Positions 1 through 64,000 of a stretch of 64,000 nucleotides of DNA are shown piece after piece; the first letter of the stretch is position 1, and the number at the start of each line of letters is the position of its first letter. The translations under genes and the position numbers were made by a program. This DNA is from Lunularia cruciata. Its lineage: Eukaryota > Streptophyta > Marchantiopsida > Lunulariales > Lunulariaceae. The stretch spans positions 10,979,001 to 11,043,000 of the forward strand of contig OX419758.1 in the NCBI GenBank assembly GCA_948567375.1. Reading direction: 5' to 3'. Below the pieces are notes generated by a model that saw only the letters and a list, made by a program, of their open reading frames with translations, did not search any database and was not told where the DNA came from.

Positions 1-172
1 GATCTTCCTATTACTTCTCCTTCTTTGGGTATATTTGATTCTACCAAATCCTTCACTACTTCTACTATCTCTTCTCTGCAATCTACAAGTGAGCTCATGG
101 GTAATCTATCTACTTCCTTATCTTCTGACCCACTCTTCTTTAATGTGTCAAATAACAAGTACAAAGACACTT

Positions 173-291
173 GATTGTTGATTGCTTCACTATTTAGAGT
201 AATGTTGTTTAGTATTCATATTTCTGTTGTTCAATATTCATATTCATTTTCCTACGCATGCCTCCTTTAAATAGTGAAGCAATCAACAATC
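173..291. repeat. Perfect 24-bp inverted repeat with ~70-bp loop
   Basis: Positions 173-196 are the exact reverse complement of 268-291. The arms enclose about 71 bp of AT-rich sequence containing several ATTCAT repeats. The unit sits inside the coiled-coil region of CCE-1 and interrupts its reading frame. It could be a small foldback or MITE-like insertion, or a local palindromic rearrangement. I could not define a target-site duplication. Confidence 0.6.
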
Positions 292-312
292 AGACAGTCA
301 ACAACAAACAAT

Positions 313-555
313 CTCCTCTGTCACACTACTCCTCATTTGCTCTAACTCTCACTTGACTAAATCTAATTTGAGATTGACATTGTCTCCTACTTCTAACATC
401 TTCTGATCTACTCGCTCCCTTATCTTTCTGACAGAGAAGACTTCTTCTCCTCTATCACACTACTTCTCATTTGCTCTAACTCTCACTTGACTAAATCTAA
501 TTTGAGATTGACATTGTCTCCTACTTCTAACATCTTCCGATCTACTCGCTCCCTT
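313..555. repeat. Direct duplication of ~108 bp in CCE-1 coding DNA
   Basis: Positions 313-420 and 447-555 are near-identical (offset about 134 bp). Both contain the coiled-coil coding segment with the string 'ttgagattgacattgtctcc'. Other CCE copies have this segment once, so this is a local duplication in CCE-1. Confidence 0.7.
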
Positions 556-1034
556 AATCGGATCAGCAAAATGTTCATATCGACATCTTTGGCTTTTCTC
601 TTTTGAGTTTCCTGCACAAGCAACTTTAACTCATGTAGACGTGCTTCTTCCAATCTCCCTTCAACCTCTGTGCTCAAGATTGCCCGCAACTTTCCGGCAA
701 CTTTTCCTACTGATTCCAACTCATAACCTCAAGATAGCTCTACCTTCAACTCTTTGCGGTACATCTTCAACTCATCTTCATACTCACCAGCGAGCATCTT
801 CTTCTCCTCTGCATACTGTGAACTCTATAACTCAGCACTTCGTACTAGCTCGTGCAATTGTTCTTCTTCTTGATGCCTGACTGCCAACTCTCTTTGCCAT
901 GCTTGATCCTTCCCAGCTGCACTCTTCCTCAAGCTTTCCAACTCCTGCTCCATTATTGCGGCCATTGCCTTCACATGAATACTCTTGATGCGCACATCAC
1001 TGAGCTCCTCTTTCATCTTGGTCAGCAACATTGC

Positions 1035-1764
1035 CTACTCTTTCAGTTCTTCGGCTTGCTTCTGCAATTCCTTACCTCTTGATTCAACACTCTCTTGCAA
1101 CTTCTCAAAAGTCTTTTTCTTCAAGATTGCATCCACTCGATGTTCTTCAACTTCCTCGTTTCTTTGGACTGCTTGCTCTTGCAAACCCTTCACTTCAACC
1201 AGTAGATACTTCACCACCTGCAACTCATTTGTCACCTTCATACAATCTTGGGGAATTACCTTCTGGTGCTCCTTCAACAGTTCCAACAATGGAGTGACAA
1301 CCTTCGATAGATATTGTATTTTACCAAATTTATCTTTGTCTTTGGCCCCGTCTTCGTACTTCGCTTTTTCCATCGGCTCCTTCTGCCAAAGTCGCAGTCT
1401 TTGTATCTTTAGAGACATTGCTTCCGAGCTTCCTTCTTCCTTACCCACTAAACTCGGCCCCGTAGGATACTCCTTCCGTCTTTCAGCCCCCTTCTCTTTC
1501 ACAACCAAGGCTACGCAATGATTCTTCTTTTCTGATACACTATCAATCATCGCATGACAAGCTTCATCCCCTTCTTCTTCTTGAGCCGATTGTTGAATCT
1601 CGTCTTCACCCTCACTCTCACTTCCGGATTCTTCACTTTGTAAAGTGAGTTCCTCTTCTTCTGAGTCCTCTCCTTGAAACTTTATTTCCCCTTCAGACTC
1701 GGTTTCTGATGATGCTTCTCTCACACTCTTCTTACTCTGCAGAACCAGTCTTTGGGTCTTTTGT
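1035..1764 (-). pseudogene. CCE-1 acidic and coiled-coil protein, central fragment
   Basis: This minus-strand open stretch is the continuation of the protein begun at 15740-15037. It starts with a segment matching CCE-3 (QKTQRL.LQ.KK), followed by a Ser/Glu/Asp-rich acidic block and then a helical, charged, Leu-heptad region. The apparent upstream extension to 1850 is only DMP-1 terminal repeat translated by chance. No catalytic motifs are seen. The sister copies suggest a full-length protein near 800 residues: a basic N-terminus, a globular domain, an acidic linker and a long coiled coil. The function is unknown. A Gag-like structural role is possible but unproven. Confidence 0.55.
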
Positions 1765-1870
1765 GATGTGCGTATATACATTGCTACACAACATACATTG
1801 CTGTCAACATCATACACTATAGAAGCACAACTCACACATAAGTCATACATAGACTCTAAAGTGCCACAAT
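1765..1870 (-). repeat. DMP-1 terminal module b, outer copy
   Basis: This ~106-bp module is nearly identical to 2319-2427. On the minus strand it starts ATTGTGGCACTTTAG and ends CGCACATCA, and it forms the true 3' end of DMP-1 next to the target duplication. The 5' end of the element has no matching copy. Confidence 0.85.
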
Positions 1871-2318
1871 AATCAGATTGCTTAACACTCTCAACTCAAC
1901 TCAACTCAGATCAGTACTTGATCTGTCACTCTATAAACTGCCAACAACTGGGTCTTGATTACAATCAAGCCACACCCACTCAAGCATAGAGAATCCAGGT
2001 GATGCTCACCGGCCTTTGTCCACCATAGCCAGGAACTTGAAGGCTCAACATCAGAGAAGTGAGCTCTCTGGAGCTCACTTCAAAACTATACCCCCTGGAC
2101 TCAAGCTAGCTCTGAAACCCTAACGGTCGTGTTGATGGCACACTCGACGGTGCGAATGGTGCAAAGTGACGGTGGGCCCCACCATGAAGTTAGTACCCTG
2201 AACACAAAATCTAACCGTCGGAAAGTAGTCTCTGAGAAACTGCTGAAATAACTCTAACTACTATCATTGGAACTCCAGTGTCCGAGCATCTAGATGCGGC
2301 ACTACAAATGGCGTGACA
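1871..2318 (-). repeat. DMP-1 terminal module a, 3' copy
   Basis: This 448-bp direct repeat corresponds to 14589-15036 with scattered substitutions. On the minus strand it starts TGTCACGCCATTTGTAG and ends AATCTGATT. It is flanked on both sides by module b, giving b-a-b at the 3' end. Confidence 0.88.
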
Positions 2319-2427
2319 GCTATCGTGCGTATATACATCGCTACACAACATACATTGCTGTCAACATCATACACTATAGAAGCACAACTCACACATAAAT
2401 CATACATAGACTCTAAAGTGCCACAAT
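2319..2427 (-). repeat. DMP-1 terminal module b, inner copy
   Basis: This copy of module b lies directly after the polypurine tract and before module a. By the usual rule that plus-strand DNA starts at the polypurine tract, it would be the start of the reverse-transcribed long repeat (b+a). Confidence 0.85.
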
Positions 2428-2436
2428 CGCTCCCCT
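2428..2436 (-). other. Polypurine tract of DMP-1
   Basis: On the minus strand this reads AGGGGAGCG, immediately before inner module b. DMP-2 has AGGGGGAGG at the equivalent place. The position matches the plus-strand priming site of LTR retroelements. Confidence 0.6.
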
Positions 2437-2593
2437 AGCTGGCGTTAGGTCCCTCTAACTCCAAATAGCCATCTACTCTAAGTATATGGTATACCCTCTA
2501 ATGGGCAAAGATCAGGAGGCCGGGTGCTATGGAGCCCCATCGTTAGTCGCTTGTTTGCAATCTATACCATATAAAGAATGAACTAGCTATAGG

Positions 2594-3136
2594 TCAAGTA
2601 CATCTAGGACATAACCACTGTCCTTGAGGAACCACCGTGAGGGGAGGAGTCATACATGCGATATGCCATCCTCTCGAACAGCTATCACAAACCAACATAG
2701 TAGCAGCTCTACTAGAAGAGCCACATAACATACACCTCAAGCCTGCACATACAAGTGCCAAGCTTGGGTCCATAGTACCATCAATATTTGGAAGGTGGCA
2801 TGGTGCACAATTGCATACATGATCCTTCCAAACAACACCATCACGTCCTTCTAACACAAGGACTCTAGATGGCAAAACCTCGCGCACTGTCAAGATAGTG
2901 CGGCCTGTAGAAACATCAAGTGTTGTCGGTGCTGTCTGCTGTAGATATACATAGTTGCCTGGATGAAATTGACGGATTGAGGGTCTATTACCTCCTCCTC
3001 GAATGGTAGCATAGCGTAAAGTATCTCTATGCTGAGCAATTGCCAAGTTCTCAAAGGCCATCGGCATCACTCTCCGAAAGATCTCTGCCCGCTGAGAACA
3101 TGCGCTCATCCATACATCGGGATCATCCAAGTCCAA
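2594..3136 (-). pseudogene. DMP-1 integrase C-terminus fused to PHD finger
   Basis: The first ~120 residues are the C-terminal part of a gypsy-type integrase: an AQHRDTLRYATIR-like helix, an F.PGNYVYL strand, then NCAPCHLPNID. The last ~45 residues form a PHD finger with all eight zinc ligands in C4-H-C3 order: CMLC, CDSC, W..H..C, a QGQWL segment and CPRC. PHD fingers usually read histone H3 tails. Here one may steer integration to a chromatin state, as chromodomains do in chromoviruses; that role is inferred. The segment is in the same frame as RT and integrase, and the true upstream sequence is separated only by in-frame stops. The protein ends at a stop just after CPRCT. This finger looks intact, whereas DMP-2 has lost one ligand. 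Confidence 0.85.
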
Positions 3137-3139
3137 AAC

Positions 3140-3900
3140 TACAGTAGCATCTCAACGAATGGTTGCAGGTAAATCTGGATCTCGTCCATAGAGTAGAAAG
3201 TATGGAGAGAAGGATGCTAAGGAGGCTTGCCGGCTGAACTGATAGCCCATGGCCAACCAAGGTAACTAGAGATCCCAATCTCCCAAGTGGCCTCTCTGCA
3301 AACCATACTTTTGTAATCCTTTCTTCACCGTCTGAACCACTCTCTCTACTAAGCCATCTACCTCAGGGTGATCTCGGGATGTAGTACAATGATCAATCAA
3401 AGCCTTGTCACACAAGACCTGAAACTCCCCCAAGAACTCTGTACCCTGATCAGTCAAAACCTAAGCTGGTGCACCAAAATGACTAAGAACTCGATCCAGG
3501 AACAAGTAAGTTGTCCCTTCACTAGACTTGTCAGGAAGTGCCACCAACTCAATCCACTTGGAGAAGTGCTCCACCATCACCAAAACATACCGATGATGTC
3601 TCACAGTCAGTGGTAAAGGTCCGGTGAAGTCCAAACTCCAATGGTAACCCAATCCCATGATAGGTAATGGGTGTAACTGTGGTGTAGGAGCATTGAATGA
3701 TGCTCTAACTTGGTCACAAACCATACATCTGGCAACAAATTGCTATACCTCGGTCTGCCACCAATAATGACTCTGGAGTAAGCTATACGTACGCTTTACT
3801 CCAAAATGTCCTAGCTCCTCATGACCATGACGGACCAACTGTGGTCTCTGTGATGGAAGTGGTACTACTCGCACTCTACCATCTTCCCATACATGCAAAA
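3140..3900 (-). pseudogene. DMP-1 integrase core (DDE)
   Basis: This is the catalytic core of a retroviral-type integrase, in the RT frame. The three acidic residues are visible: the first Asp in SLDFTGP, the second in LTDQGTEF, and the Glu in DGLVERVVQT. Upstream, an HGHEELGHFG...C..C region corresponds to the HHCC zinc-binding domain. There are stops near 3740 (TAG, also present in DMP-2), 3458-3460 (TAG where DMP-2 has GAG), 3263-3265 (TAG where DMP-2 has CAA) and near 3152 (TGA, shared with DMP-2). The enzyme would insert element cDNA into the genome. No tyrosine-recombinase motif is seen, which matters because the terminal repeats resemble those of tyrosine-recombinase elements. Confidence 0.82.
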
Positions 3901-4027
3901 GGTGTCTACCCTCCAATCTGAACCGTCTGGCTCACTGAAGAACACGGTCTCTCTCCTTGGCCCCAATTGTGCCACCCACAACACCAGTGCAAAGATAGTC
4001 CATCACTAAGACATCATCATGAATGTC

Positions 4028-5760
4028 TCACTGAACTGTACCAATATCTTCACTCTCTAGATCTATGACCTCAATAATTCCTCCTGTATGCGTTGAGAGA
4101 GATATCACCAAAGCCTCTGCAAATATACATAGAAAGGCCGATGCATGCCAACGTGGCACCATCTCCTCATCTGTCTCACCATGCCAACGTGCTCCTGTCT
4201 GATCCTGTTGGCTGGGACATGGGTTTCTACTCAACCCATCTACATCACGGTTCACCACTCCAAGTCTGTGAACAACCATGAAATCATACTCCTATTAAAT
4301 CAGAGCCCATTGTGCAAGCTTCCCTAAAAGCTTGTCAGACTCCATCAACCACTTCAGCGGCTGATGATTAGTGATGAGAGTGAAGGGGTTACCAAATAGG
4401 TAACATCAGAAATGTGCTACTGCCCAAACTGCTGCCAAGCACTCTCCCTCATATGAACTATACTTCGCCTCCACTGAATTGTTGGAGCGACTAGCATAGG
4501 CCACCACAAACTCCTTCTCCTCATCATCATGTTGGGTGAGCACCGCTCCAAGCCCCAACATACTCCAATCAGTGTGAACCTGAAATGGTCGTCCCCTGAT
4601 CGGTCTCCACAAAATAGGAGCAGATGTCAACCTCTCCTTGAGCTCTACAAAAGCTCTCTCTTGCTCATCTCCCCAACACCACTCCTGTGTAAGCTTGGTC
4701 AGCTTTGTCAAGGCCTTGGCAATGGCACTAAATCCTCTAACATAGCGGCAATAGAAGTTTGCCAACCCAAGGAATGCTCGCACTCTGCTCACATCCGTAG
4801 GCCGAGGAATATGTGCAATAGCCTCCACCTTGGTCTACTGAACACCAAGTCCTCCAAGGTAGATAGTGTGACCCAAATACTCAATCTGCTCGTGGAAGAA
4901 CCTACACTTCCTAGGATGTAATTTGAGTCCATGAGATCTCAACCTCTCAAACACCTCCAACAATTGTCTCTCATGCTCCTCCATAGTAGTGCTATAAACC
5001 AAAATGTCATCAATATAGCAGCAAGCAAAATCCAATCCAGCTAGGATCCTATCCATGACCCTTTGGAACTCAGCAGGAGCGTTCTTTAACCCAAATGGTA
5101 AGAACCTCCACTAATATAACACATCCTTGACGTGAGGATCAATAGCCCAAAATGATGTCTTGGACTTATCCTCCTCTCTGATCGGCAACTGATGATATCT
5201 TGCTTGAGGATCCAAAGTACTGAAGATCTTTGCATGCACAATTGCATCGAAAATCTCCTCCGGTGTAGGCATGGCATACCAATCAGCCCTGGTCTATCGG
5301 TTGATAGGATGGTAATCTCCACACATCCGCCTATCTGTATAGTTGCCATGCATATCCTTCTTGGCTGGCATCATTGTCACTGATGCATACTCTCCATGTG
5401 AAATCTCTACCAAACCAGCCTCAAAAAGGTCACTACTCCGACTCTGAATCAATGTCCTCTCCATATCACTATATTGATAAGGACATCGGAAAACTGGTGT
5501 GTCGCTAGTTAGCTCAATCCGTATACCAAATCCCTTTAGAGCACCCAAATCCTTCATACTAAAGGCAAAACAACTTGTGTGACTCCTCAAGAACCTCCAA
5601 ACCCTCCGTCTTTCCTCTCCAGTAAGCTCGGTCCAAGATCTGGCTACCAAGTATCCTCTATAACTGTAGTAGGAGTGGAAGACGTACTGACTAACTGCTA
5701 CATTGGGCCCTTGGGAGCAATAGTGTCATGCTCCCGACCACTAGAGGTCCCAACCTCTAT
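4028..5760 (-). pseudogene. DMP-1 reverse transcriptase and RNase H
   Basis: This is a Ty3/gypsy-type RT-RNase H region in one frame. It begins in a segment reading GPNVAVSQYVFHSYYSYRGY and GEERRRVWRFL, continues through MPAKKD and CGDYHPINR, then PTPEEIFDAI, WRFLPFGLKNAPAEFQ and the catalytic YIDDILVYS (near 4990-5015). RNase H follows, with HTDWSMLGLGAVL and a Glu in YSSYEGECLAAVWAV. In-frame stops: 5294-5296 TAG (also in DMP-2), 5111-5113 TAG (DMP-2 CAG), 4835-4837 TAG (adjacent Gln codons, each copy having lost a different one), 4406-4408 TGA, a TAA-TAG pair near 4290, and 4028-4030 TGA (DMP-2 CAA). There is no frameshift. It lies in a different frame from the upstream protein that carries the methyltransferase. 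Confidence 0.85.
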
Positions 5761-5949
5761 GCAAAAAACTCCCTCCACTCTAGCTGCAAGCTCCACACGT
5801 CCTCTGGCTGCATCCCATGTGGACCAAGGGTGTAATCCAAGTAGCCAACGCTCACCTGGATGGACTCCAAGTAGACCACTCTCCCTAGTAGCTATTGGAT
5901 GTGTCCCAAGAATACCATGTCCACTCGGTCCATCGTCCCCAACATGTGC
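5698..5949 (-). pseudogene. DMP-1 linker between methyltransferase and RT, broken by CCE-2
   Basis: This is the tail of the upstream reading frame that carries the methyltransferase. It resumes in frame below CCE-2 (GDDGPSGHGILG, LLGVHPGERWLLGLHPW and similar Gly/His/Pro repeats) and ends at a TAG at 5698-5700. The RT frame overlaps it by tens of codons. In DMP-2 the same linker is intact at about 18350-18600, with three copies of a TWSP-type repeat. No domain is recognised. It may be a spacer or an expression-frame junction. Confidence 0.5.
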
Positions 5950-8900
5950 TGTGACAACCCGGCAAATATCACTTTTGCGGTAATTGGGTAAGTAAAGTTC
6001 GTTCCCGTAGAGATACGAGTCAGAATTGGTCAAATACGAAGCAAAGTAACAATTTCAGTTCTTCTTGAGTTCTTCTTTAATCTCTCAGGTAGAAACCACA
6101 TCCAGAAGAGAATAACAAGCACTGATTTGAAGTCTTGTCACAAATTCACACTCCTTAATCACAAATCCTTCAATTCTTTCCAAACAATCTTGATTGTGAT
6201 GATTCAGGCTCTCCCGAAAATGGCACTTCACTGCAAAACAACTTCACCTCAGAATTGTGTTCCACCCCTCCACTGAAGGCACAACTTCCTCGATCGAAAT
6301 TGCTTCACATCAACTTTGCACTGCACTCACAAATGCAGAATACTACCAACACTACAATTCCTCTCAGATCTGTCAAGGCATTGCTTCGATTGCACTTCAC
6401 TCAGGATCAAACACACAAAATGAAGATCAAGGCTGTGGAATCCAACATCCAACAAGCACATTGACTTGCATTTTGAATTTCTCCAAACACTCACAAATAT
6501 AGACACAAAGTTGATACTCAGAATCAAGCTCAAGCGACAAGCACTGCTTCACAACACTTCGCTTTATCTATTCTCAGAAATAATGAGCATTGAACAACAA
6601 GTCTCTACGAATGCCACTCTTAAGTAGTGAACAAATCGACAGTTCTAACAACTATACCGTTCTACAACAACTGTTCTAACCTGCAGATCCGAAATGACAA
6701 TGCACCTCTTCATATCTGCCCCTTCAAATCTCAAATCTGTTACCACTACAATCCAATGTCTACTTCTTCCTTGGCTTTCAACCCCGAACCCAAAGTAATC
6801 TTACTTCCTACTACATTTTCCTCGGGTTTCACATCTTCTACTTCTTTGACCAGATCCAACAATTCTCTTTCCCGATCTGAAATTTCACTAGTGGGAAATC
6901 TATCTAACTCCTTATCTCCTGACCCACTCTTCTCTAATGTCTCTGAGGGCAACTCTGAAGACATTTGGATTCCTATGTTATCTACTTTGGGTTTTGCCTT
7001 AACATCTTTCCAAAGCTTTTCTAACTCTATTTTCACTAAGTCTAATCTAATTGAAATGTTATCCTCTACTTCTAACACCTTTCTATCTACATGAGTTCTT
7101 AGTTTGATTAACAAGTCATTCATCTCCGTGTCCTTTGCTTGTCTTCGCCTCGTCTCTTGCACCAACAACTTCAACTCGTGCAGTCGCACTTCTTCAATTC
7201 AAACGTTGGCTTCTATACTTAACATTGCATTCACTCTGAGGACTATCTCCTTTAATGGCTCCAATATTGTCTTTCGTTCTCGTTCCCGATCTGCAAGCCA
7301 TTCCTCTCTGTACATCGCCAACTCTTCCTCAAACTCGGCTTTCACAGCTTCCTTCTCTTTCTCCTTCTGTACAACTTTCTCTTCCTGATTACGAAGTAAC
7401 TCTCGTAATCTCTCTTCTTCTCTATACCGCACAGACAACTCTCTTTGCCAGAGTTGCTTCTTCTCCTCCATACTCTCCATCACTCGATCAAGCTCTTGTT
7501 CCTTTGATGCTACCCTCGCCATAGGATGGATAAGCTCTACTCTTGAATCAGCAAACTGCTGCTTCAAGATTTTGTACTCCGCTACCTGTCTCTCCCTTGC
7601 GATGTCACTCTTCCTCGCAAGATCCTCTCGATAGCTCACTTCTCTCTTCAGGTCTTTGATTACTTGACTTCTCTCTATTGCTTTTGCTCGCAGTACTTCT
7701 CTCTCCTTCTCACCTCGGGTTATACTCCTTTTAACTCCGAGTTCTCCTCTTCTAATCTTGCTACCACCTGCAATCCAGTCTTTACTTCTAGACAAGTCGA
7801 CTGCATCTCTTTCTTCTTCTGCTCCAACTTCACCAACAGCGGGCACACTACCTCTCGCAGGTACTCTACTCCCTCATTGGCAACTTCTTCCTCCCGCGGA
7901 GTAATTTCTTGTTTCTCCTCGTGTTCTCCTTATACGCGCCTTCTTCTCTGAAGTCTTTGTATCGGGATTGATGCCTCACTACCCGAGTTGTCTTTTGCCT
8001 CTTCCTTCACTCTACTCGGCCCCGCCTCACACTTTGCCTTACGTCTCAAGCAAACTCCTCACTGTACTGCGATCTTCTTCTCCTCGAGCACCGGTACTTC
8101 GTCTTCCAGCACCGCATTGTCTTCGGCTTCTACTTTGGCTTGCACTTCTTCTTTGTATTCTTCAGCCGCTGGCGCCGAGGTCATTTCTCCACCGTCTTCA
8201 TTGTCACTGCTAGTATCTCCATTCTGTAGTGTCAGCTCAGGTTCCTCCTCATGTTCCGAGTCCTCCGTCTTGAGCTCGGCCTCGCCTTCTGAGTCTTCAT
8301 CTTCTGACTCAATCACCACCATTCCTCGCCTCGGGTTATTGTTTTGCATCTTCCGAGGTTTCTTGTTTTCTTCGGCTTCTGCTTGCCGAGTTCTCTCCTT
8401 CGTCTTATCCCGCAGATTCCACACCATCTGCCTTGTTCTCTCGTGAAAACACCTCCCCAATTAATTGATTCTCTTGCAAACAATTTTTGAAAGAACACCG
8501 CTTGGTGTTTCATCACATAAGTTGTTCTCTCTGGCTGTAGGATTGCCATCAAAGCACTCACAATTCCTCTCTTGATAGGATCTTTGTAACTTTCTACCTT
8601 GTACCCATTCTTTGTTCTCTTTGACGAGAGGGCATCTCTCACCTCCTGCGTTTCTTGGGCTATCTCTCCTTTCTCCAAGAACGTGGCTCCGAACCCGCCT
8701 CCTTCCCGAGTACAAGTCTCCAATCCGACTCTGTCCAGCGAGCCGGATTTCCTCTCTTCCCTTCTTCCTTGGGACCATCAAGACACTTACTCTTGATGAT
8801 TTCTATCATGAATCCTGGAAAACTTACGTTCCAGTTCCATGCCAGAAAGGTGATCCGCAGTTGGCTCAAGACTTTGATCCTTGCTACTACATCTAATCTC

Positions 8901-9504
8901 CGAATTGCATGATTTCTCACTGCAAATTCGGAGTTCTTCTTCCCTCTTCCCATCTCTATTGCTTTCTTACTGTCTCTCAATTTATCTCTTGCGACTTCTC
9001 CCTTGCGCACTAACCCGAGTCCAACTTTATTTCCCTTTCCCCGATCACCTGCAAGACGACTCCTCAACGGCGAAGGAAAATTGCTCAACATTTCGTCGTT
9101 GCAGTTTTGATTTTTATAGAGTTGCACTTCTTCGTCTTCCGTCACTTTGAGTTTCTACCGAGAAATCATACCTCTAGCATGCACCTGTCACTGTCAATCA
9201 ACCTTTGCGCGTATGAGCCGCCAGTTTTGAAACGGCCCCTTCTTGAATTTCTCACCCCGACAAAAGGTTGTTAGACTGTCTTCGCCTCGGGTTGAGCTCC
9301 CCCCGATCCGAAGACAATCTACTTCGTATTGTATGCTGACAGGGCATTTCTGAGTACTTTGCCTTATGACCCAAAGTCACTTTACTTTGGGTTTCATCCC
9401 AAAGACAATTTTCTTCGCCTTCTTCGGCCATATAGGCGCAATCCGACTTCTCTATACACTTCTTCTCCTTTATTTTGAAAAAAAACAAAAATGTGGGCAC
9501 CACA
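5950..9504 (-). mobile_element. CCE-2: complete non-LTR-flanked element with 5-bp target duplication
   Basis: On the minus strand the element begins TGTGGTGCCCACATT and ends GGGTTGTCACA. TGTGC is present at 5945-5949 and 9505-9509. The uninterrupted target is seen in DMP-2 near 18340. It is 3555 bp long. The first and last ~600 bp are unrelated, so there are no LTRs; only a short imperfect terminal inversion (TGTG..CCCA) is visible. It encodes one coiled-coil protein with no reverse transcriptase, integrase or transposase. It must be moved in trans if mobile. Confidence 0.8.
6746..9145 (-). pseudogene. CCE-2 coiled-coil protein (frameshifted)
   Basis: Minus-strand segments in order: 9145-8660, a Lys/Arg-rich start followed by GNPARWTESDWRLVLGKEAG; 8723-8460, NGYKVESYKDPIKRGIVSAL then a VFFQKLFAR-type globular domain; 8460-8059, FHERTRQMV followed by a strongly acidic linker rich in E, D and S; 7846-6746, a long coiled coil (EEKKQLWQRELSVRYREEER). 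The pieces fall in different frames, so at least three indels have occurred. The globular domain loosely recalls the plant 'putative transposon protein' type seen in some plant elements; this is from memory and tentative. Full length would be near 800 residues. The function is unknown. Confidence 0.6.
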
Positions 9505-9509
9505 TGTGC

Positions 9510-10724
9510 CTGAATCGTCTCGATAGGCACATGGCTCACAAGTGTCCGAGTGGTGATGCCTATCAAACGCATCCTATGTTGCTCTGCCAAGCCAAGGCTC
9601 ACAATCCAGGTCAAACAATTCAGGTCCATAGCCTGACTTAACACCTGACGCTTGGACGCCTTTGACACTGCTGGAATAGCGGTAATACCAGTGCAAAAAC
9701 CCATCGCCCGCTCTCTCTCATCAGCATTGGGCTCCACCAACTGCTGTAACTGTGAGTCCCAAACAAGTCCAGGTCCTCCCTCTCAAAAAGCATGAGACCC
9801 TAGGAAACTCATGAGTGTGGGAAATGCAGCTCTAGGCTGTCCAACTAGGTTCATCACTGCCATAGGTGACCTATCAGCCACAACCATTGTTTGAGACTGA
9901 CGCCCAACATCCAAGATATCATCAACAAGGATGTAGTCAAGTCGCTGAATCCTATCATAAGCGCGTTGTAGAACCTCTCTGGGTAAGAGGTTTGTCCACC
10001 AAAGACAAAGACGATGAGCCCGTGATCCCACTCTAGCTGCATCTAACAATACAGTAGGTCCCATCCAAGAATGGACCTGATGTGTACTCGCCACCACTCT
10101 GGTGCAAGAATCACCCAACAAAGGAACATTCTCCAGAAGGTAAGCTGGAGAAACAGACTGATGAACCAAGAGATGTCATAATATCCATAATATCTCCCAA
10201 AACACACCAGAATGAGGATCCTGAAGACCTAAACCGCGGCTCGCACGTGTATGTCCCTAACATGGCCATCCAGAAATCACCAAATGAAAAAGCCCATGTC
10301 TCTCTAGGTCATGCGCCCCCAGTAAGGAAATGTCTCTTGGTAGGGCTTTTTGGTAACCTTTGACTGCTGACATCGGTAATAACTCCGGATACCGATAGGC
10401 CAAGTGTGCCACATGATGTAGAGAGACTCGCCTAGCAATCTCATCCCTCTCTACATACAAGTACCTCTATACTCAAATACCCGCCTGTAACACCGTAGCT
10501 AGTCCGGTGTTGATTCCACCAAACAACTCCAATAGGCATATCTCCTCTGCTGGATACTGCCAAGCAATGAGTGTGGTATCCAGAGGTGTCAAAGCAATCG
10601 CCTCTAGAGGCTCATCCTCACACTCATCTCCTGATGGTATGAAGGCTCCACTCCAAGCCTGCTGCACCAACTGATCTGCATGTTGCTGCAATGCCCCCTC
10701 TGAACTCCACAATAGAACATCCAA
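9510..10724 (-). pseudogene. DMP-1 C5-cytosine DNA methyltransferase (DNMT3-like motif order)
   Basis: One reading frame with three internal stops contains the ordered motifs of a cytosine-5 DNA methyltransferase. Motif I is CLLELFGGINTGLATVLQAG (near 10480-10540), binding S-adenosylmethionine. Next come YLYVERDEIARRV and motif IV, VISGWPC followed by GHTRASRG (near 10262), holding the catalytic Cys. Motif VI is YLLENVPLLGD, motif VIII is VLLDAARVGSRAHR, motif IX is ERAMGFCTGIT and motif X is RQVLSQAMDLNCL. The I-to-X order fits DNMT3 or DNMT1 rather than the permuted plant DRM type, and details in VIII to X recall DNMT3. The Gln after the catalytic Cys is TAG here but CAA in DMP-2 and DMP-3. 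It lies between protease and RT. Retroelement-borne methyltransferases have been reported from charophytes and dinoflagellates, where self-methylation was proposed. Confidence 0.85.
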
Positions 10725-11075
10725 GGTGGATGGAACAATCCCACTCGTACTCCAAAGTCAAGTGATATCCTCTAGTACTGTAATATCCTCTGCATGGGCG
10801 TTCCCCTCCAACAAGTCACCAGGCCACGTAACTACACCACTGAAAGCTAAAACTGATGCTGCCATGGTCTCGGACTGTAGTGAGCCAAGACTGCCACTAC
10901 CCGTACTGGTAGGCGACATACCCGTCCCTCACCAGACTGCCAACCAGGTCTATAAGAGGTTGTCTCCTCCCAATAGTCAATGTTGAAACCCATGGGGTAT
11001 AACACTATTCCCCCAACTAGCACATCATATGACTCAGCTATCGTCGCAATAGCCTGAGCTCTCACCATCGAGCTA

Positions 11076-11742
11076 TTAGTTGGATGACCAGGTTGAACTT
11101 GGACAACAAGCTCTCCATGTGTGATGTACTATGTCGAACCACCACCTAGAGATGTCTGGATCTGAAATGGACACCTCTCCATATCGGTCTTCCGTAACTC
11201 CAGACCAACAATTGCAGCTTTCCCCAACATAAGGGGCTGCGCACCAGAGTCTAACAAGACTCTCTATGGTGTATAGACCTTCCCTAAAGGTCCTACCAAC
11301 AAAAAATCCCCCTTTGGTTATCCAATAGGACAACACCAGGTGTAAATCGTGCTCTCTCAAAGGCCGGTCTAGCTGGCAACTCCTCCAGTCTAGCCGCTGC
11401 TGCTTGCCATAAACCACTAGTCGCTGAACGGATCCCATGCTCCTCAACCAAGTCAGCTTCACTACCAACCACCTCTGCTCTAGTAGTAGGAACTGCACCA
11501 TCCCTACTCTCACACAACGTGGCAACCAACCGGAATACTGGAGCTGGGTCAACTCCCAATGTAAACATATCACTGGCCGAAAACAAAGGACCTCGCATAA
11601 TCAGCTGAGCCACCCCCAACATCATGCTAGACTCAGTCTCTGTAGTAGCAGGTGGCTGACTAGCAGGTGGCTGACTAGCAGGTAGTCCATCATGTACTCC
11701 ATCACCACCTACCACACCTACATTGGGACGTCTAGGAACCAT
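11076..11742 (-). pseudogene. DMP-1 aspartic protease region
   Basis: The retropepsin signature LLDSGAQPLMLGK is encoded at about 11225-11270. Asp-Ser-Gly is intact, followed by a hydrophobic stretch typical of retroelement proteases. The equivalent in DMP-2 is LLDYGAEPLMLGK (Ser to Tyr). It would mature the polyprotein. It lies upstream of the methyltransferase, and several stops and frame changes surround it. The interval 10725-11075 (VLVGGIVLYPMGFNIDYWEE) is the likely protease C-terminus and linker. Confidence 0.65.
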
Positions 11743-11876
11743 GGATGTTGTCTACAATGCCTCAGATAGTGTGAAAGACTGGGGAAGTCTGACCTATCTC
11801 CCAACCTCTCCTCTTTGTGGGTCCAACTCCACTGATGCTCCTCTAGGCTCTGGAGCACGTACTGCACTCCTAGTCA

Positions 11877-13343
11877 CTATTGTAGATGCATCCACCTAGG
11901 CTGCTCCGCACATGAAGTCCAAAGCATCTCTATCACCAGCATATGAGGTGGAAGCCTCAGCACCCGAATCTGATCTCCTCTGAGCAATAACCATACTAGC
12001 CAATCTCTACTCCAATTGCTCAATCTGAGTAGCCATAGCTGTGTTAGAAGTAAGGGCAAGTACTGCATCCCTACTAGGTGTAGATCCTCTACCACCACCT
12101 CGTCCTCCATGAACTGGAGCTCCTCTACTACCTGCCATAGCAGCCCTACCACTCCGTAACTCCGGGTGTAGGTCAAAACACCGGTCACTAGTGTGACCAA
12201 ATCTGTGGCAATGCTCACACTTTCTCTATGCTGGCTATGATGCACCCAAGGTATCAGGTCCACTGCCCTGAGTACACTCTCTCCAATGGTGAGGTCCACC
12301 ACAAGTCCAACAAGCAACACCACCACTCACTGGCTGCTACTGACCCGAAAATGAGGGTAAGGGTCTAACTCCACTAGGCCCTCCACTCGCTCCATAGGAT
12401 CTGGGCTGTCCACCCTGTCCTTGAAAACCAACTAGGTGTGGTGCACTCTACTGCACTCTAGAAGAAGTCACAGCCATAGATGAGGTCTCCCTACCAAATC
12501 CAAATGTCACCACTCTCTCCTCCACCATATTGAGCTCAATACACTCAGCCAAACCAAAGACTACTGCCAAAGTAGGCAAAGTAGCCTGCAACAACATAGC
12601 ATCACGAACTCTACGTCGCAACTCCCTGTCCAGTATCCCATACCAAAACTAGACTACCTGGGCCTCAATAACTCCCTGAGTGAAACTGATCAGCCGCCTC
12701 ATGCGAGTGTATGCCTTGCGTAGGCTCTTTCCAGCCTTCCATTAGAACTCCTGCAAGCTCCTTAGCTTGTCAGTCCGCACTCCTTGGTGGTTCTGCCTCA
12801 AACATAGAAAGAACTCCACCATGGGGTTAAACCCCGGTACCACACCACCTCCTACAGCGGTACCTCCACTTGTAGTAGCACTATCTCTAGCTAGTGCACC
12901 TCCACTAGCTCCACCAACACTACTCGAGCTAGAACTCATAGGTACAACCGATCTACTCCTGGCCACCAAGCCTAAAGTGATGGAGACATAGTGTGGAGAC
13001 CAATATTGTCTCCATAACTCAATCTCCTCCAAATGAGCTCTCCTAAACTCATGGTAGTCATCTATTGGTGGACCCTCCAAGTGCTGAAACAACCCCTTCC
13101 ATGCCATGAAGGGTGTGAACTAAGTCGTGTTCCGCATCTACTGCAGATCACACCAACTGTCGAACTCCTGGATGAAGTCATCCAACTCAATGGTACCCAC
13201 TGTACCAGATTAACGCCTAGGGCCTTTGGAGGCCCCATAAATCTCGTCCATGTCCCACAACAATGATGTGGACACACCAAGTGCACTCTCAATTGAATCA
13301 ACTCTTGTGTCAAATTCCAACTCAGAGTCAATCTCCTCCCTCA
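11877..13343 (-). pseudogene. DMP-1 gag with two CCHC zinc knuckles
   Basis: The N-terminal part includes TIELDDFIQEFDSWCDLQ, FMAWKGLFQHLEGPPIDDYH and EEIELWRQYWSPHY. A Ser/Gly-rich linker (VVPMSSSSSSVGGASGG) follows at about 12840-12960. The nucleocapsid part near 12180-12310 has two zinc knuckles, CWTCGGPHHWREC and CEHCHRFGHTSDRC. DMP-3 supplies an intact start codon at 57964 for the same protein; DMP-1 has GTG there. Two TAG codons fall at Gln positions of the DMP-3 copy. It would form the capsid-like particle and bind element RNA. Confidence 0.7.
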
Positions 13344-14588
13344 CTGGGACCTAAGATACAGCCTGATACCAAGCACCACTTCGAGTAAACCCACTACGTA
13401 CTGCAGGGCTAACTCCTTTGGAATCTCCAAAGAACTCCGTCGTGACAAAGTAACCACAACAGCAAACCCAAACCACCAACTGCAACCGCAAGTCACAACC
13501 GCAAGTACCCCACCAAGTGCCAACACCACCAAGCACCACCCACTAATGTAACTCTAACCAAGATAACTATACTAGGGGAAAGGGCAACCTATAACCTACC
13601 ATCATAACACGCACTCTCACGGTCTACAAATCATCACTTCTTGCCTCACCGGAGAGAAACAAAGGTAGTCTGACTGGTCATCACTCCAGCCTCACCACCG
13701 AGAGCACACCAGAGCACCAACGCTCAAAAGTCAGGGCACCTCACATAAACGTGGTGCACAAATAGGAAGCAAAGAATGGAGGGGGTCCAATCACAAGAAA
13801 TCTAAATGAAAACCCTCCATCTCATAACACAACACAGGACTGACTCTGCCACCATTTGGCATTTGACATAAGAGGAGTTCGTACCTAAGCTACCAAGATC
13901 ACCAAGAATGGTATCAAACTGCCTCTCCTAGCCAAAGCTACATGTGTATAGATAACAATGGCACAGTCACTATGACAAAAAGTGAGGGTGGACCAATTGG
14001 CTAGGGCACCAGTCTAGGAACAAGAGATCTAGGGGTCAAACCCTATTGTGCACAATCTAACAAGAAAGGCAGATTTTGCCAACCAATGACCAAGATCTAC
14101 TCTAAACTAGCTAGCCTCACGCCTGCAAGCTGGCTTGCTGGCCCTTCTAGGCCTTCATAGCCTCTCATAGCCCACAGCCCTATGCCTCGAAGCCTCTAAA
14201 CTTTCCACTAAATCCCCCGCTAACTTTCCACTCGTGCCAAATTGACAAAACAGGTTTTTCCAAATCACAATTTCATGAGAAGAGCTTCCCAACTCCACCT
14301 TCAATTTGACTTTCTGAGCCCAACTCGCAGCAAATTGGTCCTGCCTTCACCTCTTGAGCTCAAAATCACAACACTGCTCAAAAATTGCTCCTTCTTTGCT
14401 CCAAATTTGACCAGCACTTCCGCACACCGTCCACCTAACTGCCAAATTTGCATCAATTGATTGAGCTTCTACACACTAGGGAAACACTGAACTCGAGTCG
14501 AGCTACCAATGATCCACCAAGCTTGGAGATACCACCAACACTCACAGTTCCTGCACCCAATTTTCCCCTGACTTCACTTCTCTGATGT
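13344..14588 (-). other. DMP-1 5' leader
   Basis: This is non-coding DNA between module a and gag, about 1.2 kb. The first bases after module a read ACATCAGAGAAGTGAAGTC; in DMP-3 they read ACAACAAAGAAGTGAGAGTC. I cannot assign a standard primer-binding site; there is only a 7-base ATCAGAG resemblance to the initiator-Met type. No supported ORF is present. Confidence 0.5.
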
Positions 14589-15036
14589 AATCAGATTGCT
14601 TAACACTCTCAACTCAACTCAACTCAGATCAGTACTTGATCTATCACTCTATAAATTGCCAACAAATGGGCCCTGATTACAATCAAGCCACACTCACTCA
14701 AGCATAGAGAATCTAGGTGACACTCACCGGCCTCTGTCCACCATAGCCAGGAACTCGAAGGCTCAACATCAGAGAAGTGAGCTCTCTGGAGCTCACTTCA
14801 AAACTATACCCCTTGGACTCGAGCTAGCTCTAAAACCCTAACGGTCCCGCTGATGGCACACTCGATGGTGCGAATGGTGCAAAGTGATGGTGGGTCCCAC
14901 CATGAAGTCAGTATCTTGAACACAAAATCTAACCGTCGGAAAGTAGTCTTTGAGAAACTGCTGAAATAACTCTACCTACTATCATTGGAACTCCAGTGTC
15001 CGAGCATCTAGATGCGGCACTACAAATGGCATGACA
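14589..15036 (-). repeat. DMP-1 terminal module a, 5' copy
   Basis: This 448-bp copy is the true 5' end. On the minus strand it begins TGTCATGCCATTTGTAG and is directly preceded by interrupted CCE-1 coding DNA and the ACAAA target copy. No module b is attached. Confidence 0.88.
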
Positions 15037-15740
15037 TTTGTTGTGCTGGAGGTGACCTTGTGTCTTCAGGTTTACTACGCTTCTTCTTCTTTGGACTTGT
15101 GACTTCTTCCATCTTCCACTGTCCCGTCCTCAAGAAATGATCATCACTGGCTTGCAGGTGTGCCATATATTGTTGCTCTTCTTCATCCGCCTCCCGTCTC
15201 AAATCAGGTGGATATGCAACACCATGTGACACCTCTCCTCTGCTATCAACAAGTTTGACCCAAAGTAGAAGTGTGTTGCAAATGGTGCAAAATAATGTAG
15301 AGGCAAACCCGTCCTCCAATTGACCACCATCTGCCTTGTTCGTTGGTGAAACACTTCGCCCAATTCACTTTCACTCTTGCAAACATCTGGTGGAAAAAGA
15401 TTGCTTGTTGCATGTTCACATAAGTCGTTCATTCTAGTTTGAACATGGCCATTATTGTTCCTATGATACTTCATTTAATCGGGTCCCGATAGGACTCCAC
15501 CTTGTAACCATTTGTTGTACGCAGAGCAAAGAACAAATTTTGGATCTCCGCCGTCTCCTTTGTAGCATCACACTTCCGATAGAAGGTGATCCTCATTGGT
15601 TCTCTTGCTTCCTTCCCCAACACTAACCTCCAATCCAACTCAATCCATTGAGCCGGATTTCCTTTCTTCCCCTCGACTTCAAGGCCTTCCTCACAATTAC
15701 TAGCAGCTATCTCTACCATGACTCCTGAACATGAATCCAA
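15037..15740 (-). pseudogene. CCE-1 protein, N-terminal globular domain
   Basis: Minus-strand pieces encode MVEIAASNCEEG, then GNPAQWIELDWRLVLGKEA, TFYRKCDATKETAEIQ, RTTNGYKVESYRDPIK, FHQRTRQMVVNWRTGLP and DLRREADEEEQQYM, ending in the KKKKRSKPEDTRSPPAQQ segment where DMP-1 interrupts it. A stop and a frame change lie near 15471. This is the best-conserved part of the CCE protein, shared with CCE-3 53840-54411. No known catalytic motif is seen. Confidence 0.6.
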
Positions 15741-16459
15741 TTCATAATTGTGAAAGGGTTATGAATTCAAGTTCCATGCTAAGAAAGTAATATGAAGTCT
15801 ATTCAAGACTTGGATTCTTGCTACGACCTCTAACCTGCAAATTGCAAAACTTCTCACTGCCAGAGCATTTGTGACCTTCTTTGCCATGATCTGATCTCTC
15901 ATTCTTCAGCATTGGAAAACTATTCCTTCTCTTGGACGAGACACTCTAACCCCTTCTGGATTTTGGAAAATTTCACTCTCAATTGGCTTCCTGACACGCA
16001 TTACTATAGGACAACTACTCAAAGGGATTGGAAATCTACTTGACATATTCAACTTGTCCCTGCACAATTGCAATTTTATATTACCCCAAATTGCACTCAT
16101 TCTTCAGTCAATTTCAAAATTGACTTCCCCTACTTCTACGTGTTGTTGTCTTGTCACTATCAAGACATGCTTCTTCTACCTCTGCCGTTTCTTGAATTGT
16201 ACTTTCTTGCCACATACCAAGGTTATTAGACGGTCTTCATATCGGCCTTTGCTTCCCAATCCAAAGACGATGCTCTTTGGACTTCTTTCTTCATACCCTT
16301 CTCCTGAGTACCTCCATCATCGGATCCGATCTCGACTTCTTCAGGTTTCCTTGGAAGTCACTCCTGTCCATTCCTTCTTTTGCAATTCAGCTTTCTTTGT
16401 TAACTTCTTCTCCCAAATACTAATAAACAAAAAAAAAACAAAGAAATGTGGGCACCACA
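15037..16459 (-). mobile_element. CCE-1 element, proximal (5') part
   Basis: On the minus strand this begins at 16459 with TGTGGTGCCCACATTTC, as in CCE-2, and runs to the DMP-1 insertion at 15037. The five bases after the end, TCTAT (16460-16464), are the start of DMP-2 sequence and match the DMP-1 paralogue (GGTCTATACACC), which supports an insertion in DMP-2. The non-coding 5' part (16459 to about 15900) is AT-rich. Confidence 0.75.
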
Positions 16460-16933
16460 TCTATATACCACAAAGGGTCTTACTAGACTATGGTGCAGAG
16501 CCCCTTATGTTGGGGAAGGCTATAGTTGTCGATCTGGAGTTACGGAAGATTGATGAGTAGAGGTGTCCATTTCATATCCAAACATCTCTAGGTGATAGTT
16601 CTACATAGTACATCACATGTGGAAGGGAGAGCTTGTTGTTCAGATTCAACTTGGTCATCCAATTGATGGCTTTGTGGTGAGAGCTCAGGCCATTGTGACA
16701 ATGGTTGAGTCATATGATGTGTTAGGTGGGGAGCAATATTATACCCCATGGGTTTCAATATTGACTATTGGGAGGAGATAGTCTCCTATAGACTAGGTTG
16801 GAAGTCAGGTGAGAGACAGGTATATTGTTTACTTGTACACTTTAGTAGTGGTAGTCTTGGCTCACTATAGTTTGGGACCATGGCAGTTTCAGTTTTAGCT
16901 TTCAATAGTTTTGTTACTTAGCCTAGTGATTTA

Positions 16934-18260
16934 TTGGAAAGGAACGCCCATGTAGAGGATACTCCAATACCAGAGGAGATCACTTGGATTTGGAGTAAAA
17001 GTGGGATCATTCCATCCACCTTGGATGTTTCATTGAGGAGTTCAGAGGAGGCATTGCAACAACATGCAGATTGGTTGGTGCAACAGACTTGGAGTGAAGC
17101 CTTTGTACCACTAGGCGACCAATGTGATGATGAGCCTCCAAAGTTGATTACCTTGACACCTTTGGATACCACACTCATTGTTTGGTAGTATCCAATAGAG
17201 AGAGTATGTCTATTGGAGTTGTTCAGTTGGATTAGTACTAGACTAGCTACGATACTACAAGCGGGTATACAAGTATAGAGATACTTGTATGTGGAGAGAG
17301 ATGAGACTACTAAGCGAGTCTCTCTACATCATGTGGCACACTTGGCTTATCAATATCCTGAGTTATTTCCAATGTCAATAGTCAAAGGTTACTAGAAGAC
17401 CTTACCAATAGACATTTCTACAAGGAGAGATATACTTGTATGTAGAGAGAGATGAAACTATTAGACGAGTCCACTCTACATCATGTGGCACACTTGGCCT
17501 ATCAATATTCTAAAGTTATTACCAATGTCAATAGTCAAGGGTTACTAGAAGACCTTACCAACAAACATTTCCTTGTTGGGGGCACAAGATTTGGAGAGAC
17601 ATGGTCCCATTCATTTGGTGATTTTTGGATGGTCATGTCAAGGACATACACACATTGGCTGAGGTTTGGGTCTTTAGGATCCTTGTTTTGGTGTGTTTTG
17701 GGAGATTTTATGGATACTACAACATCTCTAAGTTCATCAATCTATTTCTCCAACTTACATTTTGAAGAACATCCTTTGATGGGTGATTCGTGCACTAGGG
17801 TGGTGGCAAGCACACATTAGGTCCATTCTTGGATGGGACCTATTTGTGTTGTTGGATATAGCCAAAGTGGGATCATGGGCTCATTGTCTAAAGAGGTTCT
17901 ATAGTGATCTTATTATGGGATTCATCATTGTTGTTGACATCTTGGATGTTGAGCGTAAGTCTCATATGGTGGTAGTGGTTGATAGGTCATCTACGGCAAT
18001 GGTGAACCTAGTTGGACAACCCCAGATGCTTTTCCTATAGTTATGAGTTTCTTAGGCTCCCATGCTTTCAAGAGAGAGTCTTGGATTGGTTTGGGACTTG
18101 CAATCATAGTAGTTGGTGGAGCCCAACGCCGATGAGAGAGAGCGGGTGATGCATTTTTGTACTAGCATTACCATTGTTCTAGTGGTGTTAGAGGCATCCA
18201 AGCATCAAGTGTTAGGTCAGGCTATGGACCTTAATTTTTTGACCTGGATTGTGAGCCTTG
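16934..18260 (+). pseudogene. DMP-2 DNA methyltransferase, degraded
   Basis: Motif remnants occur in the same order as in DMP-1: VCLLELFSWISTRLATILQAG near 17205-17265, YLYVERDET, GWSCQGH near 17625 (catalytic Cys-Gln kept, Pro changed to Ser), ENV-like and GDSCTRVVASTH near 17790, LDIAKVGSWAH near 17850, and the GQAMDLNFLTWIVSLGL counterpart near 18210. A ~150-bp tandem duplication at 17281-17572 repeats the segment after motif I. Frameshifts and TAG codons make it non-functional. It supports the methyltransferase as a family trait rather than a one-off capture. Confidence 0.75.
17281..17572 (+). repeat. Tandem duplication (~150 bp) inside the DMP-2 methyltransferase
   Basis: Positions 17281-17431 and 17432-17572 are near-identical, both beginning ATACTTGTATGT and both containing the CATCATGTGGCACACTTGGC segment. 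DMP-1 and DMP-3 have one copy. Confidence 0.8.
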
Positions 18261-18599
18261 GTTTGGTAGAGTAGTGTAGGATGCGCTTGATAGGCATCAC
18301 CACCCAAACACTTGTGATCGTTGTGCCTATCAAGATGATTCAAACACATGCGGGGGGTGATGGACCCAAATGGATAGGGTATTCTTGGGACATAGCCAAT
18401 GGCTACAGGGGAGAATGGTCTACTTGGAGTCCATTCAAGTCTACTTGGAGTCCATCCATGTCTACTTGGATTACACTCTTGGTCCACTTTGGATGCAACT
18501 ATGGAGCTTGCAGCCAAAGTAGAGGGAGTTTTTCACACTAAGGTTGGGACCTCTAGTGTTTGAGGCATGACACTATTTCTCCCAAGGGCCCAATGTAGC

Positions 18600-20160
18600 A
18601 GCTAGTCAGTACATCTTCCACTCCTACAACAATTACAAGGGATACTTGGGAGCCAGATCTTGGACCCAAGCTTACAGGAGAGGAAAGATGGAAAGTTTGG
18701 AGGTTCTTGAAGAGCTACATAAGTTGTTTTCCCTTTAGTATGAAGGATATGGGTGCTCTGAAAGGACCTAGTATTTGGATTGAGTTGACTAGTGATGCAT
18801 CAATTTTTTGATGCTCCTATTGATATAGTGACATGGAGAGAGTATTGATTCAAAGTCGGAGTAGTGACCTTTTTGAGGTTGGTTTGGTAGAGATTTCCCA
18901 TGGAGATTATGCATCAACTACAATGATGCCAGCCAAGAAGGATATGCATGGCAACTACATAGATAGGAAAATGTGTGGAGATTACCATCCTATCAACCGA
19001 TAGACTAGTGCTTATCAGCATGTCATGCTTACACCAAAGGAGATCTTTGATGCAATTGGGCATGCAAAGGTCTTAGCACTTTGGATCTTTGAGTGGAATA
19101 TCATCAATTGTTTATCAGTGATGAGGATAAGTCCAAGATAGCATTTTGGGCTATTGATCCTCACAACAAGGATGTGTTATATCAGTGGAGGTTCTTACTA
19201 TTTGGGTTAAGGAACACTCTTGCCAAGTTGTCCTAGGGTCATAGATAGGATCCTAGTTGGATTGGGTTTTTCTTGGTGCTATATTGATAAGATTTTGGTC
19301 TATAGCACTACGGTGGAGGAGCATGAGAGACATTTGTTGGAGGTGTTTGAGAGATTAAGATCTCATGGACTCAAATTACATCTTGGGAAGTGTAGTTTCT
19401 TCCATGAGCAAGTTGAGTATTTTGTTCACACTATCTACCCTAGAAGACTTGGTGTTTAGCAAACCACGGTGAAGGCTATTGCGCATATTCCTTGGCCTAC
19501 GGATGTGAGTAGAGTGCAAGAATTCCTTGGGTTGGCAAACTTCTATTGCCGCTTTGTTAGAGGATTTAGTGCCATTGCCAAGGCCTTGACAAAGTTGACC
19601 AAGCTTACATAGGAGTGGTGTTGGGGAGATGAGCAAAAGAGAGCTTTTGTAGAGCTCAAGGAAAGGATGACATCTACTCCTATTTTGAGGAGACCAATTA
19701 GAGGACAACCATTTCATGTTCACACTGATTGGAGTATGTTGGAGCTTGGAGCAATGCTCACCTAGCATGATGATGAGAAGGAGTATGTGGTGGCCTATGC
19801 TAGTTGCTGCAAAAATTTAGTAGAGGTAAAGTGTAGTTCATATGAGGGAGAGTGCTTGCTAGCAATATGGGTAGTAGCACATTTTTTATGTTACCTATTT
19901 GGTAACCCCTTTTTACTCTTATCACTATTCATCAACCATTGAAGTGGTTGATGGAGTCTGACAAGCTTTCAAGGAAGCTTGTGCAATGAGCTCTAATTTT
20001 ATAAGAGTATGATTTTATGGTTATTCACAAACCTAGAGTGGTGAACCATGATGCAGATAAGTTGAGTAGAAACCCATGTCCCAACCAATAGGATCAGACT
20101 GGAACACATTGGCATGTTGATACAGATGAGGAGATGGTGCTAGGTTGGCATGCATCTACC
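18600..20160 (+). pseudogene. DMP-2 reverse transcriptase and RNase H, degraded
   Basis: The sequence is collinear with DMP-1: MPAKKDMHGNY, CGDYHPINR followed by the same TAG as DMP-1, PKEIFDAIGHAK, YQWRFLLFGLRN, WCYIDKILVYS (second catalytic Asp of the YxDD box lost), FLGLANFYCRFVRGFSAIAK and HTDWSMLELGAML. Two TAG codons occur where DMP-1 has CAG or CAA (before EWCWGDE and before HDDE). At least one frameshift lies near 19210. Confidence 0.78.
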
Positions 20161-20499
20161 TTTCTCTAAATAATTTTTTGAGGCTTTAGTGGTATCTCTC
20201 TCAATGCATAAAAGAGGAGTTATTGAGATCATAGATCAAAATAGTAGAGATAGTGGTACAATTCAACAAGACATTCATGATGATGTCTTAGTGATGGACT
20301 ATCTTTGCATTGGTGTTGTGGGTGGCACAATTGGGGCCAAGGAGAGAGATTGTGTTCTTCAATAGGCCAAATGGTTCAGATTGGAGGGCAAACCCCTTGT
20401 GTGTGTATGGGAGGATGGTAGAGTGCAAGTAGTACCACTCTCATCTTAGAGACCACAATTGGTCCATCATGCTCATGAAGAGCTAGGAAATTTTGGAGT

Positions 20500-21380
20500 A
20501 AAGCGTACATATAGCTTTCTCTAGAGTAATTATTGGTGGTGCGGTATGCAGACCAATGTTTAGCAATTTGTTTCCAGATGTGTGGTTTGTGACCAAGTTA
20601 GAGCATCATTTAATGCCCCTACGCCACAATTACACCCATTACCTATCATGGGATTGGGCTACCATTGGAGTTTGGACTTTACTGGACCTTTATCATTGAC
20701 TGTGAGACATCATCGGTATATTTTGGTGATGGTGGAGCAGTTCTCCAACTAGATTGAGTTGGTGGCACTTCCTAACAAGTCCAATGAAGGGACAGCTTAC
20801 TCTTTCCTAGATCAAGTTCTTAGTCATCTTGGTGCACCAATTGAGATTTTGACTGATCAAGGCATAGAGTTCTTGGGAGATTTTCAGGTCTTGGGAGATT
20901 TTCAGGTCTTGTGTGCTTTGATTGATCATCTATTACCTCTCGAGATCACCTTAAGGCAGATGGCTTAGTAAAGAGAGTGGTTCAGACAATGAAGAGAGGA
21001 TTGCAAAATTATGGTTTGCAAAGAGGCCACTTGGGAGATTGGGATCTCCAATTACCTTGGTCGGCCATGGGCTATCGGTTCAGTCGACAAGCCTTCTTAG
21101 CATCCTTCTCTCCTTACTTTTTATTCTATGGACAAGATCCAAATTTACCTGTAGCCATTCATTGAGATGTTATTATAGTGTTAGACTTGGATGATCTAGA
21201 TGTATGGATGAGTGCATGTTCTCAATGGGCAGAGATCTTTGGAAAGTGATGTCAATGGCCTTTGAGAAGTTAGCAATTGCTGAGCATAGGGATACCTTAT
21301 GCTATGCTACCATTCAAGGAGGAAATTAAGACTCTCAATCCATCAATTTCATCCAAATGACTATGTATATCTATACTAGA
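20500..21380 (+). pseudogene. DMP-2 integrase, degraded
   Basis: The core shows SLDFTGP, ILTDQGIEFLG and a degraded region where the Glu motif should be. An 18-bp tandem duplication (GDFQVL repeated, near 20877-20912) follows the second Asp. TAG and TGA codons are shared with DMP-1 (before QFV and before the D.VLDLDD segment). Confidence 0.72.
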
Positions 21381-21385
21381 CAACA

Positions 21386-21766
21386 TTGACGACACTTGAT
21401 GTTTCTACAAGCCGCACTATCTTAAGAGTGCATGAGGTTTTTCCATCTAGAATCCTTGTGTTGGAAGGACATGATGGTGTTGTTTGGAAGGATCATGTGC
21501 ACAATTGTGCGCCATACCACCTCCCAAATATTGATGGTACTATGGGCCCAAGCTTGGCACTTGTATGTAAAGGCTTGCAATGTATGTTATGTAGCTCTTC
21601 TAGTGGAGTTGCTACTATGTTAGTGTGTGATAGCTATCTAAGAAGATGGCATATGGCGTGTATGACTCCTCTCCTCATGGTGATTCCTCAAGGACAATGG
21701 TTATGTCCTAGATGTACTTGGCCTAGTTCATCCTTTATATGGTATAGATTGCAAATATGCAACTAA
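21386..21766 (+). pseudogene. DMP-2 integrase tail with PHD finger
   Basis: The open segment reads VHEVFPSRILVLEG, WKDHVHNCAPYHLPNID, then CMLC, VCDSY, RRWHMAC, QGQWL and CPRC. The fourth zinc ligand is Tyr (TGT to TAT, a G-to-A change), so this finger should not fold normally. The position, spacing and surrounding residues match DMP-1, confirming the finger as an inherited part of the element. Confidence 0.8.
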
Positions 21767-21874
21767 CAATGGGGCTCGATAGCACCTGGCCTCCTGATCT
21801 TTTGCCCACCATAAGGTATACCATATACTTGGAGTAGATGGGTACCTAGAGTTAGAGGGACCTAACCGCTAGCT

Positions 21875-21883
21875 AGGGGGAGG
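21875..21883 (+). other. Polypurine tract of DMP-2
   Basis: AGGGGGAGG lies immediately before inner module b, at the same position as in DMP-1. Confidence 0.55.
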
Positions 21884-22436
21884 TTGTGCTTCTATAGTGT
21901 GTGATATTGACATCAATGTATGTTGTGTACCGATATATACACATGACAATTGTCACGCCATTCATAGCATCGCACCTAGATTGCTCAAACTCTAGAGTAG
22001 TAGTGTTGGTAGTCAAGAGTATTTTGGTAGTTTGGGTATTGACTACATGGTAGGGCCCACCATCACTTGCATTGTTGAGTGTGCCATCAGCTAGACGGTT
22101 AGAGTTTGAGACCTAGCTTGAGTCTAGGGGGTATACTTTCAAAGTGCAGCTCCAAAGAGCTCACTTCTCTGATGTTGAGCCTTCGAGTTCTTGGCTATGA
22201 TGAATAGAGGTTGATAAGCGTCATCTGGATTCTCTTAGCTAGAGTGAGTGACTGTAATCAGTGTCTAGTTCTTGGTAGGTTATTGAGTAACAGATCAAGT
22301 CCTGATCTGATTGAGTGTGATTCAAGTTGTGTAAGGGAACTGATTATTGTGGTACTTTAGAGTCCATGTATGACTTGTGTGTGAGTTGTACTTCTATTGT
22401 TATGTATGTTGCGTAGTGATGTATATACGCACAACA
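21884..22436 (+). repeat. DMP-2 3' terminal modules b-a-b
   Basis: Inner b (21884-21950, with an internal deletion between TTGTG repeats) is followed by a (21951-22345, beginning TGTCACGCC and ending CTGATT) and outer b (22346-22436, beginning ATTGTGGTACTTTAGAG and ending CGCACAACA). This is the same order as DMP-1, so the b-a-b end is a family feature. Confidence 0.82.
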
Positions 22437-25400
22437 ACTATTTGAAATATCATACAAGCCAAATTTATTCTATTTTTTATTGATGAGTAAAAATTAGTTA
22501 TGTTGAAATTTATGTATTATTTCAGAAAAAATTTATAAATCTAAGTTCAAATCAAGACCAATAATAACTATTTGATTTAACTGCTAATAATTTCAACACT
22601 CAATACTATGAACTTTAACACAAGGGTTTAAATGGCATGAAAATTTAGAATATTATGAATGGTATGAAATAAGATTTTAGAATCTATTATTCTATCAACC
22701 TTCACAACCAAGACTTTCTATTTAATGAATAAGAATTTTAAATATTTCATGTTACAAGGATTTCATTTAGTAAGGTAGATATTATAAAACTTTTATGATA
22801 TATACTTCACTATTTCAAAGAAATTTTGCTGAAATTCTCTTGATCTTAATTTTGGTTTTCACCATCTATGTTAATGGCACTAATCTTGGAGCTTGTTAAT
22901 TGGTCCAAAAGATCTCCAGAATAAATCTCTTCATGTTGTATAAATTCTTTTGCAAGCTCTTTAGCCCATGCATCTTGGGATTATGAGATTTCACTCCTAT
23001 TTTGTGATTTGTCTAAAAACCAATCTTTCAAATTGTGGCATACTTTGCTATCCCATTGTGGCTATCATCCATATGGTTGCAACAATGAGTACACTCTCTC
23101 CTAATATCCAAAAATATACTCTGGTTTTAAGAGTATCTCTTAGCTTATGGTTTTAACTATAAGGACTCACTTCTTAGAAATGTAATTTTTGAGATATAAA
23201 AATATCTGGTAAAATTATGAATAAAGATCAAGAACAGAACTTTGGAAGAATTGGTAGCTAAGAATGGTAATGAAAAACAGTAAAAGAAAGTTGGGAAAGT
23301 AAAAAAAAACCCATGAAGTCTTAGAATATTAATCATAAAAAAATTATAATTGCATGAATAGCTATTAATTTTAAATAGTAATATTTTTTAATAGAAGAAG
23401 GCCTAAAATGTTATGACAAAAGGAAATTTAAGGATATAGGGAAATGGGGAAATAGGAAAACAAAGATGATTGTAACTGGGAAAAAGAGTAATATAGTTTT
23501 AATAATTAAAGAGAGATTTCAATAGTATGAGTACAAATCAAAAAATAAATATTAAGACACATAGAGATTGGGAAAAAGAGTAGAATTGCTTGTAATCGGG
23601 GAAAAGCGTAATTTTAGATGTTAATAGGACAAAGGAAATATCAAAAAAAAGAGTCTAATGAAATAGAAAATGGTAGTGTATGAGGAGAATATGAATAGAA
23701 GGATTTGGGTGCTTATTATAAAAGAAAAGAAGCTATATGGAGATATAGAAATTAGGAATGATAGCAAGTGTGCTTTGTGGAAAATATAAAGGAAGTTGTA
23801 AGGATATAGGAAAAATTAAAAAATCTGTATGGACATATGGAATTTGTAAGGACATACTAAGACTAGATGTAATAATTGTAAATATTAGGTGCAATGAAAA
23901 CAGGATTCTAAAGAAGAATTGAAATTTGATAGAATAGAAGCCTTAGTATGCTTGTGTAATAATAAACTCTTAAAAAAATAAAAAATTGTGACAAAAAGCA
24001 AATGTGTTTTTCTGTAACAAAGAGGAATATTAGAATTCAATCAAAGAAGAGAGACTTGAGAAATATGTATATTGAAGTTTTACTAGGCTAATCACATCAG
24101 TGAGAATCATAAAATTAATAGTAAATATGGAAGAATTGAGAGCTTAAGATTCTTATAATAAAGGAAAATGCATGGATATATGGGAAATAGAATCAATAGT
24201 AAGGGAATAATTCAAACTAAAAAAATTATTACCTGGTGAAATTGTAGTGGTAATCATGCAAATGTGCTAGAAACATAGTACAAATGGAATATATGGAACT
24301 TGTTAAGATATAAAAGATTGTGTATATTAGGCTAAATGATGGAAATACGATTAAAAGTTTTCAAAGAATGAAAAGCTTAGTGTGCTAAGGACCAAAGAAA
24401 TCTAAGGTAGATGCTTAAGCACCTAGGGAGAAATAGAAAACCTCCGTAAATGTAACTGTGAAAAAATAATTTATTAGATGAAAACAGGATACGTGAAATT
24501 TTAGAAAGACTAATTGAAGTATAATTTTAAGCATTATTGAGTGTATTAGACTCAGTATTATTTAAAGTCATATGATTTAAAAAATATTTGAAACATAGAA
24601 GTTTGGATGAATATAATGCTTAGGATACTTGTGATAAAAGAAATTCTATGGATATATAGAAGCTATAAAAATATTGAAAGTACTTATAATTCTACAAAAA
24701 GTATCGCTAGAATTCAGAAATAATTTAAAAAGAGACTTGCAAAAAGCAATTGAAACTATTATAAGGAGGAATACTATATCAATATATATAAGAATAAAAG
24801 TAAGGAGAATAAAAATAAAAATAAAAAAAGGATAGAAAAGAGAGCTTTGAGATTAGCAATGGTAATCAAAAAAATAAGACTCCAACATCTCCTTTTCAAA
24901 TGAATGGATTGTTGGATTCCAAAGATTAATAATGAAATTGGCATATTTCAATCCTCCTTTAGACTAGAAGAATGTAAAACTGAGCACTCTAATTCTGCAA
25001 CGCTAAAGAAAAATGAATGCGAAAAATATATTAGGATTCTAAATTAGCAATAGTCACATTAAACTCTTAAAGTGAAATACTAATACACCACTTTCAAATG
25101 ATATATTGGAATTTCTCTTTAGATTCTAAAGATAAAATATAATTGATATTTTTTACTCCTACTTGATAATGAATAAATGGAAAATTTGCTAAAATTTTAA
25201 TTTTTAATTCTGAAAGTGAAATGACTAGTAAATATATTAGGATTTTTAGATTTGCTAGATCAACCCTAAATGTAAAAGTGAGATTCAAAATTTTTATTCT
25301 CAAATGATTGAGATTTTAGATTTTAAAATTAAAGCACAGAACTAAATTTTACATTCTTACTCTTGAATGAAGAAATGTGGAAATTATACATAAAGATAGT

Positions 25401-26938
25401 AACCCCACACTTCAAAACCACACTTTGGTATAAATGAATATGATTAGAGAATTTATTGGACTTGGGAGTCTTGTAGTTAGCTTCCTTACAATTGCCCAAA
25501 GCTACCTAAGCTTCTTTCTTCAATTTGTAATTACATATGGTTACAAAGCTATTGAATGCAACCATGTGGATTGGAAATCATTGTTTACAATAAACTAAGG
25601 TTTATGATTAGCAAGGGGTTTTGTCTAAATATACATATATTTATGGCTTTTGCCTCCAAGAAAGGAGCTTTTGGAGATGTAGATGAATTTGGCTTGCAGT
25701 GGTTCCCAAATTCCATTCAACGTGTTGATTTATGTTTGTATTTGTCTATATGAACAGTCTTGACGAGCTTGGTAGATTGGTAGATTGGCACAAGGCAGCT
25801 TTATTGGGATTCTCACGGGCAATGAGGCTGATATAGATTTAATTCAGTGAAGGTGCGGGAGTTAGTAAAAGATCTTTTAGTGTTCTATCCATATCTCATA
25901 TGGACCATGTTGTATCATAGTGCACGATATGCAATTTAAAGTCACATCAATTTAAAGTCACATATGTTCTTTGTTTTTGTCACATCAAGTACCTATGTCT
26001 TGTGTTTTCTTTGTGTGTTATGTGTTATACCTTCGTTTTTTCCACGCGGTCGCGCTTTTTCGTTTCTTTGATGAATATAGCTTCTTATAAGTAAGTGAAA
26101 TATCTACATTTCTATTCTTTTCTACCTGATTACATTTTCAATATTAAAATAGAACCTCACTTCATATTAAAAATTTGCAAAAGTTAAGTTTATGAAATGA
26201 ACAAAAGTAAATTCTAGGCTATTAGTTATTTTGTGTATAAATCAACTTTGTGATATTGGACATTTGAGTTGTTGTATTAGACATTTAGTTTGCATTGTTT
26301 GGACATTTGATTGCAGAAAATTCGATTTGAATTCTAAAATTAGACATTTTTAGTTCAAAAATTGTAAACATAGGTTCTAAAACGATGTATAAATATTATA
26401 TATATATATTATTTTAAAAATATCATAAATAATTTATTATAATTGAAATAATAAATATTCTAACAACAAATAATTCCAATCAAGAGATCCAATGCTATTA
26501 AAGGAAGAATTACAAGTTCCAATATTTAAGAGTAATTTAAAATATTACATTTTGGAATACAGAAACTGTTTGAGTAATAGTATCGAAATCATCGATAGAT
26601 GCCTTCGTCGGCCTTCCGACCCTTAATGTGGTACTGTACGCTCAATTACCCTGTCCCATGACTTCGTTCCTATTGCCAGAGCAGAGATCAAGTGCGGAGC
26701 ACTGCGATCACTCCCCACACATTTGAGCCAACTGACACGTCGTAGAACTTGTTGGCGAACATAGTGTTCTTACGAATTGCACTGTTTAGCCTATTTAGTC
26801 TGGGTATGAGTGTATAAGTCTCACAAGAGCAGAATTAGTGTAAGCGAGACTATTTAAGTGCAAGGCCAGTTAAGGGAAACTTGTGAAACTAATTACGCCC
26901 AACATTGATGAAAGAATATTATTTTGTTTAAAGAACCA
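22437..26938. other. Gene-poor AT-rich stretch
   Basis: I see no supported gene. From about 23200 to 24900 the plus strand is purine-rich with many loosely similar 'ggatatagg(a)aa' or 'ggacatatggaa' motifs at irregular spacing, suggesting an old degenerate repeat. A motif related to those near 31070 and 32110 (CCTTCGTTTTTTCCACGCGG) lies at about 26031. An (AT)n run lies near 26396-26410. Confidence 0.5.
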
Positions 26939-27382
26939 TTATTTTGACGCAGGCGGCGGGATTATTCCTTGTCTGGCAAATTTGCTGGAGACATTCATCC
27001 TCTTCTTCCCAGGATAGAATCTTTTATTGTAGATTTTTTTCAGATTCACCAACAGTGAGGTTAACACCCCAGTCACAAGGAGATTCGACTGCAGCCCATA
27101 GCCATTCAACATGAACATGAGTGGGAGTTTGAAAAGAAAGAGTAATGCGAACTTTTTCAAAAAAGTAGGTGAAATCGACCAGTTTGTGAGCCAGTTTGAT
27201 GGACCTTTGAGTCTAAGTGCGACTAAATAAGATCGAAGGAGATAATACAAGGTTGCAATTAAACTCACTGAGACTATATTATTTAACCATGTTGCGCTCA
27301 TGGTTCGCTCGTCATTTTGTTGGTGGGTGGAAATAGTCTGAGTGAGAGTAATTGCGTTAAACAGAAGGAGAACGATAAGCAT
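26939..27382 (-). CDS. Small hydrophobic protein, unrecognised
   Basis: This ORF of 147 residues starts MLIVLLLFNAITL and ends PPPASK. It shows three or four hydrophobic stretches: the N-terminal signal or anchor-like segment (1-14), about 32-50 (IVSVSLIATLYYLL), about 76-95 (FALLFLFKLPLMFMLNG) and about 98-112 (LLVTGVLTSLLVNL). The tail is short and basic. It could be an integral membrane protein. It is divergently arranged with the VIT/vWA gene, whose TATA-like box is about 560 bp away. I recognise no family. The length without stops in AT-rich DNA and the membrane pattern favour a real gene, but it could be one exon of a larger gene or chance. Confidence 0.35.
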   Translation of the reverse strand: MLIVLLLFNAITLTQTISTHQQNDERTMSATWLNNIVSVSLIATLYYLLRSYLVALRLKGPSNWLTNWSISPTFLKKFALLFLFKLPLMFMLNGYGLQSNLLVTGVLTSLLVNLKKIYNKRFYPGKKRMNVSSKFARQGIIPPPASK

Positions 27383-27940
27383 TCGCAGAATAGGAATTCC
27401 AGTTATTTCACTTCTAGTCCAGTCTACTGCAATTCAACTTCTACTCCAAATGACTTCTACAACCAAGAGGAAAGAAGGTTTACTGGAAACTAGACCGAGA
27501 ATAGTACCGAGTACCTCAAGGTAGTTTATCTGAGTACCAAGAAAGTTCCGCAATCCTCCCAAAATGCAATGCATTTTGATAGACTGATAGACAATGCCCA
27601 GAACGTGGCAGTTTCAGCGTTACGCTGGCATCCAGCAAACACGTACACTTGTGATGGCGTAACTACGTGATGGCAAAGTCACGTTTCGAATATACTTGAA
27701 TGTAAGATAGTTGACTATCGGTCAAATCCAATACAAAACTTGATCTTGAAGAGACCATCCAGTCATACCTCGTCAGGTCCGTCTAGGGAGACTCGACAAG
27801 AGCGAACGCGTTGCATAGCTCGATCCGCTTGGAGGTACTTATAGACGTTCAATCTCTGATCGACTCTCACATCGACTTCTTCGTAACTCCTAGATCTTAG
27901 ATTTGAGGGGGATAGAATCTCAATTTGAGGTCCCGAGACC
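27383..27940. other. Intergenic region upstream of the VIT/vWA gene
   Basis: About 560 bp between divergent ORFs. It is less AT-rich than the flanks and likely holds promoter elements. No gene is supported. Confidence 0.4.
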
Positions 27941-27945
27941 GATTC

Positions 27946-27955
27946 TATTTAAAAG
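27946..27955 (+). promoter_or_regulatory. TATA-like box for the VIT/vWA gene
   Basis: TATTTAAAAG lies 112 bp before the first in-frame ATG (28067), which would give a 5' leader of roughly 80-90 nt. Confidence 0.4.
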
Positions 27956-28066
27956 ACTTTCACAGATTTGGTAGGGGAAGCGCTTCAGAGTCAGGAGGCT
28001 TTGGGTTTAGAAAGTAGCGTCTCGATCGAAAGTTTTGAGTGGAAGTCAATAGGGAGCTGCAGAAGA

Positions 28067-30961
28067 ATGTTCGGACGCGGATATCGCCATGAATTCATTT
28101 GCGGAATCTATTATCTTAAGGATGGATTTCCACGCAATCCCAGGGATCCGGAAACTAAATGTTGGTTGCCGCTGCTTTCTCTCTCTGCTCACGCATCAAT
28201 CTCTCATAGTTCCTCTCGTGTCACTTTGAAGCAATCTTTCTCCGGCCCTCCAGAGAAGAGTATCGATGAGGCTGCCTACTGCTTTCCGCTTTACGAGAAT
28301 GCTTCCGTGGTGGCATTCACATGCAAGATAGGAAATCGTACCATCAAAGGAGTTGTAGAGGAAAAGAACAAAGCTAGAAAGACTTACGAAGCGGCAAAAT
28401 CTCGTGGGGAGAGCGCAGGATTACTGGTCCAGAACACTCCTGATGTTTGGAGCACCAAGCTCGGGAACATTCCCGCTGGGAGTAAGGTGCAGGTGGAAAT
28501 TCAGTATGTATGCGAGCTCAAACATGATAGCCAGGTGGATGGGGTCCGCTTTGTGTTGCCGACTCACATAGCGCCCAAATACGGTGATCTACCAGAAAAT
28601 CTGCCGGCATCCATCGATTCGAACAGCAAAGGGGTGGAGATAGTCGTGGATGTTATTATGGCATCTCCAATCACTAGCATACAATCACCATCTCACCCGA
28701 TCGCTGTAGAGATGGGTTCTCTTACGGAAGACCAGACGTCTCAAGGAAAGGATTTTGACGTCTGCAAGGCTCGCGCGAAACTTTCCCAGGCGAGCACTGC
28801 TCTGGATAAGGATTTTGTGGTGATGATTCTTGCGAACAGGATAAATGAGCCCCAGGCCATTCTGGAAACCCATTCTACCATACCGAATCAGAGGGCAATT
28901 ATGGTGACACTTGTTCCAAGGTTTGAAATTCCCAGAATCAAGCCTGAAATTGTCTTCATTGCGGATCGCAGCGGAAGCATGCAGGACAAAGTCGTCCAAT
29001 TGCGCAACGCTTTGGTTGTTTTCTTGAAGAGCCTTCCTGTTGGTGTCAAATTCAACATCTGCTCATTTGGTTCCAACTTTACGTTCCTTTGGCCCCAGAG
29101 TCGTTCATACGATCAGGACAATTTGGACATCGCTCTGAAACATGTCCAAACATTTGAGGCTAATTACGGCGGTACTGAAATGTTTCCTCCATTTGAAGCT
29201 GCTTTCAAGCAAAGGTACAAGGACTTACAGACGGAAATTTTGGTTTTGACGGATGGAGAAATCTGGAACACCCAACCTCTCTTCGATATGGTTCGAAAGG
29301 AATGCAAGAGTGGCGATGTAAGAGTATTTTCATTAGGAATAGGAGATTCCGTATCACACTCGCTGCTGGAGGGATTAGCCAAGGCGGGTGGAGGATATGC
29401 GCAAATTGTCGGGAAAGAAGATAAGCTAGATGCTAAGGTAGTAAGGATGCTGAGAGCTGCATTGGGAGTACATATCCGTGATTACCAGATCCAATTTCAG
29501 GAGGATCACATAACTGGGGATGCTTCTATTGACTCCAAGTCTATTGAGGAAGATGACGACTTTGAAATGCTGGAGCACGAGGACACGTCCAAATCGGAGA
29601 GTAAAGAACTTCCCAGCGAAAAGAAGAAGACCATTTCATTGTTTGATCCCTCTGTTGATTGTGACATGGTTGACCAACATGAAACTGAAGACAGGTTTGC
29701 GCATCTTCTGCCCTTCACACCACCTTCCAAGCTCCAGACACCCTTTACCATTCCCCCACTCTACCCCTTCACCCGCAGTACAGTGCATATCTTCTTGTCT
29801 TCTGCGGAGAAAAGTCCTAAGACACTCACCTTGCGGGGCTCAACTACTTCGGGGGAGACACTGGAGCTTGAAATTCCAGTGATGGATATAGGAGAGGGCT
29901 CGACTTTACACCAGTTGGCAGCAAGAAAATTGATGCGAGAGTTAGAGGACGGTGATAGCTATCTCCACTCTGGCAAGTTTGGTATTGATCCAGTGAAGGA
30001 CGAAGGGAAATTCTTGGACTGGATTCAGAGAGAGGGCGTACGAGTTGGAACTACTTACGGAGTGGCAGGCAAGTGGACGAGCTTTGTAGCCGTCGAAAAT
30101 GGTGAAGGGAGGGAACAACCAATTCCCCAGGAAGATGATGAGGTGGTGGAAGCTTCAGTGCGCGGGGCGAGCTGGTGCAGTTTATCTAAACCTGTTCCCC
30201 GCATGTGCAAATCCGCAGCTGGCCCTAGAGCTCTTTCTAGAAATAACCTAAAGGTTTCCTCCCCCGCACAACAGTTTGGTGGAACCACTCAAGCAGCATT
30301 CGGTGCTCCGGGTGCCCGATCCTTCAGTGCTCATGCTCCAGCCTTCGGGACAATGTCTCGAGCTTCGGACGTCATACCCGTTGGACGTGCGGGACCCCCA
30401 GCTTTCGCTAGTTCTGCTTTCGGGATACAAACCAATGGAGTTCCCACAGCTCAAATGGGTGATGGAATGTCCATGCCGCAATTCGGTATGTTTCAATCGG
30501 GCGATACAATGTCCGAGCCACCTGTGCCAACTGTCTCAGGTTTCAGGTTCGCACATGACTCAACGCCATCAACCGAAGTACCCGAGGGAGAGAAAGAGGA
30601 AGATAAAACTTACCGCTTGATGAAGCAACAAGCTTTCGACGGAAGTTTCTCGTCCAACTCTGGCGACTGGAAACAACAGATGGTTCTCGCGTACACGCAA
30701 TTTGTGCAGCAAGAACAGGACCTGGTTACTATTCAAGCTCTGACAAGCCAGGAAATTGAGAAACTATTGTGCACAGCTCTAGCCATCTCCATGTTTGAAA
30801 CGGATCTGAAGAACATGAAGGATGTTTGGAGTTTGGTGGTAGAGAAGGCCGACGAGTGGGGTGCGGGTGTTGCAGGAGATAAAGTGTGGACCATGGTCAA
30901 AATGTGGGCCTCTGAACACCTAGCGAGTGCAGATGAAAAAGCAAAACAAGCTTTATTCTAA
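28067..30961 (+). CDS. VIT domain and von Willebrand factor A domain protein, intronless
   Basis: The first ATG of the open frame is 28067, giving 964 residues; the frame is open further upstream but only from non-ATG codons. A VIT domain (about 30-165) has YCFPLYENASVVAFTCKIG, KNKARKTYEAAKSRGE and LGNIPAGSKVQVEIQY. A vWA domain (about 293-470) keeps the full metal-binding MIDAS set: DRSGS at about 300, the Thr in NYGGTE at about 369 and Asp in LTDGEIW at about 394. After it come an acidic Ser/Glu-rich linker, a second conserved region (about 560-710) and a linker with repeated FG (AFGAP, AFGTM, AFGIQ, QFGMF; about 730-835). A helical C-terminus ends the protein. Family members include ITIH proteins and PARP4. 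It likely mediates protein-protein contact; no signal peptide is seen. Motif wording is closest, from memory, to fungal homologues. There are no introns, unlike VPS45 next door. Confidence 0.9.
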   Translation: MFGRGYRHEFICGIYYLKDGFPRNPRDPETKCWLPLLSLSAHASISHSSSRVTLKQSFSGPPEKSIDEAAYCFPLYENASVVAFTCKIGNRTIKGVVEEKNKARKTYEAAKSRGESAGLLVQNTPDVWSTKLGNIPAGSKVQVEIQYVCELKHDSQVDGVRFVLPTHIAPKYGDLPENLPASIDSNSKGVEIVVDVIMASPITSIQSPSHPIAVEMGSLTEDQTSQGKDFDVCKARAKLSQASTALDKDFVVMILANRINEPQAILETHSTIPNQRAIMVTLVPRFEIPRIKPEIVFIADRSGSMQDKVVQLRNALVVFLKSLPVGVKFNICSFGSNFTFLWPQSRSYDQDNLDIALKHVQTFEANYGGTEMFPPFEAAFKQRYKDLQTEILVLTDGEIWNTQPLFDMVRKECKSGDVRVFSLGIGDSVSHSLLEGLAKAGGGYAQIVGKEDKLDAKVVRMLRAALGVHIRDYQIQFQEDHITGDASIDSKSIEEDDDFEMLEHEDTSKSESKELPSEKKKTISLFDPSVDCDMVDQHETEDRFAHLLPFTPPSKLQTPFTIPPLYPFTRSTVHIFLSSAEKSPKTLTLRGSTTSGETLELEIPVMDIGEGSTLHQLAARKLMRELEDGDSYLHSGKFGIDPVKDEGKFLDWIQREGVRVGTTYGVAGKWTSFVAVENGEGREQPIPQEDDEVVEASVRGASWCSLSKPVPRMCKSAAGPRALSRNNLKVSSPAQQFGGTTQAAFGAPGARSFSAHAPAFGTMSRASDVIPVGRAGPPAFASSAFGIQTNGVPTAQMGDGMSMPQFGMFQSGDTMSEPPVPTVSGFRFAHDSTPSTEVPEGEKEEDKTYRLMKQQAFDGSFSSNSGDWKQQMVLAYTQFVQQEQDLVTIQALTSQEIEKLLCTALAISMFETDLKNMKDVWSLVVEKADEWGAGVAGDKVWTMVKMWASEHLASADEKAKQALF

Positions 30962-33256
30962 ATATTTTGCCTTTAAAGTACAGACCTTGAGAGAATACAG
31001 ATTACAGATTTCTCATACAGACTCTATGTTACCTTTTTTTCTCTCCCTTGTACGGCTTGATGGGGTCTTCCCATCCTTCATTTTTACTACGCGGTCGCCT
31101 TTTTCCAGAATATGTTGCCTTTAAAGTAGACCTTGAGAGAATCCCCGCATCGGACAACGCTCTTCTTGTAACCACTCAGTTCACGCGTAAACCAGAACAT
31201 TCGAGTCGTAGCTAGAGAAATCAAGAATCGAGATTTCAACCATGTGTAAAGTAATCCAAATTTCTAAACAATTTTTTAATTAAAGCCAGACTATCTTATC
31301 ATTGTATTGTTTTCTTGGATACATGATCATTCCTTCAATGATGGAATTTGGCCCTGTTATCAAAAATACGATAAATTAGGTGCAACGGTTTGATGTTTGT
31401 CTTGCAATGTTAAAAATGCATGTTTGTCTTGCAATGTTCCACCTTTTTTAATTAATTCTGCTACATAATCGTAGTATAATGTACTGTATGTATTCTGTAA
31501 TTAAGTAATTCTTGACACTCGCACGAAACTTCTTGAATCTTCTAAGATAGATTTACTTCATTCGCTACTTGGATACAGATCAGGGCACCTCCACATGCAA
31601 CCAAAGCCATGAAAATGTCATCAACTTGACAACTTGACATCAGAGTTCGGGAATCTCATTTCAAAACTGGATGTTCCTACTCACCTCCTTTCAATCAGAC
31701 TTTACATTAAGAACAAGGAGCCCTCTACAGCAGGTGTTTCATACAAGTCGCTCACTTGAAGAGACATCCCCACAAATCGAAGAAAACTGAAGTAACTCTC
31801 CCCGGCTTGTTAAAGAGTACACCAATTTTAAGAGTACTCAAGAATGAGAGACGGACGTGTCCGGATAACAAAGACGTGACAAACACTCAAATCTAGGGTT
31901 AATGGACAAAGATAAATCTAGTTTATATTTCTTAATTGTCTTCCGTGATTTAAAGACCGCGGTAAGGTTAGAATTTCCATTTGATATAAGTAATAGACTC
32001 ATATGGACTCTATAGACTCTACTTTCTCATATAGACTCTATTGGGACTTAGCACCATTTTACTTTTTTCATCTCTCCCTTGTAGGGTTTGATGGGGTCTT
32101 CCCATCATTCATTCATTTTTTCTACGAGGTCGTCCTCCTTATATCTTTTGGTGTAAGTAATACTGGGTTTGATGGGGTCTTCCCATCCTTCATTTTTTCT
32201 ACGCGGTCGTCCTCCTTGTATCTTTTGGTATAAGTAATACTGCTCTTCGTTCTATTAATTCAAAATCAAAGTTGTTATAAACACTGGGGCAATTACAATA
32301 ATTAGCGTTCTGCAGCTCTGAGAATCGTCAAGCTCCAAGACTCGACATGTCGTGTGTACCAGACCTCCTGACCACTGATTGTGGCCGATAAAGTTCTCAG
32401 TGACTGGAAATGTGCTACGCAAGTTGGTTCGGGCTTGGTAGAGATCTAGCACCCCGAGTACCCACTCTGCGTTTCCGAAGTCATCGATGGGCTATCTGAG
32501 TGACTAAGATCCAGCTAACATTTCGCCTTCGTAGGAAATAGCTGTCACCGTAGTGTACTCGTGCGATCGATGTTGTGGATCCCAATCCTTTAGGCATCAC
32601 AATCAAATACGAGCGAACTTCTTGGGAGCTTGTAACTTGTTCAGAGACAACCGCAGAATGCTGGAAAAGACATTGCTTAATACACAAACGCTAACCTGAA
32701 TCTAGCTTCTTTTACAGGGCTAGACGTGAAGACACGATGTTCCTTTCCCATATCCGACTCGATAAGATAAAAGAGAACTTCGTATATAGATTGCTCGAGT
32801 AAAATCTCCTTTCTAATGCTCTCACTTGTTCCTCTCCCTGTGTCAGAATCGACTGCAGAAAGAATTCTTCATAGAGCTTCCCTTGTTCCTCATTAATATA
32901 ATTCTTTTCTGTATTCTATATACCAAGTATTCTGTGTGCGGAAGCATTGGCAAATAATTTCTCATACGTCTGCTGTGTTCTGAGCTTGCCTCACTTCAAA
33001 GTCGGTCCCCTTCAGCTGAGAGGCAAGGCTTGCGGATGCAAGGGAACAGAGCGCCTATTTTTACAGAGCGGCCCATCTTTACACTTTATCATTCAAACTA
33101 ACTACAACACAGTCAATTATTTCTGCTCTGCAACTCTAAGTCGTGGACCTCAATAGCAGATCTCTTTTTCATTCGTACCTATCTTTACACTTTCCACTCG
33201 AACTAAATGAAACGCAGACAATAAATTCTCTACCCGGCAAAGCTTACAGTCGTTAA
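30962..33256. other. Intergenic region with hairpin-containing repeats
   Basis: No supported gene. It contains a duplicated 'ttgcctttaaagta(ca)gaccttgagagaat' segment at about 30968-31013 and 31116-31141, and three copies of a GATGGGGTCTTCCCATC hairpin unit. Minus-strand ORFs at 32255-32452 and 32481-32687 are short and unrecognised; they could be exons of an unrecognised gene but I cannot support this. Confidence 0.5.
31058..32220 (+). repeat. Three-copy repeat with GATGGGGTCTTCCCATC hairpin
   Basis: Copies start near 31058, 32089 and 32169. Each has 'TTGATGGGGTCTTCCCATC' followed by a T-rich run and TACG(C/A)GGTCG. The inner palindrome GATGGG-GTCTT-CCCATC can form a 6-bp stem with a 5-base loop. 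The last two copies are in tandem with a period of about 80 bp. A related core without the hairpin lies near 26031. Confidence 0.65.
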
Positions 33257-36200
33257 CTATCGCAGAAGACTCCCGCGTTCCACACGTTGCATTCTGTGTA
33301 TCTCTTCCAAATCACAGATGAAACTGCAAAAGGAGACATGAAGCACTTTAGCACGAGGAGGAATTCATGCCAGCGCCTAAACCAAGATCCTAGTCTTCAC
33401 ACATGCACAGCTGATGGTTGATGACGTTCGTTCCACATGAATGCAATCATTCTATACGAAAGATTGAGTTTCAAACTCTTGATTTAATTACCTTGAAGAG
33501 TTATGAACTACTGAACCACCAAGAAGGACGCGAGTCCCATTTTGGGCGGCATTCTGCATTGCAACCAGACGGGCTTCTTCATATGTGGTTCCACCCACAA
33601 CGAAAATTATAACGTCTTGAGGCCTGTCAAACAATCAGGTGTGTCAAATGTGATGTTTGAACAGCTTAAAAGGAGAACTCGCTGCAAAAGGTCACCAGAG
33701 TTAGAAGGTGGATATCACCTACTATATTACGTGTACCAAATTGCGTGAAATTCAATATGCTTTAGAAGTCACTTGTGTAGAATGACAGCACCGCATGGAC
33801 TAAACGTAAAAAGGGAAATCAAGAATATGAAGGATTTACACCTGCCCTGTTGAAAATGATTCCCTACAAAAGGGTAATCAACGTCGCGTAGCCTGCCACG
33901 TACAATATTCTCGATAGTCTGCGCTATAAGTGGTTGATGTTGCGTGTAAACGTTCTCTACACCCTGCTCATTAGCGATAGCAGAAAGATGAGCGATTCAT
34001 ATCAGGGGCTAGGATGTGTTCATGGCTTCTGGGAGTTTGCTGCTTACATATACCAGTTAACAAGGAGCTGGTGTGAGAGAAAAATTGACGACATGATTGA
34101 CAACGAAATGAGAGACAAAAGTGATGTACAGCATGGTATTTATTGGTCCTCCCAAGCCAATCGGTTGGTAGGGTGACAGAACAAAGGTCGCCGCAGGTAC
34201 CAAGTAAATTGGAAACCACAAACTTTCGGGACTAGGAACAGCCGATTGTTGTAGTTGATTAACGAGGAAACAAAATCATAAATTTAGCAGCATGTAGGCA
34301 ACGAGTACAGACCTTGAGGCCCCGAGCCATATTCCGAGCCCGGTTGAAAAGGTCCCTGTTGCCATAGAGATCTCCAGTTCGTTTGTCCACACCACATTGT
34401 CGCAAAAGTGTCTGCACTAGCTGTAGCCGGATCACGAAGCAGTACAGTTGAATTAGTCCAAGATGAAAAAATATTTCATTCCTAATTCTAAGGGACCGAC
34501 CACGGCATAGGCTTTGAAAGGCTGTTTGCGACCATGGAGTCCAAGTAAGCCAGCTACGAGATCTCATGAAAAAGGCTATTCCAAAACTTGCTCCCGCACT
34601 CATTCGAAAGCTCTTCACTGAGACTAAACAAATCAAATGTCCTACACAGAGAATCCTTACCCCGGACTTCCATCTGTTAGATCTTGCTCCGAATCTGGAT
34701 ATCAGTTGCTCCACCGATTGAGGACTCTCTTTCTCATACCTCAGGGCATACAGCATAACCAGGCGTAACCGATCGATCTCTGTCACTCGATCATTATTTA
34801 AGTGCTGCACAACAGCCTTCATGCCCCAGTTTCCTCGCTGTTAGTTAGTCAACGTGATCCACGACAGCAGTTGAGAGAAAGATATTGGAAGGACAGTTGA
34901 ATGATGCACATCGGTACTCATGACATGGGTCCGAAGCAACAGTGCGGAACATTTGTGTACTTAGACTTTCTATGCATAAGCAAGCCTACACCGACTATCG
35001 CCACTCTTTGATTGCTTTGAGTCGAAAGATAATGTTATATTAACCTCATATTGAGCTGGCTGCCCTGCTGTGCAAGCTAATTCTTGCTCTGTTTGCGACA
35101 CGGACATCAACTGCCGTTCATCAACTATCCGGCTCATTTCAGTCATCAAGGTCACATGCTTCGAAACACCACCTTGCTGCTTGCGATACTCTGGATAGTT
35201 TTCAACAAACTTCACCATGTCCTCTGCACAAAAGAACATCATACTTCACTCTTCAACTAAAAGAGTAGAGACCAAAGAAACGGTGGGTATAGATGCCCGG
35301 GTATAAACTACATCTAAGGCTTTCAACGCCCAGACACTCTGCAGTTCAATCAGAGTCTCGACCGAGTGGACACTAGATATTACATTATATTTGACAAATA
35401 CTGCTCCCCATTCTTACACGAACTAATTTACGTGTGTATCAATATGTGACTACTTCTATTCTAGTCAAACAGGACATACAACATACCCAGAGACTGTATG
35501 TTTTGATTGCTCTTAGCCCTCGATTGAAATTCATCTACCATCCTCTTGATGTTAGCTCCAAGGTCACCAAAATTTTCGTACATGTTACTTTTGAAAAACG
35601 AGTCTTGCTCTGACGATAGGACCACCTCCTGAAGGTACAGCAAAGACATACCCAGAGTTTCTTTTCAGCTTATTGTTGCCGAAATTTCGTGAAGCTATCT
35701 TGTATGGAGAAAGAAATAACTTATTTTCGGAAAATCATGCAGTGCACTCACAATTCATGACCTTCGGAGCAAAGAGCATGAACCTAGATCCAAACATTCT
35801 TCTTTACGATTAACCTCGGAGGCCATGGCAAAAGGTCCCGCATAACCAAGTGGTCTCATATTATTGAACTAACACCACAATACCAATTGGCTCAGGCATC
35901 TCTTTGCGTCTTTTCTCAGTGGGTCACAAACCTGCAAATCTTTAGGAACTTTAGGTAAGTTCTTCAGATCCACTCGATTATCCTGAATCCCCAGTAGCTC
36001 GTGCACCATAGCCTGGAAAGAATTCCCAGAATTTGATTAGCTTTACATCTCAGATCATGAGTTCAACCAAACTCAATGTAAGATTTTCTTCCGTTTACTT
36101 TAACCTTGTGGATACTCCACCGAGGCTGCCATCAAATAGTTCCTACACATGTGTGTGCATAAAGATACAGTGAAACGACTGTCCCGCACAATGGTACCTG

Positions 36201-38112
36201 ATAAGTCCACTGATTCAGCAACGGGGTTACTGGATCGTCTCTTCTGTCAATGACCAGCAACAACGGAGCAACTTCTGACCGCCTGAAATCAAATAAAGCA
36301 TTCTCTTGTTCGTACATCAATTTCTACAGACCACAAAGAAACCAGTCAGGGTTTTGCTACAGAGCTGTAGTCTACAGGAGAGATATTTTGCCAAATGACG
36401 CAAGCTCGCATGCATCATTCTCGAAATATGTTATATGCAACTGGAGAACCATCCAAATGAAAACCCGACATTTCTCTATAAGAGAGCAGGATGGGATATA
36501 AATAACTAGAGACTTAGGTGAATGGTGGATATGACCTCGGTAGAAAAAAAGGTTATTGTTGCCTTCCCCTTCTACCGACAGAAACTTTCTAGTCTACTGG
36601 CCTCAGGGAAGTCAGTAGTAACCAATGGTACCCTAGAAGCTTACCGCTGCATCTTGAGCAACTCTTTTGGCAATTTCAGAGCTCCTCTGGAATCTAATGG
36701 CAGGTCGTCTCTTCATTGACAAAAATACGGCTGCTATTCCTTCTACGATGCGATCACAAGCCAGTTGAGTATTTTGAGGGTCCAAGACAGTTGGCAGCAT
36801 GCAAAGATAGTTGGAGGCCAAATTGAGAGTAAAGTGATATGGGTCAATTGCAAAGTAGTCCGCATAGAATTCCTGCCAAAACAGAAGAGCATTAGCACTG
36901 ATCATTTCTCACACAAACAGAGTCAATAGTCAAGAGTCAACGTAGTCAATACTCGTGTACTTATAAGTAAAACAGGAGAGTTTGCTCTCTGTCACTATTG
37001 TGGCTTCCTTCTGAATTCTGTAGAAGGTAGTCCGAAAGACTATGAGATACAACACGAACCAAATTTACCTGCACTTGCTGAACAACCTCATGTGCATCTG
37101 AATCTGCCAGAATCTGGATGTGAGAAGGTTTCAGGAAGTTGGAGAAAACTGCAAAGTAGACCAAAAACCTCGGGTTAGAACCTTAAGAACTCCTGCGAGT
37201 GTCACCACCAACCCAGGAAACTCTTTCTCAATTTTCCTGCGTCTGATACGTTCCAGAAACTCTGGCAACACGTGAGCAAGGTTCCAGGCAACATTCTCCA
37301 TCCAACAAGACTAATGACTCTCACAAAAGATTTCTTTCAGAGGATTACTGTCCTAGAAATCTCAACCAGTCTTCAGTCAACCAGCACTGATAGTTCAATA
37401 ACTACATTATTAACAATAAAATGTAAGTCCTACTAGAGGAACAATGCATCGGTCTGTTATTACTACCTGGACCCTCCTTTTTCTTTTGACTTGAGAAAAT
37501 ATAGTTTCGAATTCATCCCTACCCATGGAGAGAATGTCCACATACATAGATGGAACTCGCCAAATCGTGGGCTAGTCAAATGCCGTTTGAGATGGTTGAT
37601 ATTCTCCCCAGTAGGCCGCAGGAACGCCACTGCCTTGAGGTGCGTCATCACCTCTTTGGCTTGAGCGTCCACTTTCTCCACCAAAAAGACCTCTCTCTGC
37701 AGAAGGTCAGACTGGCTCAAAGCAACACTCATAATACCAACCTGCCGCGGAAAAACACCTTGTTAGCTGCTGGGAACAAAGCAAAGCAAAACTGCAGAAT
37801 GGCATACTCCTATGACACAATTCTGACTTAGGTCATCGCTGAAGGACAAATTGCGGTAGATCGGGTGCTTGAAACCATCAAATTAAAAAATAAAAATGAA
37901 GAAACCCATAGTAAGCATATCACAACAAACAATTCGACTCGTAAACTCCATTTTCCATCCAGATCTTCAAACTGAACAGATCGGAAGCACAGACAGAAAA
38001 AATCCTCGAAGAAATCTCGTACCGTGTGGCTGTCAAGCAGAAGCACTTTCATCCCATTGAGGTCGTGGAGCATTCGGTTGACATAATCCCGCACAGCTCC
38101 TACGAGCACCAT
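33257..38112 (-). CDS. VPS45: VPS45, Sec1/Munc18 protein of endosomal SNARE assembly (13 exons)
   Basis: Exons on the minus strand: 38112-38023, 37741-37546, 37148-37069, 36872-36645, 36323-36198, 36012-35932, 35628-35487, 35223-35045, 34816-34661, 34420-34313, 33963-33842, 33623-33492 and 33323-33257 (stop TAG). All introns are GT-AG and phases add up. The total is 1707 nt and 568 residues, essentially the plant family length (Arabidopsis 569, from memory). Diagnostic stretches are [15 protein letters not shown] at the start, [68 protein letters not shown] and [12 protein letters not shown]; the C-terminus is [13 protein letters not shown]45 binds Tlg2/SYP4-type syntaxins and promotes SNARE assembly at the trans-Golgi network and endosome. 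It appears intact and uses CAA/CAG for Gln throughout, which shows the host uses the standard code. Confidence 0.95.
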
Positions 38113-39237
38113 TTTGCTCGATCGCAGTTCTCCACTCCGCTTTCTTCCGATTCCCCTGAGAGCCTGTTTGCATATCGATCGGCCCCTGTCAGAAGAACAG
38201 GACACTCGACGATCCGAAGACGGTCTCAATTATCACTCGGGAAGAAAGTCCGGCATTTTCCCGGACGTTTTTTAACGTATTTCCGGCCGTCAAAAAGTGG
38301 AGTCCCGCAAAAGTACGAACCTTCCCCCCCTTGGTGGGTGTTCGCTTTGCATGGCTCCTTAGAATTTGATAGATGAATAAATTTCACTTGAAGAAAAAAT
38401 TCTTAAGTAAATTGTACATTAATTAATTACACAGCAAATTCTCCATGAATTAACGTGGTTTTCAGAGCTCATAACATTACTTCTGCTTAAAGCCTTTTCT
38501 ATATTTGGCAATAAAATTTGCTATCTAAAGTGTATTATTCATTGTTTGTCATAGTTTTGTCTTGGTGAGCGCACAAGGTGTGTAACGGAATTGAAATCAT
38601 ATTTTAGTCGTTTTGTCTTATATTCCATTATTTGACTAAAACAATGGAACCATCTATGTTTGTTGTGATATATTCCGTAGTACTTTTTTCGCAAAACAAA
38701 TTCAAAGTTTGAGTTTCGTAGTATATCCTTAATATGAATTGAAGTCGTATTTTAGTTGTGAGACTGTCTTTAATAAAAGATAACTTAGCATACAATCTCC
38801 AAAGCATACTCCATAGTCGTATTAAGAAAAAAAATTTACTTTGCATTGTTTATGAAACAAAGTGGAATGAATATAAATGTATCAAGCATCGCTCTAAATG
38901 AATGAATAGCGGATTTAATGTACGTTCCCATTAATCACTAGAGCATCGACTCAGATAGAACATTCTTTTCTACATGAAAAACATGAAATAAATTTATTAA
39001 TTAGTTAATTAAACTATTACCCCTATGTGAAGTCGAATCCCTACTGCCTCCTTGAAAGAGAGTGGGTCCTAGGCCTCTAGACAATAATGGAAGATGAAAA
39101 GTAGTTCACACTTGGAGTATTATATTAATCACTAGTAGTTACCCAACAAAATACATTAAGTGAAGATGAGAATGAAAAATAGATTGTAGAATGCAAGAAA
39201 GGTGATGGCTTTCAAGATTCTAGATGCAAGTTATTTA
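38113..39237. other. AT-rich intergenic region upstream of VPS45
   Basis: The first ~250 bp are less AT-rich and probably hold the VPS45 promoter and 5' leader. The rest is AT-rich with no supported gene. Confidence 0.45.
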
Positions 39238-39425
39238 TGGTACCCACATTTTTTTGGTTTTGGTTAGTTTTGTACATTTGATGTGGAACTAAATCCATTT
39301 TAGGCAAAGAAGAGGGAGAAATCAAGTTTCTGGCAAACAAAAAGAAATATTACTTTGGGTAAAAACCTATTAGTCGTTGGGCCAGAACCAAAGCCAAAGT
39401 AAGAAGACTTTGCCTTGGAGTGATA
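39238..39425 (+). mobile_element. CCE-4 remnant, left end
   Basis: The segment begins TGGTACCCACATTTTTTTGG, matching the left end of CCE-3 (TGTGGTACCCATATTTTTTTG). After about 190 bp it is interrupted by the GYP element. The matching right end is at 49073-49680. Confidence 0.55.
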
Positions 39426-40121
39426 TGTAACACCCATTTGTGCATGTGTGTGCCATTGTGATATTTAGCTTGGTATTACAAGTACTTGAGAGATATTATT
39501 TATATAGAGATAAAGGATGGTTCTACATTAGTTATGATTAGCTAAAGTTAGTCATAGCTAAGATAGAAGATAGAGGTGACCTTACTTTAGAGGAAGTGGA
39601 AAAGATGAGCACTACTATTTTGGATCCTAGTGTGTTGACTTGGTATTATTTCTAGGTGTTTGGCTTTGAGGAAAGAGTTAAGAACTCTTGGGCCCGCAAG
39701 TCTTTTTGCTTTGGATTCTTCTATAGTCCAACAATAGCCCATGTGAAGGAATCCTTGACTTAGTGGTCGAGTCAAGATAAGATCCATGCTTAGTGGAATA
39801 TGCCCATGTGGATGGATATTCCTTTATACTTTTTGACTTTACTTGACTTTTAGCCTAGTAACTTGAGTTACTCCAATAATTAGTAACTTTGGTGCGTAAC
39901 TATTTCACAAGTATATAAACAAGGGGTGAGGAAGTACTCATCTTCCTTTCATTTGCAATGTTCTCTCTCTCATTGAGTTCTCTAGTGAGCAATGTCTTGA
40001 GTCTTGGAGTGTTAGCCTTGGAGGAGTATGATGGAGTTGAGGTTCCTTGCCTTCTTAGTCCTTGGTGCGCTACCATAATAATCATCAGAGGTCCATCTTG
40101 AGTGAGAGACAAGCCAGCTCA
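39426..40121 (+). repeat. GYP long terminal repeat, plus-strand copy
   Basis: This LTR of about 696 bp begins TGTAACACCCATTTGTGC and ends near CTCA, directly before a primer-binding site. A TATA-like 'gtatataaac' lies at about 39911. The same sequence in reverse complement forms 48396-49072 and, in part, 41837-41969. Confidence 0.75.
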
Positions 40122-40127
40122 TATTTT

Positions 40128-40147
40128 TGGTTCTGTTGCCGAGACCT
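40128..40147 (+). other. GYP primer-binding site, tRNA-Asp-like (plus copy)
   Basis: TGGTTCTGTTGCCGAGACC resembles the complement of the 3' end of plant tRNA-Asp (TGGCGCCGTTGCCGGGG). It lies 6 bp after the LTR. Confidence 0.6.
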
Positions 40148-41836
40148 CTCTAGAAGGCAAGATAATGTTCCGCGTACAATTTTATATTAGACAGAAGGAG
40201 GCTTTGAGAGCTTACTTAGAGAGAACTTTAGGGGAGGAGAGGGTTGAACTTATGTTAGAGAATTTGGGCCCATTTGTATACCTTGTAGTTCATTATGATG
40301 TCGTTGAGGTGATTTTGTACATCTTGTACACTTGAGAGGATTTGGAGAGATTGTGTGAGGTGGGTTGCAAATTTTAGAGATTAAGGTGATTTTGGGCAAA
40401 ATCTCAAGTTTGAGATCTGGACTTGAAATTTCTACACATGATATTTTGGGTAATTTTTCAGTCAGCACACTTGAAATTATTGTGATAGCTACTATGTGCA
40501 CTGGGTTAAAATTTTTGAAAGTTGATAGGGTAAATTGCTCCCGCAATTGCATGCTCTCTAGAAAATTGTACAGAGTATGTCATTTCTTCAATTTTCAATA
40601 GATTATGCTAAACTTTCCAAGAAAATTTAGTGCATTGTATACTACCTGTTGACACAAAAATTAGACAAAGATCATTCTTGAGTAGAGAGTTATAAGTTTT
40701 TAAAGTGAGGGGGTGGTTTTTAGACCAATTCTGAAATATGTGTGCTAAATAAAAAGGTGCCTAAGCCAAATGGCTCAATGAAAAGATCTGAAAATTTGCA
40801 AGGAGGGACGCCTTGGAGTTTTGATCAAGTGTGAAACATTCAGAGAATATGACATACCAATTGCAAGATTTGATTGACGTTGTGAGAAAAGGTCAATTAT
40901 GGAGAGTTTAGATTTCATGCATGAGGAGTGTGAGAGCAACAAAAAGCATGTTTCAATGTTAGACAAAAAACATGTTAGACTCATCTTGGGAACATGGACG
41001 GTCACCAAGAGTGGAAATTGAGGCTATGCAAGGTCCTCCAAGGGTTTGAAGTGATTCTAGTGGTGGATTTGAGGAGAAGAGAGTTTAGAATAGAATTTGA
41101 AGAGAGTGTTTAGACGATCAAAAAACCTACACCACTTTGAAGAAAGAGCGAGTCTTAGTGTTTTTTATGTAGAGAGAAGGAACATAAGGTAAGTTCATGT
41201 CTATTGACTTTTGAGAGTAAGAGATTGAGAGAAAGGAGAGGCTTACTTGACTTGGGTTTGCATGTTTGACCTTTTTTATCAAGATTGGGAGGGAGAAGAT
41301 CTAGGACCAAGGAGTTGTGTGAGGTTTGTGGAGTGGAAGGACTTCCAAAAGGACATGAGTGTAGTGGAATAAAAGCACTTTTGGAGACTTTGGTGAAGGA
41401 TCTTGGAGAGAGTCTTAGGATAACTACATAAATACTACCTCTTCATCAGCTTGTTCTCAAGATCAATGATGGAGATAATCTTTCAACTTATGGATAAACT
41501 CTCCATGAGATTTTGATTAATATGCACTCTAGGATTTGATGTTGCTATAGAAATCTTAGAATAACCTGAACCTTTTGTGTTCCCTAGAGTGGATTATTCT
41601 CAGATAGTGTTAGTCATGTAAATACTCTATTAGTTATAGAGTGAGAGAAAAGAAAAGGAAAAAAAGAAAACAATTGAGAGAAGAGAAAGATAGTGAGGGG
41701 TTAAGATGGGGAAACTTCCGGTTTTCTTTAGCAAGGATGGAGAAGATGTGGAGGCCTTTGTGAGAGACTTCAAGAGAGCTTACATAGGAAACAATGAGAG
41801 GAGGAAGAATAAGTGGGCCTTATTATTACCAAATTA
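40148..41836 (+). pseudogene. GYP leader and gag start, plus-strand copy, truncated
   Basis: This is collinear with the minus-strand copy (48370-46700) but ends after about 45 codons of gag (KLPVFFSKDGEDVEAF, RDFKRAYIGNNERRKNKW). At 41836 the gag frame stops abruptly and joins minus-strand LTR sequence. The leader zinc-knuckle ORF is present but broken. Confidence 0.7.
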
Positions 41837-41969
41837 GCTATGACTAACTCTAGCTAATCATTACTAATGTAGAACCATCCTTTATCTCTATATAAATAAT
41901 ATCTCTCAAGTACTTGTAATACTAAGGTAAATATCACAATACCACATACATGCACAAATGGGTGTTATA
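41837..41969 (-). repeat. GYP 3' LTR, first ~133 bp only
   Basis: On the minus strand this begins TATAACACCCATTTGTGC, directly after a purine-rich CCGGGGTAAA tract (41970-41980), and breaks at the junction with the plus-strand fragment. Confidence 0.7.
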
Positions 41970-42029
41970 TTTACCCCGGACTAAGTTTTCACTTTGTCCT
42001 CAAAGTGAAAGTCTCTCTACCTTCTATGG

Positions 42030-44509
42030 TACATCTTCAACTCATCACGGTTAATCTTATCAAAGTGTCTTCCTCCCAACTCCTTGAGATCATAGGTGTA
42101 ACTGCCCTACACCTTCTCCACTATGAAAGGTCCAAAGTACTTAGGCAAAAACTTCTTTTGCACTCTCTTGTATCAAATAAAATCAAACAACATTATCCAA
42201 TCACCTTCTTTGAAAGGCTCCACCTTCTTCTTGCCTTGCCTCTTGTCATAGCTCTCCTTTTGTTTCCTTTGGGCTTGCTACACTTGAACCATAGCAACTA
42301 ATCTTGCCTCTTCCAACTCCATGAGTTGATCCTTCCTTGACTTCTCTGCATCACCTCCTTGTGCTTTCTTCAATCTCCTATGAATGCTTTGGAAGGTAGG
42401 AAGATCAAAGTAATAGGTAAGGTAGACTCAATACTATATACCAATTGAAATGGAGAATATCCGGTGGAAGTCTTCATGTTTGTCCTATACTCCCACAAAA
42501 TTGCATGAATCCTCTTGTCCCAATGATGTTTAGCCCCCTCCATTTCTGCATCTTTGGCCAACATCATGCACATGGTTCTCTCTGCCAAGCCATTGGAATT
42601 TGGCTTATATGATGTAGTTACTCTATGTGTGATAGAGAAATGTCATAGCATGGCTGTAGTAATGCTTCTTGTAAACTCTTCTCTTCTATCAAAAACCAAC
42701 TCCAAAGGGCATCCAAACCTAGTGATAATGCGTTCATAAAGAAATCTACCCACTTCATCTTCATTCTTGTCCCTCAATGGTCTAGCCTCAACCCACTTGG
42801 TAAGGTAATCAGTAACTACCACAATGTACCGATTGTTCCTTGGGTTTCTATTGAGAGGACCTATAAAATCAATTCCCCACTTCTCAAAAGTTCCTAGCAA
42901 TGGAATTGATCTAAGTGGTGGAGTGGATGTAGAATTTCTAGCAAAAGCTTGACAAACATGACAAGTTTTGCAATAATCAAGACAATCCTTGAAAATCCTT
43001 CTCCAATGGTAACCTGCATCTAGAATCTTGAAAGTAGTTACCTTTCCTACAAAGTGTCCTCCACATACTAAACCTTCCTGAAACTCCTTTATGAGTAGGA
43101 TAGACTCTTCCTTACCCACTGCTCTTCGAAGTAGACCATCTGCTCCTTGGTGAAAAAGAATATCATCCACCATTGTGTAAGGTCTAGATCTTGCTGTAAG
43201 GGCCTTCCCCTCCCTAGCATGCATCCCTTCTGGATAGTTACCTCTTGTCACAAAATCCACAATCTCCTTGTACTCCATTGGAACCTCTTGAGTGATTGAG
43301 ATTGTCGTGAGCTCCTCATCCGAGAAGGAATCATCCATTGGCTCATCTCCATCATGATCATAGGCTCTAGATAAAAAAATCAGCATTTGCATGTTTCTTT
43401 CTTGGCCTATCCTCAATGGTGTAGTCATACTCAGACAAGAGTATCATCCACCTTGCTATTCTCCCTTCAACATTAGGCTTGTTGAAGATGTACTTCAAAG
43501 CCTTGTGATCCGTGACAATGGTGGCTTTCCCTCCAATCAAGTAGTGTCTAAACTTCTTGAGACTAAAACTCATTGCCAACTCTTCTCTCTCTGTGACAGA
43601 GTAATTCTTCTTTGTTGAAACCATCTACCTACTAGCATAAGCTATTGGATGATCATGCCCATCTTGGTCTAATTGACTAAGAGTGCATCCTATAGCTACA
43701 TTAGAAGCATCAGTGTAGAGGATGAAAGGCTTACTCCAATCTGGTTTAGCAAGAATTGGAGCTACAACAAGGGATTGCTTGAGCTCCTCAAAAGCTTTGA
43801 GAGCCTTCTTGTCCTCTAAAATCACCATGTAATCTACACACTTCTTCATGTAGATGGTCAATGCATAAGCCTTGTTGGAAAATGAGAAGATGAACCTCTT
43901 GTAATATCCAACCATCCCCAAGAATTGGTGTAACTTTGTCAAGCTTGAAGGGAATGGAAGGTCTGAGATTTTCCTCACCTTCTCAGGATCAACTGCTATT
44001 CCATCCTTGGAGATGATGTGCCCTAAAAGTAGACCTTCTTCACATCCAAAAATTCACTTCTCTGGGTTGAGTGATGCATTTGCATCATCCAAGCATTGCA
44101 AGACCTTGATTAGGTGCTCAAAGTGCTCCTCCTTCCTCCCATAGCCACAAAAGTCATCAATGAAGTCTCTCACAAATTTCCCAATGAAAGGTTCAAATAC
44201 CTTGTTCATGAACCGTTGGAATGTGGTTGGAGCATTGCAAAGCCCAAAAGGAATGACCTTGAAAGCGTAAGTTCCCCAAGGTGTGGTGAATGTGGTGAGT
44301 TGTTGATGCTCAGGTGCAATCTTGATTTGGTTATATCCACTATAACCATCTCCAAAACTGTACCTCTCATGACTTGCAACCTCCTCCAAGATCTCATCAA
44401 TGAATGGCAATGGGTAGTAGTCCTTCTTGGTAACAACATTGAGCTTCTTGTAATCCACACATACCCGAAGCTTGCCATTCTTTTTCTTCACAATGACAAT
44501 TGGAGACAC
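42030..44509 (-). pseudogene. GYP pol: RT, RNase H, integrase with GPY/F tail
   Basis: RT (44509-43980) has SPIVIVKKKNGKLRVCVDY, PFGLCNAPTTFQR and the catalytic box as FIDDF. RNase H (43978-43367) has LYTDASNVAIG and VTEREELAM. The integrase (43428-42370) has an H..H..C..C zinc domain (GGHFVGKV...CHVCQ), the first Asp in GIDFIGP, an Asp in FDRREEF and Glu in SNGLAERTM. Near 42100 a GPF segment (KYFGPFIVEKV) resembles the GPY/F integrase tail. No chromodomain or PHD finger follows. In-frame stops lie at 44054, 43625 and 42643, and there is one frame change near 43400. The element is recent but inactive. Confidence 0.85.
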
Positions 44510-45122
44510 CCATTCTGAATTCTGTACCTCAAAGATAATCTAGCCTCCTTGAGCTTATCAATCTCCTCCTTCACAACCAAAGATATTGGTGGGCTAATGC
44601 AATGTTATTTTTGGCAGATTGGTCTTGCATGTGACTCCACCTCTATCTTGTGCTCCTCCAAGGTGACTTCCTTCAAATCCTTGTAATTGAAAGCAAAAAC
44701 ATAGATGAACTTGCGGAAAATCTACTCAAATCTCACCTTCTCCTCCTTGGTAACATTTGGGCCATACTTTAGGGTAGCTAACCTTCTCTCTACCTCCTCA
44801 AGTGTCAATGGTGATTTATGTGGGTCCTTCAAAACCTCTGCTTAGGTGCAAAATCCATAGCATACAAAGGATACACATCTGAATCAGATTCATATTCATC
44901 CTCCTTTGTGGAAGTCTCCTCTTCCATGCTTGTGTCCACACCTGAAGCTCCTTCTTCAGAATCTGATTCCCAATAATCAAAAGATGGTGTATCTGAATGT
45001 CAAGTGTTGGTGGTGTTAGTCATAGGAACTGTGACTCTATGGTTTGATAGCCCAATCCTCAAGTACCCTTTGTGCCATCGATCAGTTGTGCGTGTTGTTC
45101 TCAACCATGGCTTCCCAAGAAG

Positions 45123-46832
45123 TTAGTCATAGCTTGAATCCTTCAAGACTTGGAAAGTCATTAGATTTTGAACTCCCATAACTGAAACCACCACTTTATC
45201 CATCACCCTTACTGGTTGAACTTGTTGCTTGTTTGCCATGCTCACCACAAATGTTGAAGGTCTTGAGGGTATCATACCCAACTTCTTCATCAACCTTTCT
45301 GATATGGCATTTACTGCTGATTCTCCATCAACCAATGCATCCTTGATGTTGTGACCATTCACTCTCACATCAATCTTGGAGGCATATTCACAAGCTTCCC
45401 ATGGTGCTGGATTGGCATCCACCACCCCCATTGATACTAGAGCTTTTGCCTTCTTCTTCCTCTTGCTCCTTGTAGAACTCAAACAACCTCTAAACTCCTT
45501 TCTCAAGGTAGGGTTCAAAGCAATCAATTGGCACATTGTGATGTTAGCCTTGTGACTACCAACATCCTCCAACACATTGTAGTTCCATTGTTGCTTTGAG
45601 ATCAAGAAGTCCTCCATCCCCAACTTCTTCCTTGGAGTCTTTGTTGTTGATGTTATTGAGGTGCAAGTGCTCCTAGTAGACATAGGAGTAACCTTGCTTG
45701 GAGTATATCCTTGAGAAGAGTGAACATCCTCTACAAAACAAGCTCTCTTCTTCTTTTGTGCCAAAAGCTCCAAATTAAGACCCTTGGAGTTTGAGCACTC
45801 TCCCTTCTCATACTTGCTCTCAACCACATCTATGGATGCTATCTCCTTACCTTTGTTTGGATAAGGAGCCACTTGGGTTTCAATACCTCCCTCTTTTCCT
45901 CTATTGGCTCCCTCATAACCCCTTCCTCCATGGTAAGTGGAATTTGGGCAATTCCTTTGGATATAGCCTCTTCCTCCACAACCAAAACAATTTCTATCAT
46001 TGAAATTGTTGGCTGGTTGGCCTCCTCTATATGGATAGTTTCCATAACTCCTAGGCCCTCTCCCTACATTTTGATCCACCTCTCTCTTCTCCCATAGTTG
46101 CACCACATTGATCTTGAGATCTGCAAGTTGTTCTGTGATGGTTTGAAGTGGATCTTTTGGTGGAGGTGCAAGAACTAGAGCAACTACTACTTGTGGTGTA
46201 ACCTTTGCCACCAAAGTATCAAAAGTTCCACCATACTTGTAGCCTTGAGGAGGATGCACAACCTCCTTCACCACCAAATCACTCTCATCCCCTTCCAAAC
46301 TCTCCTCCATACAAATTGCAATCTTGATAGCTTCAACCTTGGAAGAAGGTTTCTCATATCTCACCTTGTTCCTAATTTGTGGTCTCAATCTTCCCAGAAA
46401 ATTCTTGGTGAGCATGGCCCCTATGCCAATCATGGTAGTCTTCACATCATCTCCACCCTTCCTCAACACTATGCAAAATCTAGACTCTAACTTTTCCACT
46501 CTTTCCACATAGACTCTCACTTTCTCTCTATCTCGTTGCTTGAGAAATGTTACCTCACTCATCAATCTCTCATAACTCTCATCAGGAAGAAAGTTTTCAA
46601 TGAGCTCTGAAGTAAAAGTCTCCCAAGACTCCTCTTCCCCATCTCTCCTCTCTCTCTTTTGGTATTCTGACTCATACCATGTAAGTGTTGCATCCTCAAA
46701 GAAATCTGGTAATAATGAGGCCCACTCATTCTTCCTCCTCTCATTGTTTCCCATGCAAGCTCTCTTGAAGCTTCTCACAAAGGCCTCCATATTTTCTCCA
46801 TCCTTGCCAAAGAAAACCGGAAGTTTCCTCAT
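45123..46832 (-). CDS. GYP gag-protease polyprotein
   Basis: A continuous 569-residue ORF. The N-terminal capsid domain (about 1-190) carries KLPVFFGKDGENMEAF, ATLTWYESEYQKRE, ETFTSELIENF and FLGRLRPQIRNKVRYE, the classic retrotransposon gag pattern. A CCHC zinc knuckle (CFGCGGRGYIQRNC) lies at about 282-295. A protease-like region near the end has DALVDGESAVN and is followed by VQPVRVMDKVV. The usual Asp-Ser/Thr-Gly triad reads Asp-Gly-Glu, so the protease may be inactive. The stop is TAA, where a valine-type codon is expected before LLGKPWL, so the ORF probably once ran on into pol. It forms particles and packages RNA. Confidence 0.85.
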   Translation of the reverse strand: MRKLPVFFGKDGENMEAFVRSFKRACMGNNERRKNEWASLLPDFFEDATLTWYESEYQKRERRDGEEESWETFTSELIENFLPDESYERLMSEVTFLKQRDREKVRVYVERVEKLESRFCIVLRKGGDDVKTTMIGIGAMLTKNFLGRLRPQIRNKVRYEKPSSKVEAIKIAICMEESLEGDESDLVVKEVVHPPQGYKYGGTFDTLVAKVTPQVVVALVLAPPPKDPLQTITEQLADLKINVVQLWEKREVDQNVGRGPRSYGNYPYRGGQPANNFNDRNCFGCGGRGYIQRNCPNSTYHGGRGYEGANRGKEGGIETQVAPYPNKGKEIASIDVVESKYEKGECSNSKGLNLELLAQKKKRACFVEDVHSSQGYTPSKVTPMSTRSTCTSITSTTKTPRKKLGMEDFLISKQQWNYNVLEDVGSHKANITMCQLIALNPTLRKEFRGCLSSTRSKRKKKAKALVSMGVVDANPAPWEACEYASKIDVRVNGHNIKDALVDGESAVNAISERLMKKLGMIPSRPSTFVVSMANKQQVQPVRVMDKVVVSVMGVQNLMTFQVLKDSSYD

Positions 46833-47059
46833 CTTAACCTCTCACTATCTTTCTTTTTCTCAATTTTTTTTCTTTTCTTTTCTCTCACACCATAACTAAT
46901 AGAGTATGTACATGAATAACACCATTTGAGAGTAATTCACCCTAGGGAATACAAAAGGCTCAGGTTGCTCCAAGATTTCTATAGCAACATCAAATCCTAG
47001 AGTGCATATTAATCGAATCCTCATGGATAGTTTATCCATAAGTTGAAAGATGATCTCCA

Positions 47060-47700
47060 TCACTTATCTTGAAAACTAGCTGATGAAGTTGGTAGTATTT
47101 CTATAGTTTTACTAATAGTCTCTCCAAGATCCTTCACCAAAGTCTCCAAAAGTGATTTTACTCCACTACACTCATGTCCTTTTGGAAGTCCTTCAACTCC
47201 ACAAACCTCACACAACTCCTTGGTCTTAGATTGTCTCCCTCCCAATCTTGGTGAAGAAGGTCCAACATGCAAACCCAAGTCAAGTAAGCCTCTCCTTTCC
47301 CTCAATCTCTTGCTTTCAAAGGTCAATGGACATAACCTTGCCTTATGTCCCTTCTCTCCACATAGAAGGCACTTAGACTCACTCTTTCCTCCAAGTGGTG
47401 TAGGTTTTTGGATCCTCTCAACACTCTCTTCAAATTCTATTGTAAACTCTCTTTTCCTCAAATCCACCCCTAAAATCACCTCAAACCCTTTGGGAACCTT
47501 GCATAGTCTCAATTTCCACTCTTTGATGACCCTCCATGTTCCCAAGATGAATCTAAACACTCAAACATACTTTTTGTTACTCTCAAACTCCTCATGCATG
47601 AGATCTCAACTCTCCAGAATTGACCCTTCCTCACAATTTCACTCAAATCTCTCAACTTGTATATGAAAGTCCTTTGAAATTTTGCACATGTGATCAAAAC
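47060..47700 (-). pseudogene. GYP leader ORF with CCHC zinc knuckle
   Basis: An additional reading frame lies between the primer-binding site and gag. The 166-residue part (47560-47060) includes FEVILGVDLRKREFTIEF, a zinc knuckle CLLCGEKGHKARLC and CEVCGVEGLPKGHEC. The upstream part (47697-47509) is in another frame and contains FWRVEISCMRSLRV. It resembles in layout the DUF4283-plus-knuckle proteins of plant elements; that comparison is from memory. It is present in both arms of GYP. The role is unknown, possibly nucleic-acid binding. Confidence 0.5.
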
Positions 47701-48372
47701 TCCATAGTGTTCTTCCCCGAAAAATTTCAGATCTTTTCATTGATCCATTTGGCCTAGACACCTTTCTATTCAGCACACATATTTCAGATTTGGTCTACAA
47801 AATACCCCCTTCACTTCAAAAATTCATTACTCCTTGCAAAAGAATGATCTCTCTCTAATTTTTAAGGCAAAAAATAGGATACAATGCTCTGAATTTTCTT
47901 GGAAATTTTCACAACAATCCACTAAAAATTGAAGAAATGGCAGACTCTCTAAAAGTTTCCAAAGAGCATGCAGTTGAGAGAGCAGTTTACCCTATCAACT
48001 TTCAAAAATTCTAACCCATTGCACATATTAGCTCTCACAATAATTTTAAGTGTGCTAACTGAAAAATAACCCAAGCTTCTATGTATAGAAATTTCAAGTC
48101 CAGATCTCAAACTTGAGATTTTGCCCAAGATCACCTTAATCCCCAAAATCTGCAATCCACCTCACACAATCTCTCCAAATCCTCTCATGTGTACAAGATG
48201 TACAAAATCACTTCAAAGACATGATAATGAACTACAGGATATAAAATGGATCTTGGTTCTCTAACATAAGTTCAGCCCTCTCCTCTCCTCATGTTCTTTC
48301 CAAGTGAGCTCTCATAGCCTCCTTTTGTCTAATGTAGAATTGAACGTGGAACATTATCTTGCCTTCTAGAGA

Positions 48373-48391
48373 GGTCCTGACAACGGAACCA
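48373..48391 (-). other. GYP primer-binding site, tRNA-Asp-like (minus copy)
   Basis: On the minus strand this reads TGGTTCCGTTGTCAGGACC, close to the tRNA-Asp complement, 4 bp after the LTR end. Confidence 0.6.
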
Positions 48392-48395
48392 AAAA

Positions 48396-49072
48396 TGTGA
48401 GTTGGCTTCTCTCTCACTCAGGATGAACCTCTGATGGTTATTATGGTAGTGCACCATAGACTAAGAAGGCAAGGAACCCCAACTCCATCATATTCCTCCA
48501 AGGCTAACACTCCAAGACTCAAGATATTGCTCACTAGAGAACTCAATGAGAGAGAGATAGTTGCAAATGAAAGGATGATGAGTATCTCCTCACCCCTTTT
48601 TTATATACTTGTGAAATAGTTACGTACCAAAGTTACTAATTACCGTAGTAACTCAAGTTACTAGGCTAAAAGTCAAGTAAAGTCAAAAAATAGAAAGGAA
48701 TATCCATTCACATTAGCATATTCCACTAGCATGTGATCCTATCTTCACCCAACCACTAAGTCAAGGATTCCTTCACATAGGTTATCCTTGGACTATAGAA
48801 GAATCCAAAATAAAAAGGCTTGCGGGCCCAAGAGTTCTCAACTCTTTCCTCAAAGCAAAACACCTAGGAATAATACCAAGTCAACACACTAGAATCCAAA
48901 ATAGAGGTGCTCATCTTTTCCACCTCCTCTAAAGTAAGGTTCCTTCTATCTTAGCTATGAATAACTCTAGCTAATCATTACTTATGTAGAACCATCCTTT
49001 GTCTCTATATAAATAATATCTCTCAAGTACTTGTAATACCAAGCTAAATATCACAATACCACACACATGCAC
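48396..49072 (-). repeat. GYP 5' LTR, minus-strand copy, missing its first ~13 bp
   Basis: This is the reverse complement of 39426-40121 with scattered differences. It ends at 49072 within 'tgcacaaa', where the TGTAACACCCA start should follow. Confidence 0.75.
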
Positions 49073-49680
49073 AAAAGCATACAGTGCTTGTGGTTTGAGC
49101 TTAATTTCAAGTATCAATTTTGTGTTTGTGTTTGGGAGTGTGTGGAGAATTTCAAAGTGCAAATCAAAGTGCTTGTTGGATGTGGGATTCCACAACCTTG
49201 ATCTTGATTCTGTGTGTTTGATCCTGAGTGAAGTGCAATCAGAGCAATGCCTTGACAGATTTAAGAGGAATTGTAGTGTTGGTAGTATTTTGCATTTGTG
49301 ATGCAGTACAAAGTTGATGTGAATCAATTTTGATCAAGGAAGTTTTGCCTTTATTGGAAGGGTGGAACATAATTTTGAGGTGAAGTTGTTTTGCAATGAA
49401 GTGCCATCTTCGGGAGAATTTGAATCATCACAATCAAGATTTGTTTGGGTAGAATTTGCTAAGTTGTGATTATGGTACCTGAATTTGTGACAAGTTGTCA
49501 ATATTGTGAGCTTGTTACTCTCTTTTGGGTGTAGTTGGTACTTGAGAGATTAAAGACACAACCAAGAAGAACTACATGTTATTGTTTGCTTTGTATTTGG
49601 ACATTTCTGACTAGTATCTCTACGGGAATAAACTTTACTTACTTGATTACCGCAAAAGTGATATTTGTTGGGTTTTCATA
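49073..49680 (+). mobile_element. CCE-4 remnant, right end
   Basis: This is collinear with the last ~600 bp of CCE-3 (56520-57120) and with the reverse complement of 5950-6530. It ends GGGTTTTCATA instead of GGGTTGTCACA. The flanks of the two CCE-4 ends do not match, so no target duplication is seen. Confidence 0.6.
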
Positions 49681-50465
49681 GAGAGAAAGCTTTGAGAGAA
49701 TTGAGTTTGCATGTGATAGGCCCTAGATCTTGATTTGATAGAGAATGAGAGGAAATCTTACAGTTGAGTTTGCTTGGATAGTGATAGATGAAGAGAGAAA
49801 TGTTTGCAACTAAATTGACCTAGATAGGACATGAAAGTGAGAGAGAACATGCTAGAAACCCAAGATTGAAGTTTATTGTAATTGTTCTTTTCTTGTGCTT
49901 ATTTGATTGTTGTAGAAACTTAGGATAAATCAATGTGTAACGTGGAATTGGAGGCTTTCCCTTTTGAATTGGACCTATAAATAGTAAGACAAGGGCATTT
50001 TGCAAACTATATGGCTGTAGTGAATGAATGATTATTGTGTATTATGAAGAGTGTCAAGAAGAATGATTCCATTCTTGGAGCTCCCGGTCCGGTACGTGTA
50101 GACATATCATGTTGTTGATTTGTTTGCTCTGAAATGAGTCTGGCCGTAGCTTGAGACCTGCCAAACAAACCCCACCAGATCCGAAAACCTCAAACCTAAA
50201 ATTTAACAGAACATGACAGACCTTAGTGGTACATGAGGTCCAACATTAACCCAAGAGACTAAGCACAAACAGCCCTACAAAGAGACTATAGATAGAAGTA
50301 ACTATGGGCAAGCTGCTCCATAAAAAGAAGGAAACTGCAATCAAATGAAAGTGTAGAGCTTGTGGCAGACTGCAAGGAACCTTCCAATTTATCAACAAAT
50401 AGTGCAACCTAAGTGCAAGCAGCTAGGTGCTCGGTGCACTCTCAAGACCATCCAATCCCCTTGAC
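49681..50465. other. Unassigned region between CCE-4 and DMP-3
   Basis: No supported gene. A TATA-like 'ctataaatagtaag' near 49975, followed by about 100 bp ending in a CCCGGTCCGG segment, could be part of an LTR of another element, but no partner repeat is in the window. Confidence 0.35.
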
Positions 50466-51000
50466 ACCATAATATCTCCCAAAACACACCAAAACGGGGA
50501 TCTTGAAGACCCAAACCTCAATCAACATGTGTATGTCCTTGACATGGCCATCCAAAAATCACCAAATGAATAGGCCCATGTCTCTCTAGACCATCAGCCC
50601 CCAACAAGGAAATGTCTATTGGTAGGGCCTTTGGTAACCCTTGACTACTGACATCAATAATAACTCAAGATACCAATAGGCCAAGTGTGCCACATGATGG
50701 AAAGAGACTTGTCTAGCAATCTCATCTCTCTCCACATACAAGTATCTCTGTATTTATATATCCACTTGCAGTACCGTAGCTATTCAAGTGCTAATCTCAT
50801 CAAATAACTCCAACAGACATACTCCCTCTATTGGATATTGCCAAGCAATGAGTGTGGTATCCAGAGGTGTCAAGGTAATTGACTCTAGAAGCTCATCCTC
50901 ACAATGGCTTCCTAGTGGCATAAAGGCTTCACTCCAAGCCTATTGCACTAATTAATTTGCATGTTGCCACAATGCCTCTTCTTACCTCCACAATGGAACA
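50466..51000 (-). pseudogene. DMP-3 methyltransferase, N-terminal part
   Basis: The copy retains motif I in a decayed form (VCLLELFDEIST near 50790-50830) and motif IV with an intact catalytic loop, FGWPCQGHTH (near 50545), followed by GLGLQDPRFGVFWEIL. It ends at 50466. It shows that the family motif is WPCQ, of which DMP-1 has lost the Gln codon. Confidence 0.72.
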
Positions 51001-51345
51001 TCCAAGGTGGATGGAACAATCTTATTCATACTCCAAATTTGAGTGATCTCCTCTAGTATTGGAGTATCCTTTGCATGGAGGTTCCCCTCCAATAAGTCAC
51101 CAAGCCAAATAACAACACCACTAAAAGCTGAACGTGATGCCACAATGGTTTTGGACTATAGTGAGCCAAGATTACCACTACTAAAGTGTATTGTAGGCAA
51201 CATACTCATCCCTCACCAAACTGCCAACCTGGTCTATAGGAGGTTGTCTCCTCCCAATAGTCAATATTTAAACCCATGGGGTACAACACTACTCCCTCAA
51301 CTAATATATCATATGACTCAACCACTATCACAATGGCTTGAGCTC

Positions 51346-53118
51346 TCACCACAAAGCTATCAATCGGATGATTGGGCTAAATCTAAACAACAAGCTCTCT
51401 ACATGTGATATACTATAGAACACCACCACCAAGAGATGTCTGGATCTAAAATGGACATCTTTCCACATCGGTCTTCTATAACTCCAGACCAATAACTGCA
51501 GCCTTATCCAACATAAGAGGCTACACACCAGAGTCCAATAAGACCCTTGGTGGTGTATAGACCTTCCTTGAAGGTCCCACCAAACAAAAATTCCTCCTCT
51601 AGTTATCCAACAAGACAACCATAGGTGTAAACCGTGCTCACTCAAAGGTTGGTATAGTTGGTTATTCCTCCAATCTAGCCGTTTGCTGCTTGCCATAAAT
51701 CACTAGTAGTTGAGCAAATCTCATGCTCTTCAACCAATTCAACTCCACTATTAACCACCTCTGCTCTAGTAGTGGGGACCACATCATCCCTACTCTCACA
51801 AAGAGTGCAGCCAATTGGAACATTGGGGCTGGGTCAACTCCCAATGTAAAGATATCATTGGCTGAAAATAATGGACAATACATAATCAACTTAGCCGCCT
51901 CCAACATTGTGCTAGATGGAGTCTATGCAATAGTAGGTGGTTGACTAGTCGGTACTATGTCATGCACCTCATCACCACCTACTACACCTACACTAGGACG
52001 TTTAGGAGCCATGGATGATATCTATAGGGCCTCAAAGAGCATGAAAGATTGTGGAAGTTTAGCATATCTCCCAACCTCTCCTCTTTATGGGTCCAACTCC
52101 ACTAATGTTCCTCTAGGCTCTGGAGCATATACTGCACTCCTGGTCACTACGGCAGATGCGTCCACTTGTGCTGCTCCGCACATGAAATCCAAAGCGTCTC
52201 TATCACCAATATATGAGGTAGGAGCCTCAACACCCAAATCTGATCTCCTCTAAGCTATGGCCATGCTAGCCAATTTTTGCTCCAACTACTCAATGCAAGT
52301 AGCCATGGCTATATTAGAAGTAAGGGTAGGTTTTGCACCCCTACTAGGTGTGGATCCTCTACCACCATCTCTACCACCTTGTCCTCCATGACTTAGAGCT
52401 CCTCTACCACCTGCCATAGCAGCTCTACCACTCCGAGTGTAAGTCAAAGCATTGGTCATTGGTGTGACTAAATTTGTGGCAATGCTCACACTGTCTCTGT
52501 GTTGGCTATGATGCACCAGAGATATCAAGTCTTGAGTGCACTCTCTCCTATGATGAGGTCCACCACAAGTCCAACAAGCAACACCACCACTCATTGGCTT
52601 CTACTAACTCAAAAATGAAGGTAAAGCTCTAGCCACACTGGGCCCTCCACTCGCTCCATAGGATCTAGGCTGTTTGCTCTATCCTTAGAAACCAACATGG
52701 CATGGTGTACTTTGCTACACTCTAGAAGAAGTAACAATTGTGGATGAGATCTCCCTACCAAATCCAAACGTCACCACTTTCTCCTCCACCATGTTGAGCT
52801 CAATATGCTCAACCAAACCAAAGACCACTGCCAAAGTAGGCAAAGTAGCCTATAGCAATGTAGCATCACAAACTCTATGTTGCAACTCCTTGTCCAATAC
52901 CTCTCAATAACTCCTTGAGTAAATTGATCAGCCGTCTCATGCGAGTGTATGCCTTGCATAGGCTCTCTCCAGCCTTTCGTTGGAACTCCTACAAGCTTCT
53001 CAACTTGTCAATCCGCACTCCTTGGTAGTTCTGCCTCAAACATTGGAAGAACTCCACCATGGCAGTAAACCCGATACTACACCACCTCTTGAAGTAGTGC
53101 CTCCATTCATAGTAGCAC
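51346..53118 (-). pseudogene. DMP-3 protease and gag C-terminal part
   Basis: The protease signature is LLDSGV..LMLDK near 51500-51540, and the zinc knuckle CWTCGGPHHRREC near 52550. Gag linker and capsid C-terminal segments follow up to 53118, where CCE-3 begins. Multiple stops and frameshifts are present. Confidence 0.6.
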
Positions 53119-56100
53119 TGTGGTACCCATATTTTTTTGTTTTGTTTGGTTTTATTAAAGTTGTGAAGAAGAAGTGAATTGAGAAAGCCAAATAACAAAG
53201 GAAAGAATAGACTTGTGTGTCTTGGGAGTAAACCTGAAGAAGTCAACTTGGGGTTGGGAACCAAAAATACTCAAATGGGGTTACGAAGAGACACATCTGA
53301 AGAAGGGCATTTTTGGACTGGGAAGCAAAGGCCAATACAAAGATGGTGTAACAACCTTTTTGCATGTCAGGCTAGGCAAGAAAGTACACTTCAAGAAACG
53401 GCGGAGGTAGGAGAATAATACCTTGACAATGACAAGACACCAACACGTAGAAGAAGTGTGAGTAGATTTTGAAATTGACTAAAGAATGACTGCACTTTGG
53501 GGTATTATAAAATCGCCATTGTGTAGGAGGAAATCAAATATGTCAAGTAAATATCCTGTCCCTCTGAGTAGTCATCCTATAGTAATGCACGTCAAGAAGC
53601 CGATAGAGAGTGAAATTTTTTGAAGTCCAAAAGAGGTTAGAGTGTCACGTCTAGGAGAGGAGATAACTTTTTAGTGCTAAAGAACTAGAGAGAAAATCGT
53701 GGCAAAGAAGACTAAGATTGCACTCATAATGAGGAGTTTTGCAATTTGGAGATTAGATATCATAGCTAGGATCAAGGTCTTGAATAGACTTTGAATTACA
53801 TTCCAAGCATGGAACTAGAATTTTAGTTTTCCAAGCATCATGGCAAAGATAGCTGCCAATAATTGTGAGGAATGCTCTAAATTCGAGGGGAAGAGAGGAA
53901 ATTTGGCTCAATGGACTGAGTCGGATTGGAGGTTAGTATTGGGAAAGGAAGCAGGAGAGGCGTCAACTGGAGCCACCTTCTATCAAAAGTGTGATGCTGC
54001 AAAGGAGACCGTTGAATCAGAAACTCATTCTTTGCTTTGCAAACTAACAATGGCTACAAATTGGAGTCCTATTGGGACTCAATCAAGCGGAGCATTGTAG
54101 GAGCAATCATGGCTATGTTCAAACCCAAAAGAATGACATATATCAACATGCAACAAGCAATCTTTTTTCACCAAATGTTTGTAAGAGTGAAGGTGAACTG
54201 GGTGAAGTGCTTCCACCAGCAAACAAGGCAAATAATAGTCAATTGGAGAACCAATTTGCCTCCACATTCCTTCACACCATTTGCAACACATTTCTACTTT
54301 GGATTAAATTTGCTGAGAATGGAGGAGAGGCATCATATGGTGTCACATTTCCATCCTGATCTACAACAAGAAGCAGATGAAGAGGAGCAACAATATATAT
54401 TACAATTATGAGCCAGCAATGATCACTTCATCAGAACAGGACAAAGGGAGATGGTGGAAGAAAGAAGTCCAAAGATGAAGAAGCAGACTAAACCCAAAGA
54501 GGTAGCATTGCCCCAAACACAACAAAAGACCCAAAGACTCAATCTACAAGGTAAGAAGGCGGTGAAGGAGGAGATATAGTATGAAGGAGAGACAAAGTCC
54601 AAAGGAGGAGACTCAAAAGAAGCCGAGCTCACACTACAGAGTGAGGAATTCAGAAGTGAGAGTGTGGTGAAGAGGAAGTTCAACAATCAACTAAAGCGGA
54701 AGAAGATGAGGCATTTCATGCGGTGATTGATTGTATGGAGGGAGGAGATAACCCTTGCTTAAAATTGACCATGGAAGAGATAGATGCAGAGCCAAATTGT
54801 CTGAAGGAGAGACATAGTCCAAAGGAGGAGACTCAAAAGAAGCAAAGCTCACATTGTAGAGTGAGGAATCCGAAAGTGAGAGTGATGGTGAAGGGGAAGT
54901 TCAACAATCAACTAAAGCGGAAGAAGATGAGGCATTTCATGCGGCGATTGTTCGTATGGAGGGAGGAGATGCTTAGAGTTGGCCATGGAAGAGAAGGATG
55001 CAGAGCCAAAGAAGGAAGACCAAAGAGGAGGTAGAAGCAAAGAAGTCAATAATGGTTGAACTTGTAGGTCCGAGCTCAGTCTGTAAGGAAGAAGAAAGCT
55101 CAAAGGCAATATTGCTGAAGGTACAAAGATCAAGACTTTGGGGGAAAGCTATAGCAAAAGAAGCAAAGTGCAAAGACAAAGCCAAAGATGAAGAAGGCTT
55201 TGAGGGAGTAAAGCACTTAACACAAATTGTGACTCCATTGTTGGAGCTGCTGAATATGCAAAAGAAGGTAACCTCCCAAGATTGTATGAAGGTGAAGAAT
55301 GAGTTGTAGGCGGTGAAGTATCTACTAGACAAAGTGAAAGGATTGAAGGAGAGTGTAACCCAAAGAGAAGAAGAAGCTGAGGAACTTTGGGTAGATGTAG
55401 TCTTGAAGAAAAAGGATTTAGAGAACTTGCAAGAGAGTTTCAAGAAGCAAGGAAGAGAGATGCACAGTCAAGCCGTAGAGTGGAAAGAGCAGATGACATT
55501 GCTAGTGAAGATAAAAGAAGAGGTCAATGATGTTTGCATCAAAAGTATTCATGTGAAGGTGATGGTGGCTATAATGGAGGAGGAGTTAGAGAGCCTGAGG
55601 AGAGTACACCCAAAAAAGATCAAGCATGGTAGAGGGAGTTGGCAATCTGACACCAAGAGGAGGAAAAATTGCAAGGCTTGGTTAGAAGTGTTGAGATGCA
55701 TAGTGCTCAGTATGCCAAAGAGAAGATGATGCTTGTTGTTGAGTACAAAGATGAGTTAAAGATGTACCAAAAAGAGTTGAAGGTAGGATGATCTTGGGGG
55801 TATGCATCAGAGTCAATAGGAGAAGTGGTTGGAAGATTGCAAGCAATGCTGAGCATGGAGTCTGAAGGGAGATTGGAGGAAGTGAGCCTGCATGAATTGA
55901 AATTGCTTGGTAGGAAACTTGGAAGAGGAGAGTGAAAGATGTAGATATGAACACTCTTTTGCTTTGTTTGAGAGAAAGAGTAGATAGGAAGATAATTGAG
56001 GTAGGAGACAATATAAGTCTCCAATTAGATTTAGTGAACTCAGAGCTAGAAAGACTTCGGAGTAGTGTGAAGGAGGAAAAGAAGTCCAAAGTAGCAAAAT

Positions 56101-57120
56101 TAGAAGTGCAAGTGTCTTTAGAGTTGTCCTCTAAGACATTAGAGAAGAGTGGGTGGAAGATAAAGAGTTAGAAAGGTTACCCTGGACCTCAATTGTAGTT
56201 TGTAGTGAAGAAGTAGTAGAAATAGTGAAGGATTTGGTAGTTGAAGATAGACCCGAAGAAGGAGAAATACTTGGAGGACCATTGGGTTTGGAAGCCAAAG
56301 AAGAGCTAGATATTGGATGGGAGTAGGAATAGATTTGAGATATGAAGAGGAAATTATGAAGACGTGCATTGTCATTTTGGATCTACAAGTTGGAAAAGTT
56401 GTTGTAAGGAATGGTATTTTTGTTAGCAACTTTCAAGGGCTTTGCCTATTTAAAGAGGGTATTTGCAGTGTTATGTTGTTCAGTATTCCAAATTTCTGAA
56501 GATAAATAAAGCAAAGTGCTGATTTTAATGCTCGTCGCTTGAGATTAATTCCAAGAATCAATTTTGTGTTTTTGTGTTTGTGGAGAAATTCAAAGTGAAA
56601 GTCAATGTGCTTGTTGGATGTTAGATTTTGTAGCCTTGATCTTCATTATGTATATTTGATCTTGAGTGAAGTGCAATCAGAGCAATGCCTTGACAGATAT
56701 GCAAAGAATTGTAGTGTTGGTAATATTTTGCATTTATGAGTGCAATGTTGGGTTGATGCAATGCAATTTTGATTGAGGAAGTTGTGCCTTCAGTGGAGGA
56801 GTGGAACAAAATTTTGAGGCAAAGGTGCCTTGTAGTGAAATAGCCATCTTTGGAAGGATCTAAATCATCACAATCAAGATTTGTTTGGATAGAATTTAAT
56901 GGAGTTGTGATAAGTGAGTGTTAATTCATGACAAGACTAAAAATCAGTGCTTGTTACTCTCTTTTGGGTGTGGTTTCTACCTGAGAGATTAAAGATGCAC
57001 CCAAGAAGAACTACTTGTTACCATTTGTCTTTGTATTTGAACATTTCTGATTCATATCTATGTAGGAACTAACTTTATTTGCTTGATTACTACAAAAGTG
57101 ATACTTTTTGGGTTGTCACA
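53119..57120 (+). mobile_element. CCE-3: complete plus-strand element, 4002 bp, AGCAC target duplication
   Basis: It starts TGTGGTACCCATATTTTTTTG and ends TTTTTGGGTTGTCACA. AGCAC flanks both sides (53114-53118 and 57121-57125), splitting DMP-3 gag at a site that is uninterrupted in DMP-1 near 12885. No LTRs are present: the first and last 600 bp share no similarity. It carries one long, broken protein gene and no recognisable mobility enzyme. Confidence 0.82.
53700..56310 (+). pseudogene. CCE-3 globular/acidic/coiled-coil protein (broken)
   Basis: Segments in order: a basic start with SFAIWRLDIIARIKVLNRL (53700-53790); the globular domain with AQWTESDWRLVLGKEAG, FYQKCDAAKETVE, TNNGYKLESYWDSIK, FFHQMFVRVKVNWVK and FHQQTRQIIVNWRTNLP (53840-54411); an acidic linker with an internal duplication of ~190 bp (54580-54730 and 54810-54950, SPKEETQKK and VRNPKVRV type); and a long Lys/Glu-rich coiled coil (54998-55729 and 55932-56310). 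Several frame changes and stops break it. The domain order equals that in CCE-1 and CCE-2, so this is the conserved product of the family. Its function is unknown. Confidence 0.62.
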
Positions 57121-57125
57121 AGCAC

Positions 57126-57964
57126 CATCTCCAAGAGATCCACCAACACTACTAGGGCTAAAACTTGTGGGTACTACTAATCTACCGGTAAAAGATCAAG
57201 TCCAAGGAGAGAAATAGGAGAATGGAAACTCACATTGGGATTCTTGAATGTGTGAAAACTTAGAATGCCTAGCATGAGCTTTGGCTTTGGTATTTATAGG
57301 TAGCATACAAGGCCCTTAAGAAGCTTCTCAAGAAGTTTCCTTGAGCTACTTTCTTAGCGTGCAAGCCAAGTTAACCACAAAGCTTCTCAAGAAGTTTCCT
57401 TCTAGAAGCTGCCTACTTGGCTTGCAAGCTAAGCTAGTTAGAAGCTTCTAGAAGTTACCTACTTGGGGTGCAAGTTAAGTTAGTCGAGAAGCTTCCCAAG
57501 AAGCTTCCTAGATGCTTCTAGAATATTCTGGGCTAATTTGCTTATTCTCTACTTTGTTAGCCTTATTAACTACTTCCTAAACTCCATATTGTTACACTAC
57601 CCCTAGAAACCGAGCTTGAAGTGATGGAGACATAGTTTGGAGACCAATATTGTCTCCATAGTTCAATCTCCTCCAAATGAGCTCTTGTAAACTCGTGGTA
57701 GTTGTCCATGGGTAGACCCTCCAAATGCTAAAACATGAATAAAGTCTGGTTCCACATCTGTTGCAAATCACACCAACTATCAAACTCGTGGATGAAATCA
57801 TCCAACTCAATGATACCCACCATACCAGAGTAATACCTAGGGCTTTTGGAGGCTATATAAATCTTGCCCATGTCCCACAATAGCAGTGTGGACACAACAA
57901 GTGCACTCTTGACTGGATCAACTCCTTTGTCAATCTCTAATGTAGAGACAATCTCCTCCTTCAT
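57126..57964 (-). pseudogene. DMP-3 gag N-terminal part
   Basis: It starts at an intact ATG (57964) with MKEEIVSTLEIDKG and continues LLWDMGKIYIASKSPRYYSG, IELDDFIHEFDSWCDLQQ and EELIWRRLNYGDN-type segments until CCE-3. A ~420-bp insert (about 57190-57595) with repeated GAAGCTTCT-type motifs interrupts it. The Gln-Gln at CDLQQ is CAA-CAG here and CAG-TAG in DMP-1. Confidence 0.6.
57330..57530 (-). repeat. GAAGCTTCT-rich repeat cluster
   Basis: At least six copies of a motif related to 'agaagcttc(t/c)' occur in about 200 bp, with interspersed 'ttggcttgcaagc(t/c)aa' units, each palindromic around AAGCTT. The cluster lies in DMP-3 gag, between two parts that are contiguous in DMP-1. Confidence 0.6.
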
Positions 57965-58980
57965 TGGGACCTAAGATACAAGTTGATATCAAGTGCTACT
58001 TTGAGTAAACCCATTATGTATTGCAATGTTATCTCTTCTAGAATCTACAAAGAACTCCATTGTGAAAAAGTAACCAAGAACTGCAACCCGCAATTGCAAC
58101 CTCTGTAAGTATCTCACTAATTGCCGACACCACCAATTACATATCACCAACTAATGTAGCTCTAACTACAACAACTAAACTAGGGGAAAGTGCAACATGT
58201 AACGTGTCATCACAACATGCACTCTCATGGTCTGCAAGTCATCACTTCTTGCATCATTGGAGAGAAATACAAGTAGTTTGACTAGTCATCATTCTAGGCT
58301 CACTATCAAGGGCACACCGGAGCACCAATGCTCTAAATTTAGTGCGCCTCATACAAACATGGTGCATAAAAAGGAACCAGAGAATGGAGAGGGTCCAATC
58401 ACAAGAAAGCTAAACAAAACCCTACATCTCATAAATCAACACTAGATTGAGTCTGCCACCATTTGGCATTTGACATAATTGGAGTACTTATCTACTTCTT
58501 GAGCTACGAGAATCATCAAGAATGGGATCAAAGTTCTTCTCGCTAAACTTTGACGTAAACCCTTCACAAAATCTGGTATAAATCTGATGTAAAATCCGAT
58601 ATAAAATTTGAAATAAATCCCTAAATTTAGCTTATCGTTAAATCCCTTGCTAATTCTTCACTTGAGCCAAATTGGAAAGATGGGGATCATCAAATCTCTA
58701 ATTCCTAGGAATGGGTTCACAACTCCACCTTCAATTTCACTTTTTAAGCTCAACTCATACCAGATTGGTCTTGTGTTCACCTCCTAAGCTCAAAATCACA
58801 ACTACCGCTTGAAATTGACTCTCTTTGGCTCCAAATTTGGCCAGCGCTTCCGCACACAATCACTCTTAGGGAAATTAGAACTAAAATCAGGGTACCACAA
58901 TCCACCAGGCTTGGAGATACCACCACCACCACCCTCAATTCTTGCACCAAATTTCCACTTGACTCTCACTTCTTTGTTGT
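57965..58980 (-). other. DMP-3 5' leader
   Basis: Non-coding and collinear with the DMP-1 leader (13344-14588). No supported ORF. Confidence 0.5.
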
Positions 58981-59418
58981 AATCAATTCAATCGCATAAC
59001 TCAAATCACACTCAATCAAATCAGTACTTGATATGTCACTCAATAATTTTCCAACAATTGAGTACTAATTAAAGTCAAGCCACACCCACTCTAGCCAAGA
59101 GACTCTAGGTGACACTTACCGGCTTTTTGTCCACTCTAGCCAAGAACTTAAAGGCTCAACAATAGAGAAGTGAGCTCTTTGGAGCTGCACTCCCAAGGTA
59201 TACTCTTGATTTTAACCTAGGTCTCATTCCAACGGTCCTATTGATGGCACACTTGACAGTGCAAATGGTGCAAGTGACGGTGGGCTCCACCATGTAGTCA
59301 ATATCCATAACACAAAATTTGACCGTTAAAAAGTAGTCTATGAGTAACTGCCAAAATACCTCTAGCTACTACATTATTACTCTAATGTCCGAGCAATCTA
59401 GATGGAAAACGTGTGACA
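58981..59418 (-). repeat. DMP-3 terminal module a, 5' copy
   Basis: This 438-bp copy of module a, on the minus strand, starts TGTCACACG at 59418. As in DMP-1, no module b precedes it at the 5' end. Confidence 0.8.
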
Positions 59419-60850
59419 CACGACCTCATAGAAGGGGAAGAATAACACTCCCCTTATCTACATACCTCAATGTTGCATCAATCCTCAACCGTCCTCATCT
59501 ACCACTAATTCTGCACGTGCCTCTCATTATCTAATTTCAAAGATCATCCACATATCAGATAAAAATCTCAAGTTGTTTTCCCTTCTTTCCTACCTTTTCT
59601 ATCTTGCTATTATTTGATCTCTCTTTTGCAACCTTTCTCCTCTAGTTACAAAATTCTCTACTCAACAATCGGCCTCAATGTAATTGACTCTACTATTCCT
59701 ATCAGTAGAGCACTCTAACTAAACAACTATAGAAGCTTCTATCCTGCCTTTCTACCATTCATTGACAACTCCTCCAATGATAGCCAAGCACCGACACCTC
59801 CTCTTCTTCCTTCCCTCGCTGTTCTTCCTCCTTGCTACTATTGCTGCTATCTCTTCTCCATGATACCACATCTTCTCCTCAGCTCTCATTCACAACACCC
59901 TGGGCAATATCCGGTCCTAGAGAGGGTCATAGCCGCTCTAGAAATTTTAGTATATTGCCGCCGGAGACATTTGCCGTGTCCAGTTTTATATCCCGGCCCC
60001 GCATAACCTCCACCAGGAGTTGACAGGGAAACCGGGACTATCCGGTCCGTTGTGTAGTTGAAGATCCTTCGGCTCAAGCCGGTGGAGGAAGTGCCAATAA
60101 GCGGGCGTCTTGGGATGGAGATAAAGGTTGTGCCCTCCTCAAAACTTCGAAGGAGATTTGGCAAGGCCATGGAGAAGCGACAAGTTGAGGCTGCACCCTC
60201 CACGCCCAAAGTATAAGCCCCAACTGCTTTTGCTATTGATCTCAATGATACCACATTTCTCTCAGCTCTCATTAAGTCCCTCTTCTATCAAAGTCTGAGA
60301 TAAAATATGGGCCTCTTGAACAATTGTAGCTTCCTCATGTACACATTGTAGTACTCAATCAATGCATGTTAGTGATGAAAGCAGGAGAGACTCTCCCTTT
60401 TCAACACTTTCCTCTAGTATCAAAGACTCAATAACACTTCAACCTAGCAAATTCACTCAAGTCTCTTTGTCAAAGACTCAGCAAGTGCTACTAGCAACAT
60501 TAAGTTACAACTACTCCTTCAACTACAAGTCCTTGCAAGATGGATATAATCCCTATTCATTGTATCTTCATTTTGAAGACTTTCAAGCAAATTAGTCTAA
60601 TACTTTCTGTAATTTGAGTTCAAATTTCAATGTGGTGACAAGTCAAAGTTCAAGTTGAGCTTCTTGTTTTCTCTTGATTTTCTTTGCCTCTCTGCCTCAG
60701 TTTCCTTTCTTGTGCATCAACTTCCACTGATTTTTCTTTATCTCTCTGCCTTCAATTCCTATTTCACCCTTACCAATTTCCTTTCCTCCCTGATTTGATT
60801 TCCCTTTCCTCTTTGATTCCACTTCCTTTCTTGTTTTTGATTTCCCGTAT
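59419..60850. other. Intergenic region with a GC-rich island
   Basis: Between two ~30-bp imperfect direct repeats (near 59859-59890 and 60246-60274, both with 'tgataccacat' and 'tcagctctcatt') lies about 350 bp of markedly higher GC content (59890-60245). It holds a 128-codon minus-strand frame without recognised domains. No gene is supported elsewhere in the stretch. Confidence 0.45.
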
Positions 60851-61558
60851 ATGGAGCTAACTGGCCTAGTATGGGCAAGAATTGAGTGCACTCCCCAAAA
60901 TTCCCACTACCTCAACCTCCATAAACCTATGGAACATTTGGATCTCTCAAAGTTTCAAGGTCTGTCTGCTTTGCATTCTCTTGAAAACCCTTTTCTTTGC
61001 TCTGATTTCTTGTTCCTCAACCCATCTGGTATTGTTACTCAACACATTTATACTCAACTCTGTCCTTATGAACATCATCATCTCTACAATGTGATAATCA
61101 CCATAGGTCGCACAAGGTCTAACATTCAACCTTCCATCCATATACTTTCTTTCCACATTCCAAACAGCATACAATTGCCTCAATTCCTGATGGCCAAAGC
61201 TACTAAATCTCCAGACTATGTGTTGTTTCTACTCTCCCTCTCTTCAAAGCAGCAGCTGGAAAGTGAACTCCTCACCAACATCATCATCATCATCAACAAA
61301 AGTGGAGTGTTGACATGTCACCGTCAAATAGAATGTGTTCTCTTGACACGCTACCCCACTCTTCACACTTTGCATGTGCTCCAACACAGAGACACACACA
61401 ATGGCTACTCAGATTTCCAACTTCCTTCATTGCTCACATCAGATGAACTCAACAATTGTCTAATCAGATCATTGTCACTTCATGTTGCCCTTCCTATTGT
61501 CTTTTGTTTCCTTTCTCCTTCTCACAATTACTCTCTCTCACTCTCTGCCTTTCTGTGA
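60851..61558 (+). CDS. Unrecognised ORF, 235 codons, doubtful
   Basis: The open frame starts MELTGLVWARIEC. The composition is Leu/Ser/His/Ile-rich with no domain I know, and the last ~30 codons run into pyrimidine-rich repeat DNA (SLSLSAF). It lies between stretches of low-complexity C/T-rich DNA. It is longer than expected for random sequence but could be a by-product of biased composition, which removes stop codons on this strand. Confidence 0.2.
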   Translation: MELTGLVWARIECTPQNSHYLNLHKPMEHLDLSKFQGLSALHSLENPFLCSDFLFLNPSGIVTQHIYTQLCPYEHHHLYNVIITIGRTRSNIQPSIHILSFHIPNSIQLPQFLMAKATKSPDYVLFLLSLSSKQQLESELLTNIIIIINKSGVLTCHRQIECVLLTRYPTLHTLHVLQHRDTHNGYSDFQLPSLLTSDELNNCLIRSLSLHVALPIVFCFLSPSHNYSLSLSAFL

Positions 61559-61990
61559 TTTCCTTTCTCCTTTGTTTCTGCCTTCGTTTCCTCTCTTTGC
61601 CTTTTGATTCCCTTCTCCTACTTTCCTGTCTTCTTGATTCCTCTCTCTACCTTCTTGTCTTTGATTCTTCTCTCTGCTTTCTTGTATTCTTGATTCCTCT
61701 CTGCCTTTCCTTGTCTTTGAGATTCCTCTCTACCATTTGATGGTTTCCTACTTTCCTTTGTTTCTATCTTCACTCTCTCTTCCTTTCAATGCACTTCTCT
61801 TGCTTTCATGTTTCTACCTCTCTACCTTTCTGTCTTTGATCCTTCTCTTTGCCTTCTTATTCCTTGATTCCTCTCTCTACTTTCCTATCTTCTCAATTCA
61901 TCTTTGCCTTTCCTGTCTCTCAATTCCTCTCTGCCTTTCTATCTTTGATCCTTCCCTCTTTTGTACTCCTAATTCTCTTTGTCTAAGCCC
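61500..61990 (+). repeat. Degenerate pyrimidine-rich minisatellite
   Basis: Repeated variants of 'ctttcttgtctttgattcct' with 'ctctctgcc' spacers, period about 28-32 bp, run over about 490 bp. Similar, sparser units lie at 60660-60840. The strand is almost pure C/T. Confidence 0.65.
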
Positions 61991-64000
61991 TCAACCCCTC
62001 AAACGTAGAGCACACTCCCCTAGACTCAATCCACCACTTTGGCCTAATCCCTGCCATGTTGCCCCGCCAGGCCAGTATTGACTAAACCTTCCCTAGCAAC
62101 ATCTCCTCCTCCTCCATCCACCAAGAAACTTTACTCTATTTTTCTGGTCCTCTCTTGCAACAACAACAGCTCCACTGTTTTTGCAACTTTCAAAGTTATT
62201 ACCTAGAAAGTACTATTTACTCTATGTAAAAAAAAGTTACTATAGGTGACACTATTTTATGTGAAAAAAAACTCTAATTTTTGTAAATACTAAAATTCAC
62301 TATTGGAATCCAAAAGTTACTGCATGCAACCAGAATTTTCACTAGATGTAAAGTTTTTTCTACTAATTCACCTAACACACTAAATTGCACCCATATAACA
62401 TATAGATTGTTCCCGACGACTTTGGCAGAATGCAACTATCACACTATCAAATGAGAAGAGTGGGCCATGTCATTGCAACCAAGCATTGGAAGCACTATCT
62501 TGGCAAGAGTTAGAAAGTCTCTTTTTTGGACAAAAAATCTACTTTGTTGGAAATAACTTTTGGAATAAGAATGTAATTTTAGGTACCTTGCATCATCCTA
62601 ATCTTGTTGAGGATGTTACCAATTTTTTATCTAAATACATCTACATGCACACTCAAACCATACATCTTGAAGATAAGTATATTCAATAATATATCATTTA
62701 AAGCTTGAGATGCAAGCCCTTCTATTATCCACTTACGTTTATGTTTGCCCTAGCTTAAGAGGGATACTAAAGGGTATTAAGACTTGAGCAAGCCTGAGAA
62801 ACGTATTAAAAAGTAAATGATGAACTTATGTTAATACCATACAATTCTAAGATCAGATTTGACCTTGGAATGCATTCCACTTTTGAATCACTCCTACCTT
62901 GTTAACTGACTTTTACTATCACTATATAGCCTCCCTAAGTTAAGCAGTCAAACTTGAAGGAAGCAAAACTCACTTGAACTTTTACATGTAACTCCTCGTC
63001 ACTTATAATTAGAAGGGCTCTTCTAGGACGCTTCACATGATTTTATATGATCGTAGGAGGTCTGTATAGGTGGTTTCAGTTTTAGGTGTTCGGCGACCGT
63101 AAAATAAAATAACGGGACATCTACGGGACATCCTGTAGGTACGTACGGGATGTGTGAGTGGAATATCTAAATCAGATGGGAGGTACTTCTGTATCCTTAT
63201 AAGTGTTAATAGGTCATGCTTTTCATGACCCGCAGGTATTCTCTGGTCATGGGAGGTTCCATAGTTCGTAATGACTGACAAACCAAAATGTGTAGGAGAT
63301 AAAATTCAAACCTAAAATTTCAAGGACCCGTTCATAAATAACCATATTTCGGAGTATAAGACTTCTTGTAAAGAATTAGGGAGGTATACGGATCAACCTA
63401 CCTCCCATAGTTTCCAGACTGAAACCCCCAATATAGACCCAGCGTGTCATCTAGAAGCATAATGAGATTTATCATTCAAGTACAATAGGGATTTCGAAAA
63501 ACCAAATTTATGGGTTTTTTTAGAGACTTTTCTACGGAGTTTTAAGATTTCATGTACAACAATTTAGGGGATTTTCAAAGGTACCCGTAACCCGCTTTTG
63601 AAAGCCCCCAATATCGACATATCACGCTAGCGTCATCTTCCAATTGGCAAATTCCATTACTTGTTTCGAGGAGCTCGATGGAATTGCTGCTTTACGGAAG
63701 AATACCCAAGTCCCCTACAAGAAAATGTCTTGTATGTATGGAGGTCGTCTTGCGGTGACGACTTCCAGACTTTGGTACTCTTCTTGTTAGTCTGGGTACT
63801 CTTCTGTACTTAGACGACTTCCAAACTAATGTAGAGGACTTCTGTAAAGTACATCGAGTACCTGCCTGTACACTTGGGTATTTTTCTTGTTAGTCTGGAA
63901 CTCGTCTTGGGATGATTAGTTTAGGCCAACGTTTCCTGGCAAGCAAGAGAATCGATGGATAGTACTACATTGCTCCACTTGTTGGCATTATTGTCGTCAA
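61991..64000. other. AT-rich stretch without a supported gene
   Basis: A short plus-strand frame at 62486-62689 and a minus-strand one at 63033-63281 are unrecognised. Two similar segments, 'gaaacccccaatatagac' near 63421 and 'gaaagcccccaatatcgac' near 63600, suggest a small repeat, and 'tcttgttagtctgg' recurs near 63781 and 63885. Confidence 0.4.

What the first reader, a model, noticed from the sequence alone, without database searches (positions are those of the whole stretch)
9510..10724. A cytosine-5 DNA methyltransferase is built into a Ty3/gypsy-like element
Between protease and RT of DMP-1 are motifs I (ELFGGINTG), IV (GWPC), VI (LLENVPLLGD), VIII (DAARVGSRAHR), IX and X in canonical order. 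DMP-2 (16934-18260) and DMP-3 (50466-51000) carry the same domain, with the catalytic WPCQG loop intact in DMP-3. Retroelement-encoded methyltransferases are known from charophytes and dinoflagellates (reported in 2018, as I recall), so the principle is not new. This element, its placement and its partners may be. It may methylate its own DNA or change host marking.
Basis: partly seen in the sequence, partly recalled or inferred. Interest (0 to 1): 0.92.

Follow-up and report, generated by a model that had tools for sequence, protein, structure and literature searches.

The report
Methylating retrotransposon with rotated end repeats
A very abundant, fairly young jumping element in what is probably a liverwort genome carries its own DNA-methylating enzyme, a histone-reading finger and oddly rotated end repeats, which extends a kind of element previously described from a charophyte alga to land plants and green algae.

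Summary

Beyond the finding: (1) the DNMT lies on the Gag-protease side of a conserved in-frame UAG in a tobamovirus-like readthrough context, so it should be made at Gag level; (2) the integrase ends in a PHD finger; (3) repeats are rotated (A-coding-B-NN-A-B) although the integrase is of DDE type, suggesting integration from a circle; (4) relatives occur in Marchantia, Sphagnum and chlorophytes, with the DNMT either before RT or between RNase H and integrase.

The nearest published kind is KnitGypsy-Dnmt3 (Klebsormidium, 2018), with Gypsy pol, Dnmt3 and A-B-A-B repeats; I could not retrieve its sequence. Catalysis, readthrough and circle use are inferred, not shown.

The parts
1764..15036 (-). 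DMP-1, whole element (13,273 bp including a foreign insertion), flanked by the 4-bp duplication CAAA
   Evidence: Termini, duplication and length by script; alignment to copy L030.
14588..15036 (-). repeat A1 (left end, TGTC...)
   Evidence: Self-BLAST, 449 nt, 94.2% identical to A2.
10931..11314 (-). aspartic protease domain (broken)
   Evidence: Family HMM 143.5 bits; 2 stops.
9570..10565 (-). DNMT3-type C5-methyltransferase domain (broken: 5 stops)
   Evidence: Family HMM 386.6 bits; 93.3% nucleotide identity to copy L030, 5 in-frame stops.
5950..9502 (.). foreign insertion inside DMP-1, between DNMT and the conserved UAG
   Evidence: Gap in the alignment to L030 with a 7-nt overlap at its edges.
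5690..5710 (-). conserved in-frame UAG between the Gag-PR-DNMT and RT-RH-IN-PHD frames (approximate place)
   Evidence: TAG CAG TTA in DMP-1; place interpolated from the alignment.
4799..5518 (-). reverse transcriptase
   Evidence: Family HMM 269.0 bits.
4274..4687 (-). RNase H
   Evidence: Family HMM 179.1 bits.
3143..3892 (-). DDE integrase
   Evidence: Family HMM 324.5 bits.
2597..2740 (-). PHD finger at the integrase C-terminus
   Evidence: Family HMM 70.0 bits; PF00628 E 2.2e-10 on copy L030.
2321..2426 (-). repeat B1, directly after the purine tract AGGGGAGCGA (AGGGGGGCGA in better-kept copies)
1870..2318 (-). repeat A2, separated from B1 by 2 nt (GC)
1764..1869 (-). repeat B2, the right end of the element (reads ...ATCA here, ...GACA in the other both-ended copies)
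   Evidence: (family D19).
16459..22439 (+). DMP-2, 5'-truncated older copy: PR 16459-16810, DNMT 17189-18265, RT 18779-19498, RH 19610-20022, IN 20405-21165, PHD 21575-21718, B-NN-A junction at 21949-21950
50431..59404 (-). DMP-3, old copy cut off inside the DNMT domain and interrupted at 53120-57596; PR 51221-51613, DNMT 50431-50843

Best explanation
This is a retrotransposon lineage with Gypsy-type pol that carries a captured DNMT3-type de novo methyltransferase as a working part. Shown by sequence: layout A1 - Gag(CCHC)-PR-DNMT - UAG - RT-RH-IN-PHD - purine tract - B1-NN-A2-B2; 4-bp target duplications; constraint on the DNMT; two architectures in green plants. Inferred: the Gag-PR-DNMT polyprotein is the main product and Pol is made only by UAG readthrough, so many DNMT domains are built into each particle and can methylate the new DNA copy (CG, as DNMT3 relatives do) before or at integration. 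The PHD finger steers the integrase to a histone-H3 state. Reverse transcription makes copies bounded by B-A repeats, the ends join into a two-repeat circle, and the DDE integrase opens it at the CA-NN-TG site inside the repeat, which yields A-coding-B-NN-A-B. The likeliest benefit is that early methylation quiets the new copy or marks it as heterochromatin, limiting damage to host and element.
Against: No activity, expression, readthrough or circle data. In the published yeast test the Klebsormidium domain gave no methylation, which its authors call inconclusive. The Gag model is weak (pLDDT 65.5; no Foldseek hit at E <= 0.001). The 12 copies used for the constraint test were picked for score or long open frames; 6 of 12 have stops in the DNMT and two of the shared DNMT differences are stops. 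Pooled dN/dS of IN is 0.70. The genome-wide control for conventional repeat junctions did not complete. CG decay in the repeats shows methylation but not who did it.
Confidence: 0.66

Rival explanations
1. The DNMT serves against the host rather than on the element itself: it spreads methylation onto host genes or dilutes the host's silencing machinery.
For: Large copy number (at least 2379 A|coding junctions) could give a high dose; the integrase-PHD part is of a chromatin-reading type.
Against: Its place in the Gag-side polyprotein argues for action inside particles; A1/A2 repeats of five young copies show the CG decay expected of methylated copies (18 of 31 transitions against 15.8% of C+G sites), though the host may have done this.
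Confidence: 0.15
2. The DNMT is a passenger or has only a structural (nucleic-acid binding) role.
For: No activity data; window copies are broken and 6 of 12 better-kept copies have a stop in the domain.
Against: Catalytic cysteine kept in 12 of 12 better-kept copies, shared variation constrained as in PR and RT, nearly invariant motif columns over 40 sequences down to about 30% identity.
Confidence: 0.1
3. DNMTs were captured several times, from cellular DNMT3 in separate lineages, which would explain the two positions.
For: Two positions in the polyprotein; the RNase-H-side type is not one group in the DNMT tree (28 of 34 rows together at SH-aLRT 84, the other 6 on unresolved basal branches); de Mendoza et al. 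describe independent captures in dinoflagellates and Klebsormidium.
Against: Retroelement DNMTs stand together apart from the two cellular DNMT3 used, and the PR-side type is a group in both the DNMT and the RT+RH trees, P0135 excepted.
Confidence: 0.22
4. The rotated repeats arise without a circle, by a template switch during reverse transcription that directly makes a linear A-coding-B-NN-A-B.
For: Structure alone cannot exclude it; no circle was observed.
Against: The purine tract stands directly before B1 in 8 of 8 both-ended copies, so the standard scheme defines B-A repeats; A2|B2 is an exact end-to-end join and B-NN-A looks like a circle junction.
Confidence: 0.35

Closest known systems
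KnitGypsy-Dnmt3 of Klebsormidium nitens (de Mendoza et al. 2018, PMC5890265; abstract, sections 9 and 10 and passages read)
   Same: Gypsy-type pol, unpermuted Dnmt3-related domain, A-coding-B-A-B repeats (their Fig. 4c legend), purifying selection on the DNMT.
   Different: Here: probable liverwort, PHD finger, DNMT upstream of RT and of a conserved UAG, end and duplication analysis. The words PHD and readthrough do not occur in that main text. The figure and the sequences were not seen, so no sequence comparison was possible.
SymbioDIRS-Dnmt3 of Symbiodinium (same paper)
   Same: Dnmt3 domain in a retrotransposon with A-coding-B-A-B repeats; also two domain orders.
   Different: That element has a tyrosine recombinase; here a DDE integrase with 4-bp target duplications.
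DNMT3A/DNMT3B catalytic domain
   Different: About 18-26% identity in the listed structural alignments; only DNA_methylase found by Pfam in ORF A, no PWWP or ADD; embedded in a retroelement polyprotein.
Ginger1 transposases (PMC2836005, passages read)
   Same: Gypsy-like integrase; one Ginger1 family in its Table 1 also bears a PHD finger; 4-bp duplications and TGT ends.
   Different: DNA transposon; its PHD goes with a Ulp1 domain; RT and DNMT are not part of it as described in those passages.
Chromoviruses (recalled)
   Same: Histone-reading domain at the integrase C-terminus.
   Different: Chromodomain there, PHD finger here.

Membership tests
KnitGypsy-Dnmt3 kind | Gypsy-type RT, RNase H and rve integrase in that order | tested here: met
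   Pfam on L030 ORF B; HMM order.
KnitGypsy-Dnmt3 kind | Dnmt3-related domain without rearranged motifs | tested here: met
KnitGypsy-Dnmt3 kind | A-coding-B-A-B repeats | tested here: met
   B1-NN-A2-B2 in 8 of 8 both-ended copies, full A1 in 7 of 8 (cp2 kept only its outer part).
KnitGypsy-Dnmt3 kind | DNMT inside the Pol polyprotein ORF | tested here: inconclusive
   Here it follows the protease but precedes a conserved UAG and RT; the published figure could not be seen.
KnitGypsy-Dnmt3 kind | same clade in DNMT and RT trees | not tested
   No Klebsormidium protein was named among the rows listed by three protein searches.
Ty3/gypsy LTR retrotransposons | Gag with zinc knuckles, PR-RT-RH-IN order | tested here: met
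   (knuckles by eye).
Ty3/gypsy LTR retrotransposons | two identical LTRs at both ends, next to the primer site and the purine tract | tested here: not met
   Ends are A and B, repeats split; conventional junctions 0 in L011-L024 and the window.
Ty3/gypsy LTR retrotransposons | short target duplications of the kind a DDE integrase makes | tested here: met
   4 bp in 7 of 8.
DIRS/PAT elements | tyrosine recombinase | tested here: not met
   None among Pfam hits of the four frames scanned; rve integrase instead.
DIRS/PAT elements | split direct repeats | tested here: met
DNMT3 enzymes | catalytic motifs I, IV, VI, VIII, IX, X in linear order | tested here: met
DNMT3 enzymes | PWWP or ADD companion domain (animal type) | tested here: not met
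   Only DNA_methylase found in L026 ORF A at E <= 0.1.
DNMT3 enzymes | de novo CG methylation | not testable with these tools
   Needs an enzyme assay.
Chromoviruses | chromodomain after the integrase | tested here: not met
   PHD (PF00628), no chromodomain among hits of L030 ORF B at E <= 0.1.

The most novel reading that the evidence does not exclude
A retrotransposon lineage as old as green plants packs a de novo methyltransferase at Gag dose, and its DDE integrase regularly integrates from closed two-repeat circles by cutting a CA-NN-TG site in the middle of the repeat, a route held to be a dead end for retroviruses. It thereby delivers DNA that may already be methylated to sites chosen by a PHD finger.
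Probability: 0.35. Interest if true: 0.88.

Novelty: new variant of a known kind. Interest (0 to 1): 0.74.

Why it matters
A 2019 paper states that methylase-encoding transposons are not present in land plants such as tracheophytes (PMC6338049, passage), the 2018 paper treats Klebsormidium as its own capture, and a 2025 paper still points only to streptophytes and dinoflagellates as previously reported (PMC12344493, passage). Here relatives occur in liverworts, a moss and chlorophytes, so the association may be ancient. The element offers testable cases for three questions: why parasites methylate themselves, how a DDE integrase can use rotated repeats, and what Gag-level dosing of a methyltransferase does. 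The family may have been active recently (A repeats 97-99% identical in 5 of the 7 copies with both A repeats).

Tried and rejected
Ordinary LTRs: I first read the 450-nt repeats as LTRs; the conserved DNA beyond the right repeat and the B repeats showed that this was wrong.

A tRNA-type primer site: by eye no TGG follows A1; a perfect TCTGAT-TAC-ATCAGA inverted repeat spans the A1|coding boundary instead (sequences); unresolved. Rfam found nothing in L030.

Klebsormidium sequences: none named in three protein searches, each limited by length range and shared words, two of them capped at 8000 scored candidates and the third search listing 120 of 357 hits, so absence shows nothing. Scans of viral contigs with P0145 and of genome contigs with P0104 confirmed no relative.

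Cellular origin of the DNMT: the tree had only two cellular sequences (the host DNMT3 read from L001 and a piece of human DNMT3A), both on long branches, so the source of the capture is open. P0135 sits apart on a long branch in both trees.

Print search: no paper on a liverwort or PHD-bearing DNMT Gypsy element appeared in the listings of ten searches (72 asked for split repeats, 94 for readthrough); most subscription papers are not held. Papers seen in part: PMC5890265 (abstract, sections 9 and 10, passages), PMC6338049, PMC12344493, PMC2754532 and PMC2836005 (passages), PMC9985172 (section 5, passages). Recalled and from no call: the CAR-YYA rule for leaky UAG, the DIRS circle model, chromovirus features, what the similar PHD fingers bind, the view of retroviral two-LTR circles as dead ends, which named algae are chlorophytes.

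An extra methyltransferase-like tail after the PHD in P0022 and P0034 (seen by eye) has no Pfam match at E <= 0.01.

Full report
WHERE. The window is a stretch of a 565.8-Mb eukaryote genome in 74 contigs. The host is probably a complex thalloid liverwort: the closest named protein relatives are from Marchantia and Riccia, the genome holds DNMT3-like, DRM-like and CMT-like exons (L001-L004, by eye and in part by HMM), and the size is near the 580 Mb listed for Lunularia cruciata, whose genome is enlarged by Ty3/Gypsy bursts (PMC9985172, section 5 and passages). The species name is a guess; no call tested it.

THE OBSERVATION. It holds. In DMP-1, minus strand, the order is protease 10931-11314, DNMT 9570-10565, RT 4799-5518, RNase H 4274-4687, integrase 3143-3892, PHD 2597-2740. 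A 3.55-kb insertion sits between DNMT and RT. DMP-2 and DMP-3 are older and truncated. All three are broken: the aligned DNMT stretches have 5, 10 and 3 in-frame stops, the last over only 37% of the domain.

BETTER-KEPT COPIES. A PF00145 search of the genome scored 123 of 2161 candidates, all 123 over the cut-off. I inspected 16 of the 123: four look like host genes (L001-L004), twelve are copies of this element (L005-L010 and cp1-cp5, cp7; L006 is also cp6). Open frames around the match reach 1428 aa. The twelve were the best-scoring or longest-open rows, so they are not a random sample. Twelve of 12 keep the catalytic cysteine; 11 of 12 have no indel and 6 of 12 no stop in the DNMT domain. 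Losses: cp6 and L008 a motif-I glycine, cp5 a motif-VIII arginine, cp4 a stop after the cysteine. Identity of A1 to A2 is 97-99% in five copies, 94% in DMP-1 and 89% in cp5. Pattern counts: 2379 A1|coding junctions, 2954 A2|B2 junctions, 771 DNMT|RT junctions by a stricter, slightly misplaced pattern; reversed control patterns gave 0. The surplus of right ends may be solo remnants; how many of the 2379 carry a DNMT was not counted.

PHD. PF00628 E 2.2e-10 at the integrase C-terminus. The most similar solved fingers are those of CHD4, KMT2D, KMT2C, KDM5B, DPF-type proteins and PHF21A; several of these read the H3 tail (recalled). Of the 138 proteins of the first two searches 93 held both integrase and PHD by HMM (tallies).

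ROTATED REPEATS. Eight copies were seen with both ends. They read A1 - coding - purine tract - B1 (about 106 nt) - 2 nt - A2 (449 nt) - B2; cp2 has lost the inner part of A1 and the DNA next to it. The left end is TGTC in 8 of 8 and the right end GACA in 7 of 8 (ATCA in DMP-1). Exact 4-bp duplications flank 7 of 8 (ACTC, TAGC, CATA, TTTA, AGTG, GAGG, CAAA; cp5 has none). GACA-NN-TGTC stands between B1 and A2 in 6 of 8, AATA or GATA replacing GACA in cp5 and DMP-1. Conventional junctions (B|coding, purine tract|A) occur 0 times in L011-L024 and the window; the genome-wide control did not complete. Reverse transcription should therefore define B-NN-A repeats, but the integrase uses A...B ends. 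A two-repeat circle opened at CA-NN-TG gives exactly the structure seen, A2|B2 being the circle's end-to-end join. De Mendoza et al. report the same repeat order for KnitGypsy-Dnmt3 (legend; order spelled out for SymbioDIRS).

METHYLATION FOOTPRINT. Between A1 and A2 of five young copies 18 of 31 transitions lie at CG, against 15.8% of C+G positions (p 9e-8). In the older DMP-1 it is 6 of 23, with 11 at CHG. CpG observed/expected is 0.51 in L030, 0.46 in DMP-1, 0.18 in DMP-2, 0.65 in 23-42 kb of the window. Copies have been methylated; by whom is open.

RELATIVES. Three protein searches gave 35, 115 and 357 hits (120 of the 357 listed). Named with a DNMT domain: Marchantia polymorpha, Sphagnum fallax (a gene model with a fragmented domain), Monoraphidium, Cymbomonas, Chlamydomonas eustigma, Volvox reticuliferus and Haematococcus (P0219). 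The hits of Riccia, V. africanus and four further Haematococcus proteins show no DNMT. Of 139 DNMT proteins from the first two searches, the host copy included, 31 have the DNMT before RT or directly after the protease, 97 have it after RT or RNase H (before the integrase where that is present), 11 cannot be told. The DNMT tree (65 rows, two thirds of the unnamed RNase-H-side rows left out) groups 18 of 19 PR-side rows (SH-aLRT 91, below the star level); 28 of 34 RNase-H-side rows group at 84 and the other 6 are on unresolved basal branches. The RT+RH tree (51 rows, half of the unnamed RNase-H-side rows left out) groups 5 of 6 PR-side rows (96) and all 44 of the other type (99). P0135 is the outlier in both. 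P0152 and P0193 carry DNMT and RT in one open frame, so the UAG is not universal. Several Marchantia gene models end after the DNMT or run into RT, which would fit a stop there but does not show it.

VERDICT. The finding is real and richer than stated. As a kind it is known (DNMT-bearing Gypsy-type element with DIRS-like repeats); the host range, the Gag-side placement with a conserved UAG, the PHD, the end analysis and the two architectures did not appear in the literature searched. Claims about dosing, self-methylation and circle integration are inference.

Noticed in passing
window 5950-9502; 49082-49301; 56563-56839: The insertion inside DMP-1 shares pieces with two other places in the window (84-89%), so it is itself a repeat of another kind; a 7-nt overlap at its edges may be its target duplication.
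   Followed up: partly
window 42412-46841 (-): A second Gypsy element with gag, RT, RNase H and integrase in which no DNMT or PHD was detected; used as outgroup.
   Followed up: partly
window 27953-30958 (+): Open frame of 1002 aa without a stop with VIT and von Willebrand A domains; probably a host gene.
   Followed up: no
A1|coding boundary, e.g. window near 14587 (-): Perfect inverted repeat TCTGAT-TAC-ATCAGA where a primer binding site would be expected, and no TGG-type site seen; the primer is unknown.
   Followed up: no
P0022 and P0034, C-terminal tails: A stretch after the PHD that by eye resembles another SAM-methyltransferase; no Pfam match.
   Followed up: partly
P0109; P0028, P0036, P0043, P0122, P0196, P0225: Related polyproteins with a chromodomain besides the PHD (P0109) or with a G-patch domain, by their precomputed Pfam lists.
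   Followed up: no
L002: A DRM-like host gene with the C-terminal motifs before motifs I-IV in one open frame of 404 aa.
   Followed up: no
P0104: A polyprotein of this family is filed under a Minisyncoccia bacterium genome bin, perhaps a misbinned algal contig.
   Followed up: no
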